From Micromonospora sp. WMMD1102 (GTDB taxonomy: Bacteria > Actinomycetota > Actinomycetes > Mycobacteriales > Micromonosporaceae), in contig NZ_JARUBN010000001.1 of NCBI RefSeq assembly GCF_029626265.1, positions 4,901,001 to 4,965,000 on the forward strand: a DNA stretch of 64,000 bases. Direction: 5' to 3'. Shown here piece by piece: positions 1 to 64,000 of this stretch. The notes beneath the pieces are model-generated. The model was not told the DNA's origin and did no database searches. It saw only the letters and a program-made list of their open reading frames with translations. Both the position numbers and the translations under genes were made by a program. Numbering within the stretch: position 1 is the stretch's first letter; each line of letters opens with the position of its first letter.

Positions 1-157
1 CGCCAGCGGCAGCGGCAAGGCCGAGGCGGTCGGCCTGGCGCTCGGCGGCGACGCCGGCCCGGTGCGGGTGCCGGCGGCCGGGGTCGCCGGGGTGCGGCGG
101 ACCCGTTGGCTGCTGGACGGGGCTGCGGCGGCCGAGGTGAAGCCCGGCCTGCGCTGA
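1..157 (+). CDS. pgl: 6-phosphogluconolactonase, C-terminal fragment
   Basis: Only the last 51 codons are inside the window, ending at TGA 155-157. The readable tail contains SGSGKAEAVGLAL, then VPAAGV and TRWLLDGAAAAE, the C-terminal pattern of DevB/NagB-fold 6-phosphogluconolactonase, which hydrolyses 6-phosphogluconolactone in the pentose phosphate pathway. It is convergent with the minus-strand rbpA-secG-tpiA-pgk-gap block. In actinobacteria zwf-opcA-pgl is commonly next to this block, which supports the call. The N-terminus cannot be assessed. Confidence 0.8.
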   Translation, partial: ASGSGKAEAVGLALGGDAGPVRVPAAGVAGVRRTRWLLDGAAAAEVKPGLR

Positions 158-180
158 TCCGCCCCGACGAGAAGTGCCAG

Positions 181-208
181 CCGGGCGGCTCCGGGAGGAG
201 CCGCCCGG
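181..208. terminator. Bidirectional hairpin between pgl and rbpA
   Basis: Perfect 12-bp inverted repeat (arms 181-192 and 197-208, loop GGGA) between two convergent stop codons. There is no strong T-tract, as is usual for high-GC terminators. Confidence 0.75.
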
Positions 209-215
209 AGTCAGC

Positions 216-560
216 TCAGGCCCGGCCCCGGCGGGCCCGCAGCGCGGCCAGCGCCTCGGCGAGGATCGCCTCCGCGTCCGCCTCGCTGCGCCGCTCCTTC
301 ACGTACGCCAGGTGCGACTTGTACGGCTCCGACCTCGGCCGCCCCGGCGGGTTGTGTACGTCCTGCCCGGCCGGCTGCCCGCAGTGCGGACAGTCCCAGG
401 TCTCCGGGATCTCGGCCTCGGCCGCCAGCAGGATCTCCAGCATGTGCCCGTTGCCGCACCAGTAGGTGACCGGACGGCGGGGGGCGGGTTCGTATCGCTC
501 GGTCGGTCGGGCTGGGCCGGCACCGACTCGGCTGCCACGGATAGCACTGCCACTGGGCAC
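216..560 (-). CDS. rbpA: RNA polymerase-binding protein RbpA
   Basis: 114 aa, the usual RbpA length. The N-terminal part carries IRGSRVGAG followed by a basic/Pro stretch. The core has the cysteine pairs YWCGNGH and WDCPHCG around an AEIPETWDC segment typical of RbpA. The C-terminus is helical and Arg-rich, the sigma-interaction region (SEPYKSHLAYVKERRS). RbpA stabilises the housekeeping sigma-RNA polymerase complex in actinobacteria. The ATG at 558-560 is the natural N-terminus for the family. It lies downstream of secG with a hairpin between them. Confidence 0.88.
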   Translation of the reverse strand: MPSGSAIRGSRVGAGPARPTERYEPAPRRPVTYWCGNGHMLEILLAAEAEIPETWDCPHCGQPAGQDVHNPPGRPRSEPYKSHLAYVKERRSEADAEAILAEALAALRARRGRA

Positions 561-605
561 GGCTATCGCTCCGTTCGTCAGAGGAGGGGATCCCCAGGGG
601 GTATG

Positions 606-649
606 ACAAACTGCGCGCGGCCCACGTTAGCGGACCGCGCGCGGTTTGT
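606..649 (-). terminator. Hairpin after secG
   Basis: Arms 606-620 and 635-649 form a 15-bp stem with one G-T position; the outer end is A/T-rich. It lies directly after the secG stop and before rbpA, so it probably ends the gap-pgk-tpiA-secG transcript. Confidence 0.65.
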
Positions 650-662
650 ACGCCCTGGTTTG

Positions 663-917
663 TCAGGTGGTCTCGGCGAGACGCAGCCAGAGACCCAGCC
701 CGACGATGCAGGCGAACCAGACAAGACCCACCAGAACGGTGTATCGGTCGAGGTTCTTCTCGGCCACCGAGGAGCCGGCCAGGCTGGAGCTGACCCCTCC
801 GCCGAACATGCTCGACATCCCGCCGCCCTTGCCCCGGTGCAGCAGGATCAGCAAGGTGAGCAGCACGCTCGTGATCACCAGCAACACGATCAACGTGTAT
901 GCGAACCAGATCGGCAT
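663..917 (-). CDS. secG: Preprotein translocase subunit SecG
   Basis: 84 aa with two membrane segments (about residues 3-25 and 58-79) flanking a short Gly/Ser loop (GKGGGMSSMFGGG), the standard SecG shape. SecG assists SecYE translocation. It lies 51 bp downstream of tpiA on the same strand, the classic actinobacterial gap-pgk-tpiA-secG order. The ATG at 915-917 matches the family N-terminus. Confidence 0.93.
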   Translation of the reverse strand: MPIWFAYTLIVLLVITSVLLTLLILLHRGKGGGMSSMFGGGVSSSLAGSSVAEKNLDRYTVLVGLVWFACIVGLGLWLRLAETT

Positions 918-968
918 GGTAGGGGTCAGTCCTCTCAGCTACGCGGGGCCCGTCAAGGATAGCGACCG

Positions 969-1766
969 TCAGCGGGAGATGTGCTCCGGGAACCGGCAGA
1001 TCTGCGCGAACTCCTCGGCGTCCAGGCTCGCCCCGCCGACCAGGGCGCCGTCCACGTCCGGCTGCGCCATGATCGCGGCGATGTTGGCCGCCTTGACCGA
1101 GCCGCCGTAGAGGATCCGGACCTGGTCGGCCGCCTCCTGGCCGTGCACCTCGGCGAGCCGCTGCCGGATCGCCCCGCAGACCTCCTGGGCGTTCTCCGGC
1201 GTCGCGGTCTTGCCGGTGCCGATCGCCCAGACCGGCTCGTACGCGACGACCACCTTGACGACCTGCTCGGCGGTCAGCCCGGCCAGCGAGCCGTCGAGCT
1301 GGCCGCGGACGTACGCCACCTGCCCGTCCTGCTCGCGGACGTCCAGGCCCTCGCCGACGCAGACGATCGGGGTCAACTCGTTTGCCAGTGCCGCCTTCGT
1401 CTTGGCATTGACAAGCGCGTCGTCCTCGTTGTGGTACGTCCGCCGCTCGGAGTGCCCGACCACCACGTAGGTGCAGCCGAGCGCGGTCAGCAGCGCACCC
1501 GAGATGTCCCCGGTGTACGCCCCGCCCTTGTGCGGCGAGAGGTCCTGTGCGCCGTACCCGATCAGCAGCTTGTCGCCGTCGACCGCCGTCTGCACGGTCC
1601 GCAGGTCGGTGTACGGCGGCAGCACCACCGTCTCCACCTCGGTCAACCGCTTCTCGTCGAGGCTCGCGGCGAGCTTCTGGATCAGCAGGTTCGCTTCCCT
1701 GTGGTTGAGGTTCATCTTCCAGTTGCCGGCCATCAGCGGACGGCGGGCGGGTGCGGGGGTGGCCAC
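969..1766 (-). CDS. tpiA: Triosephosphate isomerase
   Basis: 265 aa (beta/alpha)8 barrel. The substrate-binding Lys is in AGNWKMN, the catalytic His in VVVGHSERR, the catalytic Glu in [13 protein letters not shown], and the phosphate-binding loop in [11 protein letters not shown]. It interconverts dihydroxyacetone phosphate and glyceraldehyde-3-phosphate. The GTG start at 1764-1766 overlaps the pgk TAG by one base, which implies translational coupling. A later ATG at 1731-1733 (MAGNWK) is a possible alternative. Confidence 0.95.
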
Positions 1767-2965
1767 TACTGCTCCAGTGCGACGATGCCGGGGAGAGCCT
1801 TGCCCTCCAGGTATTCCAGCGAGGCTCCCCCGCCGGTCGAGATGTGCCCGAACGACGACTCGTCCAGGCCCAGCGCGCGGACCGCGGCTGCGGAGTCGCC
1901 GCCGCCGACCACCGTGAAGCCCTTGACCGAACTGATCGCCTCGGCCACCCCCCGGGTGCCGGCGGCGAACGGGGCCAGCTCGAAGACGCCCATCGGCCCG
2001 TTCCAGAAGACCGTCCGGGCCGTCCCCACCAGCTCGGCGAACTCGGCGACCGTCCGGGGGCCGATGTCCAGGCCGAGCCGGTCGGCCGGGATCTCGTGCA
2101 CCGGCACGGTGTCGTGCCCGGCGTCGGCGCTGAACTCGGTCGCCGCCACCACGTCGACCGGGAGCACGATCTTGCCGCCGCCCCGCTCCAGCAGGTCCCG
2201 GCAGGTGTCGAGCATCTCCTCTTCGAGCAGCGACCTGCCCACCTCGTGCCCCTGGGCACGCAGGAAGGTGAAACACATGCCGCCGCCGATCAGCAGCTGG
2301 TCGACGGTGGGCAGCAGCGCCTCGATCACGGCGAGCTTGTCGGAGACCTTGGAGCCGCCGAGCACCACCACGTACGGGCGGTCGGGCTCGTGCCGCAGCC
2401 GGGCCAGCACCTCCACCTCGCGCAGCACCAGCCGGCCGGCGAAGTGCGGCAGCCGGGCCGGTACGTCGTGGACGCTCGCGTGCCTGCGGTGCACGGCCCC
2501 GAACGCGTCGTCGACGTACGCCTCGGCGAAGCCGGCGAGCTGGTCGGCGAAGACGCCCCGCTCGCTCTCGTCCTTGCTGGTCTCGCCCGGGTTGAAGCGC
2601 AGGTTCTCCAGCAGTGCGACCCGGCCGTCGCCGAGCCCCTCGACCGCCTTGCGGGCCGACTCGCCGACCGTGTCGGTGGCGAAGGCCACCTCGGCGTCGA
2701 GCAGCTCACCGAGCCGGGCGGCGACCGGGGCGAGACTGTACTTCGGGTCCGGGGAGCCCTTGGGCCGGCCCAGGTGGGAACAGACGACGACAGCGGCACC
2801 GGCGTCCCGCAGCGCGGTGAGCGTCGGCAGCACGGCCCGGATCCGGCCGTCGTCGGTTATCTCCCCGGTCTGCTTGTCGAGCGGGACGTTCAGGTCGGCG
2901 CGCACCAGCACGCGCCGACCCAAGACCCCCTCGGCGAGCAGGTCGTCGAGGTTGCGGATGCTCAC
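1766..2965 (-). CDS. pgk: Phosphoglycerate kinase
   Basis: 399 aa. N-domain signature [13 protein letters not shown] near residue 20, HLGRPKG near residue 65, and the C-domain nucleotide loop [10 protein letters not shown] and GGGDSAAAV. It forms ATP and 3-phosphoglycerate from 1,3-bisphosphoglycerate and ADP. The GTG start at 2963-2965 is preceded at good spacing by GGGAGCTCT. Start codon and ribosome-binding site both lie in the first unit of a 56-bp tandem repeat, so the repeat supplies the translation start region. Confidence 0.96.
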
Positions 2966-3110
2966 AGAGCTCCCTTTCCGTTCACGACTGCGGGGCTCGC
3001 AAGCTCACTCCTCGCGCTCACAGAGCTCCCTTTCCGTTCACGACTACGGGGCTCGCAAGCTCACTCCTCGCGCTCACAGAGCTCCCTTTCCGTTCACGAC
3101 TGTGCGGCTC
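2961..3110. repeat. 56-bp tandem repeat, about 2.7 copies, gap-pgk intergenic
   Basis: Units begin at 2961, 3017 and 3073 (period exactly 56). The first two differ at about one position; the third diverges after about 35 bp. Read on the minus strand each unit carries the GGGAG ribosome-binding motif and a GTGAGC start-like segment, so the pgk initiation region is duplicated upstream. Confidence 0.9.
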
Positions 3111-3114
3111 GGGC

Positions 3115-4155
<1,041 letters not shown>

Positions 4156-4406
4156 TCAGCGTGCGGCGGCGAAGGTGGGCGCGCCGACGTGGGAGCCGGC
4201 CGCTGGATGTCACCCCGGCCGTCTCACCGCGACCTCTGGGCGGTCAGCACGGCGGAGAAGGCCGGTACCGGCCCCGTCGCCGTACGCTGCGACCTTATCC
4301 GAGCGCGCCGCTCCGCGTTGCGTCGGGGCACAATCCGGCCAATCGACTTCACCGGCGGGGTACGCACCGTACCGGCCCGGCCGGGCCGGCTGCCGCCACC
4401 GGTGGC

Positions 4407-5387
4407 TCAGACCGCCAGCATGTCCGGGGTGACCGCCGCCTCGGTGTCGGGAATCCCCAGGTCACGGGCGCGCTTGTCGGCCAGCGCCAGTAGCCGGCGG
4501 ATCCGGCCGGCGATCGCGTCCTTGGTCAGCGGCGGGTCGGCCAGCGCGCCCAGCTCCTCAAGGGACGCCTGCCGGTGTTCCAGGCGCAGCTGGCCGGCCG
4601 AGGTGAGGTGGTTCGGGGCGTCCTCGGCGAGGATCTCCAGCGCCCGGGTGACCCGGGCGGCGGCGGCGACGGCGGCCCGGGCCGAGCGGCGCAGGTTGGC
4701 GTCGTCGAAGTTGGCCAGCCGGTTCGCGGTGGCCCGTACCTCGCGGCGTACCCTGCGTTCCTCCCAGGAGAGCACGCTGGAGTGGGCGCCGATCCGGGTC
4801 AGCAGCGCGGCGATCGCGTCGCCGTCCTTGACCACCACCCGGTCCACCCCGCGCACCTCGCGGTACTTCGCGGTGATGCCGATCCGCCGGGCCGCGCCGA
4901 CCAGGGCGAGCGCGGTCTCCGGGCCGGGGCAGGTGATCTCCAGCGCGCAGGACCGGCCGGGCTCGGTCAGCGAGCCGTGCGCCATGAAGGCACCCCGCCA
5001 GGCCGAGACCGCACAGCAGACGTTCGCCGCCACCACGTGCGGGGGCAGTCCGCGTACCGGCCGGCCGCGCACGTCGAGCAGCCCGGTCTGCCGGGCCAGT
5101 GCCTCGCCGTCCTTGACCACCCGGACGATGTAGTGGCTGCCCTTGCGCAGCCCGCCGGAGGCGAGAACATGGATCTCGCTCGGATAGCCGTACACCTCGG
5201 CGACCTCCCGCCGCAGCCGGCGGGCCACCGCACCGGTGTCGAGTTCCGCCTCGACCACCACCCGTCCGGAGACGATGTGCAGTCCGCCCGCGAAGCGCAG
5301 CAGGGCGGCCATCTCCGCCCGCCGGCAGCAGGGCTTGGGTACGTCGACCCGGCTCAGTTCGTCCTTGACCGCAGCCGTCATCGCCAT
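4407..5387 (-). CDS. whiA: Sporulation transcription regulator WhiA
   Basis: 326 aa, the normal length. The N-terminal two-thirds matches the LAGLIDADG-like WhiA fold ([23 protein letters not shown], then [21 protein letters not shown]). The C-terminus is the helix-turn-helix domain ([25 protein letters not shown]). WhiA works with WhiB to switch on FtsZ and chromosome-segregation genes during sporulation in Streptomyces. The ATG is preceded by AGGTGA. It lies downstream of yvcK and rapZ in the conserved rapZ-yvcK-whiA order. Confidence 0.95.
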
Positions 5388-5462
5388 CTTGTCGTCACCT
5401 CGTTGGCCGGTCCCGGCGGGTGCCGGTGATTCGTAGCTGCTTGGTTGTCGATCCGTAGGTAC

Positions 5463-6536
5463 TTAACGATCGGCGCCCAGGAGAGGCACCAGCGCGGCGC
5501 CCAGCGCCGCCGGATCGTGCTCGGGCCGCCCGTCCGGTACGGCCACCGGGGCGAGCACCAGCCGGGCACCCAGCGATTCTGCCGCACGATGTACCGGTTC
5601 GGGGTCACCCACCGCCTTTCCGTCCGCCAGCACCACGTCAAGGGCGAGGCCGGGCAGATACCAGCCGAGCGCGGCCAGGTGGTCGGCGAGGGAGAGGCCG
5701 AGCGTCTCCGCCTCGTTCGCGAGGTTGAGCGTGACCAGCCGGCGGGCCGGACTGGCCACGATCGCGGCGGCCAGCTCCGGCACCAGCAGGTGCGGGATGA
5801 CGCTCGTGTACCAGCTTCCCGGACCGAAGATCAGCCAGTCCGCCGCGCGTACCGCCGCCACCGCCTGCGGGCAGGCGCTCGGCCCAGCCGGGTTCAGCCG
5901 TACCGACTCGACCCGGCCGTCGGTGACCGCGACCGCGTGCTGGCCGCGTACCGTCTGCACCGCGCTGGGGCGGCGCGGGTCGGCGCCGCGGACCCGGGCC
6001 TCGATGCCGACCGGCTGGCAGGCCATCGGCAGCACCCGGCCGACGGCACCGAGCATCGCGCCGGCGTGGTCGAGGGCGGCCACCGGGTCGCCGAGCAGTT
6101 CCATCAGGCCGCAGAGCACCAGGTTGCCGACCGCGTGCCCGGCCAGCGGGTCGGGGCGCGGGCCGGCGCCGGCGAACCGGTGCTGGAACAGTTCGGCGCT
6201 GAGCCGCTTGTCCGGCTCGTCGGCGGCGAGCGCGGCGAGCGCCTGCCGCAGGTCACCGGGGGGCAGCGCGCCGCGTTCGAGCCGCAGCCGCCCGCTGGAG
6301 CCGCCGTCGTCGCCGACGGTCACCACCGCGGTGATGTCGAGATCCAGCTCCGGGGCGCAGTGGCGCAGCGCCCGCAGCGACGCGGCGAGGCCGTGCCCGC
6401 CGCCGAACGCGACGACGCGCTGCGGCAGCGGACCCTTCGCCGGCTCCCCGGGGCCGGCCGGAGCCGGGGCGGGCGAGACCGGGGCGGGCGGAGTCGGGGC
6501 GGGGGCACCAGGCGGTGCCGGTTGCGAAGGGTTCAC
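5463..6536 (-). CDS. YvcK/CofD-like gluconeogenesis factor
   Basis: 357 aa. A Pro/Ala-rich N-terminal extension of about 35 residues precedes the core, which starts at VVAFGGGHGLAASLRALR and continues TVGDDGGSSGRLR, GNLVLCGLMELLGD and ADWLIFGPGSWYTSVIPHLL. These are YvcK (CofD-fold, UDP-sugar-binding) signatures. YvcK is implicated in cell-wall precursor and carbon control in Gram-positives. It overlaps the rapZ stop by ATGA (6533-6536), so translation is coupled. Confidence 0.92.
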   Translation of the reverse strand: MNPSQPAPPGAPAPTPPAPVSPAPAPAGPGEPAKGPLPQRVVAFGGGHGLAASLRALRHCAPELDLDITAVVTVGDDGGSSGRLRLERGALPPGDLRQALAALAADEPDKRLSAELFQHRFAGAGPRPDPLAGHAVGNLVLCGLMELLGDPVAALDHAGAMLGAVGRVLPMACQPVGIEARVRGADPRRPSAVQTVRGQHAVAVTDGRVESVRLNPAGPSACPQAVAAVRAADWLIFGPGSWYTSVIPHLLVPELAAAIVASPARRLVTLNLANEAETLGLSLADHLAALGWYLPGLALDVVLADGKAVGDPEPVHRAAESLGARLVLAPVAVPDGRPEHDPAALGAALVPLLGADR

Positions 6537-7528
6537 TCGCGCCCCAGGTCCCGGTGGTGCGCGGTGGCGGCCAGCCGGGCCTGCCGGAGCCGGCCGGCCA
6601 GTTCCTCGGCAATCGCCACGCTGCGGTGCTTGCCGCCGGTGCAGCCGACCGCCACGGTCAGGTAGCGCTTCCCCTCCCGCTCGAAGCCGGGCGCGGTCGC
6701 GTTGATCAACCGGGCGTACGTCTCGACGAACGTCACCGCGCCGCGCTGGCCGAGCACGTACCGGCTGACGTCCTCCTCCCGCCCGGTGTGCTCGCGTAGC
6801 TCCGGCACCCAGTACGGGTTCGGCAGGAAGCGCGCGTCCAGCACGAAGTCGGCGTCCGGCGGGAGGCCGTACTTGAAGCCGAAGGAGAGCACCGTCACCC
6901 GCAGCCTGCGGGCGTCCTCGCCGCCGAACAGCTCCTCGACCCGGCGGCGGAGCTGGTTCACGTTCAGGTGCGAGGTGTCGATGATCACGTCGGCCTGATC
7001 GCGGGCCTCCTCCAGCAAGCCGCGTTCGATCGCGATCCCGTCGGCGAGCCGACCGTCCCCCTGGAGCGGGTGCGAGCGGCGAACGCTCTCGAAGCGCCTG
7101 ATCAGCACCTCGTCGTCGGCGTCCACGAAGACCACCCGGGGCTGGAAGCCGCGCTCCTTGAGCGCCCGGATCGCCCCGGCCAGGTCGGTGGAGAAGGCCC
7201 GGCTGCGCACGTCCAGCACCATCGCGGTCTGCCGGGCCGCCCCGCCGGCCCGGAACGCCAGCTCGGCCATGTCGAGCATCAGCGCCTGCGGCAGGTTGTC
7301 CACCACGTAGAAGCCGACGTTCTCCAGGGCTCGGGCGACGGTGCTGCGCCCGCCGCCGGAGACGCCGGTGACGACCACCAGGGTGGTGTCCGATCGGGTC
7401 GGCTCCACCTCCGACCGGACCCGCGCCGGCTGCGTGCCGTCCGGTGCCGGCCCCGTCGGCGGGTGTCCCCCGTCCCGTTCCTCAGTGCCCGTCGGCGACG
7501 CGTCGGCCGCCAACCGAGTCTCGCTCAC
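6533..7528 (-). CDS. rapZ: RNase adapter RapZ-like P-loop nucleotide-binding protein
   Basis: 331 aa. Residues 1-45 are a low-complexity extension. The Walker A is VTGVSGGGRSTVARAL, in which the usual GKS is GRS. FYVVDNLPQALMLDMAEL follows, and the C-terminal half has TVLSFGFKYGLPPDADFVLDARFLPNPY and AVGCTGGKHRSVAIAEEL. In enterobacteria RapZ controls GlmZ RNA decay; in actinobacteria its role is less clear. GTG start at 7526-7528. It is first of the rapZ-yvcK-whiA unit, but uvrC, usually adjacent, is 4 kb away. Confidence 0.92.
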   Translation of the reverse strand: MSETRLAADASPTGTEERDGGHPPTGPAPDGTQPARVRSEVEPTRSDTTLVVVTGVSGGGRSTVARALENVGFYVVDNLPQALMLDMAELAFRAGGAARQTAMVLDVRSRAFSTDLAGAIRALKERGFQPRVVFVDADDEVLIRRFESVRRSHPLQGDGRLADGIAIERGLLEEARDQADVIIDTSHLNVNQLRRRVEELFGGEDARRLRVTVLSFGFKYGLPPDADFVLDARFLPNPYWVPELREHTGREEDVSRYVLGQRGAVTFVETYARLINATAPGFEREGKRYLTVAVGCTGGKHRSVAIAEELAGRLRQARLAATAHHRDLGRE

Positions 7529-7687
7529 CTTCCACCCCCCAGCCGTACCCGCCTGCCGGACCGACGGTACGCCGCGCGGATGCGGGTTCGGCGAGGGTCG
7601 ACCGGCCGGCGAGGTTGGAGACGTAATCTACCCGGCCGTCTGGATCTCGCCGGGCGGCGGTCCGGGTAACCCGGCGTCGGGCATTTG

Positions 7688-7717
7688 CTAAAGAAATCTT
7701 TCTAGAGCTATCTTTAG
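7688..7717 (+). promoter_or_regulatory. A/T-rich operator-promoter of the ArsR-MFS pair
   Basis: CTAAAGA (7688-7694) is inverted as TCTTTAG (7711-7717), with an internal AGAAA..TTTCT. The stretch is strikingly A/T-rich and ends three bases before the ATG at 7721, so the transcript is probably leaderless and the site autoregulatory. Confidence 0.55.
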
Positions 7718-7720
7718 AAT

Positions 7721-8323
7721 ATGCGCCCCGAGATCAAACTCACCGACCCGCTGGCCCTGCGGGGGTACGCGCACCCGCTCCGGATGGCCCTGCTCGGGCT
7801 GCTCCGCCGGGAGGGGCCGTTGACCGCGACCCAGGCCGCCGAGCGGCTCGACGAGAGCGTGCCGAACTGCTCCTACCACCTGCGCCAGCTCGCCAAGTAC
7901 GGCCTCGCCGAGCGGGCCGACGCCGCCGACGCCCGGGAGCGGCCCTGGCAGGCGACCGCCCTCAGCACCTCCTGGGACGACCTCTCCGACGACCCGGAGA
8001 CCCGGGCGGCGGCCAACCAGCTCAACGCGGCGATCCTCGACCACTACGTCGCCCGGGCCCGGGCCCACCTGGCCCAGCGGGCCTACGAGCCGGCGGACTG
8101 GCGGGCGGTGCTCGGCTTCGGCGACGCGCTGGTGCACGTCACCCCGGCGGAACTGGCCGAGCTGAGCCGCCGGATCGAAGCCCTGCTCGCCGAGTACGAC
8201 GAACGCCAGACCGACCCGACCAGCCGACCCGCCGGGTCCCGCGCGGTCAACCTCGTCCAACTGCTGATCCCCACCGAGCCACCGCCACCGGCGGACCCGC
8301 CGGCCGGGGAGCCGGGACGATGA
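7721..8323 (+). CDS. ArsR-like winged-helix transcriptional regulator
   Basis: 200 aa. Residues 10-75 form a winged helix (HPLRMALLGLLRREGPLTATQAAERLDESVPNC... then YHLRQLAKYGLAE), as in HTH_20/ArsR regulators. The rest is a helical sensor/dimer region with a Pro-rich tail and no Cys metal site. The gene overlaps the next (MFS) by ATGA at 8320-8323, so it likely controls that exporter. No ribosome-binding site precedes the ATG. A paralogous arrangement occurs at 26.6-28.5 kb. Confidence 0.8.
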   Translation: MRPEIKLTDPLALRGYAHPLRMALLGLLRREGPLTATQAAERLDESVPNCSYHLRQLAKYGLAERADAADARERPWQATALSTSWDDLSDDPETRAAANQLNAAILDHYVARARAHLAQRAYEPADWRAVLGFGDALVHVTPAELAELSRRIEALLAEYDERQTDPTSRPAGSRAVNLVQLLIPTEPPPPADPPAGEPGR

Positions 8324-9618
8324 CCGGCACCCTGACCCCGCCACCGGCGGTCGGACGCCAGCGGCGCGGGGTGCCGGCGCTGCTGCGCCAGGCCCAGTTC
8401 CGGCGGTACTGGTCGGCGCAGACCGTCTCGCTCTTCGGCGACCAGATCTCCGCGCTCGCCCTGCCCCTGCTGGCGGTGCTCGGCACCGACGCCGGCCCGG
8501 CCGAGATGGGCTACCTCACCGCCGCCGCACTTCTCCCGAACCTGCTCTTCTCACTGCTCCTCGGCGCCTGGGTGGACCGCTACCCGCACAAGCGCCGGGT
8601 GATGGTGCTGGCCGACCTCGGCCGGGCGGTACTCGTCGGCGCCGTGCCACTGGCGTACCTGCTCGGCGTCCTCTCGCTGCACCAGCTCTACGCGGTGGCC
8701 TTCCTGACCGGCACCCTGGCGGTGCTCTTCGAGGTGGCGCACAGCGCCCTCTTCGTCACGCTGGTGCCGCGCCGGGACTACGTCGACGCGAACGCGCTCA
8801 CCAACGGCAGCCGGGCGATGTCGTTCGTCGCCGGGCCGAGCGCCGGCGGCATCCTGGTGCAGACCCTCACCGCGCCGGTGGCGCTGCTCGCCGACGCACT
8901 GTCGTACCTGGTCTCCGCGCTCTTCCTGGCCCGGATCCGGCCGACCCGACCGGCGGAGCCGGCACCCGACGGCGGCACCGGTCTCGGCATCGGGCACGGC
9001 CTGCGCTTCGTGGCCCGCTCGCAGATCCTGCGCTCGCTGCTGCTCGGCACCACCACGCTGAACCTCTTCAACTACATGTTCCACGCGCTCTTCGTGCTCT
9101 ACGTCAGCACCCAACTGGGGCTCTCCCCCGGGCTGCTCGGGCTCGTCATCGGGGTCGGCTCGATCGGCGCGCTGCTCGGCGCGGCGGTCACCGGCCGGCT
9201 CGTCCGCCGGTTCGGCATCGGCCCGGCCGCGCTGGCCAGCTTCGTGCTCTTCCCGGCTCCGCTGGTGCTGGTGCCGCTGGCCGGCGGTCCGACCCCGGTG
9301 GTGCTGGGCGCGCTCTTCGCCGCCGAGTTCCTCGCCGGGCTCGGCGTGATGATGATGGACATCACCGTCGGCTCGCTACAGGTCGCGGCCACCCCGGAGC
9401 GGCTGCTGGCCCGGGTCACCGGGGCGAAGCGGACCGTCAACTACGGCATCCGGCCGATCGGCGCGGTGCTGGGCGGCACCCTGGGCGCGGCCATCGGGGT
9501 ACGCCCGACGCTCTGGATCGCCACCGTCGGCGCGGTCGCCGGACTGCTCTGGATACTGCCCACCACGATCCCGAAGCTGCGCGAACTGCCCGAGCCGGAC
9601 CACTCCGCCGCCGGGTGA
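8320..9618 (+). CDS. MFS transporter, DHA3/EntS-like exporter
   Basis: 432 aa with about 12 hydrophobic segments. It begins RQAQFRRYWSAQTVSLFGDQISALALPLLAV and has the loop 2-3 motif GAWVDRYPHKRRVMVLAD, both typical of DHA3 (enterobactin or macrolide type) efflux proteins. It probably exports a drug or small metabolite across the plasma membrane; the substrate cannot be read from sequence. It is translationally coupled to the regulator upstream. Confidence 0.82.
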   Translation: MTGTLTPPPAVGRQRRGVPALLRQAQFRRYWSAQTVSLFGDQISALALPLLAVLGTDAGPAEMGYLTAAALLPNLLFSLLLGAWVDRYPHKRRVMVLADLGRAVLVGAVPLAYLLGVLSLHQLYAVAFLTGTLAVLFEVAHSALFVTLVPRRDYVDANALTNGSRAMSFVAGPSAGGILVQTLTAPVALLADALSYLVSALFLARIRPTRPAEPAPDGGTGLGIGHGLRFVARSQILRSLLLGTTTLNLFNYMFHALFVLYVSTQLGLSPGLLGLVIGVGSIGALLGAAVTGRLVRRFGIGPAALASFVLFPAPLVLVPLAGGPTPVVLGALFAAEFLAGLGVMMMDITVGSLQVAATPERLLARVTGAKRTVNYGIRPIGAVLGGTLGAAIGVRPTLWIATVGAVAGLLWILPTTIPKLRELPEPDHSAAG

Positions 9619-9679
9619 CAGCGGTCGATACCCTGCGCCCAGACGCACCGTCCGAGTTGCCGTGCGATGGGAGCCGGGG

Positions 9680-10405
9680 ATGAGCGATGCCGCTGAGCGG
9701 CTGACCGCCGCACTACGCCGGGTGCAGATGCGCTGGCGGCTGGCCCGCCGACCGATCCGGCTGGTGGTGCAGGCCGTCGCGCTCGCCGCCCTGGTGATGG
9801 CCGGCTTCACGTTCCTGAGTACCAACAGCGAGATCAACGAGACCGCGGCCTCGATCCTGGTCGCAGTGGTCTTCGGCGCGATGACCGTGTTGCAGCAGCG
9901 GCAGTCGCAGCGCCGGCAGTACACGGTCGGCCTGATCACCGCCTTCCAGAGCGCGGAGACGCTCAGCCAGGCGGACGTCTGGATGGCCCGCCGGATCAGC
10001 GCCCACCAGCCGGTCGGCGCCGACCTGACCGACGACGACGAACAGCACGTACTCCCGCTGCTCGACTACTACGAGTTCCTGGCGGTGCTCGCCGTACGCG
10101 GCCTGGTGGACGTGCCACTGCTACTGAATCTGCGCGGCGGCACCATGACCCGGTGTTTCGAACTGTGCCGGGGCTACGTGCAGGACCGACGGGCCCTGGC
10201 TGGCGGGGAGATCTACCAGGCGCTGGAGTTGCTGGCGACCGAATACCGGCACCGGTTGCGGCGAGCCCGGTCAGCAGCGGGCCAGCGATCCACCGAGCCG
10301 GCAGGCCCGGAGCCGGCGGCGCCAGTCGGGGTGGAAGCCGATCCGGGTACGCCGCTGGCCGGGTCCCCTGTGGTGGGGACCCGGCCAGCGGGTGGTTCTC
10401 GGTAG
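9680..10405 (+). CDS. Membrane-anchored protein of unknown function, DUF4760-like
   Basis: 241 aa. A basic amphipathic N-terminus (about 1-30) is followed by two close membrane segments (VVQAVALAALVMAGFTFL and ETAASILVAVVFGAMTVL). A soluble helical domain holds LLDYYEFLAVLAVRGLVD and YVQDRRALAGGEIYQALE. The overall plan resembles DUF4760-type proteins; function unknown. The ATG at 9680 is preferred over GTG 9662 because GGGAG lies 6 nt upstream. A perfect 16-bp hairpin lies inside the last 18 codons. Confidence 0.65.
   Translation: MSDAAERLTAALRRVQMRWRLARRPIRLVVQAVALAALVMAGFTFLSTNSEINETAASILVAVVFGAMTVLQQRQSQRRQYTVGLITAFQSAETLSQADVWMARRISAHQPVGADLTDDDEQHVLPLLDYYEFLAVLAVRGLVDVPLLLNLRGGTMTRCFELCRGYVQDRRALAGGEIYQALELLATEYRHRLRRARSAAGQRSTEPAGPEPAAPVGVEADPGTPLAGSPVVGTRPAGGSR
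10353..10390. terminator. Perfect 16-bp hairpin inside the 3' end of a CDS
   Basis: Arms 10353-10368 and 10375-10390, loop TGTGGT. It overlaps the final codons of the plus-strand gene (stop at 10403-10405) and sits 20 bp past the minus-strand gene ending at 10410. It can serve as a bidirectional terminator that is also translated on the plus strand. Confidence 0.75.
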
Positions 10406-10409
10406 CTGG

Positions 10410-11132
10410 TTAGCTGTTGTTCCAGGCTTCGGCGACGAGGTCGGCTGCCTGGTCCTCCCACTGCGCGTACGCCTGCGGGAAGGCCGACACCTGTACCTTC
10501 TGCGCCGCCACGGTCAACGGCAGATCCCGCCAACCATCAACCTGCGCCAGACCCTTCAGGAACGCGGTCGTCGCATACTCCGGATCGGTGATCTGCTCCA
10601 CCGAACCCCAACCCGACGACGGACGCTGCTGGAACAGCCCCTGCGAGTCATGGTCGTTGCGGTCACCCAGATGACCCAGGTTCTCCAACTTCGACTCCTG
10701 CAGCGAGGTACCCACCGCGATCACCGCGGCACGCTCGTCCATCCCCGCCTTCTTCGTCGCCTTGACAATCGCCCGCACGTTGTCAGCCTGCTCGGCCGAC
10801 AGCGGAATCCGCGACTGCTCACCGGACACACCATGCGGCACGAGGCGGTCCCGCGACGGCTTACCCTTACGATCCTTCTTCCTGTCACCCTTGTCGCTCT
10901 TCTTGTCACCCTTGTCGCCCTTGTGGTCCTTGTCGTTCTTGTGGTCCTTGTCGGCCAGTACCGACTGCGACACCGGCGAACCCACATGCTCCGGGCTGGC
11001 CTGCGCGGCCACGGCCGGGCCGGCAACAGCGCCACCGACGAACGCCAGACCAGCAACACCGAGGGCACCCTTACGAACGATCGACGTCTTCTCGACGGCC
11101 GGAAGCCACCGGCTGAACAGCATCGTGTTCAT
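10410..11132 (-). CDS. Secreted lysozyme-fold (transglycosylase-like) protein
   Basis: 240 aa. A signal peptide (RKGALGVAGLAFVGGAVAGPAVAAQA) is followed by a Lys/Asp-rich low-complexity stretch (about residues 60-92). The lysozyme-like domain has AVIAVGTSLQESKLENL, whose Glu is the likely catalytic residue, and SQGLFQQRPSSGWG. Such domains act on or bind peptidoglycan outside the cell. The ATG at 11130-11132 is preceded by AAGGA at 9 nt. An unusually long leader upstream suggests RNA-level or complex promoter control. It is convergent with the DUF4760-like gene. Confidence 0.8.
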   Translation of the reverse strand: MNTMLFSRWLPAVEKTSIVRKGALGVAGLAFVGGAVAGPAVAAQASPEHVGSPVSQSVLADKDHKNDKDHKGDKGDKKSDKGDRKKDRKGKPSRDRLVPHGVSGEQSRIPLSAEQADNVRAIVKATKKAGMDERAAVIAVGTSLQESKLENLGHLGDRNDHDSQGLFQQRPSSGWGSVEQITDPEYATTAFLKGLAQVDGWRDLPLTVAAQKVQVSAFPQAYAQWEDQAADLVAEAWNNS

Positions 11133-11390
11133 GATGGTCGTCCTTCCAATCGGGGATGAGACACCCGCCAAAGGGGGGACGGCAGGCGCCATCGGAAAAA
11201 CAGAACTCAAGACTTGGCTCGGCCGGGTTACCAGCACCCGCGGGGGACACGGCGCGGTCCGCACTCAGCCGAACACCGTATGTAACGACCGGGGGGCCGG
11301 GATCATTCCCGCCAGCCCAGCTATCTGCCCAGGTCACGGGCGGTACTACTCGGCCGTACGCGTAATGTAACGACCGACCCCCCGCCAACA
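11133..11390 (-). promoter_or_regulatory. Long structured leader/promoter of the lysozyme-fold gene
   Basis: No ORF is credible here. Read on the minus strand, GTCGTTACAT occurs twice, ending near 11280 and 11364, each followed by (T)ACG: promoter or activator-like repeats about 84 bp apart. Closer to the gene a 10-pair hairpin (arms about 11181-11190 and 11160-11169, with wobbles) sits just before the ribosome-binding site. Actinobacterial wall hydrolase genes often carry c-di-AMP (ydaO) riboswitches, but I could not match that consensus confidently. Confidence 0.4.
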
Positions 11391-11481
11391 TTCCGCCGGA
11401 CCGACTCGATCACGAACCCGAACCGGACATCCGACCCGTTTCGTCGCGGTCAACGCGCGGCCAGACGGCACCCCGGACGGA

Positions 11482-11569
11482 GACTGTCGAGCTGCCCCGC
11501 CCGTGCGCCCACCACCCCGCGACAACGCCCGAAATGTCGCGCCCCGTCCATGCACCCAGCTCGACAGTC
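11482..11569. repeat. 88-bp element with 13-bp terminal inverted repeats
   Basis: GACTGTCGAGCTG at 11482-11494 is exactly inverted at 11557-11569. Nested inside is CGCGACA (11518-11524) against TGTCGCG (11535-11541). It lies in the 511-bp gap between the lysozyme-fold gene and uvrC and has no coding potential. It could be a MITE-like remnant or a structured RNA. Confidence 0.6.
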
Positions 11570-11643
11570 CGCACGCGAGGTATCCCCCAGCGGCAAGGAA
11601 GCGGCCCCACGTGCCCCGCGCCGGCAGGACCGGGGAGTGCTCG

Positions 11644-13578
11644 TCACGCCTGGGGAGTACTCCCCGGGTTCAGCGCCGCCACGATCGCCTCGGCGGTGCG
11701 CCGGCCCACCCCCGGCACCTCGGCGATCTCGTCCACCGTCGCCGCCGACAGCCGCTTCATCGAGCCGAAGTGCCGCAGCAGCGCCTTGCGGCGTACCTCG
11801 CCGAGGCCGGGAACCTGGTCGAGGCCCGAGACGGTCATCCGCTTGGAACGGCGTTGCCGGTGGAACGTGATGGCGAACCGGTGCGCCTCGTCCCGGACCC
11901 GTTGCAGCAGATAGAGCCCCTCGGAGGTGCGGGGCAGGACGACCGGGAACTCGTCGCCGGGCAGCCACACCTCCTCCAGCCGCTTGGCCAGCCCGCAGAG
12001 CGCGATGTCGTCCAGGCCCAGCTCGGCGAAGACCTCGGCCGCCGCCGCGACCTGCGGCTGCCCGCCGTCCACCACCACCAACTGCGGCGGGTACGCGAAC
12101 TTGCGCGGCCGACCGGTGGTCGGGTCGATGCCCGGCCGGTCCGGATCGGACGCCATCTCGTCGCCGATCTCGCCGGTCTCGCCCCTGGCCTGGAGGTAGC
12201 GGGCGAACCGCCGCCGCAGCACCTCGGTCAGCGCCGACAGGTCGTCGGTGGCACCGCGCACCACGAACCGCCGGTATTCACTCTTGCGCGCCAGCCCGTC
12301 CTCGAAGACGACCATGCTGGCCACCACGTCGGTGCCCTGGATCTGCGACACGTCGTAGCACTCGATGCGCAGCGGCGCGCTGCGCAGCCCGAGCGCCTCG
12401 GTGATCTCGTCCAGCGCCTCGCTGCGGGTGGTCAGGTCACCGGCCCGGCGCAGCTTGTGCCGGGTCAGCGCCTCGGCGGCGTTCCGGGCCACCGTCTCCA
12501 GCAGTGCCTTCTTGTCGCCGCGCTGCGGCACCCGCAGGGCCACCTTGCTGCCCCGGCGCGCCGACAGCCACTCGGCAAGCGCGTCGACGTCCGCCGGCAG
12601 CGCGGGCACCAGCAGCTCGCGGGGGACGTCGCCCTCCCCCTCTGCCTCCCCGTAGACCTGGGAGCAGAAGTGGTGCACGAGATCCCCGGTGGTCAGGTCC
12701 TCGACCTTCTCCACCACCCAGCCGCGCTGGCCGCGTACCCGGCCGTCCCGGACGTGGAAGACCTGGACTGCCGCCTCCAGCGGGTCCTCGGCGAAGGCCA
12801 CCACGTCGGCGTCGGTGCCGTCGCCGAAGACCACTGTCTGCTTCTCCATCGCCCGGCGCAGCGCCACGACGTCGTCGCGCAGCCGGGCGGCCCGCTCGAA
12901 CTCCAGCGCGGCGCTGGCCTCGCCCATCTCGCGTTCCAGCCGGCGGACCATCTGGTCGGTGCGGCCAGCCATGAAGTCGCAGAACTCGTCGACGATGCCG
13001 CGGTGCTCCTGCGCCGAGGTCCGGCCGACGCAGGGCGCCGAGCACTTGCCGATGTCGCCGAGCAGGCAGGGCCGGCCGATCTGGGCCTGCCGCCGGAAGA
13101 CCCCGGCCGAGCAGGTCCGGGCCGGGAAGACCCGGAGCAGCAGGTCGAGCGTCTCGCGGATCGCCCAGGCGTGCGAGTACGGCCCGAAGTAGCGCACCCC
13201 CTTGCGCTTGGCGCCCCGCATCACCTGGAGCCGGGGGAACTCCTCGTCGAGGGTGACGGCGAGATAGGGGTACGACTTGTCGTCCCGGTACCGCACGTTG
13301 AACCGGGGGTCGTACTGCTTGATCCAGAGATACTCGAGTTGCAGCGCCTCGACCTCGGTGCCGACGGTGACCCAGTCCACGCTGCCGGCGGTGCTGACCA
13401 TCTGCTGGGTGCGCTGGTGCAGGTTCCACAGGTCGCCGAAGTAGGAGTTGAGCCGGCTGCGCAGGCTCTTCGCCTTGCCGACGTAGATCACCCGGCCGCT
13501 CGGGTCGCGGAATCGGTAGACCCCGGGCAGGTCGGGGATCGTGCCCGGTGCCGGGCGATAGGTAGCGGGATCGGGCAC
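11644..13578 (-). CDS. uvrC: Excinuclease ABC subunit C
   Basis: 644 aa. GIY-YIG nuclease domain at residues 10-95 ([25 protein letters not shown]), a UVR motif near 200-235 ([17 protein letters not shown]), the RNase H-like second nuclease domain ([33 protein letters not shown]) and C-terminal helix-hairpin-helix repeats ([29 protein letters not shown]). UvrC makes both incisions in nucleotide excision repair. The GTG at 13576-13578 fits the family start; the frame stays open further upstream. Confidence 0.95.
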
Positions 13579-13643
13579 GGCGCCAAGCCTAAACCCCGGC
13601 TGGGACAACACCCGGCGCGCTGCGGCACCGGCGAGGACGACGA

Positions 13644-13688
13644 CGCCCGGCGCTGCGGAGGCGGAGAGCCGCACCGCAGCACCGGGCG
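13644..13688 (-). terminator. Hairpin after the Rieske gene
   Basis: Arms 13644-13658 and 13674-13688 form a 15-bp stem with one mismatch. It lies 12 bp after the Rieske stop and upstream of uvrC, so uvrC probably has its own promoter. Confidence 0.6.
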
Positions 13689-13700
13689 TTCCGGGGAGGA

Positions 13701-14186
13701 TCAGGCCAGCACGATGTTGTCCCCGTCGACGGTGACCTTCTTCTCCGGCAGCGGCTTGTTGGCCGGGCCGCCCTTGGGCGAACCGTCCGCCACGGAGAAC
13801 TTGCTGAAGTGGCAACTACAGTTGATCGTGCCCCCGTCGACCCCGGTCACCGGGCACTGCTGGTGGGTGCAGATCGAGCTGAAGGCCTTGAACTCGCCCT
13901 CGGTCGGCTGGGTGACCACGACCTGCTGGTCGGCGAAGATCTTGCCGCCGCCGACCGGGATCTCGCTCTTCTTGGCCAGCGGGGCGGCGGCGCCGCCCTC
14001 GGCCGGAGCGCTCGCCGAACCGCTGGGGGCCGGAGCGCCGCCGGACGGGCTGCTTCCGGTGCCGTCGAGGGCGTCGTCGTCGCCGGTGCCGCAGGCGGCC
14101 AGCACCACCGACACGCCCACCGCACCCGCACCCGCCAACAGCGCCCGGCGGGTCTGCGTGCCCGGCCCGGTCAGTTCGTCACTCAT
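13701..14186 (-). CDS. Secreted Rieske [2Fe-2S] lipoprotein-like protein
   Basis: 161 aa. The N-terminus has a twin-arginine motif ([13 protein letters not shown]) and a lipobox (VVLAAC, Cys near 32), then a Ser/Gly/Ala linker to about residue 70. The C-terminal Rieske fold has the cluster ligands CTHQQC and CSCHFSKF. It is probably a Tat-exported, lipid-anchored electron-transfer protein; the partner is unknown. Similar small Rieske proteins lie beside uvrA/uvrC in other actinobacteria. ATG 14184-14186. Confidence 0.85.
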
Positions 14187-14280
14187 GCCTAGCCTTCCTC
14201 TTCGGCGCCGCGCCCTGGTCGTCCGCGGCCACGTCCGAAGACACGGATATATCCACCAACCGGTTCAACCGGGACCGGGG

Positions 14281-17200
14281 TCAGGACTTTCCGGTACGCC
14301 GCCCGCCCGCCGCCGCACTCTTCGCAGCCGCGCTCTTCCCGGCCGTCGTACTCTTCGCCGCCGCCGTGCTCTTCGCAGCCGGGGCCTTCGCGGTCCTGCC
14401 CGCGCGGGCGGCGGCGCCCTTCACGGTACCGCCGCCGGACCGGCCGTTGCCGGCCTTCGCGGTACCGTCGGCTGCTCCGGTCGGACCGCCGTTCTCCCTG
14501 GTGGTGCCGGTGTTCGTGGCGGTGCCGTTGGCCCTGGCGGCCCGGACGGTCGCCGCGCTCGCGCCCCGGGGCGGCCCGGTCAGCCCGAGCACCGGCCGGA
14601 GGTACTGGCCGGTGTGGCTCTCCGGCACCTCCGCCAGCTCTTCCGGGGTGCCGGCGGCCAGCACCGTGCCACCCCGGTGCCCGCCCTCCGGACCCATGTC
14701 GACGAGCCAGTCGGCGGTCTTGATCACGTCGAGGTTGTGCTCGATGACGATCACCGTGTTGCCCTTGTCGACCAGGCTGTCCAGCACCCCGAGCAGCTTG
14801 CGGATGTCCTCGAAGTGCAGCCCGGTGGTCGGCTCGTCGAGCACGTACACCGTCCGGCCGGTGGAGCGCTTCTGCAACTCGGAGGCGAGCTTGACCCGCT
14901 GCGCCTCGCCACCGGAGAGGGTCGGCGCCGGCTGGCCGAGCCGGACGTAGCCGAGGCCGACGTCGACAAGGGTCTTCAGGTGCCGGTGAATGGCCGGGAT
15001 CGCCGAGAAGAACTCGGCCGCCTCCTCGATCGGCATCTCCAGGATGTCGGAGACCGTCCGCCCCTTGTAGTGCACCTCCAGGGTCTCCCGGTTGTAGCGG
15101 GCACCCTTGCAGACCTCGCACGGCACGTAGACGTCCGGTAGGAAGTTCATCTCGATCTTGATCGTGCCGTCACCGCTGCACGCCTCGCACCGGCCGCCCT
15201 TGACGTTGAAGGAGAACCGGCCCGGCCCGTACCCCCGGACCTTCGCCTCGGTGGTCTCGGCGAAGAGCTTGCGGACGTGGTCCCAGACCCCGGTGTACGT
15301 CGCCGGGTTCGACCTCGGGGTCCGCCCGATCGGCGACTGGTCCACCCCGACCACCTTGTCGACGTTGTCGATGCCGATGATCCGGGTGTGCCGTCCCGGC
15401 ACCAGCCGGGCCCCGTTGATCTGGTTGGCCAGTACGGCGTAGAGGATGTCGTTGACAAGTGTCGACTTGCCGGAGCCGCTGACCCCGGTGACCGCGATGA
15501 ACTGCCCGAGCGGGAACGGGACGGTGAGGTTGCGCAGGTTGTGCTCGCGGGCGCCCTGCACCACCAGCTCCCGCCCCGGCGTCTGCGGCCGGCGCCCCTT
15601 CGGGGTCGGAATCGACCGGCGGCCGGAGAGGTACGCCCCGGTCACCGACTCGGTGTTGGCCAGCAGCTCCGGCACCGAACCGCTGTGCACGATCTTGCCG
15701 CCGTGCTCACCGGCCCCCGGCCCGATGTCGACGATCCAGTCCGCCGTCCGGATGGTGTCCTCGTCGTGCTCCACCACGATCAGCGTGTTGCCCAGCCCCT
15801 TGAGCCGGACCAGCGTCTCGATCAGCCGGTGGTTGTCCCGCTGGTGCAGCCCGATCGACGGCTCGTCCAGCACGTAGAGGACCCCGACCAGGCCGGAGCC
15901 GATCTGGGTGGCGAGCCGGATCCGCTGCGCCTCGCCGCCGGAGAGGGTGCCGGCCGGCCGGTCCAGCGAGAGGTAGTCCAGGCCGACGTCGACCAGGAAG
16001 CGGAGCCGGGCGTTGATCTCCTTGAGCACCCGCTCGGCGATCATCTTCTGCCGGTCGGTCAGGGTCATCCCGCCGAGCAGTTCGGCGCACTCGCCGACCG
16101 AGAGCGCGCAGACCTCGGCGATGTTCCGGCCGCCCAGGGTGACCGCCAGCACCTCCGGCTTGAGCCGGCTGCCCCGGCAGACCGGGCAGGGCACGTCCCG
16201 CATGTACCCCTCGTACTTGTCCCGGGACCAGTCCGACTCGGTGTCGTTGTGCCGCCGCTCGATCCACTGCACCACGCCCTCGAAGCCGGTGTAGTAGGAG
16301 CGCTCGCGGCCGTACTTGTTGCGGTAGCGCACGTGCACCTGGTCGCCGGAGCCGTGCAGGACGGTCTTCTGCGCCCGGGACGGCAGCGCCCGCCACGGGG
16401 TGTCCAGGTCGAAGTGCTCGGCCTCGCCCAGCGCCTCCAGCAGCCGGAGGAAGTATTCCTGGGTCTGCCCGCCGGCCCACGGCGCGACGGCACCCTCGCG
16501 CAGCGTCCGCTCCGGGTCGGGCACGACGAGTTCGGCGTCGACCTCCTTCTTGGTGCCCAGCCCGGTGCACTCCGGGCAGGCGCCGTACGGTGCGTTGAAG
16601 GAGAAGACCCGGGGTTCGAGGTCCTCGATCGCCAGCGGGTGGTCGTTGGGGCAGGCCAGGTGCTCGGAGTAGCGCCGCTCCCGGGCCGGGTCGTCCTCCG
16701 GCAGGTCGACGAAGTCGAGCAGCACCAGCCCGCCGGAGAGCCCGAGCGCGGACTCCACCGAGTCGGTGAGCCGCTGCTTGGCGCCCGCCTTGACGGTGAG
16801 CCGGTCCACCACCACCTCGATGGTGTGCTTCTCCTGCTTCTTCAGCTTCGGCGGCTCGGTCAGCGGGTGGACCACCCCGTCGACCCGGGCCCGGGCGTAT
16901 CCCTTGGCCTGGAGTTCGGCGAAGAGGTCGACGTACTCGCCCTTGCGGCCGCGGATCACCGGGGCGAGCACCATGAACCGGGTGCCCTCCTCCATCGCCA
17001 GCACCCGGTCGACGATCTGCTGCGGGCTCTGCTTGGAGATCTTCTGGCCGCAGACCGGGCAGTGCGGCTCGCCGACCCGGGCGAAGAGCAGCCGGAGGTA
17101 GTCGTAGACCTCGGTGATGGTGCCGACCGTCGAGCGCGGGTTGCGCGAGGTCGACTTCTGGTCGATCGAGACGGCCGGGCTGAGCCCCTCGATGAAGTCG

Positions 17201-17421
17201 ACGTCCGGCTTGTCCATCTGGCCGAGGAACTGCCGGGCGTACGACGACAGCGACTCGACGTAACGCCGCTGGCCCTCGGCGAAGATGGTGTCGAAGGCCA
17301 GGCTGGACTTTCCGGAACCGGAGAGCCCGGTAAAGACGATCATGGCGTCGCGCGGCAGGTCGAGGTTGACGTCGCGCAGGTTGTGTTCACGCGCGCCACG
17401 GATGATCAGTCGGTCGGCCAC
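14281..17421 (-). CDS. uvrA: Excinuclease ABC subunit A
   Basis: 1046 aa. Two ABC modules: Walker [11 protein letters not shown] near residue 33 and [10 protein letters not shown] near residue 645, with signature motifs [12 protein letters not shown] and [12 protein letters not shown]. Zinc sites include CPVCG and CEVCKG. UvrA scans DNA for damage and loads UvrB. The last 80 or so residues are an Ala/Lys/Thr-rich tail ([20 protein letters not shown]) beyond the usual end at about 960, probably disordered and DNA-binding. No clear LexA box was seen upstream. ATG 17419-17421. Confidence 0.97.
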
Positions 17422-17584
17422 TGTCCGCGCACTCCCGGGGAGGAAAAGTATGTTCTGTCCGATTTGCTGGCGCAGAGAAGCGCCTCGGCAACTCTAGCCC
17501 CGGGGTACGACAGTTTCCCGCGCCGTCAAATTCCCGCAGCTCAGCCGCGGCACCGCCATCGACCGACCGCGACCGAGCCCTGAC

Positions 17585-18655
17585 TCACCGCCCCGGACGA
17601 CCCCGACTCCGCTGCTCCTTGCGAATCCGCTTCCATTTGTACCGCTCCTCGGCGGCCAGCCGCGCGTCCCGTCGGCGTGTCTCGTACGCCACCTCGCGCT
17701 GGAGCTTCTGCCAACTCTCCCAGCGCCGCGGGCTCAGCTCGCCGCTCTCCAGCGCGATCTGCACCACGCACCCCGGCTCGCCCCGGTGCGCGCAGTCAGC
17801 GAACCGGCAGGCCGCGACGAGTTCCGCCACATCGGCGAAGGCCCGGTCCAGCCCGGCCGCCGCGTCCAGCAGACCCACCGCCCGCACCCCCGGGGTGTCC
17901 AGCACCGCTCCCCCGCCCGAAATCGGGATGAGTTGCCGGTGCGTGGTGGTGTGCCGGCCCTTACCGTCCACCCCGCGTACCCCCTGTGTCGTCATCACGG
18001 TCGCCCCGGCCAGGGCGTTCACCAGTGTCGACTTGCCGGCGCCGGAGGGCCCGAGCAGCGCCAGCGTACGGCCGGGCGCCACCCACGGGCGCAGCTCGGC
18101 CAACCCGGTGCCGCGCTGTGCGCTTACCGGCAGCACCGCCACGCCCGGGGCCGCCCGGCCGAGCTGGTCGGCCATCGCCGCCGGGTCGGCGACCAGGTCG
18201 CACTTGGTGAGCACCAGCAGTGGGGTGGCGCCGGACTCCCAGGCCAGCGCGAGCAGCCGCTCGATCCGGGCCACGTCCGGCGACGGGTGCAGTGGCTCGA
18301 CCACCGCCACGCCGTCCGCGTTGGCCGCCAGCACCTGACCGGTCGAGTCCTTGTCGGCGGTCCGCCGCACGATCGCGGTACGCCGGGGCAGCACCGCCTG
18401 CACCGTCAGCCGCCGGTCCGGCCAGTGCCGGACCAGCACCCAGTCACCGGCACACGGCAGGTTGGCCGCGTCCCGGGCCGCCGCGACCAGCAGGCCGCCG
18501 CCGAGACTGGCCCGCAGCGGCCCGCTCGCGCAGAGCACCGTGCAGATTCCCCGGTCGGCCCGGACCACCCGGCCGGGTCGGAGGTCGTCGCCGCGTTCGG
18601 GGTACGCCGCGGCCAGTGTCGCGTCCCAACCGAGGGACGCCAGATCGAAGGTCAT
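17585..18655 (-). CDS. rsgA: Ribosome small subunit-dependent GTPase A
   Basis: 356 aa. N-terminal OB-like domain, then a circularly permuted GTPase domain with motif order G4 (LTKCD), G1 (GPSGAGKSTLVN), G3 (LDTPGVR), the RsgA hallmark. A zinc site follows (CRFADCAHRGEPGC) and a basic C-terminus (YKWKRIRKEQRSRGR). RsgA helps mature the 30S subunit. The reading frame stays open upstream, but ATG 18653-18655 (MTFDLASLGWD) matches the normal start. Divergent from the MDMPI-like gene. Confidence 0.93.
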   Translation of the reverse strand: MTFDLASLGWDATLAAAYPERGDDLRPGRVVRADRGICTVLCASGPLRASLGGGLLVAAARDAANLPCAGDWVLVRHWPDRRLTVQAVLPRRTAIVRRTADKDSTGQVLAANADGVAVVEPLHPSPDVARIERLLALAWESGATPLLVLTKCDLVADPAAMADQLGRAAPGVAVLPVSAQRGTGLAELRPWVAPGRTLALLGPSGAGKSTLVNALAGATVMTTQGVRGVDGKGRHTTTHRQLIPISGGGAVLDTPGVRAVGLLDAAAGLDRAFADVAELVAACRFADCAHRGEPGCVVQIALESGELSPRRWESWQKLQREVAYETRRRDARLAAEERYKWKRIRKEQRSRGRPGR

Positions 18656-18875
18656 CTCAACCCTTGTCGTCAGAGGTGGATTCAGCAGTCGAATCCAGAA
18701 GTGGAAACGGTGACAACGCGCACGTCGTCCGCATGCCTCCCACCTCCTCACGCTCACGGGTGTGCCCTCGAACGGTAGGTCTGGTCCGGCCGGACCGAAA
18801 GCCAATTCCGGCTCCGCCACTCCCGGCGGAAGGCGTCCCGGCCCCGCCGACCGGCGACCGCTATCGTCGTGAGTC

Positions 18876-19631
18876 GTGACACTCGACCCACTCGCGCTGC
18901 TGCCCGAGGTGGACCGGGCGACCGAGCGGCTGTTGCGGACCGTCGACAGGCTCGACGACGCGGCGACCGGCGAACCGTCCCTGCTCCCCGGCTGGACCCG
19001 GGGCCACGTGCTCAGCCATCTCGCCCGCAGCGCCGACAGCCTGGTCAACCTGCTGACCTCGGCGCGTACCGGGGAGGACGTCCCGCAGTACCCGAGCCCG
19101 GCCGCCCGGAACGCGGACATCGCGGCCGGCTCGGCCCGGCCGGTCGGCACCCAGCTCGCCGACCTGCGGGACAGCGCCCGGCGCTTCGCCGAGGCGGCCG
19201 GTGAGCTGCCGGCACCGGCGTGGGCCGCCCAGGTCCGCTCGATTCGTGGGCTCCGCCCGGCCGCCACCCTGGTCTGGGCCCGGCTGCGCGAGGTGGAGGT
19301 GCACCACGTCGACCTCGACGCCGGTTACCGGACCGCCGACTGGCCGGACGCGTTCGGCCAGCGGCTGCTGCACGAGGTGGTGCACGACCTGGCCCACCGG
19401 GACGACCCACCCGCCCTGGTGCTGGTGCCGGCGGAGACCGGGCAACCGCTGACCGTGCACAGCGGCCGGGGCGGGCCGGTCGGCGTGCCGACGGCGGACG
19501 GCGGCCCGGAACTGCGCACCGTCGCCGGCCCGGCGCACGAGCTGGCGGGCTGGCTGACCGGCCGGAGCGGCGGCGACGGCCTGGTCGTCACGCCCGCCGG
19601 GCCGCTGCCGGCACCTCCGCCCTGGATCTGA
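18876..19631 (+). CDS. Maleylpyruvate isomerase/DinB-family mycothiol-dependent protein
   Basis: 251 aa. Residues 1-150 are the MDMPI N-terminal four-helix (DinB-like) domain: LLPGWTRGHVLSHLARSADSLVNLL and WARLREVEVHHVDLDAGY supply the conserved metal-ligand histidines. The C-terminal part resembles the MDMPI C domain. Such proteins use mycothiol as cofactor; the substrate here is unknown. GTG start at 18876. It is followed at 126 bp by an MBL-fold gene, a pairing common near uvrA in actinobacteria. Confidence 0.8.
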   Translation: MTLDPLALLPEVDRATERLLRTVDRLDDAATGEPSLLPGWTRGHVLSHLARSADSLVNLLTSARTGEDVPQYPSPAARNADIAAGSARPVGTQLADLRDSARRFAEAAGELPAPAWAAQVRSIRGLRPAATLVWARLREVEVHHVDLDAGYRTADWPDAFGQRLLHEVVHDLAHRDDPPALVLVPAETGQPLTVHSGRGGPVGVPTADGGPELRTVAGPAHELAGWLTGRSGGDGLVVTPAGPLPAPPPWI

Positions 19632-19757
19632 ACCCGCCGGACCCCCAGGCACCCGGCCCTCGACGGGACGACCCGACCTCTGGTTCGGCCCCGCCTCTCG
19701 ACGGGAACGACCCGACCCGCCCGACCCTGATCCGCCGACAACCCGGAGGCACCGAAG

Positions 19758-20411
19758 ATGAGTTACACCGGCAACGTCGCCGCCGACGGCCCGCCCGACG
19801 TACGCGAGCTGAGCGGCCTCACGGTCAGCAAGCTCTCGGTCGGCCCGATGGACAACAACGCCTACCTGCTGCGCTGCACCGCCACCGGCGAGCAGGTCCT
19901 GATCGACGCGGCCAACGAGGCGCCCCGGCTGCTGGAACTCGTCGGCGAGGGCGGGCTGGCCGCCGTGGTCACCACGCACCGGCACATGGACCACTGGGTC
20001 GCCCTGGAGGAGGTGGTGGCGAGCACCGGGGCCCGGTCGCTGGTGCACGCCGCCGACGCGGACGGCCTGCCGATCGACTCCGAGCCGCTCGCCGAGGGCG
20101 ACCGGGTCCGGGTCGGTGACCGCGAACTCGAAGTGATCCACATCGTCGGGCACACCCCGGGCTCCGTCGCGCTGCTCTACCGGGACGAGACGGACGGCCT
20201 CCACCTGTTCACCGGCGACTCGCTCTTCCCCGGCGGGGTCGGCAACACCGACCGCGACCCGGTGCGGTTCGGCTCGCTGATCGACGACGTGGAGCACAAG
20301 ATCTTCGACCGGCTGCCGGACGAGACCTGGTTCTATCCGGGACACGGCCGGGACAGCACGCTCGGCACCGAACGGCCGTCGCTACCGGAGTGGCGCGCCC
20401 GGGGCTGGTGA
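19758..20411 (+). CDS. MBL-fold metallo-hydrolase, glyoxalase II-like
   Basis: 217 aa. The metal motif is TTHRHMDHW (HxHxDH), further ligands are in HIVGHTPGS and FTGDSLFPGG, and the last His in YPGHGRDS. This is the dinuclear metal set of the hydroxyacylglutathione hydrolase group; in a mycothiol organism it may act on mycothiol thioesters (inference). ATG start; a direct sequence echo (CTCGACGGGA) occurs twice in the upstream gap without obvious meaning. Confidence 0.85.
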   Translation: MSYTGNVAADGPPDVRELSGLTVSKLSVGPMDNNAYLLRCTATGEQVLIDAANEAPRLLELVGEGGLAAVVTTHRHMDHWVALEEVVASTGARSLVHAADADGLPIDSEPLAEGDRVRVGDRELEVIHIVGHTPGSVALLYRDETDGLHLFTGDSLFPGGVGNTDRDPVRFGSLIDDVEHKIFDRLPDETWFYPGHGRDSTLGTERPSLPEWRARGW

Positions 20412-20464
20412 ACCCCCGGCGGGTACCGGGGATGGCGGCCGTTGGCGAGCTTGGCTAATGAGTG

Positions 20465-20478
20465 TAGCTTTTAAGCTA
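20465..20478 (+). promoter_or_regulatory. Palindromic site overlapping a start codon
   Basis: TAGCTT-TT-AAGCTA, a perfect 6-2-6 inverted repeat whose last base is the A of the ATG at 20478. It is A/T-rich in a G/C-rich context, so it probably acts as -10/operator of a leaderless gene. Confidence 0.5.
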
Positions 20479-21281
20479 TGACTGATACCCGGTATCTCCG
20501 CCGCCCGGAGGGGCGCATCGCGTACGAGCTGTGGGACGGCGACGGGCCGCTGGTGATCTGCTCCCCGGGGATGGGCGAACTGCGCCAGTCGTACCGGCTG
20601 CTGGCCCCGAAACTGGTCGCGGCCGGCTACCGGGTGGCGGTGCTGGACATCCGGGGACACGGCGACAGCGACACCAGCTTCTCCGGGTACGACGACGTGG
20701 CGCTCGCCAGCGACATACTCGGGCTCGCCGACGAACTCGGCGGGCCGGCGTACCTGGTCGGCAACTCGATGGGAGCCGGCGCCGCCGTGATCGCCGCCGC
20801 CGACGCCCCGGCCAAGGTACGCGGCCTCGTCCTGCTCGGCCCGTTCGTCCGGCAGCCCGCCGGCGCGGCAGTACTGAACCTGCTCTTCCGGATCATGCTC
20901 GTCCGGCCCTGGGGCCCGGCGGCCTTCCTCGGGTACTACCCGAAGTGGGTGCCCGGCACCAAGCCCGAGGGGTACGCCGAACACCTCGCCCGGGTCCGCG
21001 ACAACCTGCGCCGGCCCGGACACTGGCGGGCCTTCGTCCGGACCACCCGCACCTCGCACGAGCCGGCCCGGCAGCGGCTGCCCGAGGTGTCCGCCCCGGC
21101 CGTCGTGCTGATGGGTGCCGCCGACGTGGACTGGAAGGACCCGGCGGCCGAAGCGCACTGGATCGGCGAGCAACTGGGGGCCGAGGTCGTGATGCTGCCC
21201 GGCGTGGGCCACTTCCCGCAGGCCCAGGCCCCCGAGGCGGTGGCCGCCGCCGTGAACCGGCTGGTCGAGCAGGACTCCTGA
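20478..21281 (+). CDS. Alpha/beta hydrolase
   Basis: 267 aa alpha/beta-hydrolase fold. Oxyanion region LVICSPGMGELRQSYR, nucleophile elbow LVGNSMGAGAAV (Ser), acid in MGAADVDWKDP (Asp) and His in PGVGHFPQA. It is an esterase or epoxide hydrolase-type enzyme of unknown substrate. There is no ribosome-binding site; a palindrome overlaps the ATG, so expression is probably leaderless and repressor-controlled. No regulator gene adjoins it. Confidence 0.82.
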   Translation: MTDTRYLRRPEGRIAYELWDGDGPLVICSPGMGELRQSYRLLAPKLVAAGYRVAVLDIRGHGDSDTSFSGYDDVALASDILGLADELGGPAYLVGNSMGAGAAVIAAADAPAKVRGLVLLGPFVRQPAGAAVLNLLFRIMLVRPWGPAAFLGYYPKWVPGTKPEGYAEHLARVRDNLRRPGHWRAFVRTTRTSHEPARQRLPEVSAPAVVLMGAADVDWKDPAAEAHWIGEQLGAEVVMLPGVGHFPQAQAPEAVAAAVNRLVEQDS

Positions 21282-21469
21282 CCCCGGTGTGGACGCCTGC
21301 CGGCACCGGTGTGCCCGGTGCCGGCGAGCAGGCATTCCGGCCCGGAATCCGAAAGTGCCCGGGAAAGTCGAAAAAGATGTTGCCCGGTTACCGGAGTCAC
21401 CCCTACCGTAGTTACCACAGCGATCAACAAACCGACACCGAATCGACAGCGAGCGACAGGGAGCATCCG

Positions 21470-21598
21470 ATGTTGTGGCAGACCTCATCGCGAGCGTGGC
21501 GGCGACTGCCGTCCGGCTCGGCGGGTTGTGCCACGCTCGGGCACCCCGTCCTACGCAGCGCCGGCGAATGTGCCGAGCTGGGCGGCTGGCGGACGTAA
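21470..21598 (+). CDS. Possible small ORF, 42 aa, Trp/Arg/Cys-containing
   Basis: ATG at 21470 is preceded by GGGAG at 7 nt and the frame ends at TAA 21596-21598, 18 bp before a T-tailed terminator, so the unit looks like a complete small gene. The peptide begins MLWQTSSRAWRRLPSG and has two Cys and four Trp residues. It has no signal peptide and matches no family I know. About four-fifths of its codons end in G or C, a little lower than its neighbours. It could be a small protein, a leader peptide or chance. Confidence 0.45.
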   Translation: MLWQTSSRAWRRLPSGSAGCATLGHPVLRSAGECAELGGWRT

Positions 21599-21616
21599 CG
21601 CGAATCCATCGCGTCC

Positions 21617-21650
21617 ACGCCGCCCTCCCGGACCCGGGACCGGGCGGCGT
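21617..21650 (+). terminator. Rho-independent terminator before the tRNA array
   Basis: A 9-bp stem (21617-21625 with 21642-21650) is followed by TTCTCTT. It follows the small ORF. Confidence 0.75.
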
Positions 21651-21690
21651 TTCTCTTACCGTGCGCGTTCCTTGAGCACGCATGTTTTCC

Positions 21691-21723
21691 TGCCACGCAT
21701 TCTCTCTTTGCCACGCATTCTCT
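21691..21723 (+). repeat. 15-bp direct repeat upstream of the tRNA array
   Basis: TGCCACGCATTCTCT occurs at 21691-21705 and again at 21709-21723 (period 18). It lies just ahead of the first tRNA and may be part of the array promoter. A TTGAGC -35-like element is at 21672-21677. Confidence 0.5.
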
Positions 21724-21744
21724 TCCGCCATGCACGATCCGCAC

Positions 21745-21817
21745 AGGGGTGTGGCGCAACTGGCAGCGCAGCGGCCTCCAAATCCGAAGGTTGCAGGTTC
21801 GAGTCCTGTCACCCCTG
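21745..21817 (+). tRNA. tRNA-Trp(CCA), weakened anticodon stem
   Basis: 73 nt. Acceptor AGGGGTG pairs with CACCCCT; discriminator G is as in canonical Trp tRNA. T-arm is GCAGG-TTCGAGT-CCTGT. The loop CTCCAAA gives anticodon CCA. The anticodon stem GCGGC/TCCGA has only three of five pairs, whereas normal bacterial Trp tRNAs have five. No CCA is encoded. It is either a decaying copy or a structurally relaxed tRNA. Confidence 0.75.
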
Positions 21818-21862
21818 CTTCTCCCCGGTCTCGACCGGCGGACACGGCACCAACTTGAGAAC

Positions 21863-21879
21863 TCCACAGTGGATGGCAT
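21863..21879. repeat. Left copy of 17-bp inverted repeat bracketing the tRNA array
   Basis: TCCACAGTGGATGGCAT is exactly the reverse complement of 24835-24851. Each copy also contains an internal palindrome (TCCAC/GTGGA). Confidence 0.85.
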
Positions 21880-21886
21880 TACCGAT

Positions 21887-21921
21887 GCCCGGCCGGCGCC
21901 GTACCACCGCGCCGGCCGGGC
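21887..21921. terminator. 13-bp hairpin ahead of tRNA-Pro(UGG)
   Basis: Perfect arms 21887-21899 and 21909-21921 with a 9-nt loop and no T-tract. It separates tRNA-Trp from the next tRNA and could be a processing or termination hairpin. Confidence 0.5.
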
Positions 21922-21925
21922 GGAT

Positions 21926-21998
21926 CCGGGGCGAGGGAGACGGCTGACCCGCCTGTTTTGGGTACAGGAGAAACCGAGTTCGATTCTCGGGTCCCGGA
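21926..21998 (+). tRNA. tRNA-Pro(UGG)
   Basis: 73 nt. Acceptor CCGGGGC/GTCCCGG (one G-T), D-arm with only GGG/CCC, anticodon stem CCTGT/ACAGG with loop TTTGGGT (anticodon TGG), T-arm CCGAG-TTCGATT-CTCGG, discriminator A. The short three-pair D-stem is unusual but the GG of the D-loop is kept. Confidence 0.8.
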
Positions 21999-22009
21999 CG
22001 AAACCATCC

Positions 22010-22083
22010 GCTCCGGTAGCCCAACGGCAGGAGGCAGCGCGCTCAAAACGCGCACAGTGTGCGTTCGAATCGCACCCGGAGCA
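22010..22083 (+). tRNA. tRNA with Leu(CAA) anticodon, short variable loop
   Basis: 74 nt. Acceptor GCTCCGG/CCGGAGC, anticodon stem GCGCG/CGCGC with loop CTCAAAA (anticodon CAA), T-arm GTGCG-TTCGAAT-CGCAC, discriminator A. The variable region is only ACAGT (5 nt), whereas bacterial leucine tRNAs have a long variable arm, so charging identity is uncertain. Confidence 0.75.
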
Positions 22084-22091
22084 TTTCCCGT

Positions 22092-22164
22092 GCGGCTGTA
22101 GCGCAGCTGGCAGCGCGCCACCTTGCCATGGTGGAGGTCCCGGGTTCGAATCCCGGTAGCCGCT
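22092..22164 (+). tRNA. tRNA-Gly(GCC)
   Basis: 73 nt with regular cloverleaf: acceptor GCGGCTG/TAGCCGC (one G-T), D-stem GCGC/GCGC, anticodon stem CCACC/GGTGG, loop TTGCCAT (GCC), T-arm CCGGG-TTCGAAT-CCCGG, discriminator T as in bacterial Gly tRNAs. Confidence 0.88.
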
Positions 22165-22214
22165 CCGAACACTTTCCAGAGTTCCGTGACGTCGACGCGA
22201 GAAGGAGGTTTCCG

Positions 22215-22655
22215 GTGGACGTCCTGGTCATCAACGCCGACCTCGGCCCGCTCCACCGGGTCAGTCTCCGGCACGCCGTACGGATGCTGGTCCGGCGGGT
22301 CGCCGAGGTGCACGAGGCCGTACCGGACCGGCTGATCGGGGTGTACCCGGTGCCGACCGTCGTCCGGCTGGTCAGGTACGTCGTCACCAGGTGGCGGTTC
22401 AGCTCGGGGCCGGCCTGGTCCCGGTCGGGCGTGCTCACCCGGGACGGCCGCCGGTGCGGCTACTGCGGGGGCCACGCCAGCACCGTCGACCACATCCTGC
22501 CCCGCTCCCGCGGTGGCCGGAACACCTGGACCAACACCGTCGCGTCCTGCGACGGCTGCAATCAGCGCAAGGCCGACCGCACCCCCGCCGAGGCGGGCAT
22601 GGTGCTGCGGTCGGCGGCGACGGTCCCGAGTTGGGCCGCGCTGACCCGGCGCTGA
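22215..22655 (+). CDS. HNH endonuclease embedded in the tRNA array
   Basis: 146 aa. The N-terminal domain begins MDVLVINADLGPLHRVSLRHAVRML, as in a large actinobacterial HNH group. The nuclease motif at about residues 80-125 has CGYCGG, then VDHILPRSRGG, NTVASCDGCNQRKADRTP: two zinc Cys pairs and the catalytic DH. GTG start at 22215 follows a strong AAGGAGGT. It is cotranscribable with tRNAs on both sides; related HNH genes are known inside actinobacterial tRNA arrays. It could be a homing-type enzyme or an RNA/DNA processing enzyme. Confidence 0.88.
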   Translation: MDVLVINADLGPLHRVSLRHAVRMLVRRVAEVHEAVPDRLIGVYPVPTVVRLVRYVVTRWRFSSGPAWSRSGVLTRDGRRCGYCGGHASTVDHILPRSRGGRNTWTNTVASCDGCNQRKADRTPAEAGMVLRSAATVPSWAALTRR

Positions 22656-22659
22656 CGGC

Positions 22660-22693
22660 CGGCCGGCGGATTCTCCCCCGCCGGCCGCCTTTT
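22660..22693 (+). terminator. Terminator-like hairpin after the HNH gene
   Basis: 10-bp perfect stem (22660-22669 with 22678-22687) followed by CCTTTT. The T-run runs into the 5' end of tRNA-Gln, so it may attenuate rather than fully stop array transcription. Confidence 0.65.
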
Positions 22694-22762
22694 CCGGATC
22701 GTCCAACGGCAGGACACCTGACTCTGGCTCAGGCGACCGAGGTTCGAATCCTCGTCCGGAAG
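22692..22762 (+). tRNA. tRNA-Gln(CUG)
   Basis: 71 nt. Acceptor TTCCGGA/TCCGGAA, D-stem GTCC/GGAC, anticodon stem CCTGA/TCAGG with loop CTCTGGC (anticodon CTG), 4-nt variable loop, T-arm CGAGG-TTCGAAT-CCTCG, discriminator G as expected for Gln. Confidence 0.82.
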
Positions 22763-22768
22763 CGCGAT

Positions 22769-22843
22769 GCCCTCGTGGCCCAATTGGCAGAGGCACCAGG
22801 TCGAGGGCCTGGTCACGTGCGCGTTCGAGTCGCGCCGAGGGCA
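22769..22843 (+). tRNA. tRNA with Leu(GAG) anticodon, C33, short variable loop
   Basis: 75 nt. Acceptor GCCCTCG/CGAGGGC, D-arm GCC...GGC, anticodon stem CCAGG/CCTGG, loop TCGAGGG giving GAG with C instead of U at position 33, variable TCACGT, T-arm GCGCG-TTCGAGT-CGCGC, discriminator A. Leu identity is doubtful because the long variable arm is missing. Confidence 0.7.
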
Positions 22844-22847
22844 CTTC

Positions 22848-22916
22848 GGGGTGGGTGCTGGTGCACAGCGTTGCCTTGCAAGCTTCGCGTGCGCGGTTCG
22901 ATCCCGCGTCACTCCA
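22848..22916 (+). tRNA. tRNA-Ala(UGC), truncated D-arm
   Basis: 69 nt. Acceptor GGGGTGG/TCACTCC contains G3:U70, the alanine identity pair, with discriminator A. The loop CTTGCAA gives anticodon TGC, agreeing with Ala. The anticodon stem GTTGC/GCTTC has two T-T mismatches and the D-region is very short. T-arm CGCGG-TTCGATC-CCGCG is intact. Confidence 0.65.
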
Positions 22917-22921
22917 CGCAT

Positions 22922-22994
22922 GCCCGGGTAGCCCAACGGTAGAGGCCGCCGGCTCAGAACCGGTGTGTTGCAGGTTCGACTCCTGCTCCGGGTA
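22922..22994 (+). tRNA. tRNA with Leu(CAG) anticodon, short variable loop
   Basis: 73 nt. Acceptor GCCCGGG/TCCGGGT with G-T wobbles at both ends, anticodon stem GCCGG/CCGGT, loop CTCAGAA (CAG), variable GTGTT, T-arm GCAGG-TTCGACT-CCTGC, discriminator A. It lacks a class II variable arm. Confidence 0.72.
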
Positions 22995-23006
22995 CGTCCG
23001 TTTCAA

Positions 23007-23079
23007 GCCCCTGTAGCTCAGTGGACAGAGCGCCTGGCTACGAACCAGGGAGTCGGAAGTTCGAATCCTCCCAGGGGCA
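23007..23079 (+). tRNA. tRNA-Arg(ACG)
   Basis: 73 nt. Acceptor GCCCCTG/CAGGGGC, D-stem GCTC/GAGC, anticodon stem CCTGG/CCAGG with loop CTACGAA (ACG), T-stem GGAAG/CCTCC with one A-C mismatch, discriminator A. Confidence 0.85.
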
Positions 23080-23085
23080 CGACAT

Positions 23086-23159
23086 CGGGACGTGGCGCAG
23101 CTTGGCAGCGCGCCGCACTGGGGGTGCGGAGGCCGTCGGTTCGAATCCGGCCGTCCCGA
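23086..23159 (+). tRNA. tRNA-Pro(GGG)
   Basis: 74 nt. Acceptor CGGGACG/CGTCCCG, D-stem GCGC/GCGC, anticodon stem CCGCA/TGCGG with loop CTGGGGG (GGG), T-arm GTCGG-TTCGAAT-CCGGC, discriminator A. C1:G72 is as in bacterial Pro tRNAs. Confidence 0.87.
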
Positions 23160-23223
23160 CTTCGACAGGGTCGCCGCAGCCGGCGACGACGACTATCGTC
23201 TGCCCGACGAGACCGAGAGGATC

Positions 23224-23970
23224 ATGGTGCCGAACCCCACCGAACTGCACAAGGTCAACGCGCTGGTGCAGGGCTTCAAGCCGCAGGCCAAGCGGGAACT
23301 GACCGACGCGCACCGGCGTACTCAGAAGGCGCCGCCGCTGTCCGGGATCTCCCGGACCTACCAGCCGTTCGCCGACGACATCCGGGAGCAGTTGCCGCCG
23401 GAGTCGACCCGGGTGCAGTACACCGTCCAGGAGGTTCTCGACGAGGTCGCCACCACCATGGGTCGGCTCTTCGACCTCCAGTTCCTCCAGGACACCGGAA
23501 ACGCCACCGCCAAGGCCGACGTCGTGGTCGACGGCCGGACGCTGGTCCGGGAGGCACCGGTCACCTATCTGCTCTTCCTGGAGAAGCAGCTCGTCGACCT
23601 GCGTACCTTCGTCGACGGGCTGGCCACCCTGGACGCGGCGGAGCGGTGGGAGTTCGACCCCGACCGGGGCTGCTACGCGAGTACGCCGAGCCAGACGCAG
23701 AAGATGCGCAAGGTGCACCGCAACCACGTCAAGGCCGAGGCGACCGAGAAGCACCCGGCGCAGGTCGAGGTCTACACCGAGGACGTACCGGTGGGCACCT
23801 GGACCACGGTGAAGCTCTCCGGCGCGCTGCCGGCGGAGCGGGTCAAGCTGCTGCGCGGCCGGGTCGACAGGCTGCTGGAGGCGGTGAAGGTGGCCCGCGA
23901 GGAGGCGAACAGCAGCACCGTCGAGGACCGCACCGTCGGCGACGAGGTGTTCGGCTACCTCTTCGGGTAG
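23224..23970 (+). CDS. DUF7873-like protein inside the tRNA array
   Basis: 248 aa, soluble, no signal peptide. Conserved-looking blocks are GISRTYQPFADD, LPPESTRVQYT, AKADVVVDGRTLVREAPVTY, LLFLEKQLVDLRTF, VHRNHVKAEATEKHPAQVEVY and VAREEANSSTVEDRTVGDEVFGYLFG. From memory this matches an actinobacterial/actinophage family called DUF7873, whose function is not established. The start is ATG 23224 or the adjacent GTG 23227 behind GAGAGG. Its place between tRNA-Pro(GGG) and the permuted tRNA loci suggests a role tied to the array. Confidence 0.8.
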   Translation: MVPNPTELHKVNALVQGFKPQAKRELTDAHRRTQKAPPLSGISRTYQPFADDIREQLPPESTRVQYTVQEVLDEVATTMGRLFDLQFLQDTGNATAKADVVVDGRTLVREAPVTYLLFLEKQLVDLRTFVDGLATLDAAERWEFDPDRGCYASTPSQTQKMRKVHRNHVKAEATEKHPAQVEVYTEDVPVGTWTTVKLSGALPAERVKLLRGRVDRLLEAVKVAREEANSSTVEDRTVGDEVFGYLFG

Positions 23971-24051
23971 CCTCCCATACACCCCCGTGGAGCGGGGGTG
24001 GCGCGACGAGCGTCGAGACTGAGGCTGACCTGTCAGACTCATCGAAGGCGA

Positions 24052-24124
24052 CGGTTCCAGTGGAGGTTCGAGTCCTCCCCTCGGCACTCCGGGCCGAGGT
24101 GGCCCAACTGGCAGAGGCAGGCCG
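24052..24124 (+). tRNA. Candidate circularly permuted tRNA A
   Basis: The 3' half comes first: anticodon-stem strand CGGTT (24052-24056), variable CCAGT, T-arm GGAGG-TTCGAGT-CCTCC (24062-24078), acceptor CCTCGGC (24079-24085), A. After spacer CTCCGG the 5' half follows: acceptor GCCGAGG (24093-24099), TG, a D-arm like that of the Leu(GAG) array tRNA, A, then anticodon-stem strand GGCCG (24120-24124). The acceptor pairs 7/7; the anticodon stem pairs 5/5 with two G-T. The anticodon loop is split, so its sequence is unknown; candidate joins give GGC or GCC. Confidence 0.5.
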
Positions 24125-24200
24125 GCGCCGAGCAGGCTGAGACTATCGCTCCAGACTCAGCACCCCCACCCATCGCCAGACCTACCGACCACGACAATCT

Positions 24201-24270
24201 CGACGAGATGCTGGTTCGAGTCCAGTCTGCCGCTCTCCCTGCGGCGGTCGCTTAATGGCAAAGCACGTCG
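24201..24270 (+). tRNA. Candidate circularly permuted tRNA B
   Basis: 3' half first: CGACG (24201-24205), variable AGAT, T-arm GCTGG-TTCGAGT-CCAGT (24210-24226), acceptor CTGCCGC (24227-24233), T. Spacer CTCCCT. 5' half: acceptor GCGGCGG (24241-24247), TC, D-arm GCTT-AATGGCA-AAGC (24250-24264), A, CGTCG (24266-24270). The acceptor pairs 7/7 with one G-T, the anticodon stem 5/5 Watson-Crick, and D-loop GG and T-loop are canonical. No linear order gives a cloverleaf. The loop junction shares the short repeat CGAC; the anticodon is unresolved. Confidence 0.6.
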
Positions 24271-24327
24271 ACCGCAGACTGATCGTGGAGCTTAAACGCC
24301 GCTGGCGTGCGAACGGGTGGAATTCGA

Positions 24328-24360
24328 GGGCCCCCGGGGCAGGGCATACCCCGGGGGTCC
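24328..24360. terminator. 12-bp hairpin after the permuted tRNA loci
   Basis: Arms 24328-24339 and 24349-24360 (one G-T), loop of 9 nt. It divides the permuted loci from tRNA-Lys; a TTGACG motif at 24369 could start a new promoter, but no clear -10 follows. Confidence 0.5.
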
Positions 24361-24402
24361 GCCAACTCTTGACGAGCCCCCGCCTCGTGGCGGGACGTCC
24401 AG

Positions 24403-24475
24403 GCGCCGCTAGCTCAATGGTGAGAGCAACGCACTCTTAATGCGTGGGTTCGGGGTTCGAGTCCCCGGCGGCGTA
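24403..24475 (+). tRNA. tRNA-Lys(CUU)
   Basis: 73 nt. Acceptor GCGCCGC/GCGGCGT (G1-T72 wobble), D-stem GCTC/GAGC, anticodon stem ACGCA/TGCGT, loop CTCTTAA (CTT), T-arm CGGGG-TTCGAGT-CCCCG, discriminator A. Confidence 0.87.
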
Positions 24476-24477
24476 CT

Positions 24478-24549
24478 CGCGGGGTGGCGCAGTGGTAGCG
24501 CGGCGGCCTCATAAGCCGCAGGTCCCGGGTTCGACTCCCGGTCCCGCTC
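24478..24549 (+). tRNA. tRNA-Met(CAU), initiator-like 5' end
   Basis: 72 nt. Starts CGCGGGGTG like initiator tRNA; acceptor CGCGGGG against TCCCGCT leaves C1 opposite T72 unpaired. Loop CTCATAA gives CAT. The anticodon stem GCGGC/GCCGC lacks the three consecutive G-C pairs of true initiators, so the elongator/initiator assignment is open. T-arm CCGGG-TTCGACT-CCCGG. Confidence 0.72.
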
Positions 24550-24551
24550 CC

Positions 24552-24624
24552 GTTCCGGTAGCTCAGTCGGAAGAGCATCGCGTCGACATCGCGAAGGCCG
24601 CTGGTTCGAGTCCAGCTCGGAACA
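24552..24624 (+). tRNA. tRNA-Val(GAC), C33
   Basis: 73 nt. Acceptor GTTCCGG/TCGGAAC, D-stem GCTC/GAGC, anticodon stem TCGCG/CGCGA, loop TCGACAT giving GAC with C at position 33, T-arm GCTGG-TTCGAGT-CCAGC, discriminator A. C33 is very rare in working tRNAs. Confidence 0.75.
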
Positions 24625-24650
24625 CGTACGAGTCCAGCTCGGAACACGTA
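24607..24650 (+). repeat. 22-bp tandem duplication of a tRNA 3' end
   Basis: The unit 24607-24628 (T-loop end, T-stem, acceptor and 4 nt of trailer of tRNA-Val) is repeated exactly at 24629-24650, leaving an orphan tRNA 3' fragment. Confidence 0.9.
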
Positions 24651-24671
24651 CAGGTACCGCCGGTCGCCCGA

Positions 24672-24754
24672 GCGGGTGCGCCGACGTCGGAGAGTCGGGC
24701 CTGTCTGTAAAACAGGTGCCTCGCGCGCAGGAGGTTCGAATCCTCCCACCCGCA
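24672..24754 (+). tRNA. tRNA-Tyr(GUA)
   Basis: 83 nt class II tRNA. Acceptor GCGGGTG/CACCCGC, D-stem CCGA/TCGG, anticodon stem CCTGT/ACAGG, loop CTGTAAA (GTA), 13-nt variable arm, T-arm GGAGG-TTCGAAT-CCTCC, discriminator A. It is the only array member with a long variable arm, as expected for bacterial Tyr. Confidence 0.9.
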
Positions 24755-24759
24755 CGCCC

Positions 24760-24832
24760 GGCCTCGTCTCGTCCCCGGTGGGGCGCCCCGCCTGCAAAGC
24801 GGGTGATGCGGGTTCGACTCCCGGCGAGGTCT
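24760..24832 (+). tRNA. tRNA-Cys(GCA), irregular D-arm
   Basis: 73 nt. Acceptor GGCCTCG/CGAGGTC (one G-T), anticodon stem CCCGC/GCGGG, loop CTGCAAA (GCA), T-stem GCGGG/CCCGG with one mismatch, discriminator T. The D region is G/C-rich and does not form a standard D-stem. Confidence 0.75.
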
Positions 24833-24834
24833 CG

Positions 24835-24851
24835 ATGCCATCCACTGTGGA
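24835..24851. repeat. Right copy of 17-bp inverted repeat bracketing the tRNA array
   Basis: Exact reverse complement of 21863-21879; lies between tRNA-Cys and the last array tRNA. Confidence 0.85.
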
Positions 24852-24855
24852 TGCC

Positions 24856-24928
24856 ATGGGCGCGGGCGTTGGCTGCTCGGCCGCCACTCATTCTGGCGGT
24901 GTGCCCGGTTCGACACCGGGGGCCCATG
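24856..24928 (+). tRNA. tRNA with CAU anticodon (Met or Ile2), degenerate
   Basis: 73 nt. Acceptor ATGGGCG/GGCCCAT with a G7-G66 mismatch, anticodon stem CGCCA/TGGCG, loop CTCATTC (CAT), T-arm CCCGG-TTCGACA-CCGGG. The D-arm does not fold normally and position 37 is T. Could be Met, lysidine-modified Ile or a pseudogene. Confidence 0.6.
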
Positions 24929-24932
24929 ACTC

Positions 24933-24975
24933 GCCGGCCGGCGATGGTTGTGGTGACGGGGGAACGCCGGCCGGC
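24933..24975. terminator. Hairpin closing the tRNA array
   Basis: 11-bp perfect inverted repeat (24933-24943 with 24965-24975), between the last tRNA and the convergent SCO4848-like gene. Confidence 0.6.
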
Positions 24976-25012
24976 CCCGACCGCCCGGCCACGGCTCGGC
25001 TCCGGGAACCGG

Positions 25013-25264
25013 TCAGGGTCGCGGAGTGCGACCCGCCCGCCAGGCCCGTACGCCGAGGACGCCGACGGTGGTGCCGATCGCCAGGGACGCCGCGATCAAC
25101 AGCGCGTGCACCCAGAGGAAACCCGTCGGGCTGCCCTGCCCGATCTCCCCGGTCGACCACGCCCGGGCATCGTTCCAGATCGCGACGGCGAACCGGGGCC
25201 AGATCACCCAGGTCCAATCGCCGACCAGGACCAGGAAGCCGGCCCAAGGCCGCGACAACAGCAT
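25013..25264 (-). CDS. SCO4848-family small membrane protein
   Basis: 83 aa with two membrane spans: FLVLVGDWTWVIWPRFAVAIW and FLWVHALLIAASLAIGTTVGVLG. The starting LLSRPWAGF, the central acidic/Gly loop and the WVH motif fit the small actinobacterial SCO4848 family of unknown role. ATG 25262-25264 is chosen because the longer frame upstream is low-complexity. It is convergent with the tRNA array and 253 bp downstream of a DedA gene. Confidence 0.75.
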   Translation of the reverse strand: MLLSRPWAGFLVLVGDWTWVIWPRFAVAIWNDARAWSTGEIGQGSPTGFLWVHALLIAASLAIGTTVGVLGVRAWRAGRTPRP

Positions 25265-25404
25265 GGCAGCCCAGTATGCCAGCCGCGACCCGTGCCCCCG
25301 GGTGGCGCCGGCCGGCGGCCCCACCCGGCCGGCACCACCCGATCCCCCCGGTCCCCCCGCAAGCCGCCCGGCCGGCTCCGGCGCCCCCCGGTCTGCTCCC
25401 CACC

Positions 25405-25509
25405 CAGCCAGCTCGCCGCCCCCTGCCCCGCGGTCTGCTCCCGGCCCAGCCGGCTCGCCGCCCCCAGCCAGCTCGCCGCCCCCAGCCAGCTCGCCGCCCC
25501 CAGCCAGCC
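25405..25509. repeat. 18-bp simple tandem repeat
   Basis: CAGCCAGCTCGCCGCCCC or one-base variants at 25405, 25447, 25465 and 25483, plus a partial at 25501. It lies in the noncoding 25265-25517 gap, where I see nothing else. Confidence 0.85.
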
Positions 25510-25517
25510 CGGCCCGG

Positions 25518-26126
25518 TCAGCCCTGCACCGTCGAGCCGAGTCGGCGGCGTACCCCCAGCAGGACGACCCCGCCGAGAACTATCCCGACGCCCACCGTGC
25601 CGAGCAGCGCGAACGACTCCCCCGGCAACAGTCCGCCGAGCGAGCGGGCCAGGATGGCCAGCACCATGTAGAGGCCGGCCCAGAGCACCGCACCGATCGC
25701 CGCGAAACCCAGGAACCGCCGGTACGACATCCGCAGCCCACCCGCGGCCAGCGGCAGTACCGCGTTCAGTACCGGCAGGAACGGCGCCACCATCACCATC
25801 CGGCCCCCGCCGCTGCCGAGAATACGCTCGGCGGCCACCCAGCGTGCCTCCCCGATCCACCCCCCGGTACGGCTGCGCCGCAACCGGGCACCGAACCGCC
25901 GGCCGGCGAAGAAGGTGAGCGACCAGCCGCCGAGACAGCCGGCGATCACCGCCAGGAACGCCCCCAGACTGGCCGGCCTGCCCACCCCCACCGCGGCCAG
26001 TACCGCCACGTCACCGGGTACGAGTACGCCGAGCAGCGGTATCGCGTCCAGCAACATGACCCCGCCGAGCACCGTCAGGAAGATCCACGACGGCAGTTCC
26101 CCCACCTGAACCAGCCAGTCCGCCAC
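25518..26126 (-). CDS. DedA/SNARE-associated family membrane protein
   Basis: 202 aa. Hydrophobic segments plus the family motifs LVPGDVAVLAAVG, GCLGGWSLTFFAGRRFG and FLPVLNAVLPLAAGGLRMSYRRFLGFAAIG (DedA core). DedA proteins are inner-membrane transporters or scramblases, some flipping undecaprenyl phosphate. GTG 26124-26126 gives the family-like start ADWLVQVGELPSW; ATG 26160-26162 is an alternative. No strong ribosome-binding site is seen for either. Confidence 0.85.
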   Translation of the reverse strand: MADWLVQVGELPSWIFLTVLGGVMLLDAIPLLGVLVPGDVAVLAAVGVGRPASLGAFLAVIAGCLGGWSLTFFAGRRFGARLRRSRTGGWIGEARWVAAERILGSGGGRMVMVAPFLPVLNAVLPLAAGGLRMSYRRFLGFAAIGAVLWAGLYMVLAILARSLGGLLPGESFALLGTVGVGIVLGGVVLLGVRRRLGSTVQG

Positions 26127-26408
26127 GTCAGGAACGTTACGGAGGTGGCGGCATCCGGACATCCGGGGCGAGCCCTGGTTGGCGGCACGGGCGACCCTGA
26201 GCCGATCTAGGGGTGACTCCGCGCCGTCCGGCGTAGGCCGACGGACGTCCCCGCTCGCCGGAGGTCGACCCGACCCACCGGAGGCCGACCCGACCGGCCG
26301 GAGGTTGGTACGACTCCCGACTTCCGCCCGCACCGGCTATCCCGGGAGGCTACTGTCGGTGGCGTACAGGGCGGGCCACGCACCAGGCGCGCCGCTAAGG
26401 AGACACCA

Positions 26409-26612
26409 ATGGCAACCGGAACCGTCAAGTGGTTCAACTCGGAAAAGGGCTTCGGCTTCATCGAGCAGGACGGCGGAGGACCGGACGTGTTCGTCCACTA
26501 CTCCGCGATCGCATCGTCCGGCTACCGGGAGCTGAACGAGGGACAGAAGGTCGAGTTCGACGTCACGCAGGGCGAGAAGGGTCCACAGGCGGCTAACGTC
26601 CAGCCGCGCTGA
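26409..26612 (+). CDS. Cold-shock protein, CspA family
   Basis: 67 aa. RNP1 KGFGFIE and RNP2 VFVHYSAI of the single cold-shock domain; start [14 protein letters not shown]. It binds single-stranded nucleic acid as RNA chaperone. AAGGAG precedes the ATG. Its last 20 bp overlap the 3' end of the convergent MFS gene. Confidence 0.95.
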
Positions 26613-27867
26613 CCAGCTCGGGCCGCGCCGGGTGGGCCGGTACGGCCGGCTCCTCCGGCAGGTCACGGCGCTTGCGCAGGGGGCCGAACAGCAGGATCAG
26701 TCCGGTCAGTGCCAGCCCGCCGGTGAGTACCCACATGGCCGGGCGGAGGCCGAGTGCCGTACCGAGGGCGCCGGTGAGCACCGCGCCGAGCGGCATCGTG
26801 CCGAGGTTGACCACCTGGATGGTCACGCTGACCCGGCCGAGCAGCCGGTGCGGCACGTACGCCTGCCGGAAGCCGGCCTTGATCACGTTTCCGGCCACCA
26901 CTCCGGCACCGATCACCACCCCGGCCAGCACCACCAGCCCGAGCCGGGCTCCGGGGGCGGTCAGCGGGATCAGCAGGCCGAACGGTTCCGCGCCGAGGGC
27001 GCAGAGCAGCAGCGCGCGGGCACTGCCGAGGCGCCGGGACAGCGCGGTGGCGACGGCGGCTCCGACGACCCCGCCCGCGCTCATCACGGCGACAAGTGCG
27101 CCGACCGTGCCCGGGCCCAGCCCGACCTCGCGGACCAGGAAGACGACCAGGATCGCCTGGTAGCCGATCAGCCCGAGGTTGCTGACGGCCCCCCAGACGG
27201 TGAGTACCCGCAGGTAGGGGTCGCGGGCGGTGAAGCGTACCCCCTCGGCGATCTGCTGGCCGAGACCCGCGTCCAGATCGGCGGCCCGGCGTGGCTCCGG
27301 GCGCCGGATCGAGAGCAGGCAGGCGGCCGAGCCGAGGAAGCCGAACACGTTGACCAGCAGTGCGGCCGCCGCACCGAACAGGTTGGCCAGCAGTCCGGCC
27401 ACACCCGGCCCGGCCACCTGGGCCACCGCCTCGGTGCCCTGGAGCTTCGCGTTCCCCTCGGCCAGGTCGGCCCGGTCGAGCAGGGTGGGCAGGTAGACCT
27501 GGTACGCGGTCTTGAAGAAGACGCTCACCGTTCCGCCGGCCAGCGCGACGGCCAGCAGGTGCCCGACGCTGAGTACGCCGAGCCAGCCGGCGACCGGCAC
27601 ACTGGCGAAGAGCAGCGCGGCGACCAGGTCGCAGGTCACCATCACGGGCCGGCAGCGCAGCCGGTCCACCAGGGCGCCGGCCGGCAGTCCGACCAGCAGC
27701 CAGGGCAGCCAGGCGGCGGCGGTCAGCAGCGCGACCTGGAAGGTGCTGGCGCCGAGGGTGGCGACCGCCACCAGCGGCAGCGCCACGCTGGTGACGCTGG
27801 CCCCGAAGGTGCTGCCGCCCTGGCCGATCCAGAGCAGCCGGAAGTCTCGTTGCCGGAGCAAACTCAT
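26593..27867 (-). CDS. MFS transporter, DHA3-like exporter
   Basis: 424 aa, about 12 membrane segments. Starts [35 protein letters not shown], with loop motif [21 protein letters not shown] 27865-27867 follows GAGGAGG. It lies 85 bp after an ArsR regulator on the same strand, and is probably an efflux pump under its control; substrate unknown. Its stop lies inside the cold-shock gene on the other strand (20-bp tail overlap). Confidence 0.83.
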
Positions 27868-27952
27868 TTTTCCTCCTCGTCCGATGGCCCGCTGGCCGCG
27901 CTCGACCCGCGCCCGGCGGCCGGGGGGCGGCGGGCGCAGGGGTCGGGCTGGC

Positions 27953-28525
27953 TCAGGGTTGGGCCGGGACGCCGTAGGCGAAGAAGAAGACGGGGCCGCG
28001 GTGCTGCCCGTCGTCGGGTAGCTCCCGATCGCCCCAGCGGGAGAGCAGGGCGTGCAGCTCGGTCTCGAACTCGACCAGTTCGTCCGGGGTGAACCGCAGC
28101 CAGCGGTCGGTGGAGAAGGGCGCCTCCGCCCAGGCGGCCCGCTGCTCCTCCCCGCTGGCATGCCAGTCCCGGACCAGGCCGACCTGGCGGTCGAGGTTCA
28201 GCGAGACGGCCGCCTGCTGCACGGCCTCGCTGGCCGGGTCGTCGGCGAAGTCGGCGGCGGACCAGCGCAGGCCGGACGAGACCAGCCGCCACCAGCGCTC
28301 CCGGCGGTCCCGGGCCAGTTCCGGCGCCTCCGCCACCAGGTCGGCGGCGGCGAGCACCCTGAGGTGGTGGCTGACGTTCGCCACCGCCTGTCCGGTGCGT
28401 TCGGCCAGCGTGCTGACGGTGGCCGGGCCGTAGACCTTCAACACGTCCATCAGACGTCGGCGTAGCGGATGGGACATCGCGGCCAGCACCCGGGAGTCGG
28501 TCACCTGGCGGACTTCTCGCTTCAT
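27953..28525 (-). CDS. ArsR-family winged-helix regulator
   Basis: 190 aa. Winged helix at residues 10-75 (MSHPLRRRLMDVLKVYGPATVSTLAERTGQ, VANVSHHLRVLAAADLV). The C-terminal helical region includes RWLRFTPDELVEFETELHALLSRW, typical of the HTH_20 group next to MFS pumps. ATG 28523-28525. A perfect 44-bp palindrome begins 18 bp upstream, almost certainly its operator, so it likely represses itself and the MFS gene behind it. Confidence 0.87.
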   Translation of the reverse strand: MKREVRQVTDSRVLAAMSHPLRRRLMDVLKVYGPATVSTLAERTGQAVANVSHHLRVLAAADLVAEAPELARDRRERWWRLVSSGLRWSAADFADDPASEAVQQAAVSLNLDRQVGLVRDWHASGEEQRAAWAEAPFSTDRWLRFTPDELVEFETELHALLSRWGDRELPDDGQHRGPVFFFAYGVPAQP

Positions 28526-28542
28526 GCGCTCAGCCTCACACA

Positions 28543-28586
28543 TGCAACCACTGTTGTGCAACAGCTGTTGCACAACAGTGGTTGCA
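28543..28586. promoter_or_regulatory. Perfect 44-bp palindrome, ArsR operator
   Basis: Left arm 28543-28564 is the exact reverse complement of 28565-28586. Half-sites GTGCAAC/GTTGCAC repeat, so two dimers may bind side by side. It sits between the divergent ArsR and epimerase genes and could control both. Confidence 0.85.
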
Positions 28587-28687
28587 CAGTTCTGGCGGTG
28601 CTGACCGGCAGATATCGACCGGAGACCGGGTTCGGCTGATAGCGGAAGCGCTCGGCACGTCCTACCGAGCCGATCTAACGTGACGTC

Positions 28688-29794
28688 ATGCAGAAGATCG
28701 CCCTGGTCGTCGGCGCCACCGGCCAGGTCGGCCGGGCCACGGTCCGCGCCCTGGTGGCCGACGGCTGGCACGTCCGGGCCGCCGCCCGGGGCCTGCGGGC
28801 CGGCGCCCCCTGGCCGCCGGACTGGGACGTCGAACTGGTGCCGCTGGACCGCGAGGACGACGCCGGGCTGGCGGTCGCGGTCGGCGCCGGCTGCGACGTC
28901 CTGGTCGACACCTTGGCGTACGACGCCCGGCACGCCCGCCAACTGCTCCGGCTCGCCGACCGGATCGGTTCGGCCGTGGTCGTCTCCAGCGCCGGGGTCT
29001 ACCTCGACGACGAGGGCCGGGGGTTCGGCGCCGAAGGGTTCCGGTGCCCGGTGCCGATCGCCGAGACCCAGCCCACCGTGGCACCGCCGGACCCCGATCC
29101 CGATCCCGACCCCGACCCCGATCCCGACTTGGACACGGACCCGGACCCGGAACCCGGGGCGGGTGCGGACAGCTACGCGGCCGGCAAGGCGGCGCTGGAA
29201 CGGGAACTGCTCACCGCCGGGGCGGTACTGCCGACCTCGCTGCTGCGGGCCGGTGCGATCCACGGGCCGCACACCGTGCACCCACGCGAGTGGCACTTCG
29301 TCAAGCGCGCCCTGGACAACCGGCCGGTACGGGTACTGGCGTACGCCGGGCAGAGCCGCTTCCACCCGGTCTGCACGGCCAACCTGGCCGAGCTGATCCG
29401 GCTCTGCGCCGCCGAGCCCGGTGCCCGGGTACTCAACGCGGGCGACCCGGAGCCGCCGACCGTACGCGAGATCGGCGCCGCCGTGCACGCGGTGCTGGAC
29501 CACGACGCGGAGGACGTACTGATCGACGGCCCCTCCCCGGCACCGCCGGTGGGCATGACACCGTGGTCGACCCGGCATCCGGTGGTGCTGGACATGAGCC
29601 TGGCGCAACGACAGCTCGGCTACCGGCCGGTGACCAGCTATCTCGACTCGCTGCCGGAGACAGTACGGTGGCTTGTGGACGCCGCGCACGGCCGGGACTG
29701 GCGGACCGTCTTCCCCGATCTCGCCCAGAACTACCGCACCGACTACTTCGACTACCTCGCCGAGGACGCCTGGCTACGCCGCCGCAGCCACTGA
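28688..29794 (+). CDS. NAD-dependent epimerase/dehydratase-like protein
   Basis: 368 aa. Rossmann motif LVVGATGQVGRATVRAL at the N-terminus, VVVSSAGVYLDDEG, and a SYAAGKAALE segment with the catalytic Tyr and Lys of extended SDRs. A Pro-Asp repeat of about 24 residues interrupts the fold near residue 135. The C-terminus has the substrate-side helices (YLDSLPETVRWLVDAAHG). It probably modifies a sugar nucleotide or similar; substrate unknown. Divergent from the ArsR gene across the 44-bp palindrome. Confidence 0.78.
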   Translation: MQKIALVVGATGQVGRATVRALVADGWHVRAAARGLRAGAPWPPDWDVELVPLDREDDAGLAVAVGAGCDVLVDTLAYDARHARQLLRLADRIGSAVVVSSAGVYLDDEGRGFGAEGFRCPVPIAETQPTVAPPDPDPDPDPDPDPDLDTDPDPEPGAGADSYAAGKAALERELLTAGAVLPTSLLRAGAIHGPHTVHPREWHFVKRALDNRPVRVLAYAGQSRFHPVCTANLAELIRLCAAEPGARVLNAGDPEPPTVREIGAAVHAVLDHDAEDVLIDGPSPAPPVGMTPWSTRHPVVLDMSLAQRQLGYRPVTSYLDSLPETVRWLVDAAHGRDWRTVFPDLAQNYRTDYFDYLAEDAWLRRRSH

Positions 29795-29849
29795 GCCGCC
29801 GCAGCCACTGAGCCACCGCAGCCGCCGAACCGCTGAGCGCGGTGGCGGT

Positions 29850-30722
29850 TCAGGCGGCGGTGAGCTTCGCGGCGAGCTCGGCCACCCGGTCGCCGAACGC
29901 CGCCCGAAGTGCGGTCGCCGCGGTGTCCAGGTCCTTCTCGCCCAGCCCGTTGAGCACGCCGTCGATGATCTGCTGCTCGTTGACCCAGTCCTTGCCGAGC
30001 ATGGCCATCTGGTTCGCCTTGACCTCGGTCAGCATGCCCTCGATGTTGTAGAAATGCTGCCGGATGTCGGTACGCCCGCTGCCGTCCGGCTTCTGCGCAC
30101 CCTGCCACAGCAGGTAGTTGTTGTCCTTGGCGAACTTGAGCAGCTGCTCCTGCTCCTGGTCGGACAGTGCCGGCATGATGTTCTCCCCTCCGGACGATGC
30201 CGCCGCGACGTCGCGCCGGAACTGGTTCATGTTGAAGCTCGGATCCGTCTTGACGCTGGGATGCCCGTAACCGGCGGGCTGGTGCTCCTTGTGCCCGCCG
30301 ATCCCCCAGCCGGTACGGTCGCGCAGCGCCCGGACCCCGCGCACGTACGAGTCGTACTGCCGGTCGGTCCAGGGCTCGCCGAGGGCGTGCTGGGCCTCGA
30401 TGCCGATCAGCCCGGAGTTGCCGACCCCCTTGAACGGCCCGGCCCAGCCGACCCGGACGTGGTTGCACCGGCCGGATGCGATCACGTGCCAGTGCCCGGT
30501 ACGGGAGAGGTAGAGCTGGGCTATCGGCGGCGGCGCCGTGGCCGAGCCGTGCAGCAGGACGTAGATCTCGCCGGCGTCGGTGGAATGCAGCGAGCCGCGG
30601 GTCTCGTGGCACATGATCCCGTGTGGATCGAACGACGTGGAGCCGCGGCTCCGCCAACCACCCACCTCGTGCACGGTGAGCCCGGCGGCCCGGAGCACGT
30701 CAGCCAGCCAGAGCAGTCGCAT
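29850..30722 (-). CDS. N-acetylmuramoyl-L-alanine amidase, phage endolysin-like
   Basis: 290 aa. Amidase_2-type domain in residues 1-165 (DPHGIMCHETRGS, SGLIGIEAQHALGEPW, GGHKEHQPAGYGHPSVKTDPSFNMNQFR, with metal His residues), then a helical C-terminal region (SDQEQEQLLKFAKDNNYLLWQG) as in actinophage lysins. No signal peptide. ATG 30720-30722 follows GGAGGG. No other phage genes are near, so it may be a domesticated lysin. Confidence 0.85.
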   Translation of the reverse strand: MRLLWLADVLRAAGLTVHEVGGWRSRGSTSFDPHGIMCHETRGSLHSTDAGEIYVLLHGSATAPPPIAQLYLSRTGHWHVIASGRCNHVRVGWAGPFKGVGNSGLIGIEAQHALGEPWTDRQYDSYVRGVRALRDRTGWGIGGHKEHQPAGYGHPSVKTDPSFNMNQFRRDVAAASSGGENIMPALSDQEQEQLLKFAKDNNYLLWQGAQKPDGSGRTDIRQHFYNIEGMLTEVKANQMAMLGKDWVNEQQIIDGVLNGLGEKDLDTAATALRAAFGDRVAELAAKLTAA

Positions 30723-30873
30723 CGGTCAGCCCTCCTGACTCGGAGGCAAGCTTTCACTACTGACCGTATCCGTGCGGTCTGGCTGCGTCCAGTCGTCAGA
30801 GCTGCCAATCTGAGCAAAACCCATGGTCAACCCGGTCGGCACTCGGGAAGGGACGGTCAGCCCACAGCCGGCC

Positions 30874-31722
30874 TCAGAAGGCCAGGCACTCACACTCCGT
30901 CATCAGCGCCCTGACGTTCCGGACGTACTGCGGGTTCGGGATCTTCAACCCGTCGTCGGTCACCACCGCACCCGGTCCGAAGTTGTACGCCGAGATCACC
31001 GCGTTCAACAGGCAGGAGTTGAGTTCGCCGGTGCAGTCGTCGGCGGAGACGCCGTAGGCGCCGTCGAAGAACGCGTCCCCGATGTACTTGATCAGCCAGG
31101 CCAGGTAGTTCGCGCCCAACGTGGCGTTGTCCCGGTGGTCGTCGATGTCGTACGACTGGTCGAACCGCTGGTTGACGAAGGCGGCGGTATCCGGCATGAC
31201 CTGCATCAGCCCGACGCCGCCGTCGCAGGCGACGATGTTCGACTGCCAGCCGCTCTCCTGCCAGGCGGTCGCCTTGACCAGGTTGACCGGCACCCGGATG
31301 CTCGGCGCCGAGTTCGGCCAGTACGTCCGGCCGGCCGCCTCGGTGAGCGCCTGCTTGACCTGGGCGCGGCTGGCCTGGTCGCCCTGGTAGCGGGGCTTGG
31401 TGCAGCCGGTCTCGGGCTTCGGCGGCGGCGGGGGCAGCCTGGTCTCGGTCGGCGGCTTCGGCACCTTGCGCGGCCCCGGCTTCCGGCTCGGGGTCCGGCT
31501 CGGTTTCGCCGACGGGGTCGGCCGGGCGCCGAGCCCCGCCACGGCCGGCGGCTGGGTCGTCGGCTCGCCGGCCGGAGCCGGCTGCGCCGTGTCCGACGGG
31601 TCGACCTCGGCCGCGACCGTGGTCGTGCCGCCGGTCGGCTCGCCGTTGGCGCAGCCGACCGCGGCGGCGAGCGCCAGGGCCACCACCCCGGGCACCAGCG
31701 TCCTGCGCAGCCACTCAGCCAT
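30874..31722 (-). CDS. Lytic transglycosylase lipoprotein (SLT domain)
   Basis: 282 aa. Signal with lipobox (LALAAAVGC, Cys near 23), a Thr/Pro/Lys-rich linker to about residue 105, then an SLT/lysozyme domain: NLVKATAWQESGWQSN with the catalytic Glu, GVGLMQVMPDTAAFVN, and ISAYNFGPGAVVTDDG. It cleaves glycan strands at the cell surface. ATG 31720-31722 has GGGGG 6 nt upstream; a longer frame exists but lacks a signal peptide. Confidence 0.88.
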   Translation of the reverse strand: MAEWLRRTLVPGVVALALAAAVGCANGEPTGGTTTVAAEVDPSDTAQPAPAGEPTTQPPAVAGLGARPTPSAKPSRTPSRKPGPRKVPKPPTETRLPPPPPKPETGCTKPRYQGDQASRAQVKQALTEAAGRTYWPNSAPSIRVPVNLVKATAWQESGWQSNIVACDGGVGLMQVMPDTAAFVNQRFDQSYDIDDHRDNATLGANYLAWLIKYIGDAFFDGAYGVSADDCTGELNSCLLNAVISAYNFGPGAVVTDDGLKIPNPQYVRNVRALMTECECLAF

Positions 31723-31770
31723 TTCGAGCCCCCAGATCTCCCGGCGCACCATAACAGGCACGCCACCTGA

Positions 31771-33393
31771 TCAGGGGGCCTCGACCACCCGGCCAGCCGG
31801 CGCCGCCCGCTGGGCGGCCTTCCCCGCCACCGGCGCTTTCTGCGGTGCCGCCGCCCCCGCCTGCTGCGCGGCGGCCTCCCCGCCGGACGGCGTCACCTGC
31901 TGCGCGGCCTCCCCGGCGGACGGCGTCGCCTGCTGCGCGGCCTCTCCGCCGGACGGCGTCGCCTGCTGTGCGGCGTCTCCGGCGGACGGTGGCCCGGGTC
32001 GCTGCGACGGCTGCGCACCGGCGGCGCGTACCGCGCGGTCCCGGGTCGCCCAGGCCACCACGAAGACGGCGGTCCAGAGCACACCGAGCAGCATCGAGGT
32101 GACCGTCTCGCTCGCCGAACTCCAGCCGACGTACAGCCGGGCCGCCCCGACGGTCACCACGCCGACCGCCGCCACCGTCCAGGCCGCCACCGCCGTCGGC
32201 CACCGGCTCTGCCGGGCCAGCAGCCAGGCCAGCGTGCAGAAGCTGGCCGCGACCACCGCGTTCTGGGCCGGCAGCAGCGCCACCGGGGCACTCCGGGTCG
32301 GGCCGGTGACGTCGGTGACCAGGAGCAGCACCAGCAGCGGTACGAAGGCGCCGACCGTACCGAGCACGCTGAGCAGGTCCACCCGCCACGGCCGGGTACG
32401 CCAGCCGACCACCGCGGCGACCAGCGCCACCACCAGGATCAGCGCCGGCCCGCGCAGCGCCCCGATCATGCCGTGCGCCAACTCGGCCACCCCGTCGGTA
32501 CGCCGGGACGCGAACCACTCCGCTATCGCGCTGTCGACCACCGACAGCCCGCTCTGCGTCACCACCAGGTCGAGCAGCCAGGCCAGGACCAGCCCGGTCA
32601 CGAAGAGCAGCGCCAACCCGGCGACCAGGTTCGCCAGCAGCGTCCAGGCCGGCCCGATGTGCATCGAGAGCAGGAAGAAGAGCACCCCGTACCGCCGGGC
32701 GAGCCAGCGCAGCGGCGGCCGGGCGACGGCCCGGGACAGCAGTGACCGCACCGGATCCGGATTGCGACCGAGCCAGCGGCCGACCAGCACGATGGTGACG
32801 ATGAAGACGATGAGCAGCAGTACCGCCCCGGTCGCCCGGCCGAGATGGTGGGAGACCGTCTCGTAGGACTCCCCGGCCAGGAAGCCGGCCAGCACCGAAC
32901 CGCCGACCCAGGTCGTCACCCCGGCGAGGTTCCACGGCGCGAACCGCCGGTACGGCATCCCGGCGCTGCCGGCCAGCCGGGGCACCAGGGTCCGGGCGAA
33001 GGCCACCCAGCGGGCCGCGAAGACGCCGCGCCCGCCCAGCCGCTCCAGCATCGCGTCGGCCTTCGCCCAGCGCCGTTCCCCGACCCGGCTGCCCCACCGG
33101 CCGGCTCGCAGCCGGGGGCCGTGCCGCCGGCCGCTGCGGAAGGCGAGCGCGTCGCCGAGCACCGCTGCGAGAATCGTCACCACCAGCGCGGGCCCGAGCC
33201 GGAGCATCCCGGTGTAGCTGAGGAAGCCGACCAGCAGCAGGGTCGCCTCGGCCGGCATCACCAGGCCGACGATCACCGCCGTCTCACCGGCCACCAGCAG
33301 CGCGGCGGCCAGATAGACCAGTACCGGCGGCAACTCCCGCACCACCGTCAACACGTCCTGCACGCCCGACCCCCCGAACACTTCGGCCAGCAT
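31771..33393 (-). CDS. DedA-PAP2 fusion membrane protein
   Basis: 540 aa. Residues 1-230 are a DedA domain ([47 protein letters not shown]). Residues 260-470 are a PAP2-like domain, but the PSGH motif reads LPAQNAV and the last motif [16 protein letters not shown] lacks the His and Asp, so phosphatase activity is doubtful. The C-tail has about four 11-residue repeats ([11 protein letters not shown] type). Probably lipid carrier handling. ATG 33391-33393 is preferred. Confidence 0.85.
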
Positions 33394-33497
33394 GCCAGCC
33401 GCGTGCTGCGATGGCACGGCGATTCCACGGAGACCGGGGTAACCCCAGGGGGAACCCGGACGCCGGCCCGGATCGCGCAGGCGGGAGGATGGAGAGC

Positions 33498-35366
<1,869 letters not shown>

Positions 35367-35417
35367 CTCCGGCAGCGGGCCGCACGGATGTTCCGGGATG
35401 GGTCGTAGGCTGCCCGG

Positions 35418-36374
35418 ATGCGGTCGTACCCTGCTCAGGTGTCCTGGGACGAAATCGACGCCGAACTGGCGGCGGTGCCCGGCACGGTCTCGGTGTACGC
35501 GGGTCGGCTCGGCCGCCGGCCCGGCTACACCCGGCTGCCGGACGCACCGCACTACGCGGCCAGCACCATGAAGGTGGCGGTACTGGCCGCCCTGCACCGG
35601 GCAGCCGAGGCCGGGAAGCTGGAGCTGGACGCGCCGGTGCCGGTGCGCAACGAGTTCGACTCGGCCCGGCCGGGCGCGGACCGGTTCTCCTGCGCGCCCG
35701 ACTACGACAACGACGAGCAGGTCTGGGCCCGGCTCGGCGGCACCGCACCGCTGCGCTGGCTCGCCGAACGGATGATCGTCCGGTCCAGCAACCTCGCCAC
35801 CAACCTGGTGCTGGGGCAGGTCGGGCTGCCCGCCGTCGCCGAGGTCTGGGCGGACAGCGGCGCCCGGCACAGCCGTACCGAGCGGGGAATCGAGGACTTC
35901 GCCGCCCGGGACGCCGGGCTCGACAACCGGGTCACCGCCGCCGACCTGGCCGGACTGTTCGGCGGGATCGCCCGGTCCCGGCTCGGCTCCCCGGCCGCCT
36001 GTGCGGCGATGCTGGACGTGCTGCTCGCCCAGGAGCGCACCGAGGACCTGGCCGCCGGACTGCCGCCGGGGACCCGGATCGCGCACAAGAACGGCTGGGT
36101 ACGCGGCGTCCGGCACAGTGCCGGCGTGGTCTTCCCGGACGACGCTCCGCCGTACACCGTGGTGGTCTGCACAAGCGTCCCGCCCCCGACCGGGGACCGT
36201 GCGACCGAGGTCCGTGCGACCGGGGAGCGTGCGACCGACGCCGGTGCGACCAGCACTGGCAGTACCGACGGCGGTACGGCCGGCGAGGACCTCGACGGGC
36301 GGGCGCGTCGGCTGATCGCCCGGGTCTCGGCCCTGGTCTGGGCCGCCCGGCACCGGCTGGGGACCGTCGACTGA
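35418..36374 (+). CDS. Serine hydrolase, class A beta-lactamase fold
   Basis: 318 aa without a signal peptide. Active-site STMK near residue 50, SSN (SDN-like) near 134, and HKNG in place of KTG near 230. The C-terminus has a Thr/Asp-rich insertion. It is probably a peptidase/esterase acting on wall peptides or their breakdown products rather than a true beta-lactamase. It is followed by an L-Ala-D/L-Glu epimerase (24 bp) and an NlpC/P60 protein, suggesting murein-peptide recycling. Confidence 0.8.
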   Translation: MRSYPAQVSWDEIDAELAAVPGTVSVYAGRLGRRPGYTRLPDAPHYAASTMKVAVLAALHRAAEAGKLELDAPVPVRNEFDSARPGADRFSCAPDYDNDEQVWARLGGTAPLRWLAERMIVRSSNLATNLVLGQVGLPAVAEVWADSGARHSRTERGIEDFAARDAGLDNRVTAADLAGLFGGIARSRLGSPAACAAMLDVLLAQERTEDLAAGLPPGTRIAHKNGWVRGVRHSAGVVFPDDAPPYTVVVCTSVPPPTGDRATEVRATGERATDAGATSTGSTDGGTAGEDLDGRARRLIARVSALVWAARHRLGTVD

Positions 36375-36398
36375 TCCGACGGTCGATATGGTGTCTGC

Positions 36399-37493
36399 AT
36401 GTCGATCGCCTCGGTACGCACCCACCGGCTCTCCGCTCCGCTGCACACCCCGTTCGTCACCGCGCTGCGCCGTACCTCCACAGTAGAGACCCTTGTCGTG
36501 GAGGTGGTCGACGCCGACGGGCGGTCCGGGTTCGGCGAGGCGCCCCAGGTGTGGCAGGTGACCGGGTCGTCGATCGGCGGTGCGCGGGACTGTGTCGAGG
36601 AGGTGTTCGCCCCGCTGCTGACCCGGCGCGACCCGGACGACCTGGTGGCCCGGTGCACGGAGGTACGCCGGGCGGTGGTCGGCAACGAGGCGGCGAAGGC
36701 GGCGGTGGACGTCGCACTGCACGACCTGGCCGCCCGGCGGCTCGGCGTACCGCTGTACCGGCTGCTCGGCGGGACCTCCCGGCGGGTCGCCACCGACGTC
36801 ACCCTGTCGGCCGGGGACGCCGTCGAGTTGGCCGGGGCGGCGAAGCAGCGGGTGGCCGACGGTTTCGACGTACTCAAGGTGAAGGTCGGCACCGACGCGG
36901 CGGGTGACCTGGCCCGGGTCCGGGCGGTGCGAGGTGCCGCCGGGCCGCAGGTCCGGATCCGGCTCGACGCCAACCAGGGCTGGACGCCCCGGGAGGCGGT
37001 CCGGGTGATCCGCAGCATCGAAGACGCCGGACTCGACGTGGAGCTGGTGGAACAGCCGGTGCACGCCCGGGACCTGGGTGGGCTGGCCTGGGTCGCCGAC
37101 CGGGTCGACGTGCCGATCCTGGCCGACGAGTCGGTCTACGGGGTGCGCGACCTGATGGAGGTGATCCAGCGCCGGGCCGCCGACCTGGTGAACGTCAAGC
37201 TGGCCAAGTGCGGTGGCCTGGGTCCGGCCCGTACCCTGCTGGAACTCGCCGCCGAGCACGGCCTCGGCACGCTGGTCGGCTCGATGATGGAGAGCCAGAT
37301 CGGGCTCGGCGCGGCGGCCAGCCTGGTGGCGGCGCACGGCACCAGCGCAGTCGCCGACCTGGACGCCGCGTGGTGGCTGGCCTGGACGCCGGTCCAGGGC
37401 GGCATCCGGTACGAGCAGGCCACCGTCGTCCTTCCCGACGCACCCGGCCTGGGCGTCGCCGGCCTGCACACCACCCCGGCACCGACCCCCTGA
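36399..37493 (+). CDS. L-Ala-D/L-Glu (dipeptide) epimerase, enolase superfamily
   Basis: 364 aa. Muconate-lactonising-type barrel: KVKVG lysine, metal ligands in RLDANQGW, LVEQPV and ILADESVYG, and the second lysine in NVKLAKCGG; MESQIGLGAA near the end. This set matches dipeptide epimerases that convert L-Ala-D-Glu to L-Ala-L-Glu after murein breakdown. ATG start. Middle gene of the presumed recycling set. Confidence 0.87.
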   Translation: MSIASVRTHRLSAPLHTPFVTALRRTSTVETLVVEVVDADGRSGFGEAPQVWQVTGSSIGGARDCVEEVFAPLLTRRDPDDLVARCTEVRRAVVGNEAAKAAVDVALHDLAARRLGVPLYRLLGGTSRRVATDVTLSAGDAVELAGAAKQRVADGFDVLKVKVGTDAAGDLARVRAVRGAAGPQVRIRLDANQGWTPREAVRVIRSIEDAGLDVELVEQPVHARDLGGLAWVADRVDVPILADESVYGVRDLMEVIQRRAADLVNVKLAKCGGLGPARTLLELAAEHGLGTLVGSMMESQIGLGAAASLVAAHGTSAVADLDAAWWLAWTPVQGGIRYEQATVVLPDAPGLGVAGLHTTPAPTP

Positions 37494-37633
37494 CGAGGCC
37501 CCGCCCCCGGCGACCCGCCACCCGGTGGTCCCCGGCCACCCCGCCTCCCCTCCCGGTCCCTCCGCTGTCCGGTCCCGGGCCACCCAGCGGCACCATGAAG
37601 GCAACATTCAGTCGCCTGTTGCAGTTCGGCGCT

Positions 37634-37648
37634 AACTTTCATAAAGTT
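37634..37648 (+). promoter_or_regulatory. Operator-like palindrome upstream of the NlpC/P60 gene
   Basis: AACTTT-CAT-AAAGTT, a perfect 6-3-6 inverted repeat in an A/T-rich patch 38 bp before the ATG. It is a likely repressor site, regulator unknown. Confidence 0.55.
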
Positions 37649-37685
37649 CGGGCGGAGGCGGGCGAGGACGGGTGGTGGTACTGGC

Positions 37686-38609
37686 ATGGTGCTGCGCTCG
37701 GGGCAGCAGGCTGTTGTCCGGGTCGCCGTCGCCACCCTGTGGGCGAGACCCGAGGCCGTCCGGCCGGTGGACGCGCCGGCCCTGTCCCGCCGCACCGACA
37801 TCGCCGGCTGGATCTCCGGGATGACCGCCGACCAGCGGGTCGGCGAATGCGTGCTCAGCCAGCTCCTGCTCGGCGAGCGGGTACTGGTCGAGGAGGTCCG
37901 CCCAGACGGCTGGGTCCGGCTGGTCGCGCTGGAACAGCCGGCGGCCAAGCTCGATCCCCGGGGCTACCCGGGCTGGCTGCCGCTCCAGCAGCTCGCCGAG
38001 CCCGCCGAGCCGGCACCCGCACCGCCGGACCTGGTCGTCGCGGCGATGGTCACCCGGCTGCACGACGCCCCGGCCGGCGCGGTGGTGCTGCCCGGCGTCG
38101 TCCTGGGTACCCGGCTGACCGGGGCGGGGCCGGTCCGGGCCGGCTGGCGGCCGGTCTGGGTCCCCGACCGGGAGAAGCCGCTCTGGGCGCCCGACACCCA
38201 CCTGGCGGCGGCGCCGAGGCGGCAGCCCGCCGCGACCGAGGTGCTCGCCGTGGCCAGCCGGCTGCGGGACGTCGTCTATCTCTGGGGCGGCGTCTCGGCG
38301 TACGGCATCGACTGCTCCGGGCTGGTGCACCTGGCCTGGCGGCGCTTCGGCGTACGCCTGCCGAGGGACGCCGACGACCAGGCGGCGGCGACCGCGCCGG
38401 TGCCGCTCGGCGCCGAACGCCCCGGCGACCTCTACTTCTTCGCCCGGCCCGGCCGCCCGGTGCACCACATCGGCATCGTCACCGCCCAGCCGGGACCGGA
38501 CGGCGACCGGCGGATGCTGCACGCCTGCTACACCAAGCGGCGGGTCCTGGAGGAACCGATGCCCGCCGACCGGGCGGCGACCCTGGTCGGCGCGCACCGG
38601 GTCGGCTGA
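37686..38609 (+). CDS. NlpC/P60 (C40) peptidase with SH3-like domains, YkfC-type
   Basis: 307 aa, no signal peptide. Two SH3-like segments (about 1-100 and 105-170), then C40: nucleophile in YGIDCSGLVHLAW, His in VHHIGIVTA, third His in MLHACYT. YkfC-type enzymes release L-Ala-D-Glu from murein peptides inside the cell, the substrate of the epimerase upstream. It has its own operator-like palindrome in the 192-bp gap. ATG 37686. Confidence 0.87.
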   Translation: MVLRSGQQAVVRVAVATLWARPEAVRPVDAPALSRRTDIAGWISGMTADQRVGECVLSQLLLGERVLVEEVRPDGWVRLVALEQPAAKLDPRGYPGWLPLQQLAEPAEPAPAPPDLVVAAMVTRLHDAPAGAVVLPGVVLGTRLTGAGPVRAGWRPVWVPDREKPLWAPDTHLAAAPRRQPAATEVLAVASRLRDVVYLWGGVSAYGIDCSGLVHLAWRRFGVRLPRDADDQAAATAPVPLGAERPGDLYFFARPGRPVHHIGIVTAQPGPDGDRRMLHACYTKRRVLEEPMPADRAATLVGAHRVG

Positions 38610-38619
38610 CCTCGACCGA

Positions 38620-38668
38620 ACGACAACGGCGCCAGCCGCCCGGTGGGGCGACCGGCGCCGTTTGTCGT
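38620..38668. terminator. Bidirectional terminator between NlpC/P60 and terC
   Basis: Arms 38620-38633 and 38654-38668 pair over 14 bp with a one-base bulge; the plus strand carries TTTGTCGT. It lies between convergent stops. Confidence 0.75.
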
Positions 38669-38690
38669 CAGGCAGCCGGCACTGCGGTTG

Positions 38691-39689
38691 TCAGGCGACC
38701 GGCACCTTCTCGGCCGCCCTGCGGTCCCGGCTGGACTTGATCAGGCTGGCGACGGTCGCCACCGCCAGCGTGCCCAGGATGACGGTGAGGGAGAGCCAGA
38801 TCGGGATGTGCGGCGCCCAGCCGATCGGCTCGCCGCCGTTGAGGAACGGCAGGTTGTTGCCGGCCAGCGCCTCCAGCACCAGCTTGACACCGATGAAGCC
38901 GAGCACCACGGCGAGCCCGATGTTGAGGTAGACCAGCCGGTCGAGCAGCCCGCCGAGCAGGAAGTAGAGCTGCCGCAGTCCCATCAGCGCGAAGACGTTG
39001 GCGGTGAAGACCAGGTACGGCTCCTGGGTGATCCCGAAGATCGCCGGGATGGAGTCGAGCGCGAAGACCAGGTCGGTGGTGCCGATCGCGATCAGCACGA
39101 TCAGCATCGGGGTGAAGAGCCGCCGGCCGTTCTCGTGCACCGTGATCCGCGCGCCGGAGAAGTCCCGGGAGACCGGCAGGGCCCGCCGGGTCCAGCGGAT
39201 CAAAATGTTCTCCTTGAAGTCGTCCTCGGTCGGCTCACCCTGGCGAAGGAAGTTGATCGCCGTGTAGATGAGGAAGGCGCCGAAGATGTAGAAGACCCAG
39301 GAGAACTGGTTGATCAGGGCGGCACCGGCGGCGATGAAGCCGCCGCGCATCACCAGCGCCAGCACGATGCCGATCAGCAGCACCTTCTGCTGGTACTGCC
39401 GGGGCACACCGAACCGGGACATGATGATCACGAAGACGAAGAGGTTGTCCACCGAGAGGCTGTACTCGGTGAGCCAACCGGTGTAGAACTCCCCGGCCAC
39501 GGTGAAGTTGGTGGTCAGGGCCAGGCCGATCCCGAAGACGATGGCGAGACCGACGTAGAAGGTGACCCAGAGGCCGGACTCCTTCAGGCTCGGCTCGTGC
39601 GGTCGCCGACCGATGATCACAAGATCGAGCAGCAGGATCGCTGTCAGCGCGACCAGCGAGATGACCCACACCCAGGTGGACACGTTCAA
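38691..39689 (-). CDS. TerC-family integral membrane protein (Mn2+ export type)
   Basis: 332 aa with about 9 membrane segments. TerC signatures: EYSLSVDNLFVFVIIMSRFGVP and TTDLVFALDSIPAIFGITQEPYLVFTANVFALMGLRQLYF with acidic metal residues. TTG 39687-39689 (MNVSTWVW) is chosen because GGAGG is 6 nt upstream and it matches the family N-terminus; GTG 39683 is the alternative. A yybP-ykoY riboswitch lies upstream, supporting a manganese role. Confidence 0.9.
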   Translation of the reverse strand: MNVSTWVWVISLVALTAILLLDLVIIGRRPHEPSLKESGLWVTFYVGLAIVFGIGLALTTNFTVAGEFYTGWLTEYSLSVDNLFVFVIIMSRFGVPRQYQQKVLLIGIVLALVMRGGFIAAGAALINQFSWVFYIFGAFLIYTAINFLRQGEPTEDDFKENILIRWTRRALPVSRDFSGARITVHENGRRLFTPMLIVLIAIGTTDLVFALDSIPAIFGITQEPYLVFTANVFALMGLRQLYFLLGGLLDRLVYLNIGLAVVLGFIGVKLVLEALAGNNLPFLNGGEPIGWAPHIPIWLSLTVILGTLAVATVASLIKSSRDRRAAEKVPVA

Positions 39690-39767
39690 GGCACTCCTCC
39701 GGCAGGCACGCGGCACCGCCGTCAGCACGCTGGGGGGCGCACCTCGGGCGGTGGGGACGGTGGTGAC

Positions 39768-39897
39768 TGTCGGAGGTCTCTTCCGCCATCGCCGCGTCAG
39801 GACGCCACGGCGACAACCTACGGTGCCGGGTCCTCGCGCCGGTCTACCGGCGGACGACCGTGTTGACGACACCGTCGCGAAGGAATACTCCCCTCCT
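39768..39897 (-). promoter_or_regulatory. yybP-ykoY (manganese) riboswitch upstream of terC
   Basis: On the minus strand the element opens with GGAGGGGAGTATTCC (near 39896-39882) and closes with GGAAGAGACCTCC (39783-39771). These are the hallmark yybP-ykoY metal-binding segments; the terminal GGAGG/CCTCC closes helix P1. A TerC gene follows at 80 nt, the standard association. Confidence 0.85.
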
Positions 39898-39986
39898 ACA
39901 GCGCCATTGTTCACCATTCCCCGCCCGTTCCGCATCTCCCCCGGTCGGCGGTACCCGGATCACCTCCCGTAGACCATCCTAGGACC

Positions 39987-41213
39987 CTAGTTGCTCTGCC
40001 GGGGCAGTATCGGGTCGGCAAGGGACCAACCGGCCGCCAGCAAGTCGTCGCAGGCTCCGATCGCCGTCCGGAGCCGGTCCGGAAGTGGACCGGTGAGTTC
40101 GATCACGGGTACCCCGGATTCGGCCAACACCGTGCGAAACCGCTCGGTCATCCAGCCCCGCAGGTGCGCGCCGTCCCGCAGCCCGTCGTCGGCGAACGGC
40201 ACGCCCCGGTGGTCGGTCAGCAGATACAGGTCGGGTCGGCGGGCGGCGGCCCGGACCCGGGGCGAGGTCGAACCGAGGTACCGCTCCTCCCAGACCGCCG
40301 TGGCCCGGGCATCGGTGTCGCAGAAGAGCAGCGGCCCGCCGCGCCGGGCGGCGGCATCCTCGGCGGCCTGCTGCTCCCGGACCACCGTGACGAAGTCGGC
40401 CCGGTCCCAGACCACGTCGAAGATCGTCGCATCGGGATCGGTCCGGCGCAGCCGGTCCAGCTTGGCGGCGGTCAACTCCCGGCCGTACTCCGGCACCCAG
40501 TCGGTCCGGTAGTGCCCGGCCAGCGCCCGCGCCACCGTGGTGGTACCGGTCGACTCGGCACCCACCACGACGACCCGGCGGACGAACCAGGCCCGCACCG
40601 GCGCGCTGAGCATCCCCCAGTGCGCCACCGGGTCGGCCCGGACCGCCGTGCCGGAGACCGGCACCGCACTGCGGGCCGGATCGACGGGTACGTCCACCGC
40701 GCCGAACCGGCGGGCCAGTTCCGCCCCGTACGCCTCCGAGGAGAAGACCGCGTCCACCAGGCTGCCGCCCAGCGCCGCCCGGAACACCGCACAGTGCGCG
40801 TCCCAGGCCGCCGGATCGGCGTAGTCGACCGGATGCTCGTCGTACCGGCCGACGAACCGGACGTGCCGGTCGGTGGCGTGCACCTCGCGCAGCCAGTCCA
40901 GCCGCAGCTCCAGCGGGATCGACTCCCGCCGGGACGGCGCCACCAGCACGGTGACCGCGGCGCACCGGCGGGCCGCCTCGGCGATCAGCGCGTGGTGCCC
41001 GGCGTGCGGCGGGTAGAACTTCCCCACCACCAGCCCGTGGCCGAACTCCGGCGCTCCGCTCGTCGCCCGCGACGGGCCCGGAACCTCCGCGCCCCGACGC
41101 GGCCGGGGCACGGCCGGGGTGCCGGAGAAGTTGCCGGTGTTCGGCGCGGTCGGCCGGACCGCCCGACCGGAGCGCGGTGCGGCCGGCGGGCTGCCGTCGT
41201 GCCCGGCGGTCAT
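39987..41213 (-). CDS. nadR: NadR-like NMN adenylyltransferase/ribosylnicotinamide kinase
   Basis: 408 aa. Residues 1-58 are a Pro-rich extension. The adenylyltransferase half has VVGKFYPPHAGHHALIAEAA and SGTAVRADPVAHWGML. The kinase half begins VVVVGAESTGTTTVARALA, where the P-loop GK(S/T) lysine is Thr. PEYGRELTA and FCDTDARAT follow. It turns nicotinamide riboside into NAD. ATGA overlap with pnuC (41210-41213). Confidence 0.88.
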   Translation of the reverse strand: MTAGHDGSPPAAPRSGRAVRPTAPNTGNFSGTPAVPRPRRGAEVPGPSRATSGAPEFGHGLVVGKFYPPHAGHHALIAEAARRCAAVTVLVAPSRRESIPLELRLDWLREVHATDRHVRFVGRYDEHPVDYADPAAWDAHCAVFRAALGGSLVDAVFSSEAYGAELARRFGAVDVPVDPARSAVPVSGTAVRADPVAHWGMLSAPVRAWFVRRVVVVGAESTGTTTVARALAGHYRTDWVPEYGRELTAAKLDRLRRTDPDATIFDVVWDRADFVTVVREQQAAEDAAARRGGPLLFCDTDARATAVWEERYLGSTSPRVRAAARRPDLYLLTDHRGVPFADDGLRDGAHLRGWMTERFRTVLAESGVPVIELTGPLPDRLRTAIGACDDLLAAGWSLADPILPRQSN

Positions 41214-41863
41214 GCCGGGGCCGGGCCGGGCGCCATCGGCCGGGCGGCGGTTGCCGAGAGCCGGCGCAGGTCCGCCCGCCAGTTACGCAGCCCGAGCACG
41301 CAGAGCCCGAGGAAGACCAGGTAGAGCCCGGCGGTCAGATAGAGCCCCTTGTAGGCGTAGAGCGGGATGTAGACGAGGTCGGCGGTGATCCAGATCCACC
41401 AGCTCTCCACCCGCTTGCGGCACTGGCCGTACGTCGCCATCAGGGACAGCGCGGTGGTCACCGCGTCCGGAAACGGCACCGTCGAGTCGGTCGCCCGGTC
41501 CAGCAGCAGCCAGAGCAGCAGCGTCAGTACCGCACCGGCGGCGACCAGCACCGTCCACTCCCGACGGCCGGTCCGGCTCACCACCAGACGGCTCCGCTGC
41601 GCACCGCCGAACAGCCACGCCCACCAGCCGTAGAGGCCGAGCCCGACGTAGACGATCTGGAGGCCGGCGTCGGCGTACAGCCCGGCGGTCCAGAAGAGCA
41701 CCATCAGCAGCAGCACGTTGGCGATGCCGACCGGCCAGTTCCACATCTTCTGCCGGGTCAGCAGCCAGACGTTGAGTACGCCGGTCGCGAAGCCGAGCAG
41801 TTCGGCCCGGCTGGTCGGGGCACCCGCCACGGTGAACGCCGTACCGGTCAGCCAGTCGAGCAT
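41210..41863 (-). CDS. pnuC: Nicotinamide riboside transporter PnuC
   Basis: 217 aa, about 7 membrane spans. Family motifs: LLGFATGVLNVWLLTRQKMWNWPVGIANVLLL, YGWWAWL and the C-terminal ESWWIWITADLVYIPLYAYKGLYLTA. It imports nicotinamide riboside by facilitated diffusion, trapped by NadR phosphorylation downstream. ATG 41861-41863. Confidence 0.93.
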   Translation of the reverse strand: MLDWLTGTAFTVAGAPTSRAELLGFATGVLNVWLLTRQKMWNWPVGIANVLLLMVLFWTAGLYADAGLQIVYVGLGLYGWWAWLFGGAQRSRLVVSRTGRREWTVLVAAGAVLTLLLWLLLDRATDSTVPFPDAVTTALSLMATYGQCRKRVESWWIWITADLVYIPLYAYKGLYLTAGLYLVFLGLCVLGLRNWRADLRRLSATAARPMAPGPAPA

Positions 41864-41970
41864 GCCGCACCTCCCGCAAGATCCTCCGGAGTTCCTACCG
41901 TAGGTACCGGTGGACGGGACGGGTATACCCCGATCGACCAGCCCGGCCCGATCCGTGTCATCCTCTGGTC

Positions 41971-42270
41971 GTGGTGCTCGAGGTTGCGCTTATCGACGTG
42001 CTGGCCGGTCAGGAGGAGGCGTTCGCCGAGGCGTACGCCAAGGGTCGTGCGACGCTCGCCGGCACCCCCGGCTGCAGGTCGGTCCGGATGACCCGGGGGA
42101 TCGAGTCGCCGTCCCGGTTCGTGCTGCTGGTGGAGTGGGACTCGGTCGAGGCACACCTGGAGAACTTCCGGGCGACCGACCGCTTCGACACCTGGCGCTC
42201 GCTGATCGGCCCGTACTTCGCGGCCCCGCCGGTCGTCGAGCACTTCACCGACGTACCGGCGACGGCCTGA
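41971..42270 (+). CDS. Antibiotic biosynthesis monooxygenase (ABM) domain protein
   Basis: 99 aa ferredoxin-like fold. EVALIDVLAGQEEAFAEAYAKG, GCRSVRMTRGIESPSRFVLLVEWDSVEAHLENF and WRSLIGPYF are the ABM pattern. Such small dimers act as haem-degrading or quinone-forming monooxygenases or just bind ligands. GTG start at 41971. Divergent from pnuC. Confidence 0.85.
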   Translation: MVLEVALIDVLAGQEEAFAEAYAKGRATLAGTPGCRSVRMTRGIESPSRFVLLVEWDSVEAHLENFRATDRFDTWRSLIGPYFAAPPVVEHFTDVPATA

Positions 42271-42406
42271 CGCCCGCACCGCCGACAATGCCGCGGTCGC
42301 CGGCGACCCGGCCCGCCTCGGTCCGGCCCGGTCCGCCTCGGTCCGGCCCGGCCCGGTCCGGTTCGGTTCGGTCAGGCGCGGCGGCCGGTACGCTCCGGCG
42401 GGCCGG

Positions 42407-43249
42407 TCATCCGGAGTGGTCCGACCCCGGCCAGTCGCCGGGCTTGCCCCAGTCACCCGGTTCGATGACGAACTGCCCGTACGGGACCGTCCACACCACC
42501 TCGTGACCGAGCCGGTGACCGCTCTGCCCCTCCTCGCCGTACGCGGTGCCGTGGTCGGCGCAGATCAACACCAGGCACGGCCGGTCCCGGGAGGTGGCCA
42601 GGGCGAAGAGCCGGCCGACGTGCCGGTCGACGTACTCCAGCGCGGCGGCGTGGCTCTCCCGGCTGTCCCGGTCGGCACCCGGCAGGTAGTGCCGGTTCGG
42701 CTGGTGGATCGCGGCGACGTTGACGAAGAGGAAGAGCGGCCGCTCCGCCGGCACCGTCGGCAACACGGTGCCGATCCGGTCGAGCTGCGCCTCGAAGCAG
42801 CGCGGCGCGGAGACGCCGAACTCGGGCTCCCAGTGCGCCTCGGCGAACAGTGCCGGCAGCACCCCGCCGAGCGGGGACCTGCCGCTGAAGAAGCCGACCC
42901 CGCCGACGCAGACGGTGTGGTAGCCGGCCGAGGCGAGCGCCCGGACCACGTCCGGGGCGTCGAAGATCCAGGTCTGCTCACCGGTGGTCCCGCTGCCCGG
43001 GGAGGCTGCCGCGAAGAGCCGGGGGTGCGGGCCGGGTGCGGTGGGGGTGGGCAGGAAGCCGGCGAAGAACGCCTGGTGCGCCGCGTACGTGAAGCTGGCC
43101 GGACTGTGCCGGCGCTCCCACACCCCGCCCGGCAACGCGCGCACCAGATTCGGGGTACGCCCGGCGGCGGCCAACTCCTCCGCGACGTCGTACCGGAGTG
43201 TGTCCAGGGTGACGAACAACAGGTCGTGGCTGCCGATCAGCTCCCTCAT
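42407..43249 (-). CDS. STM4013/SEN3800-type sulfatase-like hydrolase
   Basis: 280 aa, alkaline phosphatase/sulfatase fold. LLFVTLDTLRYDVAEE near the N-terminus, RRHSPASFTYAAHQAFFAGFLPTP, DAPDVVRALASAGYHTVCVGGVGFF, FVNVAAIHQPNRHYLPG and CADHGTAYGEEGQSGHRLGHEVVWTVPYGQF. This fits the STM4013 family, usually encoded with radical SAM proteins STM4011/4012, which are absent here. ATG 43247-43249 follows GGAGAGGG; the frame continues upstream without similarity. Confidence 0.82.
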   Translation of the reverse strand: MRELIGSHDLLFVTLDTLRYDVAEELAAAGRTPNLVRALPGGVWERRHSPASFTYAAHQAFFAGFLPTPTAPGPHPRLFAAASPGSGTTGEQTWIFDAPDVVRALASAGYHTVCVGGVGFFSGRSPLGGVLPALFAEAHWEPEFGVSAPRCFEAQLDRIGTVLPTVPAERPLFLFVNVAAIHQPNRHYLPGADRDSRESHAAALEYVDRHVGRLFALATSRDRPCLVLICADHGTAYGEEGQSGHRLGHEVVWTVPYGQFVIEPGDWGKPGDWPGSDHSG

Positions 43250-43547
43250 TGCCGCCCTCTCCACCTTTCGGTCACGTCGTGCGGTTCTCATGCTGCCCGG
43301 TGCCGCCGTCGCCCGCGCAACTGGCCCCCTGCCGGCCGGCCCACCCGGCGGGTCAGCCACGACGACCGGTCCGCTGTGGCGACCAGGTCGGGTACGAAAC
43401 GCCTGGCCGGTGCGGTGGCCAGTCCCGGTGCGAACGCCTGGCCGGTGCGTACCGGACATAGTCCACAGTGGGCGGTCGCCCGGTCGGCTCGCCGACGGAC
43501 CGTGCCGGAACTGGCCGTGACCCGGCGGATCGGGTTGACTCTGCGGC

Positions 43548-44327
43548 ATGGAAGAACGGGTCGCCCTGATAACCGGGGTCAGCCGTCGGGCCGGGATCGC
43601 CGCGGCGGTCGCCCGCAGGTTCGCCGCGACTGGCTACCGGCTACAGCTCACCGGCCTGCCCGGCTACGACGAGGCACAGCCGTACGGCGGTGACCCCGAG
43701 GGCATCCCCGGACTGCTCGCCGAACTCGAACAGCTGACCGGCGATCCCGACGTGACCCGGTTCCGGGCCGCCGACCTGACCTCGCCGACCGCCCCCGCCG
43801 AACTGGTCGAGACGGCGGTACGCGCACACGGCCGGCTCGACGTCGTCGTCTCCGCGCACACGTACTCGACCGGGACCGCGCTTGGCACGCTCGACGCGGA
43901 CGAGGTCGACCGGCACCTGGTGGTCAACGTCCGGGCCAACCTGCTGCTGGCCGAGGCGTTCGCGGCGGCGTTCCGGGCCGGCTCCGGCGGCCGGCTGGTC
44001 CTCTTCTCCAGTGGGCAACGACTCGGTCCGATGCCGACCGAACTGGCGTACGCGGCCAGCAAGGCCGGGGTGGAGAACCTGACCCGGCAGTTGGGTTGCC
44101 TGCTGATGCCGCAGGGAATCACGGTGAACTGCGTCAACCCCGGCCCCACCGACACCGGATGGGCCTCGGCGGAGGACCTGGCAGCGGGCGGTCACCTGTT
44201 CCCGGGCGGCAGGTGGGGCCAGCCGGACGACGCGGCCCGGCTCGTCGAGTGGCTCTGCTCGGCGGACGGCGGCTGGGTCACCGGCCAGGTGATCGACTCC
44301 GAGGGCGGCTTCAACCGCTACGGCTGA
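43548..44327 (+). CDS. Short-chain dehydrogenase/reductase
   Basis: 259 aa classical SDR. NAD(P) motif TGVSRRAGIAAAVARRFA (like the FabI/Ter-type TGxSxxxGI), catalytic region LFSSGQ...YAASKAGVENLTRQL and NPGPTDTGWAS, ending GQVIDSEGGFNRYG. Substrate unknown. ATG 43548. Divergent from the STM4013 gene across 298 bp that contains only a repeated AACGCCTGGCCGGTGCG. Confidence 0.85.
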   Translation: MEERVALITGVSRRAGIAAAVARRFAATGYRLQLTGLPGYDEAQPYGGDPEGIPGLLAELEQLTGDPDVTRFRAADLTSPTAPAELVETAVRAHGRLDVVVSAHTYSTGTALGTLDADEVDRHLVVNVRANLLLAEAFAAAFRAGSGGRLVLFSSGQRLGPMPTELAYAASKAGVENLTRQLGCLLMPQGITVNCVNPGPTDTGWASAEDLAAGGHLFPGGRWGQPDDAARLVEWLCSADGGWVTGQVIDSEGGFNRYG

Positions 44328-44336
44328 CCACTCCAC

Positions 44337-44373
44337 CCGCTCCGGCCGGCACACATCGGCCCGGCCGGAGCGG
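44337..44373. terminator. Bidirectional hairpin between SDR and uvrB
   Basis: Perfect 13-bp arms 44337-44349 and 44361-44373, between convergent stops. Confidence 0.75.
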
Positions 44374-44385
44374 AGGGCGGCGGAG

Positions 44386-46497
44386 TCAGCTGACTCCGGC
44401 GGCGTCCATGCCGCGCAGCTCCTTCTTCAGCTCTGAGACCTCGTCGCGGATCCGGGCGGCAAGCTCGAACTGCAACTCGCGGGCCGCGGCCAGCATCTGG
44501 TCGTTGAGTTCCTGGATGAGCTGGGCCAGCTCGGCACGGGCCATCCCCTCCCGGGCCGGCGCCGCACCGACCCGGCCCCGGCTGCGGGTCTCCTTCACCG
44601 GCGCCTTGCCCCGGGACATCTGCCGGACCGCGCCGCCGACCCTGGTGGTGGCGCCCTCGGTGTCCTCGGCCTCCCGGTAGATGTCGTCCAGGATGTCGTG
44701 GATCTTCTTACGCAGCGGCTCCGGGCTGATCCCGTTCGCCTCGTTGTGCGCCACCTGCTTGGCCCGACGCCGGTTGGTCTCCTCGATCGCCTCGGCCATC
44801 GACGGGGTCATCTTGTCCGCGTACATGTGGACCTGGCCGGAGACGTTCCGGGCGGCCCGGCCGATGGTCTGGATCAGCGACCGGCCGCTGCGCAGGAAGC
44901 CCTCCTTGTCGGCGTCGAGAATCGCCACCAGCGACACCTCGGGCAGGTCCAGCCCCTCCCGCAGCAGGTTGATCCCGACGAGTACGTCGTAGTCGCCCTT
45001 GCGCAGCTCGCGCAGCAGCTCCACCCGGCGCAGCGTGTCGACCTCGGAGTGCAGGTAGCGGACCCGGATGCCGTGCTCCAGCAGATAGTCGGAGAGGTCC
45101 TCGGCCATCTTCTTGGTCAGCGTGGTGACCAGCACCCGCTCGTCCCGCTCGGTGCGCAGCTTGATCTCGTGCATCAGGTCGTCGATCTGCCCCCTGGTGG
45201 GCTTGACCACCACCTCGGGGTCGACCAGGCCGGTCGGCCGGATCACCTGCTCGACCACCTCGCCCTGGGCCTGCTCCAGCTCCCACGGGCCGGGGGTGGC
45301 GGAGAGGAAGACCATCTGGCCCACCCGGTCCAGGAACTCGTCGAAGCGCAGCGGTCGGTTGTCGGCGGCGCTGGGCAGCCGGAAGCCGTGGTCGATGAGC
45401 ATCCGCTTGCGGGAGGCGTCGCCCTCGTACATGCCGCCGATCTGCGGGATGGTGACGTGCGACTCGTCGATCACGGTCAGGTAGTCGTCGGGGAAGTAGT
45501 CGAGCAGACAGTGCGGGGCGCTGCCCGGCGACCGGCCGTCGATGTGCATCGAGTAGTTCTCGATGCCGGAGCAGAAACCGACCTGGCGCATCATCTCCAC
45601 GTCGTAGGTGGTGCGCATCCGCAGCCGCTGCGCCTCCAGCAGCTTGCCCTGCCGCTCCAGCTCCGCGAGCCGCTCGGCCAGCTCCACCTCGATGTCGGCG
45701 AGCGCCCGCTCCATCCGCTCCGGGCCGGCGGTGTAGTGGGTGGCCGGGAAGATCAGCAGGTTGTCGACCTCCCGGACCACCTCCCCGGTCAGCGGGTGCA
45801 GGTAGTAGAGCTTCTCCACCTCGTCGCCGAAGAACTCGATCCGGAGCGCCAGCTCCTCGTACGCCGGGATGATCTCCAGGGTGTCGCCCCGGACCCGGAA
45901 GGTGCCCCGGTTGAACGCCATGTCGTTGCGGGTGTACTGCACGTCGACCAGCCGGCGGAGCAGCTTGTCCCGCTCGACCTCCTGGCCGACCTGGATCCGC
46001 ACCGACCGGTCCAGGTATTCCTGCGGGGTGCCCAGGCCGTAGATCGCCGAGACGGTGGCGACCACCACCACGTCCCGGCGGGTCAGCAGGGACATCGTGG
46101 TGGCGTGCCGCAGCCGCTCGACCTCCTCGTTGATCGAGGAGTCCTTCTCGATGTAGGTGTCGGTCTGTGGGATGTACGCCTCGGGCTGGTAGTAGTCGTA
46201 GTACGAGACGAAGTATTCGACGGCGTTGTTCGGCAGCAGCTCGCTGAACTCCTTGGCGAGCTGGGCGCAGAGCGTCTTGTTGGGTGCCAGCACCAGGGTG
46301 GGGCGCTGCAACCGCTCGATCAACCAGGCGGAGGTCGCGCTCTTGCCGGTGCCGGTGGCGCCGAGCAGCACGGTGTGCCGTTCGCCCCGCCGCACCCGGC
46401 GCTCCAGGTCGTCGATGGCGGCCGGCTGGTCGCCCGACGGCTGGAACTCGGAGACCACCTGGAAGCGGCCGTCGAGCCGCGGAATGTCGAGCGCCAT
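44386..46497 (-). CDS. uvrB: Excinuclease ABC subunit B
   Basis: 703 aa. Walker [15 protein letters not shown] near residue 40, the beta-hairpin [21 protein letters not shown], helicase motif II region [12 protein letters not shown], motifs [25 protein letters not shown] and QTIGRAARN, and a C-terminal UVR motif. UvrB verifies the lesion and recruits UvrC. ATG 46495-46497 gives the normal N-terminus. uvrA, uvrB and uvrC are all in this window but in three units. Confidence 0.97.
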
Positions 46498-46806
46498 GAC
46501 CTCAACCGTACGCCGACGGTGTGACAAGCCGCCGGGCCACGGTGGGTACACGACCGGCTTCAATATGGTCATTGTGTGGCAAAGATCACCGCGCTACCGT
46601 TCTAGGGTAGGCCGCTCGCGGCGGCCGACCGGGTCTGCGACAACAGCCGCCACACCGGCTGTGTCGCATCCGGCGCAGGGGTTGCAGCCCCGGCTCAGGC
46701 CGGCGAGCGCACCGCTGTGGTCGCGCGAGAGCGCAGACCGGCCGCCGCGAGCGCCCTTTTTCGCGTGCCACCCCCACCAGCACCCCGCCCACACCGCACC
46801 GCACCG
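46498..46806. other. Noncoding gap upstream of uvrB
   Basis: 309 bp. It holds CTACC-N7-GGTAG near 46602 (inverted repeat) and probably the uvrB promoter. No SOS box and no credible ORF were seen. Confidence 0.4.
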
Positions 46807-46874
46807 CCCAGGTGTAAGGAAGGGCCCCCGCTACAACAGAAAACGATAAGCGGGGGCCCTTCCTTACACCTGGG
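46807..46874. repeat. 26-bp perfect palindrome with 16-nt loop
   Basis: Arms 46807-46832 and 46849-46874, unusually A/T-containing loop. It resembles the dispersed GGTGTAAGGAAGGGCCC palindromes that I recall from Micromonospora intergenic regions (REP/MITE-like); it can also end coaE transcription. Confidence 0.8.
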
Positions 46875-46893
46875 GCGGCTGCGCGCGCCCCGG

Positions 46894-48123
46894 TCAGCTC
46901 TCCTCGTCGGCCGGGCCCGGCTGCCAGCCGGCGGTCGCCGCCCACTCTTCGGCATACCGGTGTTCCAGGTCGAACCACGGCTCCTTCGCCTCGGCGTAGG
47001 CGTCCAGATCCGGGCCGGCCGCCGCCAGCCGCCGCTTGACGGCCAGGTACTCGGCCCGGCGCCCCGGGTCGGCCCGCAGGTGGTCGCGCATCAGCAGGGC
47101 GAACCGCCAGCCCGGCGAGTTGATCTCCCGGACGTGCAGGTTGACCGGTCGGCCAGGGTCCGCGCTGCCGTGCAGCCGCTTCTCCCACCGGGAGCTCCGC
47201 CCCGGCACCGCCGCCTCGGAGGCCCCGCCGGACGAGCGGGCGTTGTCCCACCAGTCGCCCGGACAACGCGGGAAGCCGGCGTCGGCGAGCCGGTCGGCCA
47301 ACGCGTCGGCCTCGGCCAGCGTGGCGACGCCCAGCTGGAGGTCGAGGACGTCCTTGGCCGCCAGGCCGGGCACCGAGGTCGAGCCGACGTGGTCGACGCG
47401 TACCCCGGTGGAGGCCAGGACGTGCCGGATCCGGGCGGCCAGCCGCCGGTACTGGGCCGGCCAGCTCGGATCGGGCTCGACCAGTCGCACCCGGCTGACT
47501 CGTACCGGCCGGTGCTGCCGGACGTTCCGCTCGTACGGCGTCAACCGGTCCCGCCATAGCGCGTCCACCGCGGCGTGCAGTTCAGCCAGCTCGCCGTCGT
47601 TGTCCAGCAGTACGTCGGCAGCGGCTGCCCGCCACTCGTCCCCGACCTGCGCCCGGATCCGCTGGACCGCCTGCTCGACGGTCATGCCCCGGTCCCGGAC
47701 CAGCCGCCCGATCCGGGTCGCCTCGGCGGCCCGTACCACAAGCACCAGGTGGTACGTCGGGGCGAGCCCGCCCTCCACCAGCAGCGGTACGTCGTTGACC
47801 ACGATCGCGTCCGGGGCCGCCCCGGCGACCAGCTCGGCGCTGCGCCGGCGTACCCGGGGGTGGACGATCCCCTCCAGCCTGGCCCGCGCCGCCTGGTCGG
47901 CGAAGACGATCTCCCCGAGCGCCGCCCGGTCGAGGCTGCCGTCCTCCGCGCACACCCGGGCGCCGAACTCGGCCACCACCTCGCGCAGCCCGTCGGTGCC
48001 CGGCTCGACCACCTCCCGGGCGATCCGGTCCGAGTCGACCACCACCGCCCCGAGGTCGGCGAGCCGGGCTGCGACGACGCTCTTTCCCGATCCGATCCCA
48101 CCGGTCAGTCCGACCTTCAGCAC
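46894..48123 (-). CDS. coaE: Dephospho-CoA kinase fused to GrpB (UPF0157) domain
   Basis: 409 aa. Residues 1-200: CoaE with P-loop VGLTGGIGSGKSVVAARL, VVVDSDRIAREVVEPG and VVNDVPLLVEGGL. Residues 225-400: GrpB/nucleotidyltransferase-like domain (VDHVGSTSVPGLAAKDVLDLQLGV). The kinase makes CoA from dephospho-CoA; the GrpB role is unknown. The fusion is common in actinobacteria. GTG 48121-48123 is chosen at the start of homology. Confidence 0.92.
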   Translation of the reverse strand: MLKVGLTGGIGSGKSVVAARLADLGAVVVDSDRIAREVVEPGTDGLREVVAEFGARVCAEDGSLDRAALGEIVFADQAARARLEGIVHPRVRRRSAELVAGAAPDAIVVNDVPLLVEGGLAPTYHLVLVVRAAEATRIGRLVRDRGMTVEQAVQRIRAQVGDEWRAAAADVLLDNDGELAELHAAVDALWRDRLTPYERNVRQHRPVRVSRVRLVEPDPSWPAQYRRLAARIRHVLASTGVRVDHVGSTSVPGLAAKDVLDLQLGVATLAEADALADRLADAGFPRCPGDWWDNARSSGGASEAAVPGRSSRWEKRLHGSADPGRPVNLHVREINSPGWRFALLMRDHLRADPGRRAEYLAVKRRLAAAGPDLDAYAEAKEPWFDLEHRYAEEWAATAGWQPGPADEES

Positions 48124-48190
48124 CGGTCCAGTCAACCGGATCGGCCGCCAGCCACCAAGCCCGGTCGGCCGGCCGGTCCGGAGAATGCGG

Positions 48191-48242
48191 GAAGGCCCGC
48201 CTCCCCCGGACCGGACGAGCCGGTCGGTGGAAGCGGGCCTTC
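48191..48242 (-). terminator. rpsA terminator
   Basis: 10-bp arms 48191-48200 and 48233-48242 with a smaller inner hairpin, just after the rpsA stop. Confidence 0.65.
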
Positions 48243-48269
48243 GCCGCGTGCGTGTGCTGTGCCCGTCGG

Positions 48270-49781
48270 CTACTTGCCGCCGGCGAGCTTCTCCCGCAGG
48301 GCGGCGAGCGCCTCGTCGGTGGCCAGCGTGCCGGCCGGCTCCTCCGCCTGGCGGGCGGGAGCGGGGCTGCTGGACGAGGTGCCGCCACCGCCGCCGCCAC
48401 CACTGCCGCCGCCGGTCGGAGCGGTCGGGTTGGCCGCCGCCTCGGCGTCGGCCGCCCGGGAGTTCTGCACCTGCTTGGTGTGCGCCTCCCAGCGGGTACG
48501 AGCCTCGGCGTACTGCGTCTCCCAGGTCTCGCGCTGCTTGTCGAAGCCTTCGAGCCACTCCCCGGTCTCCGGGTCGAAGCCCTCCGGGTAGATGTAGTTG
48601 CCCTCGTTGTCGTAGGTCGCGGTCATGCCGTAGAGGGTCGGGTCGAAGTGCTCCTCGCCCTCGACGAAGCCCTCGTTCGCCTGCTTGAGCGAGAGCGAGA
48701 TCCGCCGACGCTCCAGGTCGATGTCGATGACCTTGACCATGACGTCGGAGCCGACCTGGACGACCTGCTCCGGGATCTCCACGTGGCGCTCGGCCAGCTC
48801 GGAGATGTGCACCAGACCCTCGATGCCGTCGTCGACCCGGACGAACGCACCGAACGGCACCAGCTTGGTGACCTTACCCGGCACGATCTGCTGGATCGCG
48901 TGGGTACGGGCGAACTGCCGCCACGGGTCCTCCTGGGTCGCCTTGAGCGAGAGCGAGACCCGCTCGCGGTCGAGGTCGACGTCCAGCACCTCGACCTCGA
49001 CCTCCTGGCCCACCTCGACGACCTCGGAGGGGTGGTCGATGTGCTTCCAGGAGAGCTCGGAGACGTGCACCAGGCCGTCCACGCCGCCAAGGTCGACGAA
49101 GGCGCCGAAGTTGACGATCGAGGAGACGAGGCCCTTGCGGACCTGGCCCTTCTGGAGCTTGTTGAGGAACTCGGTGCGCACCTCGGACTGGGTCTGCTCC
49201 AGCCAGGCACGGCGGGACAGCACCACGTTGTTGCGGTTCTTGTCCAGCTCGATGATCTTGGCTTCGAGCTCCCGGCCGACGTACGGCTGGAGGTCCCGCA
49301 CCCGACGCATCTCGACCAGGGAGGCGGGCAGGAAGCCACGCAGCCCGATGTCGAGGATGAGGCCGCCCTTGACCACCTCGATGACGGAGCCGCGGACGAC
49401 ACCGTCCTCGTCCTTGATCTTCTCGATCGTGCCCCAGGCGCGCTCGTACTGGGCACGCTTCTTCGAGAGGATCAGCCGCCCCTCCTTGTCCTCCTTCTGG
49501 AGGACGAGGGCCTCGATGTGGTCACCGACCGACACCACCTCGGCGGGGTCGACGTCGTGCTTGATCGACAACTCGCGCGAGGGGATGACACCCTCGGTCT
49601 TGTAGCCGATGTCGAGCAGGACCTCGTCCCGATCGACCTTGACGACGGTGCCTTCGACAATGTCGCCGTCGTTGAAGTACTTGATGGTCTCGTCGATGGC
49701 GGCGAGGAAAGCTTCCTCGGAACCGAGGTCGTCGACGGTGACCTTGGTGGCGCTCGAGGGGGCCTCGATGCTGCTCGTCAT
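48270..49781 (-). CDS. rpsA: 30S ribosomal protein S1
   Basis: 503 aa. Four S1 OB-fold repeats at about 35-105, 120-190, 205-275 and 290-365 (GDIVEGTVVKVDRDEVLLDIGYKTEGVIP; VRKGLVSSIVNFGAFVDLGGVDGLVHVSEL). An acidic/aromatic segment and a Gly-rich tail (GGGSGGGGGGG) follow, as in actinobacteria. It binds mRNA during initiation. ATG 49779-49781. Monocistronic by context. Confidence 0.97.
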   Translation of the reverse strand: MTSSIEAPSSATKVTVDDLGSEEAFLAAIDETIKYFNDGDIVEGTVVKVDRDEVLLDIGYKTEGVIPSRELSIKHDVDPAEVVSVGDHIEALVLQKEDKEGRLILSKKRAQYERAWGTIEKIKDEDGVVRGSVIEVVKGGLILDIGLRGFLPASLVEMRRVRDLQPYVGRELEAKIIELDKNRNNVVLSRRAWLEQTQSEVRTEFLNKLQKGQVRKGLVSSIVNFGAFVDLGGVDGLVHVSELSWKHIDHPSEVVEVGQEVEVEVLDVDLDRERVSLSLKATQEDPWRQFARTHAIQQIVPGKVTKLVPFGAFVRVDDGIEGLVHISELAERHVEIPEQVVQVGSDVMVKVIDIDLERRRISLSLKQANEGFVEGEEHFDPTLYGMTATYDNEGNYIYPEGFDPETGEWLEGFDKQRETWETQYAEARTRWEAHTKQVQNSRAADAEAAANPTAPTGGGSGGGGGGGTSSSSPAPARQAEEPAGTLATDEALAALREKLAGGK

Positions 49782-50156
49782 GTGGGCGGTTGCTCCGGTC
49801 GGATGGATGTCACAGCAGGTTTGTGTCGCGGTGACCCGTTTACGCCTGCGGACCCGTCGTCAGGTCTCCGGGCGGCCACTGCTCCGACCGCTGGGATGAA
49901 TCCGACGACCGCGGACCTTCTCCCTGCCGAGGCACACGATCCGCGAGCGCATCGAACAGCTTACCGTGCGCATTACCACAGCATGCAAGCCCTCCCCGCA
50001 GGTGATGAGATCCGCTGTCCACTGCTCGGGAAGAGTTCGCCGGAGCACCACGCGACCGGTACCCGCCGACCAGCCGGCGAGCGCGGGACGGCGAGCACCG
50101 GGTGCGCGGCGTACCCGACGGGCGTCCACGCCCGCCCCGGGCACTACCGTGACGGG
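49782..50156. other. Divergent promoter gap rpsA/methyltransferase
   Basis: 375 bp with no credible gene; it must hold the promoters of rpsA (minus) and of the methyltransferase (plus). A less G/C-rich patch (CCGTGCGCATTACCACAGC) lies near 49965. Confidence 0.4.
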
Positions 50157-51026
50157 ATGTCCGAGAACAGCCTGGCCGGCGTGGCCGAGGACGACCCGCC
50201 CGGAGTGCTCCGGCGCCCGGTCAGCGACCGGGAGAGTCGGTGGGCCAACCGCCGCTGGTGGGACGCGGACGCCGACGCCTACCAGGCCGAGCACGGCGCC
50301 TTCCTGGGCGACGCGGACTTCGTGTGGTGCCCGGAGGGGTTGCGCGAGGCCGACGCCCGGCTGCTCGGCGAGCTGCCCGGCCGGCGGGTGCTCGAACTCG
50401 GCTGCGGCGCCGCCTCGGCCGCCCGCTGGCTGGCCGCCGAGGGTGCCCGGCCGGTCGGGCTCGACCTCTCCGCCGGCATGCTGCGGCACGCCGCACTCGG
50501 CGCCACCACCTCCGGGGTACGCGTCCCGCTGGTCCAGGCCGACGCCCTCGCCCTGCCGTTCCGAGCGGCCAGCTTCGACATCGTCTGTACGGCGTTCGGC
50601 GCGATCCCGTTCGTCGCCGACTCGGCGGCGGCGCTGCGCGAGGTGCACCGGGTGCTCCGCCCCGGCGGCCGGTGGGTGTTCTCGGTCACCCACCCGATGC
50701 GGTGGATCTTCCTCGACGACCCGGGCGAGGGTGGGCTGGTCGCCACGCACTCGTACTTCGACCGCCGCCCCTACGTCGAGCAGGACGCCGACGGCACACC
50801 GAGCTACGTCGAGCAGCACCGCACCCTCGGCGACCGGGTACGCGAGATCGTCGGCGCCGGTTTCCTGCTCCGCGACGTACTGGAGCCGGAGTGGCCGGCG
50901 GGGCACGAGCAGGTCTGGGGGCAGTGGAGCCCGCTGCGCGGCCGGCTCTTCCCCGGTACCGCCATCTTCGTCTGCGACAAACCGGACAACGGGTCCGGCC
51001 GGCATCGGTCCGGCTCGGTAAGTTGA
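50157..51026 (+). CDS. Class I SAM-dependent methyltransferase
   Basis: 289 aa. SAM motif I RVLELGCGAASAARWLA, then VGLDLSAGMLRHA, LVQADALALPFRAASFDIVCTAFGAIPF and VLRPGGRWVFSVTHPMRW (Methyltransf_11 type). The N-terminal WWDADADAYQAEHGAFLGD is typical of an actinobacterial group with unknown substrate. ATG 50157; the frame is open upstream but without similarity. Followed closely by Uma2. Confidence 0.85.
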   Translation: MSENSLAGVAEDDPPGVLRRPVSDRESRWANRRWWDADADAYQAEHGAFLGDADFVWCPEGLREADARLLGELPGRRVLELGCGAASAARWLAAEGARPVGLDLSAGMLRHAALGATTSGVRVPLVQADALALPFRAASFDIVCTAFGAIPFVADSAAALREVHRVLRPGGRWVFSVTHPMRWIFLDDPGEGGLVATHSYFDRRPYVEQDADGTPSYVEQHRTLGDRVREIVGAGFLLRDVLEPEWPAGHEQVWGQWSPLRGRLFPGTAIFVCDKPDNGSGRHRSGSVS

Positions 51027-51030
51027 CCGG

Positions 51031-51633
51031 ATGAGCGCCGCGCGGGTGGCCGGGATGCCCGGGCCGTGGCAGCCGGACCCGGTCCGGCAGCGCCAGGCCG
51101 GCTACCGGCTGGAAGACCTGCTGCGCCTGCCGCCGGACGCCCCCCGGGTCGAACTCGTCGACGGAGTCATCCACGTGGTCCCCGCCCCCACGCTGGGCCA
51201 TCAAGATGTCTCCAGCCTGCTGCGGGGTTGGCTGGGCGACCACGCACCGGCGCACCTGCGGGCGGCCCAGGCGGTCGGCGTCGCGTTGGATCGGGACTTC
51301 ACCCGGGAACCGGACGTCCTGGTCTACCGGGCGGAGGTTCCGGATGACCGGCACTTCCTGCTGCCGCACGAGGTGGTGCTCGCGGTCGAGGTCGTCTCGC
51401 CGGGGACCCGGCGCACCGACCGGTTCAGCAAGCCGGCCGAATACGCCGGCGCCGGCATCGCCGGCTACTGGCGGGTCGAGCAGAACCCGGTCCGGGTCTA
51501 CGCGTACCGGCTGGCGGACCGGCCGGGACGCAGCGGGAACCGGGAATACGAACTTCTCGCCGAGGCCGACGAGTTGCTGGAGCTGACCCAGCCGTTCCCG
51601 GTCGAACTGCCGATCACCGAGATCACCCCGTAG
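51031..51633 (+). CDS. Uma2-family (DUF820) PD-(D/E)xK endonuclease-like protein
   Basis: 200 aa. RVELVDGVIHVVPAP, EPDVLVYRAEVPDD, VVLAVEVVSPGTRRTDRFSKPAEYAGAGIAGYWRVEQ supply the D, E and K of the PD-(D/E)xK fold. Uma2 proteins are multi-copy in actinobacteria and cyanobacteria; function unknown. ATG 4 bp after the methyltransferase stop, so probably cotranscribed. Confidence 0.88.
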   Translation: MSAARVAGMPGPWQPDPVRQRQAGYRLEDLLRLPPDAPRVELVDGVIHVVPAPTLGHQDVSSLLRGWLGDHAPAHLRAAQAVGVALDRDFTREPDVLVYRAEVPDDRHFLLPHEVVLAVEVVSPGTRRTDRFSKPAEYAGAGIAGYWRVEQNPVRVYAYRLADRPGRSGNREYELLAEADELLELTQPFPVELPITEITP

Positions 51634-51692
51634 CTCCCCGTCCCGTCGCGCCGTCGCGGGTTACCGCCCGGGGCAGCCGGGTAGTCCGCCGT

Positions 51693-51905
51693 ATGCCAGA
51701 GCGGAGGAAGCTGCGCAGGGGCGATCGGGTGAGCTGGCGGAGCCACGGCTCCAGGGCATACGGCACCGTGCAGGAGGAGATCACCGAACGGACGTACGCC
51801 GCGCAGCGGACGGTCGCCGCGTCGCAGGAGGATCCGCAGTACCGGGTCCGTACCGACGAGGGACGGGACGCGGTGCACAGATCGGAGGCGTTGTTCGATG
51901 AGTAG
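51693..51905 (+). CDS. DUF2945 (TUDOR-like) protein
   Basis: 70 aa. LRRGDRVSWRSHGSRAYGTVQEEITERT and YRVRTDEGRDAVHRSEALF are the DUF2945/hypervirulence-associated Tudor pattern. The gene overlaps the next by 8 bp, the usual DUF2945-DUF3140 pair. ATG 51693. Function unknown; nucleic-acid binding is possible. Confidence 0.82.
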   Translation: MPERRKLRRGDRVSWRSHGSRAYGTVQEEITERTYAAQRTVAASQEDPQYRVRTDEGRDAVHRSEALFDE

Positions 51906-52335
51906 TCGCGCCGACGACGGCCGGGACACCGTCCGGGAGTTCCGGGACGCCGTCAACATGAACCCGGGCGAGCTGGGCAAGTGGCTGGACACCGACGACT
52001 CGAAGGCGGCGGGCTGGCGCAGGGGTGGCAAGGGCGGCGGCGAGTCCGTCGGGCACGAGTCCGGCCGCCGGATCATCGACCTGCTGCGCAAGCGGGCGAA
52101 CCAGTTCACCGACCGCGACTTCGCGCACATGCGCAAGGTGGTCGGGTACGTCCGGCGGCACATGGCGCAACGACCGGCCGGCGACGTACGCAACACCAGG
52201 TGGCGGTACTCGCTGATGAACTGGGGACACGACCCGCTCAAGGCGCCGCTGCCGCAGGTCGGCGGACCGTCCCGGAAGGCACAGCAACGGCACCGGGAAG
52301 CCGAGCGCTCCTCCAGCCGGAACCGCCGCGGCTGA
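51898..52335 (+). CDS. DUF3140 protein
   Basis: 145 aa. VREFRDAVNMNPGELGKWLDTDDSKAAGWRR, GHESGRRIIDLLRKR and DRDFAHMRKVVGYVRRHMAQRP are DUF3140 blocks; the C-terminus is basic. Overlaps DUF2945 by 8 bp. It may bind DNA; function unknown. Convergent with polA. Confidence 0.83.
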   Translation: MSSRADDGRDTVREFRDAVNMNPGELGKWLDTDDSKAAGWRRGGKGGGESVGHESGRRIIDLLRKRANQFTDRDFAHMRKVVGYVRRHMAQRPAGDVRNTRWRYSLMNWGHDPLKAPLPQVGGPSRKAQQRHREAERSSSRNRRG

Positions 52336-52421
52336 CCTCGGCCCCGGCTCCCGGCCTTCGGCTCCGGCTCCGGCCTTCGGCGCTCCGGGCTCGGCCCCGG
52401 CTCGGCTCCGGGTGGTCGGCG

Positions 52422-55109
52422 TCAGTGGTCGGCGCTGTTCCAGTCCGACCCGACGCCGACGGAGACCTCGAGCGGTACGGCCAGCGGGTAGGCGCCGCCC
52501 ATCTCCCGTCGGACCAGCGCCTCCAACTCGGTCCGCTCGCCGGGCGCCACCTCGAAGACGAGTTCGTCGTGCACCTGGAGCAGCATCCGGGAACGCAGGC
52601 CGGCGGTCCGCAGCGCGCTGTCGACGTGCAGCATCGCCACCTTGATGATGTCGGCCGCCGAGCCCTGGATCGGAGCGTTGAGTGCCATCCGCTCGGCCAT
52701 CTCCCGGCGCTGCCGGTTGTCGCTGACCAGGTCGGGCAGGTAGCGCCGACGGCCGAGGATGGTCTCGGTGTAACCGTCCTTGACCGCCTTGCGCACCACC
52801 GACTGGAGGTAGTCCCGGACGCCGCCGAAGCGGCTGAAGTATTCCTCCATCAGGGCACGTGCCTCGTCGGCGGCGATCCCGAGCTGCTGGCCGAGGCCGA
52901 ACGCGCTCAGTCCGTACGCCAGGCCGTAGTTCATCGCCTTGATCTTGCGCCGCTGGTCGGCGGTGACCTCGCCCACCGACACCCCGAAGACCGAGGACGC
53001 GGTCGCGGCGTGGAAGTCGGCACCGGAGTTGAACGCCTCGATCAGGGCGGTGTCGACCGACAGGTGCGCCATGATCCGCATCTCGATCTGGCTGTAGTCG
53101 GCGGTGAGCAGGCAGTCGTAGCCCGGCCCGACCACGAAGGCGCGGCGGATCCGCCGGCCCTCCTCGGTGCGGATCGGGATGTTCTGCAGGTTCGGGTCGG
53201 TGGAGGAGAGCCGTCCGGTGGCGGCCACCGTCTGGTGGAACGTGGTGTGGATCCGGCCGTCGTCGGAGACCGACTTGAGCAGGCCGTCGACAGTGGACTT
53301 GAGCCGGGCCACGTCGCGGTGCCGGAGCAGGTGCTCCAGCAGCGGGTGCGGCTGCTGCGCGTAGAGCCACTGCAGGGCGTCGGCGTCGGTGGTGTAGCCG
53401 GTCTTGATCTTCTTGGTCTTGGGCAGGCCCAGCTCGGTGAAGAGGATCTCCTGCAACTGTTTGGGCGAGCCGAGGTTGAACTCCCGCCCGACCACCCCGT
53501 ACGCCGCCTGGGCGACCGCCTTCACCTCACCGGCGAAGTGCGCCTCCAGCTCGGAGAGGTAGTCGGTGTCGGCGGCGATGCCGGTCCGCTCCATCGCGGC
53601 GAGCACGTCGACCAGCGGCTGCTCCACCTCGGCCATGAGCCGGGTGGACTGCTCACCGTCCCGGGACAGCTCGGCGGCGAGGGCGTCGGCCAGATCCAGG
53701 GTGGCCCGGGCCCGGAGCATCAGGTTCTGCTCGACCTCGCCGTCGTCGCCGAGGCCGTCGAGGGTGAGCTGGCCGGTCTCCGGCGCGTCGACCTTCAGCT
53801 CCCGGTGCAGGTAGCGCAGGGCCAGGTCGGTCAGGTCGTAGGAGCGCTGGTCCGGGCGGGCCAGGTAGGCGGCGAGCGCGGTGTCCCGGTGCACCCCGTG
53901 CAGCGTCCAGCCGTGCGCGGCGAAGGCGAGCAGCGCCGGTTTGCTGTCGTGCAGCACCTTGGGCCGTTCCGGGTCGGCCAGCCAGTCCGCCACCGCCGTC
54001 TCGTCCTCCGAGGTCAGCCCGGCCGGGTCGAACCAGCCCGCCGTGCCGGTCGCGGTGGCCAGGGCGACCCCGGTCAGCGCGCCCGTCCCCCGGCCGAACG
54101 AGCCGGCGACCGCGATCCCGACCGGGATGCCGGGCCGGACGTGCTCGGCCAGCCAGCCGGCCACCTCGCCGGTGGGCAGCACCCGGCCGGCCAGGTCGAA
54201 CCCGGCCTCGGCCTCCGGCTCCACCGCGTCGAGGTATTGGTAGAGACGGTCCCGCAGGATGCGGAACTCCAGGGTGTCGAAGACCTGGTGCACCGCCTCC
54301 CGGTCCCAGCCGGCCCAGCGGGCATCCTCGGCCCGCAGCGACAGCTCCAGGTCGGAGACCAGGCAGTTGATCTCGTAATTCCGGATCACGTCGGCGAGCC
54401 GCTCGCGCAGGTTGTCGCCGGCCTTGCCCTTGATCTCGTCGGCCCGGGCGATGACACCCTCGACGCCGCCGTACTGGACGATCCACTTCGCCGCCGTCTT
54501 CGGGCCCACCCCCGGCACGCCCGGAAGGTTGTCACTGGTCTCCCCGACCAGCGCGGCCAGGTCGCGGTATTGCTCCGGGCCGACGCCGTAGCGCTCGGTG
54601 ACCGCCGCCCGGTCCATCCGGGCCAGGTCGGAGACGCCCTTGCGCGGGTAGAGCACGGTCACCCGGTCGTCGATGAGTTGGAACGCGTCCCGGTCACCGG
54701 TGCAGATCAGCACCTCCATGCCCGCCTCCCGGCCCTGGGCGGCGAGGGTGGCGAGCACGTCGTCGGCCTCGTAGCCCGGCATCTCCACCGTCGGCACCCG
54801 GAGCGCGGCCAGCACCTCCTTGACCAGGCTGACCTGCCCGGCGAACTCGCCCGGCGTCTCGGAGCGACCGGCCTTGTAGTCCGCGTAGCGCTCGGTGCGG
54901 AAGGAGCGACGGGAGACGTCGAAGGCCACCACGATGTGCGTGGGGCGCTCGTCGCGGAGCACGTTGATCAGCATTGAGGTGAAGCCGTAGACCGCGTTTG
55001 TCGGCTGCCCGGTGGTGGTGGAGAAGTTCTCCACCGGCAGGGCGAAGAACGCCCGGTATGCGAGCGAATGACCGTCGAGCAGCAGCAGGCGCGGCGTGGA
55101 GGCTGTCAC
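52422..55109 (-). CDS. polA: DNA polymerase I
   Basis: 895 aa. 5' nuclease domain (1-300: LLLLDGHSLAYRAFFALP, YEADDVLATLA, GDRDAFQLI, GVPGVGPKTAAKW). The 3'-5' exonuclease-like domain (about 320-480) lacks the usual acidic motifs, as in mycobacteria. Polymerase domain: motif A DYSQIEMRIMAHLS, motif B RRKIKAMNYGLAYGLSAFG, motif C LLQVHDELVFEV. It fills repair gaps and removes primers. GTG 55107-55109. Confidence 0.97.
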   Translation of the reverse strand: MTASTPRLLLLDGHSLAYRAFFALPVENFSTTTGQPTNAVYGFTSMLINVLRDERPTHIVVAFDVSRRSFRTERYADYKAGRSETPGEFAGQVSLVKEVLAALRVPTVEMPGYEADDVLATLAAQGREAGMEVLICTGDRDAFQLIDDRVTVLYPRKGVSDLARMDRAAVTERYGVGPEQYRDLAALVGETSDNLPGVPGVGPKTAAKWIVQYGGVEGVIARADEIKGKAGDNLRERLADVIRNYEINCLVSDLELSLRAEDARWAGWDREAVHQVFDTLEFRILRDRLYQYLDAVEPEAEAGFDLAGRVLPTGEVAGWLAEHVRPGIPVGIAVAGSFGRGTGALTGVALATATGTAGWFDPAGLTSEDETAVADWLADPERPKVLHDSKPALLAFAAHGWTLHGVHRDTALAAYLARPDQRSYDLTDLALRYLHRELKVDAPETGQLTLDGLGDDGEVEQNLMLRARATLDLADALAAELSRDGEQSTRLMAEVEQPLVDVLAAMERTGIAADTDYLSELEAHFAGEVKAVAQAAYGVVGREFNLGSPKQLQEILFTELGLPKTKKIKTGYTTDADALQWLYAQQPHPLLEHLLRHRDVARLKSTVDGLLKSVSDDGRIHTTFHQTVAATGRLSSTDPNLQNIPIRTEEGRRIRRAFVVGPGYDCLLTADYSQIEMRIMAHLSVDTALIEAFNSGADFHAATASSVFGVSVGEVTADQRRKIKAMNYGLAYGLSAFGLGQQLGIAADEARALMEEYFSRFGGVRDYLQSVVRKAVKDGYTETILGRRRYLPDLVSDNRQRREMAERMALNAPIQGSAADIIKVAMLHVDSALRTAGLRSRMLLQVHDELVFEVAPGERTELEALVRREMGGAYPLAVPLEVSVGVGSDWNSADH

Positions 55110-55261
55110 GCTAAGGGACTCTAGTCCGCACCCCCGACAGGGCGGCCACCGCCGGGCCACCGCCCGGCCCCGCCCGGCCCGCGGGCGAAAGCGACGCTCG
55201 GGGCCGGAGCACGCGGAGAGCGCTGGGCCGGACGCGGAAGAGCGCCGGGCCAGGCGCGGAA

Positions 55262-55294
55262 GAGCCCCGGGCCGGGGTGACCGGGCCGGGGCTC
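55262..55294 (-). terminator. liv operon terminator
   Basis: 14-bp arms 55262-55275 and 55281-55294 with one mismatch, loop GGTGA, just after livF. Upstream sequence 55213-55275 holds a 21/22-bp repeat of GCGGAAGAGC type, three times. Confidence 0.7.
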
Positions 55295-55309
55295 TCGTCG
55301 CACGCGGGA

Positions 55310-56020
55310 TCAGGCGACGCCGAGATAGGCCTCCTTGACCGCCGGGTCGTGCAGCAGCTCCTGGCCGGTGCCCTCCTTGACGATCCGGCCGGTCTCCAGC
55401 ACGTACCCCCGGTGGGCCCGGGAGAGCGCCTGCTGGGCGTTCTGCTCGACCAGCAGGACCGTGGTGCCCTGCTGGTTGATCTCCGTGATGATGTCGAAGA
55501 TCTGCTTGATCACCAGCGGGGCCAGCCCCATCGAGGGCTCGTCCAGCAGCAGCAGCTTCGGCCGGCTCATCAGGGCCCGGCCGACCGCCAGCATCTGCTG
55601 CTCGCCGCCGGAGAGCGTGCCACCGGCCTGCTTGCGCCGCTCGGCCAGCCGGGGGAACAACCCGAACACCCGTTCCAGGTCGGCGGCGATGCCGGCGCTG
55701 TCCCGCCGGGTGTACGCCCCCATGTCCAGGTTCTCCAGCACCGTCATGCCGGGGAAGATCTGCCGACCCTCCGGAGACTGGCAGAGGCCACGGCCGACCC
55801 GCAGGTCGGCCCGGAGCCGGCTGATGTCCTCACCGGCGAACCGGATCGCCCCACCGGACAGCCCCCGGATCCCGGAGATCGCCCGCATCGTGGTGGTCTT
55901 GCCGGCGCCGTTGGCGCCGATGAGGGCCACCACCTCGCCCTCGTCGACGTGCAGGCTGATCCCGTGCAGGGCCTCGATCCGGCCGTACGCCACCGTGACG
56001 TTGTCCAGTTCAAGCAGCAT
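55310..56020 (-). CDS. livF: Branched-chain amino acid ABC transporter ATP-binding protein LivF
   Basis: 236 aa. Walker A GANGAGKTTTMRA, signature TLSGGEQQMLAVGRAL, Walker B LLLLDEPSMGLAP, H-loop region LLVEQNAQQAL. Short LivF-type length. Its start overlaps livG by 11 bp. Last gene of livKHMGF. Confidence 0.94.
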   Translation of the reverse strand: MLLELDNVTVAYGRIEALHGISLHVDEGEVVALIGANGAGKTTTMRAISGIRGLSGGAIRFAGEDISRLRADLRVGRGLCQSPEGRQIFPGMTVLENLDMGAYTRRDSAGIAADLERVFGLFPRLAERRKQAGGTLSGGEQQMLAVGRALMSRPKLLLLDEPSMGLAPLVIKQIFDIITEINQQGTTVLLVEQNAQQALSRAHRGYVLETGRIVKEGTGQELLHDPAVKEAYLGVA

Positions 56021-56943
56021 CGACGGGCTCCCCCAGGTAGGCGGCGATCACCCGCGGGTCTCGGCTGACCGCTTCCGGCGTACCCTCGGCGATCTTGGTG
56101 CCGAACTCCAGCACCACGACCCGGTCGGTGACGCCCATGACCAGGCGCATGTCGTGCTCGATCAGCAGCACGGTGTGTCCCCGGTCGCGGATCTGCCGGA
56201 TGAGCGTGCGCAGCTGCTCCTTCTCCGCCGGGTTGAAGCCGGCGGCCGGCTCGTCCAGGCAGATCAGCTTCGGCTCGGTGGCCAGCGCCCGGGCGATCTC
56301 CAGTCGGCGCTGGTCGCCGTAGGAGAGGTTCCGGGCCACCTCGTTCGCCCGGCCCTCGATGCCGACGAAGCGGAGCAGTTCCAGCGACTTCTTCTCCGCC
56401 GCCCGCTCCTCCAGGGTGTGCCGGGAGATGCCGAAGATCTTGGCGCAGGTCAGCCGGATCTGCTGCCAGGTCCGCTGGAGCGGGATCTCCGAGTCCACCA
56501 CCGGCAGTTCCTCCGGCTTGGGCTTGATCCGGTAGAGCCGGAAGAGCGCACCCGGCACGCTTGTCTTGTGCCGGGAGTCCGTCCCGACCAGGACGTTCTC
56601 CAGCGCGGTCATCTCCGGGAAGAGCCGGATGTTCTGGAAGGTACGCGAGATGCCCATCCGGCTGATCTCCGGCGGCTTCCGGCCACTGACCCGCTGTCCG
56701 TCGAAGCGCACCTGCCCGGAGGTCGGCTTGAACACCCCGGTCATCACGTTGAAGGAGGTGGTCTTGCCGGCGCCGTTCGGCCCGATCAGCCCGAGGATCT
56801 CGCCCTGGTGGATCTGGAAGCTGACCTGGTTGAGCGCGACCACGCCGCCGAAGCGGAGCACGACGTTGTCCATCTCGAGCAGCAACCGGCGCGGGCCGGG
56901 CTGGCTCGGGATCACCGGCTCCCGGGCCTCCGTAGAGGTCGTC

Positions 56944-56951
<8 letters not shown>
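56010..56951 (-). CDS. livG: Branched-chain amino acid ABC transporter ATP-binding protein LivG
   Basis: 313 aa. Walker A GPNGAGKTTSFNVMTG, signature NLSYGDQRRLEIARAL, Walker B LICLDEPAAGFNPAEK, LLIEHDMRLVMGV. It has an N-terminal extension and a mid-domain insertion (SRHKTSVPGALFRLYRIKPK) as in LivG. GTG 56949-56951 overlaps livM by 8 bp. Confidence 0.94.
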
Positions 56952-58088
<1,137 letters not shown>

Positions 58089-58092
<4 letters not shown>

Positions 58093-59072
58093 GCGCGGGC
58101 CCTCCCCAGCGACTCGCCGAGCAGACCGGTCGGCCGGAACATCAGCACCACGATGAGCACCACGAAGGCCACCACGTCCTCCCAGGCCGAGGTGTAGAGC
58201 GTGGCGGCGTAGACCTCGACCAGACCGAGGAAGAGGCCGCCGAGCAGGGCGCCCCGCAGGTTGCCGATGCCGCCGAGCACCGCCGCGGTGAATGCCTTGA
58301 GGCCCAGCACGAAGCCGAGACTGCTCTGGGTGAAGCCGAAACGGACGCTCCAGAGCAGTGCCGCGGCGCCGGCCATCACCCCGCCCAGCACGAAGATGAG
58401 CATGATGACCCGATCCTGGTTGACCCCCATCAGGGCGGCGGTCTCCGGGTTCTGGGCCACCGCCCGCACGCCTCGGCCGTACCGGGTCCGGTTGATGAAC
58501 CAGTCCAGCAGGGCCATCATCACCAGCGCGGAGAAGAAGACAAGCGCCTGCACGTTGGTGATCGCCGTGTCGCCGATGGTGATCAGCGGCTTCTGGTCGA
58601 TGATCGTCGGCATGCCGACGATCTGCCGCTCCCGGCCGAACAGCGTCGGGAAGACGCCGCCGACGATGCGCGGCAGCAGCAGGCCGAGGACCTCCACCAG
58701 CACCAGCGAGAGCCCGATCGCGGTGATCAGGAAGACAAGTGGCGGCGCGTTGCGTTTCCGAAGTGGTTTGTACGCGACGCGTTCCAGCACCAGCGCGGTG
58801 CCGCCGGAGGCGATCGCGGCGGCTATCAGGCCGATGATCAGGAAGAGGATGACCTGCCCGGCGGGCGGACGGTCCTGCATCCCGAAGGCCGTCCAGGCGC
58901 CGAGGACGGCGAAGGTGCCCACCACGAAGACCTCGGAGTGGGCGAAGTTGATCAGCCGGAGTACGCCGTAGACCAAGGTGTAACCGAGGGCGATCAACGC
59001 GTAGATCGCGCCCTTGGAGAGACCGTCGACGGTGTGCTGGCCGAAGTGGCCGAATAGTTCGTCGAAGTTCAC
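58089..59072 (-). CDS. livH: Branched-chain amino acid ABC transporter permease LivH
   Basis: 327 aa, about 8 spans. GLSKGAIYALIALGYTLVYGVLRLINFAHSEVF, RAVAQNPETAALMGVNQDRVIMLIFVLGG and GLKAFTAAVLGGIGNLRGALLGG. GTG 59070-59072 has AAGGAG 6 nt upstream; a longer ATG start at 59108 is less likely. Confidence 0.94.
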
Positions 59073-59133
59073 AGATGCTCCTTGCATCGAGCGCGGCCGG
59101 GGGATCACCCCCGGCCGCCCTCAAAGAACCCGG

Positions 59134-60282
59134 TCAGCTGATCTTGAGCTCTTGCAGCGCGGTGATCTCCTTGCCCTTCACCTGGTACGCCCAGATCACG
59201 ACCTTGCTCGGGTCGACGTCACCCTTGTCGTCGAACTTGATGTACTTCGACACACCCTGCTTGTCGTAGGTCTTGACGAACTCGAGGATGTCCTTCCGGG
59301 TCTGCTTGCCCGCCTCGAAGGCGTCCAGGAAGACCTTCGCCCCGTCGTAGCCCTCGGCACCGTACGAGCCCGGCGGGATGCTGTATTCCTTCTGGTAGTC
59401 AGCCGAGAAGGTGCCGCCGGCCTTGTCGGCGGGCAGGCACGGGCAGGTGATGACGGCGCCCTCGGCACCGCCGGCCGCACCCTCGGGGAAGGCCGTGTCG
59501 TAGAGACCGTCCGGCCCGATGAACTTCGCGGTCACACCGGCGGCGCGCATCTGCCGGACCAGCGGAGCGGCCTCACGGGTGTAGCCGCCGTAGAACAGGT
59601 AGTCCGCGCCACTGCTCTTGATCTTGGAGACGGTGACGTCGAACTGCGACTGCCGCTCCTGGATCTTGTCGGTGGCCACCACCGTCGGGCCGAGCACCTT
59701 GCCGAGTTCGGCGGTGATGCCCGCGCCGTACGCGCTGCCGTCGTCGACGACGAAGACCTTCTGCGCGTTCTGGCCCTTGAGGTAGGTCGCCACCGCGGCG
59801 GCCTGGGTGCCGTCGTGTCCGACCACCCGGAAGAACGAGGTGTTGCCCTTCTGGGTCAGGTCGATCCGGGTCGCCGACGGGCTCACCATGGCCAGGCCGG
59901 CAGCCTGGTAGACCGGCATCGTCGCGTCGCTCTCACCGGAGAAGTGCCCACCGATGACGCCGAGGAACGACGCGTCGCCCGCGATCTGGCTCGCGAACGG
60001 GGTGGCGACGGCGGGGTCGCCCTGGGTGTCGAACTCCTGCAGGGTGACCTGGCAGTCCGGCTTCGCGGCATTGTGCTGCTTGACGGCGAGCTTGGCGCCG
60101 TTCAGCGACGGGATCACCAGACCCGCGTTGTCACCGGTGAACGCACCGAAGATCGCGATCTTGCCGCCACAGGCCTCAGCCTCGGTGCTGCCGCCGCCGC
60201 CCGAGTCCTGGCAGCCGGCCGCGGCCACCATAACCGCCGCCAGGGCGGTGGTGCTCAGCGCCCGTACATACTTACGCCTCAC
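59134..60282 (-). CDS. livK: Branched-chain amino acid ABC transporter substrate-binding lipoprotein LivK
   Basis: 382 aa. Signal with lipobox (VMVAAAGC, Cys near 24), then periplasmic-binding-protein type I fold: KIAIFGAFTGDNAGLVIPSLNGAKLAVKQHNA, FLGVIGGHFSGESDATMPVYQAAGLAMVSPSATRIDLTQKG and GPDGLYDTAF. GTG 60280-60282 follows AAGGAG. First gene of livKHMGF, with its promoter probably in the 291-bp gap upstream. Confidence 0.93.
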   Translation of the reverse strand: MRRKYVRALSTTALAAVMVAAAGCQDSGGGGSTEAEACGGKIAIFGAFTGDNAGLVIPSLNGAKLAVKQHNAAKPDCQVTLQEFDTQGDPAVATPFASQIAGDASFLGVIGGHFSGESDATMPVYQAAGLAMVSPSATRIDLTQKGNTSFFRVVGHDGTQAAAVATYLKGQNAQKVFVVDDGSAYGAGITAELGKVLGPTVVATDKIQERQSQFDVTVSKIKSSGADYLFYGGYTREAAPLVRQMRAAGVTAKFIGPDGLYDTAFPEGAAGGAEGAVITCPCLPADKAGGTFSADYQKEYSIPPGSYGAEGYDGAKVFLDAFEAGKQTRKDILEFVKTYDKQGVSKYIKFDDKGDVDPSKVVIWAYQVKGKEITALQELKIS

Positions 60283-60573
60283 GGCTCCTTGACCTCCTCA
60301 AGATGCAGGCGACGACTGCCTGGTCACGGGGGTCGCCGGTAGCCGGCACAGCCTCGTTACCGCACGGTTGTCGCCCACCTGCGTTACGGCTCGTGATGGC
60401 GGAGCGTACCGAGGCTCATTCGGTCAGGAAAGGTTTGGGGGGCGGGCTTGCCAAACCGTTACGAACACGTGCGCCCCGATGACCACAGCCGTAACAACCG
60501 AGCCCGGCATCACCCCTTATCCGACCTGCTGTCCGATCCTCGCCGCACGCCGTCCCGGGTCAGTTCGGTGAGG

Positions 60574-61749
60574 TCAGTCCGTGGAGGTCAGCCGGGTCGC
60601 CCAGGCCGCCGCCTCGCGGCCGTCGTCGGTGACCAGCAACACCCGACCGTCGAGGGCGAAGACGCTGACGTCCCGCTCCGCGCCGGCCGGCATCGGCACC
60701 GGACCGGTCACCGGCCGCCAGCTCCGCCCCCCGTCCGTGCCGGACCAGAGCGAGTACGCCGCCCCGTCCGAGACGGCGGCGAGCAGCCGGTCCCCGGCCA
60801 CGGTCAGCGCGCCGACCGACGGGGCACCGGCCGAACCGCGCGCACCGAACCCGCCGACCGCCTCCCAACCCTGCGGACCGCGCCGCCACGCCCCGAACCG
60901 GTCACCCCGCAGACCCACCGCCACCGGAGCCCCGTCGAGCAGCACGACCCGCTGAAGCTCCTCGTACGCCTCGGTCGCCGGCACCGGGTCGCGCTGCCAG
61001 GTCCGGCCGTCCGGCGAGGTCCAGGCCAGCGGATCCCGGTCGATCCGGCCGCCGGCCGGCAGGATGCCGCCGACCATCAGCCAGCCCTGCGGAGTCGGCA
61101 CGGCGTCGAAGCCCCAGGTCGTGCCCCGGGCGTCGGTGGCCAGTTCCGGCACGCCTTCCATGATCTCGAAGTCGGCGGCGTCCGGGGAGACCCAGGACGC
61201 CACCCCGCTGGACCGGTTGCCGATGATCAGGAAGCCCCGCGGGCCGGAGACCAACCGGGCCACGTTCACCGCCGTCGGCCCGCCGTACAGCTCGAACCTG
61301 GCCTCGACCTCGACCAGGGAACCGTCCGTGCGCTGCCGCCAGCTGCTGGCCCGGGGATTGCCGTGTGCGCCGCCCGGCTTGTCGCCGAGGAGCGCCACCC
61401 GGCCGTCCCGGCAGGCGGCCGAGTAGAGCACGCTGCGCCGCCCGTAGTAGCCCTTCGGCTCCAGGGTCTTCGCGGTCCAGGAAGCCCCGTCGGTGCTGGT
61501 CCAGGCGGCCGGCCTGGTCTCTCCCGGCGCCCCGCCGACTCCGCCGGCCAGAAACCACCGGCCGGCACAGCCGGTGACGTCGCGCAACATGGGTCGCCCG
61601 GGTGCGCCGGGCGGTGCCGGCAGGGACACCCGTTGCCACTGCGGCCGGACAGGCTCGGGCGGCGGTTCCGGCGCGGACTCCGAACATCCGGCGCCGAGCA
61701 GCACGGCCACGAGGAGTGTGGCACCGATGCCACGCCGACCGGGGAACAT
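60574..61749 (-). CDS. Lipoprotein with BNR/sialidase-like repeats
   Basis: 391 aa. Signal and lipobox LLVAVLLGAGC (Cys near 20). The body is a beta-propeller-like series with Asp-box motifs: STDGASWTAKTL, SPDGRTWQRDP and GTDGGRSWRPV. No catalytic sialidase set is clear, so probably a surface binding or sensing protein. ATG 61747-61749. Upstream of the liv operon on the same strand. Confidence 0.72.
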   Translation of the reverse strand: MFPGRRGIGATLLVAVLLGAGCSESAPEPPPEPVRPQWQRVSLPAPPGAPGRPMLRDVTGCAGRWFLAGGVGGAPGETRPAAWTSTDGASWTAKTLEPKGYYGRRSVLYSAACRDGRVALLGDKPGGAHGNPRASSWRQRTDGSLVEVEARFELYGGPTAVNVARLVSGPRGFLIIGNRSSGVASWVSPDAADFEIMEGVPELATDARGTTWGFDAVPTPQGWLMVGGILPAGGRIDRDPLAWTSPDGRTWQRDPVPATEAYEELQRVVLLDGAPVAVGLRGDRFGAWRRGPQGWEAVGGFGARGSAGAPSVGALTVAGDRLLAAVSDGAAYSLWSGTDGGRSWRPVTGPVPMPAGAERDVSVFALDGRVLLVTDDGREAAAWATRLTSTD

Positions 61750-61838
61750 CGGCCGAGTGTATTCCCGGGCGACCAGCGCCGTGGGGCCTCGATCGACTCC
61801 GCTGGCTGGGTAGGTCGAGGTCGCGCCGCGCTCCGAAG

Positions 61839-62456
61839 TCAGCCCGCCTCGGCCGGCTCCGCGCCGGTCCCCTCGGCCAGGATCCGCTCGGCCACCTCGC
61901 GCATCGTCATCCGGTGGTCCATCGCGGTGCGCTGGATCCACTTGAACGCCTGCGGCTCGGTCATCCCGTACGTCGTCATCAGCGCGCCCTTGGCCCGCTC
62001 CACCGTCTTGCGGATTTCCAGGCGGTCGGTCAGGCCGGCCACCTCGGCCTCCAGGGCGGCGATCTCCGAGTAGCGCGACAGCGCGATCTCGATCGCCGGC
62101 ACCAGGTCGCTCTTCTGGAACGGCTTCACCAGGTATGCCATGGCGCCGGCCGCGCGGGCCCGCTCCACCAGGTCCCGCTGGCTGAACGCGGTGAGGATGA
62201 CCACCGGGGCGATCCGGCCACCGGCGATCCGCTCCGCCGCGGCCAGCCCGTCCATGATGGGCATCTTGATGTCGAGGATGACGAGGTCGGGCTTCAGCTC
62301 CTCGGCGAGCCGCACCGCAATCTCGCCGTCGCCCGCCTCCCCCACGACGTCGTAGCCCTCCTCGACCAGCATCTCGGCCAGGTCCAGCCGGATGAGCGCC
62401 TCGTCCTCGGCGATCAACACCCGCCTACGCTCGGTACCAGCCTGAATGTCGGCCAC
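61839..62456 (-). CDS. ANTAR-domain response regulator, PdtaR-type
   Basis: 205 aa. Receiver domain (VLIAEDEALIRLDLAEMLVEEGYDVVGEAG, phospho-Asp in VILDIKMPIMDG, Lys in YLVKPFQKSDL), then an ANTAR RNA-binding domain (RKTVERAKGALMTTYGMTEPQAFKWIQRTAMDHRMTMREVAE). It acts as an antiterminator controlled by a sensor kinase, as PdtaR in mycobacteria. GTG 62454-62456. Close to polA, as in other actinobacteria. Confidence 0.93.
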   Translation of the reverse strand: MADIQAGTERRRVLIAEDEALIRLDLAEMLVEEGYDVVGEAGDGEIAVRLAEELKPDLVILDIKMPIMDGLAAAERIAGGRIAPVVILTAFSQRDLVERARAAGAMAYLVKPFQKSDLVPAIEIALSRYSEIAALEAEVAGLTDRLEIRKTVERAKGALMTTYGMTEPQAFKWIQRTAMDHRMTMREVAERILAEGTGAEPAEAG

Positions 62457-62542
62457 GAGCCCCTACCCCCAACTACGTTTCCGACACCTGCCCAGCCGGG
62501 TGTCGCCGCCCTCAGCGTAGTGGGTAGTCTTATCGACGCCAG

Positions 62543-62615
62543 GCCCCTGTAGCCCAACGGCAGAGGCGCGATTCTCAAAAGATCGACAGTGTGGGTTCGA
62601 ATCCCACCGGGGGCA
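62543..62615 (+). tRNA. tRNA with Leu(CAA) anticodon, short variable loop
   Basis: 73 nt. Acceptor GCCCCTG/CGGGGGC, D-arm GCC...GGC, anticodon stem CGATT/GATCG (one T-G), loop CTCAAAA (CAA), variable ACAGT, T-arm GTGGG-TTCGAAT-CCCAC, discriminator A. Same odd body as the array tRNA at 22010, 38 kb away. Confidence 0.75.
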
Positions 62616-62805
62616 CTGCACACATCCATGTCATGCCTGTTCAAAGGCATGATCACAATGACACTCGCCCGATCGCCCCGCTCGCCGCCGGCAGACCCGG
62701 ACCGCCTCGGGCCGAGAAGTCGGTGCGGGAGCGGGCCGCCCGCGCAGCCGCCGGAGCGGCACCGCCGGACGAGGCAACGCCGATTCTCCGGTGTGATCCC
62801 GGCAA

Positions 62806-62850
62806 GGAAAGAGTTTTCCCGGCCGGCGTACGGCCAGGAAAGTGTTTTCC
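62806..62850. promoter_or_regulatory. Paired palindromes GGAAAGNGTTTTCC
   Basis: GGAAAGAGTTTTCC at 62806-62819 and GGAAAGTGTTTTCC at 62837-62850, each a 5-4-5 inverted repeat, 31 bp (three helical turns) apart, each followed by a CCGGCCG run. Confidence 0.6.
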
Positions 62851-63110
62851 CCGGCCGTTCGTCCCGCCATCCGGGCAACCGGCACATCGGGATCCGTTGA
62901 TGGTTCGCCCCATCCGCAAGAAGCGCCGGTCAAAAAAGTGTTACGGGCGGTTCGCCCGATTGTCACGATCATCCACTTGCCACGTCCGGCGTGCCCGGCT
63001 CCGCCCCACCGGGCGCGAGCGGCGGAACCGAACCGGATGAATGAGGATCAATCTCCAGTAATCCATCGAGGTTGAGCACTGCGGAACACGGCCGTAACAT
63101 ACCGGCGCAC

Positions 63111-63142
63111 TGTTAGCGCTCACATGGAGCGACCTCCATGTG
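63111..63142 (+). promoter_or_regulatory. LacI-type operator and overlapping inverted repeat
   Basis: TGTTAGCGCTCACA (63111-63124) resembles LacI-family operators used for plant-polysaccharide genes. It overlaps CACATGGAG-CGAC-CTCCATGTG (63121-63142), a perfect 9-4-9 repeat. Both are just upstream of the GH62 start. Confidence 0.65.
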
Positions 63143-63176
63143 ACCGCAGGCCGCTGTCCCGTCAGGAGGATGTTTT

Positions 63177-64000
63177 ATGACTAGGTCCAGGGCGACCAAT
63201 GCCGGCCTGGCGTCGGCCGCCGTCGCGTTACTGGCGTCGTCCGCGGTTGTCGTGGCATTGCCGGCAGGTGCCGCGGCTGCCGGCTGCTCGGTGAACTATG
63301 CCGTGTCCTCGCAATGGCAGGGCGGATTCGGCGCCAACGTGTCGATCACGAACCTGGGCGACCCGCTGAACGGCTGGACGTTGACGTGGTCGTTCGGCGC
63401 CGGACAGACGGTGACGCAGGCGTGGAACACGACGCTGACGCAGAGTGGTTCGACGGTGACGGCAAGGAGCGTGAGTTACAACGGTTCGGTCGGCACCAAC
63501 GCCTCGGTGTCGTTCGGCTTCAACGGATCGTGGACCGGCAGCAACCCGGTGCCGACGAGCTTCGCCGTGAACGGCGTGACGTGCACCGGCGGCACCGTGC
63601 CGACCACCAACCCGACCAACCCGCCGACCAACCCCCCGACCAACCCGCCCACCCCGCCGCCGACCACGACCCCGCCGCCGACCGGTACGTGCAACCTGCC
63701 GTCGTCGTACCGGTGGTCGTCGACCGGTGCCCTGGCGCAGCCGAGGTCGGGTTGGGTGTCGTTGAAGGACTTCACCTACGCCCCCTACAACGGTCAGCAC
63801 CTCGTCTACGCCACCACGCACGACACCGGGACCTCGTGGGGGTCGATGAACTTCGGCCTGTTCTCCAACTGGAACCAGATGGGCTCGGCCAGCCAGAACG
63901 CGATGTCGTCCGGAACCGTCGCACCGTCGCTGTTCTACTTCGCCCCGCGCAACATCTGGGTGCTCGCCTACCAGTGGGGCGGGACCGCGTTCTCCTACCG
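63177..64000 (+). CDS. CBM2-GH62 alpha-L-arabinofuranosidase, 5' part
   Basis: 274 codons, cut by the window edge. Signal peptide (about 1-36), CBM2 from [25 protein letters not shown] to VNGVTC with conserved Trp residues and end Cys, a Pro/Thr/Asn linker, then the GH62 start [60 protein letters not shown]. It removes arabinose side chains from xylan and binds cellulose/xylan by CBM2. ATG 63177 follows AGGAGG. A LacI-like operator suggests sugar induction. Confidence 0.92.

Follow-up and report, generated by a model that had tools for sequence, protein, structure and literature searches.

The permuted fold at 24201-24270 of this stretch raises the question of whether a bacterium may carry a circularly permuted tRNA gene, as an earlier note on the sequence had proposed, or whether the fold is part of a different kind of RNA. 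The window (i.e. the whole stretch of 64,000 nucleotides analysed here) has a GC content of ∼0.72 and belongs to a Micromonospora genome of 8.9 Mb (G000).

The fold and its surroundings

All helices that had been described at this place are there: the T-stem pairs 24210-24214 with 24222-24226 (5/5, one G-T), the 3′ acceptor strand 24227-24233 pairs with the 5′ strand 24241-24247 (7/7, one G-T), the D-stem 24250-24253/24261-24264 is complete (4/4, with GG in the loop), and so is the anticodon-like stem 24201-24205/24266-24270 (5/5), which T24200-A24271 lengthens to 6 bp. Nor does a tRNA form in linear order, as the note had also held: ARAGORN called none at this module and none between the stop codon of the upstream DUF7873 gene (23970) and the next tRNA (24403). 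While the fold was thus borne out, the interval given for it covers only one module of a larger conserved element. As judged from the sequences, this module (module B) is the second of two permuted tRNA-like modules that share a region of ∼340 nt (24019-24360) with conservation and covariation, located just downstream of the DUF7873 gene (Table 1). By "locus A", the earlier reader presumably meant the sister module (24047-24129), whose T-arm lies at 24062-24078.

Table 1. Features of the DUF7873 locus, in window coordinates.
Feature	Position	Strand	Evidence
tRNA array, 14 tRNAs, enclosing the DUF7873-RNA unit	21745..24833	+	ARAGORN
DUF7873 (PF25283) protein gene	23224..23970	+	Pfam 329.6 bits, residues 51-291 of 292-aa frame
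GC hairpin CCCCC/GGGGG directly 3′ of the DUF7873 gene	23982..23998	+	sequence
Domain A: P1 24019-24027/24152-24160, P2 24036-24041/24138-24143	24019..24160	+	pairing, 48 sequences
Module A, permuted tRNA-like; anticodon-like stem 24047-24054/24122-24129	24047..24129	+	covariation, A73 in 54/54 bacterial A modules with linkers of 6-30 nt
Module A arms: T-arm 24062-24078, acceptor 24079-24085/24093-24099, 7-nt linker, D-arm 24102-24118			
Conserved 3′-side bulge TATCGCTC of domain A	24144-24151	+	motif in 46/53
Domain B: P1 24166-24171/24315-24320, P2 24174-24179/24302-24307, P4 24189-24194/24283-24288	24166..24320	+	pairing, 53 sequences
Module B, permuted tRNA-like	24200..24271	+	sequence, covariation, covariance model R1
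Module B arms: T 24210-24226, linker 24234-24240, D 24250-24264			
Motif CTTAAACG of domain B	24291-24298	+	TTAAA in 50/53
Terminal GC-rich hairpin, 12 bp, probable terminator	24328..24360	+	predicted fold

The ATG at 23224 is our choice of start for the DUF7873 gene; the longest open frame begins at 23092, and the searches were run with the frame from 23206. Hairpins akin to the one directly behind the gene were seen by eye in several relatives. A terminal hairpin with a GGNTA loop occurs in 40 of 54 relatives, as compared to 1.85 in shuffles, the window copy not being an exact match, and the bulge motifs TNTYGCTC (46/53), TTAAA (50/53) and ATCGA (41/53) likewise recur far beyond their shuffled counts (0.3, 2.5 and 0.9, respectively). 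Module A is absent from four loci (L042, L044, L047, L088) that retain its outer strands, as would be expected for a modular scaffold.

Recurrence, covariation and tRNA-like ends

What is seen at 24201-24270 is a real permuted tRNA-like fold, far beyond chance expectation. We examined the best 80 of 368 bacterial and the best 80 of 312 viral relatives, some of the latter being duplicates, by means of a strict module scan (T-stem 5/5, acceptor 7/7, D-stem at least 3). Within 420 nt behind DUF7873, these bacterial loci contained 3.81 modules per kb, as opposed to a single hit elsewhere on that strand (0.0016 per kb), no hit on the opposite one and a single hit in Markov shuffles (0.0015 per kb). 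In the viral set, the density amounted to 2.70 per kb vs 0.038 elsewhere on the plus strand, 0.005 on the other strand and none in shuffles. At least one module (T-stem 5/5, acceptor 7/7) followed DUF7873 in 79 of the 80 bacterial loci, and 49 had two modules by the strict rule. The single bacterial miss is a Chloroflexi MAG (L022) with a 58% identical DUF7873 and no module within 4 kb on either side.

For further searches, a covariance model (R1) was derived from an alignment (A5) of 45 of the 53 domain B sequences; it scores module B at 103.4 bits, the window being one of its 45 training rows. A looser scan detected a module in 67 of the 80 viral loci, R1 did so in 68 (E 1e-8 or better), and one or the other in 75. 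Viral loci without a module were L136, L137, L160, L181 and L189, with just 128 and 0 bases available 3′ of the gene in L181 and L189, respectively. The pooled set of 242 modules contains a few false ones, which stem from the loose viral scan. Among loci outside its training, which include close and some identical relatives of training loci, R1 recovered 52 of 53 bacterial (84-128 bits; none in L022) and 51 of 63 viral ones at E 1e-8 or better. Besides, all nine phage stretches examined gave an R1 module, a weak one in L110 (18.1 bits) and one ∼2 kb off in L109. Since the RNA resides 0.6-1.2 kb behind the gene in the viral loci L129, L134 and L191, on the opposite strand in L147 and just before the gene in L175, it is not merely the 3′ tail of the DUF7873 gene. 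Neighbouring frames (at least 110 aa, within 4 kb) were never common to more than 16 of 80 loci, frames overlapping DUF7873 excepted.

At the genome level, 6 of the 296 Actinomycetota genomes that were sampled contain DUF7873, our own included, and all six have an R1 match 210-299 nt behind the gene, five at >100 bits and one (G171) at 47.6 bits. As R1 matches reach 50.3 bits in genomes without DUF7873 (the best among the matches listed) and 50.4 bits on tandem identical tRNAs (L230), the G171 assignment rests on adjacency and on the lack of ARAGORN tRNAs at that locus (L208).

The alignments of both domains drew on candidates with linkers of at most 12 nt and on rows less than 93% alike. For domain B (alignment A4), 53 of 62 candidates were kept, leaving out L009, two sequences of L187, L133, L142, L180, one of L162 and both of L123 because they were near-duplicates, misassigned or outside the range; for domain A (A3), 48 of 59 were kept, with 11 near relatives and others dropped by hand. 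Over the 40 pairs of domain B, 84.6% of cells were paired, compared to 65.6% upon shuffling and 39-49% when slid, and covariation was 0.534 vs 0.201, with 0 of 500 shuffles as high. The corresponding values for the 35 pairs of domain A were 87.1% vs 74.8% paired cells and a covariation of 0.327 vs 0.131 (0/500). The acceptor (100%), T (99.6%) and D (97.6%) stems of domain B show inflated pairing percentages because they served as selection criteria, although their double changes were not demanded by selection. P2 of domain B (CGCCGG/CCGGCG in relatives), which was not selected for, was paired in 97.5% of cells and had double changes at 6/6 pairs. Lower values were obtained for P1 (78.7%), the anticodon-like stem (71.3%) and P4 (49.3% in our register, RNAalifold favouring a neighbouring one). 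Across the 48 sequences of domain A, the outer helices P1 and P2 were paired in 86.7% and 82.5% of cells, and the two parts of the anticodon-like stem in merely 48% and 78%. On the other side, a plain energy fold of the window sequence alone was no better than shuffles. In both alignments, the pairing strands of homologues co-vary; random drift, which the note had named as one sign of two chance tRNA fragments, is not what we see.

Does the locus make a tRNA? Upon joining the halves, B modules with a 5-bp stem carried U33 in 12 of 85 cases and A modules with such a stem in 10 of 55. Without that condition, U33 was seen in 26 of 134 B modules (of 145 in all) and in 20 of 97 A modules; it is present in 13 of the 15 real tRNAs of the window. 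The anticodon-like stem, moreover, runs on into outer helices with covariation of their own and conserved bulges. The note's interpretation is therefore supported in part: permuted order, covarying strands and tRNA-end features speak in its favour, whereas the lack of an anticodon-loop pattern on joining, the outer helices and the company of DUF7873 speak against a tRNA gene, and the permuted fold at 24201-24270 is probably not one. Nor is there a need for the circularisation or cleavage path that the note had considered mandatory, or for splicing.

The ends were compared in linkers of 6-30 nt, with shuffled linkers as the reference. All 54 bacterial A modules have an A at position 73, all 72 bacterial B modules a C74 (111/120 B modules overall), and NCCA is enriched, with 30 of 87 A modules (4.6 in shuffles) and 30 of 120 B modules (3.1) having it. 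U at −1 was counted in 30 of 87 A (14.8 in shuffles) and 60 of 120 B modules (35.0), an excess carried by the viral A linkers (19/33 vs 7.3 expected) and elsewhere small or within the shuffle range (11/54 vs 7.5; 30/72 vs 19.0; 30/48 vs 16.2, with a shuffle maximum of 31). Position 73, C74 and the NCCA enrichment indicate that the linker start is under selection, which would fit mimicry of a tRNA end and also cleavage of the linker. In a Klebsiella jumbo phage (L112:3495-3579), an annotated and ARAGORN-called tRNA-Sup-TTA suppressor overlaps a permuted module, probably a misannotation.

DUF7873 and related RNAs

The DUF7873 family comprises 5,677 homologues at E 0.001, and none of the 120 listed bears a functional name. 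An AlphaFold2 model from 74 sequences (pLDDT 91.8, pTM 0.69) predicts long helices and a long beta hairpin (162-177, 186-201) and yielded no clear fold relative of any kind. At the sequence level, Pfam gives DUF7873 alone, and hhalign assigned a probability of 0.2% to a match with the TROVE protein of L205. Nine polar or aromatic residues are invariant in 74/74 sequences (Y52, N99, K127, K169, T180, H183, Q186, W199, N235). The acidic character of the protein (pI 5.5) counts mildly against simple electrostatic RNA binding. DUF7873 is found in actinobacteria, in Chloroflexota as judged by record titles, and in phages, with 73 of 50,697 phage records, 4 plasmid records and 312 stretches of viral contigs; its phage carriers include Gordonia, Arthrobacter, Rhodococcus, Vibrio, Rhizobium, Klebsiella and Pseudanabaena phages. 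ARAGORN tRNAs lie within ∼3 kb of 41 of the best 80 (of 312) viral and 21 of the best 80 (of 368) bacterial loci. In Gordonia phage Phendrix (L104:587-1115), a tmRNA gene (89 bits) is located in a tRNA cluster upstream of DUF7873.

The note knew of nothing alike in bacteria. Yet, the Rfam YrlA model (RF02553) has the same permuted order, and permuted tmRNAs are described as well (PMC3978253). Like YrlA, the DUF7873 RNA presents T-arm, 3′ acceptor, closing loop, 5′ acceptor and D-arm within a stem leading to an outer helix, and adjoins the gene of one protein; unlike in YrlA, this gene encodes DUF7873 rather than TROVE and both modules share one region of ∼340 nt. The YrlA model aligned over its full length with both modules, with B (24188-24292, model 1-114) at 31.7 bits and with A at 20.9 bits, and no Rfam family reached its cut-off at 23971-24390, including YrlA with its gathering cut-off of 69 bits. 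However, the TROVE-linked RNAs of L205 and L206 (42.5 and 41.2 bits) fall below 69 bits too, so that this cut-off is a weak test and does not separate the two kinds.

TROVE/Ro60 (PF05731) had no match in our genome, nor in G171. The other four of the six DUF7873 genomes also have a TROVE gene, at a separate locus with a lower-scoring module of its own 0.9-1.3 kb away. In seven of eight TROVE genomes, an R1 match of 35-50 bits (best value per genome) lies 0.3-1.3 kb from a TROVE match; six of these seven places are free of ARAGORN tRNAs, and a tRNA-Arg sits between two hits in G161. The TROVE loci of G193 and G023 (L205 and L206; both 50.3 bits with R1) contain two permuted modules each, ∼1 kb from the TROVE match and without ARAGORN tRNAs; the frame beside the L205 modules is TROVE (45.5 bits), and the G023 match falls within L206. 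These are likely actinobacterial Y RNAs missed by Rfam. Together, the modules near TROVE and those near DUF7873 suggest two parallel pairs, Ro60 with a Y-like RNA and DUF7873 with an RNA of its own. YrlA is described as tethering Rsr by its base stem, while its tRNA-like domain binds PNPase and is modified by DusA and TruB (PMC8394870). Because the Ro60 link fails, we file the DUF7873 RNA as one that may work like a Y RNA, rather than as a YrlA member.

Further relatives in architecture are the permuted tRNA genes of red and green algae and of archaea, with which the modules share swapped halves, a short linker between the 3′ and 5′ acceptor strands and covarying stems, the reordered halves of module B giving acceptor, D, anticodon and T stems. 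Those genes have their ends joined into a normal tRNA (Soma 2014, PMC3978253), whereas the modules have conserved outer helices in place of an anticodon-loop pattern. As in tmRNA, which also exists in permuted forms (PMC3978253), a tRNA-like part is mounted on a larger body in bacteria and phages; in the DUF7873 RNA, by contrast, there are two heads, closed by a linker. The tmRNA model had no match at 23971-24390 (E up to 1) and only fragmentary or low ones at the modules of relatives. GOLLD, a large non-coding RNA, is co-located with tRNA clusters in phage and mycobacterial arrays (PMC9569102). The DUF7873 RNA shares such a location, and GOLLD itself had no match in the window (E up to 5). 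To our knowledge, the structure of GOLLD lacks permuted tRNA modules.

Possible function, competing explanations and genomic setting

We lean towards the view that the two modules within ∼340 nt and DUF7873 work together as a Y-RNA-like ribonucleoprotein independent of Ro60, and we predict that the tRNA-shaped heads of its RNA attract enzymes which recognise tRNAs. The likely role of this RNA is that of a scaffold mimicking tRNA, not that of a functional tRNA gene. What the sequences show is that there are two modules, that these co-vary, that outer helices and bulges are conserved, and that the element is tightly linked to DUF7873 in bacteria as well as in phages. Both modules are predicted to reside on one structured transcript (24019-24360) beside the DUF7873 gene. 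DUF7873 might bind the RNA body where the conserved bulges lie, much as a Y RNA is held by Ro60 at its base, while the heads, imitating the elbow and acceptor of a tRNA, could serve as docking sites for enzymes that modify tRNAs or act on their ends, or for an exoribonuclease (PNPase, for instance). In the bacterial host, this could result in RNA or tRNA quality control and, in phages with tRNA clusters, in protection of the tRNA pool; splicing into a working tRNA is not part of the proposal.

Alternatively, though we deem this unlikely, the RNA might be a tRNA decoy, brought by phages and kept by bacteria, with heads that soak up tRNA-cutting or -modifying defence enzymes and DUF7873 stabilising the RNA. 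The phage and viral records of DUF7873 and the tRNAs near half of the inspected viral loci would agree with a decoy, and for YrlA a role as nuclease inhibitor is suggested in PMC7790460. However, the conservation of body and DUF7873 in Streptomyces chromosomes exceeds the needs of a decoy. Besides, tRNA-cutting nucleases usually target the anticodon loop, which the heads lack. Quite unlikely, in our estimation, is a scenario in which RNase P and tRNA 3′-end enzymes open both linkers, giving rise to two CCA-tipped heads on one DUF7873-bound body; the heads may then be charged or, in the manner of a double tmRNA, gain access to the ribosome. Such a scenario is in keeping with other features; these are the conserved position 73 and C74, the NCCA excess and the U at −1 in viral A linkers. 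The full-length matches to the YrlA model and the TROVE gene in 4 of 6 DUF7873 genomes could mean that we are dealing with divergent YrlA proper, bound by Ro60 where present, and that DUF7873 is a mere neighbour. This appears very unlikely, given that our genome and G171 are without a TROVE match, that TROVE elsewhere occupies a different locus with a module of its own, and that the linkage to DUF7873 is near complete.

A true pair of permuted tRNA genes, with ends joined to yield an anticodon and the linker removed by RNase P and RNase Z, would account for the swapped halves, the covarying acceptor, T and D stems, and the conserved linker start, and RtcB-family genes exist in the genome. We consider it highly improbable, though, as U33 and the anticodon-loop pattern are missing, conservation extends past the anticodon-like stem into outer helices and bulges, some linkers measure just 3-4 nt, and module A is absent from the four loci named above. 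Chance mimicry, finally, would have tandem ordinary tRNAs look permuted, the T-arm and 3′ acceptor of one being followed by the 5′ acceptor and D-arm of the next. The window does lie inside a tRNA array, and tandem pairs can attain R1 scores of up to 50.4 bits (L207, L209, L228-L230). Yet, no tRNA was called by ARAGORN at 24019-24320, the acceptor halves pair 7/7 and co-vary, the 103 bits of R1 are about twice the score of the best tandem pair inspected, and 59 of the best 80 (of 368) bacterial loci are devoid of ARAGORN tRNAs between 3.3 kb upstream and 2.6 kb downstream of the DUF7873 stop, which leaves this explanation with a negligible probability.

If the ribonucleoprotein that we favour is real, DUF7873 would be the second protein family to travel with permuted RNAs that mimic tRNA, the first being Ro60, the partner of Y RNAs. 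DUF7873 would gain a testable partner and Rfam a new family, and permuted tRNA modules might turn out to be a recurring building block. In phages with tRNA clusters, it would also open a direct test of how attack on tRNAs is handled.

As for the genomic setting, the nearest relatives of the window locus among the best 80 of 368 bacterial ones (L009-L011) are from Plantactinospora. The assembly holds a second version of the locus (L210-L216, G000:C2), in which an insert of ∼116 kb lies between window positions 13693-20411 and 20221-28679, with an overlap of 191 bases (20221-20411). The insert, whose right end carries a Resolvase/Recombinase frame (L216:9969-11519), is a prophage- or ICE-like element, present in this version of the locus and absent from that of the window.
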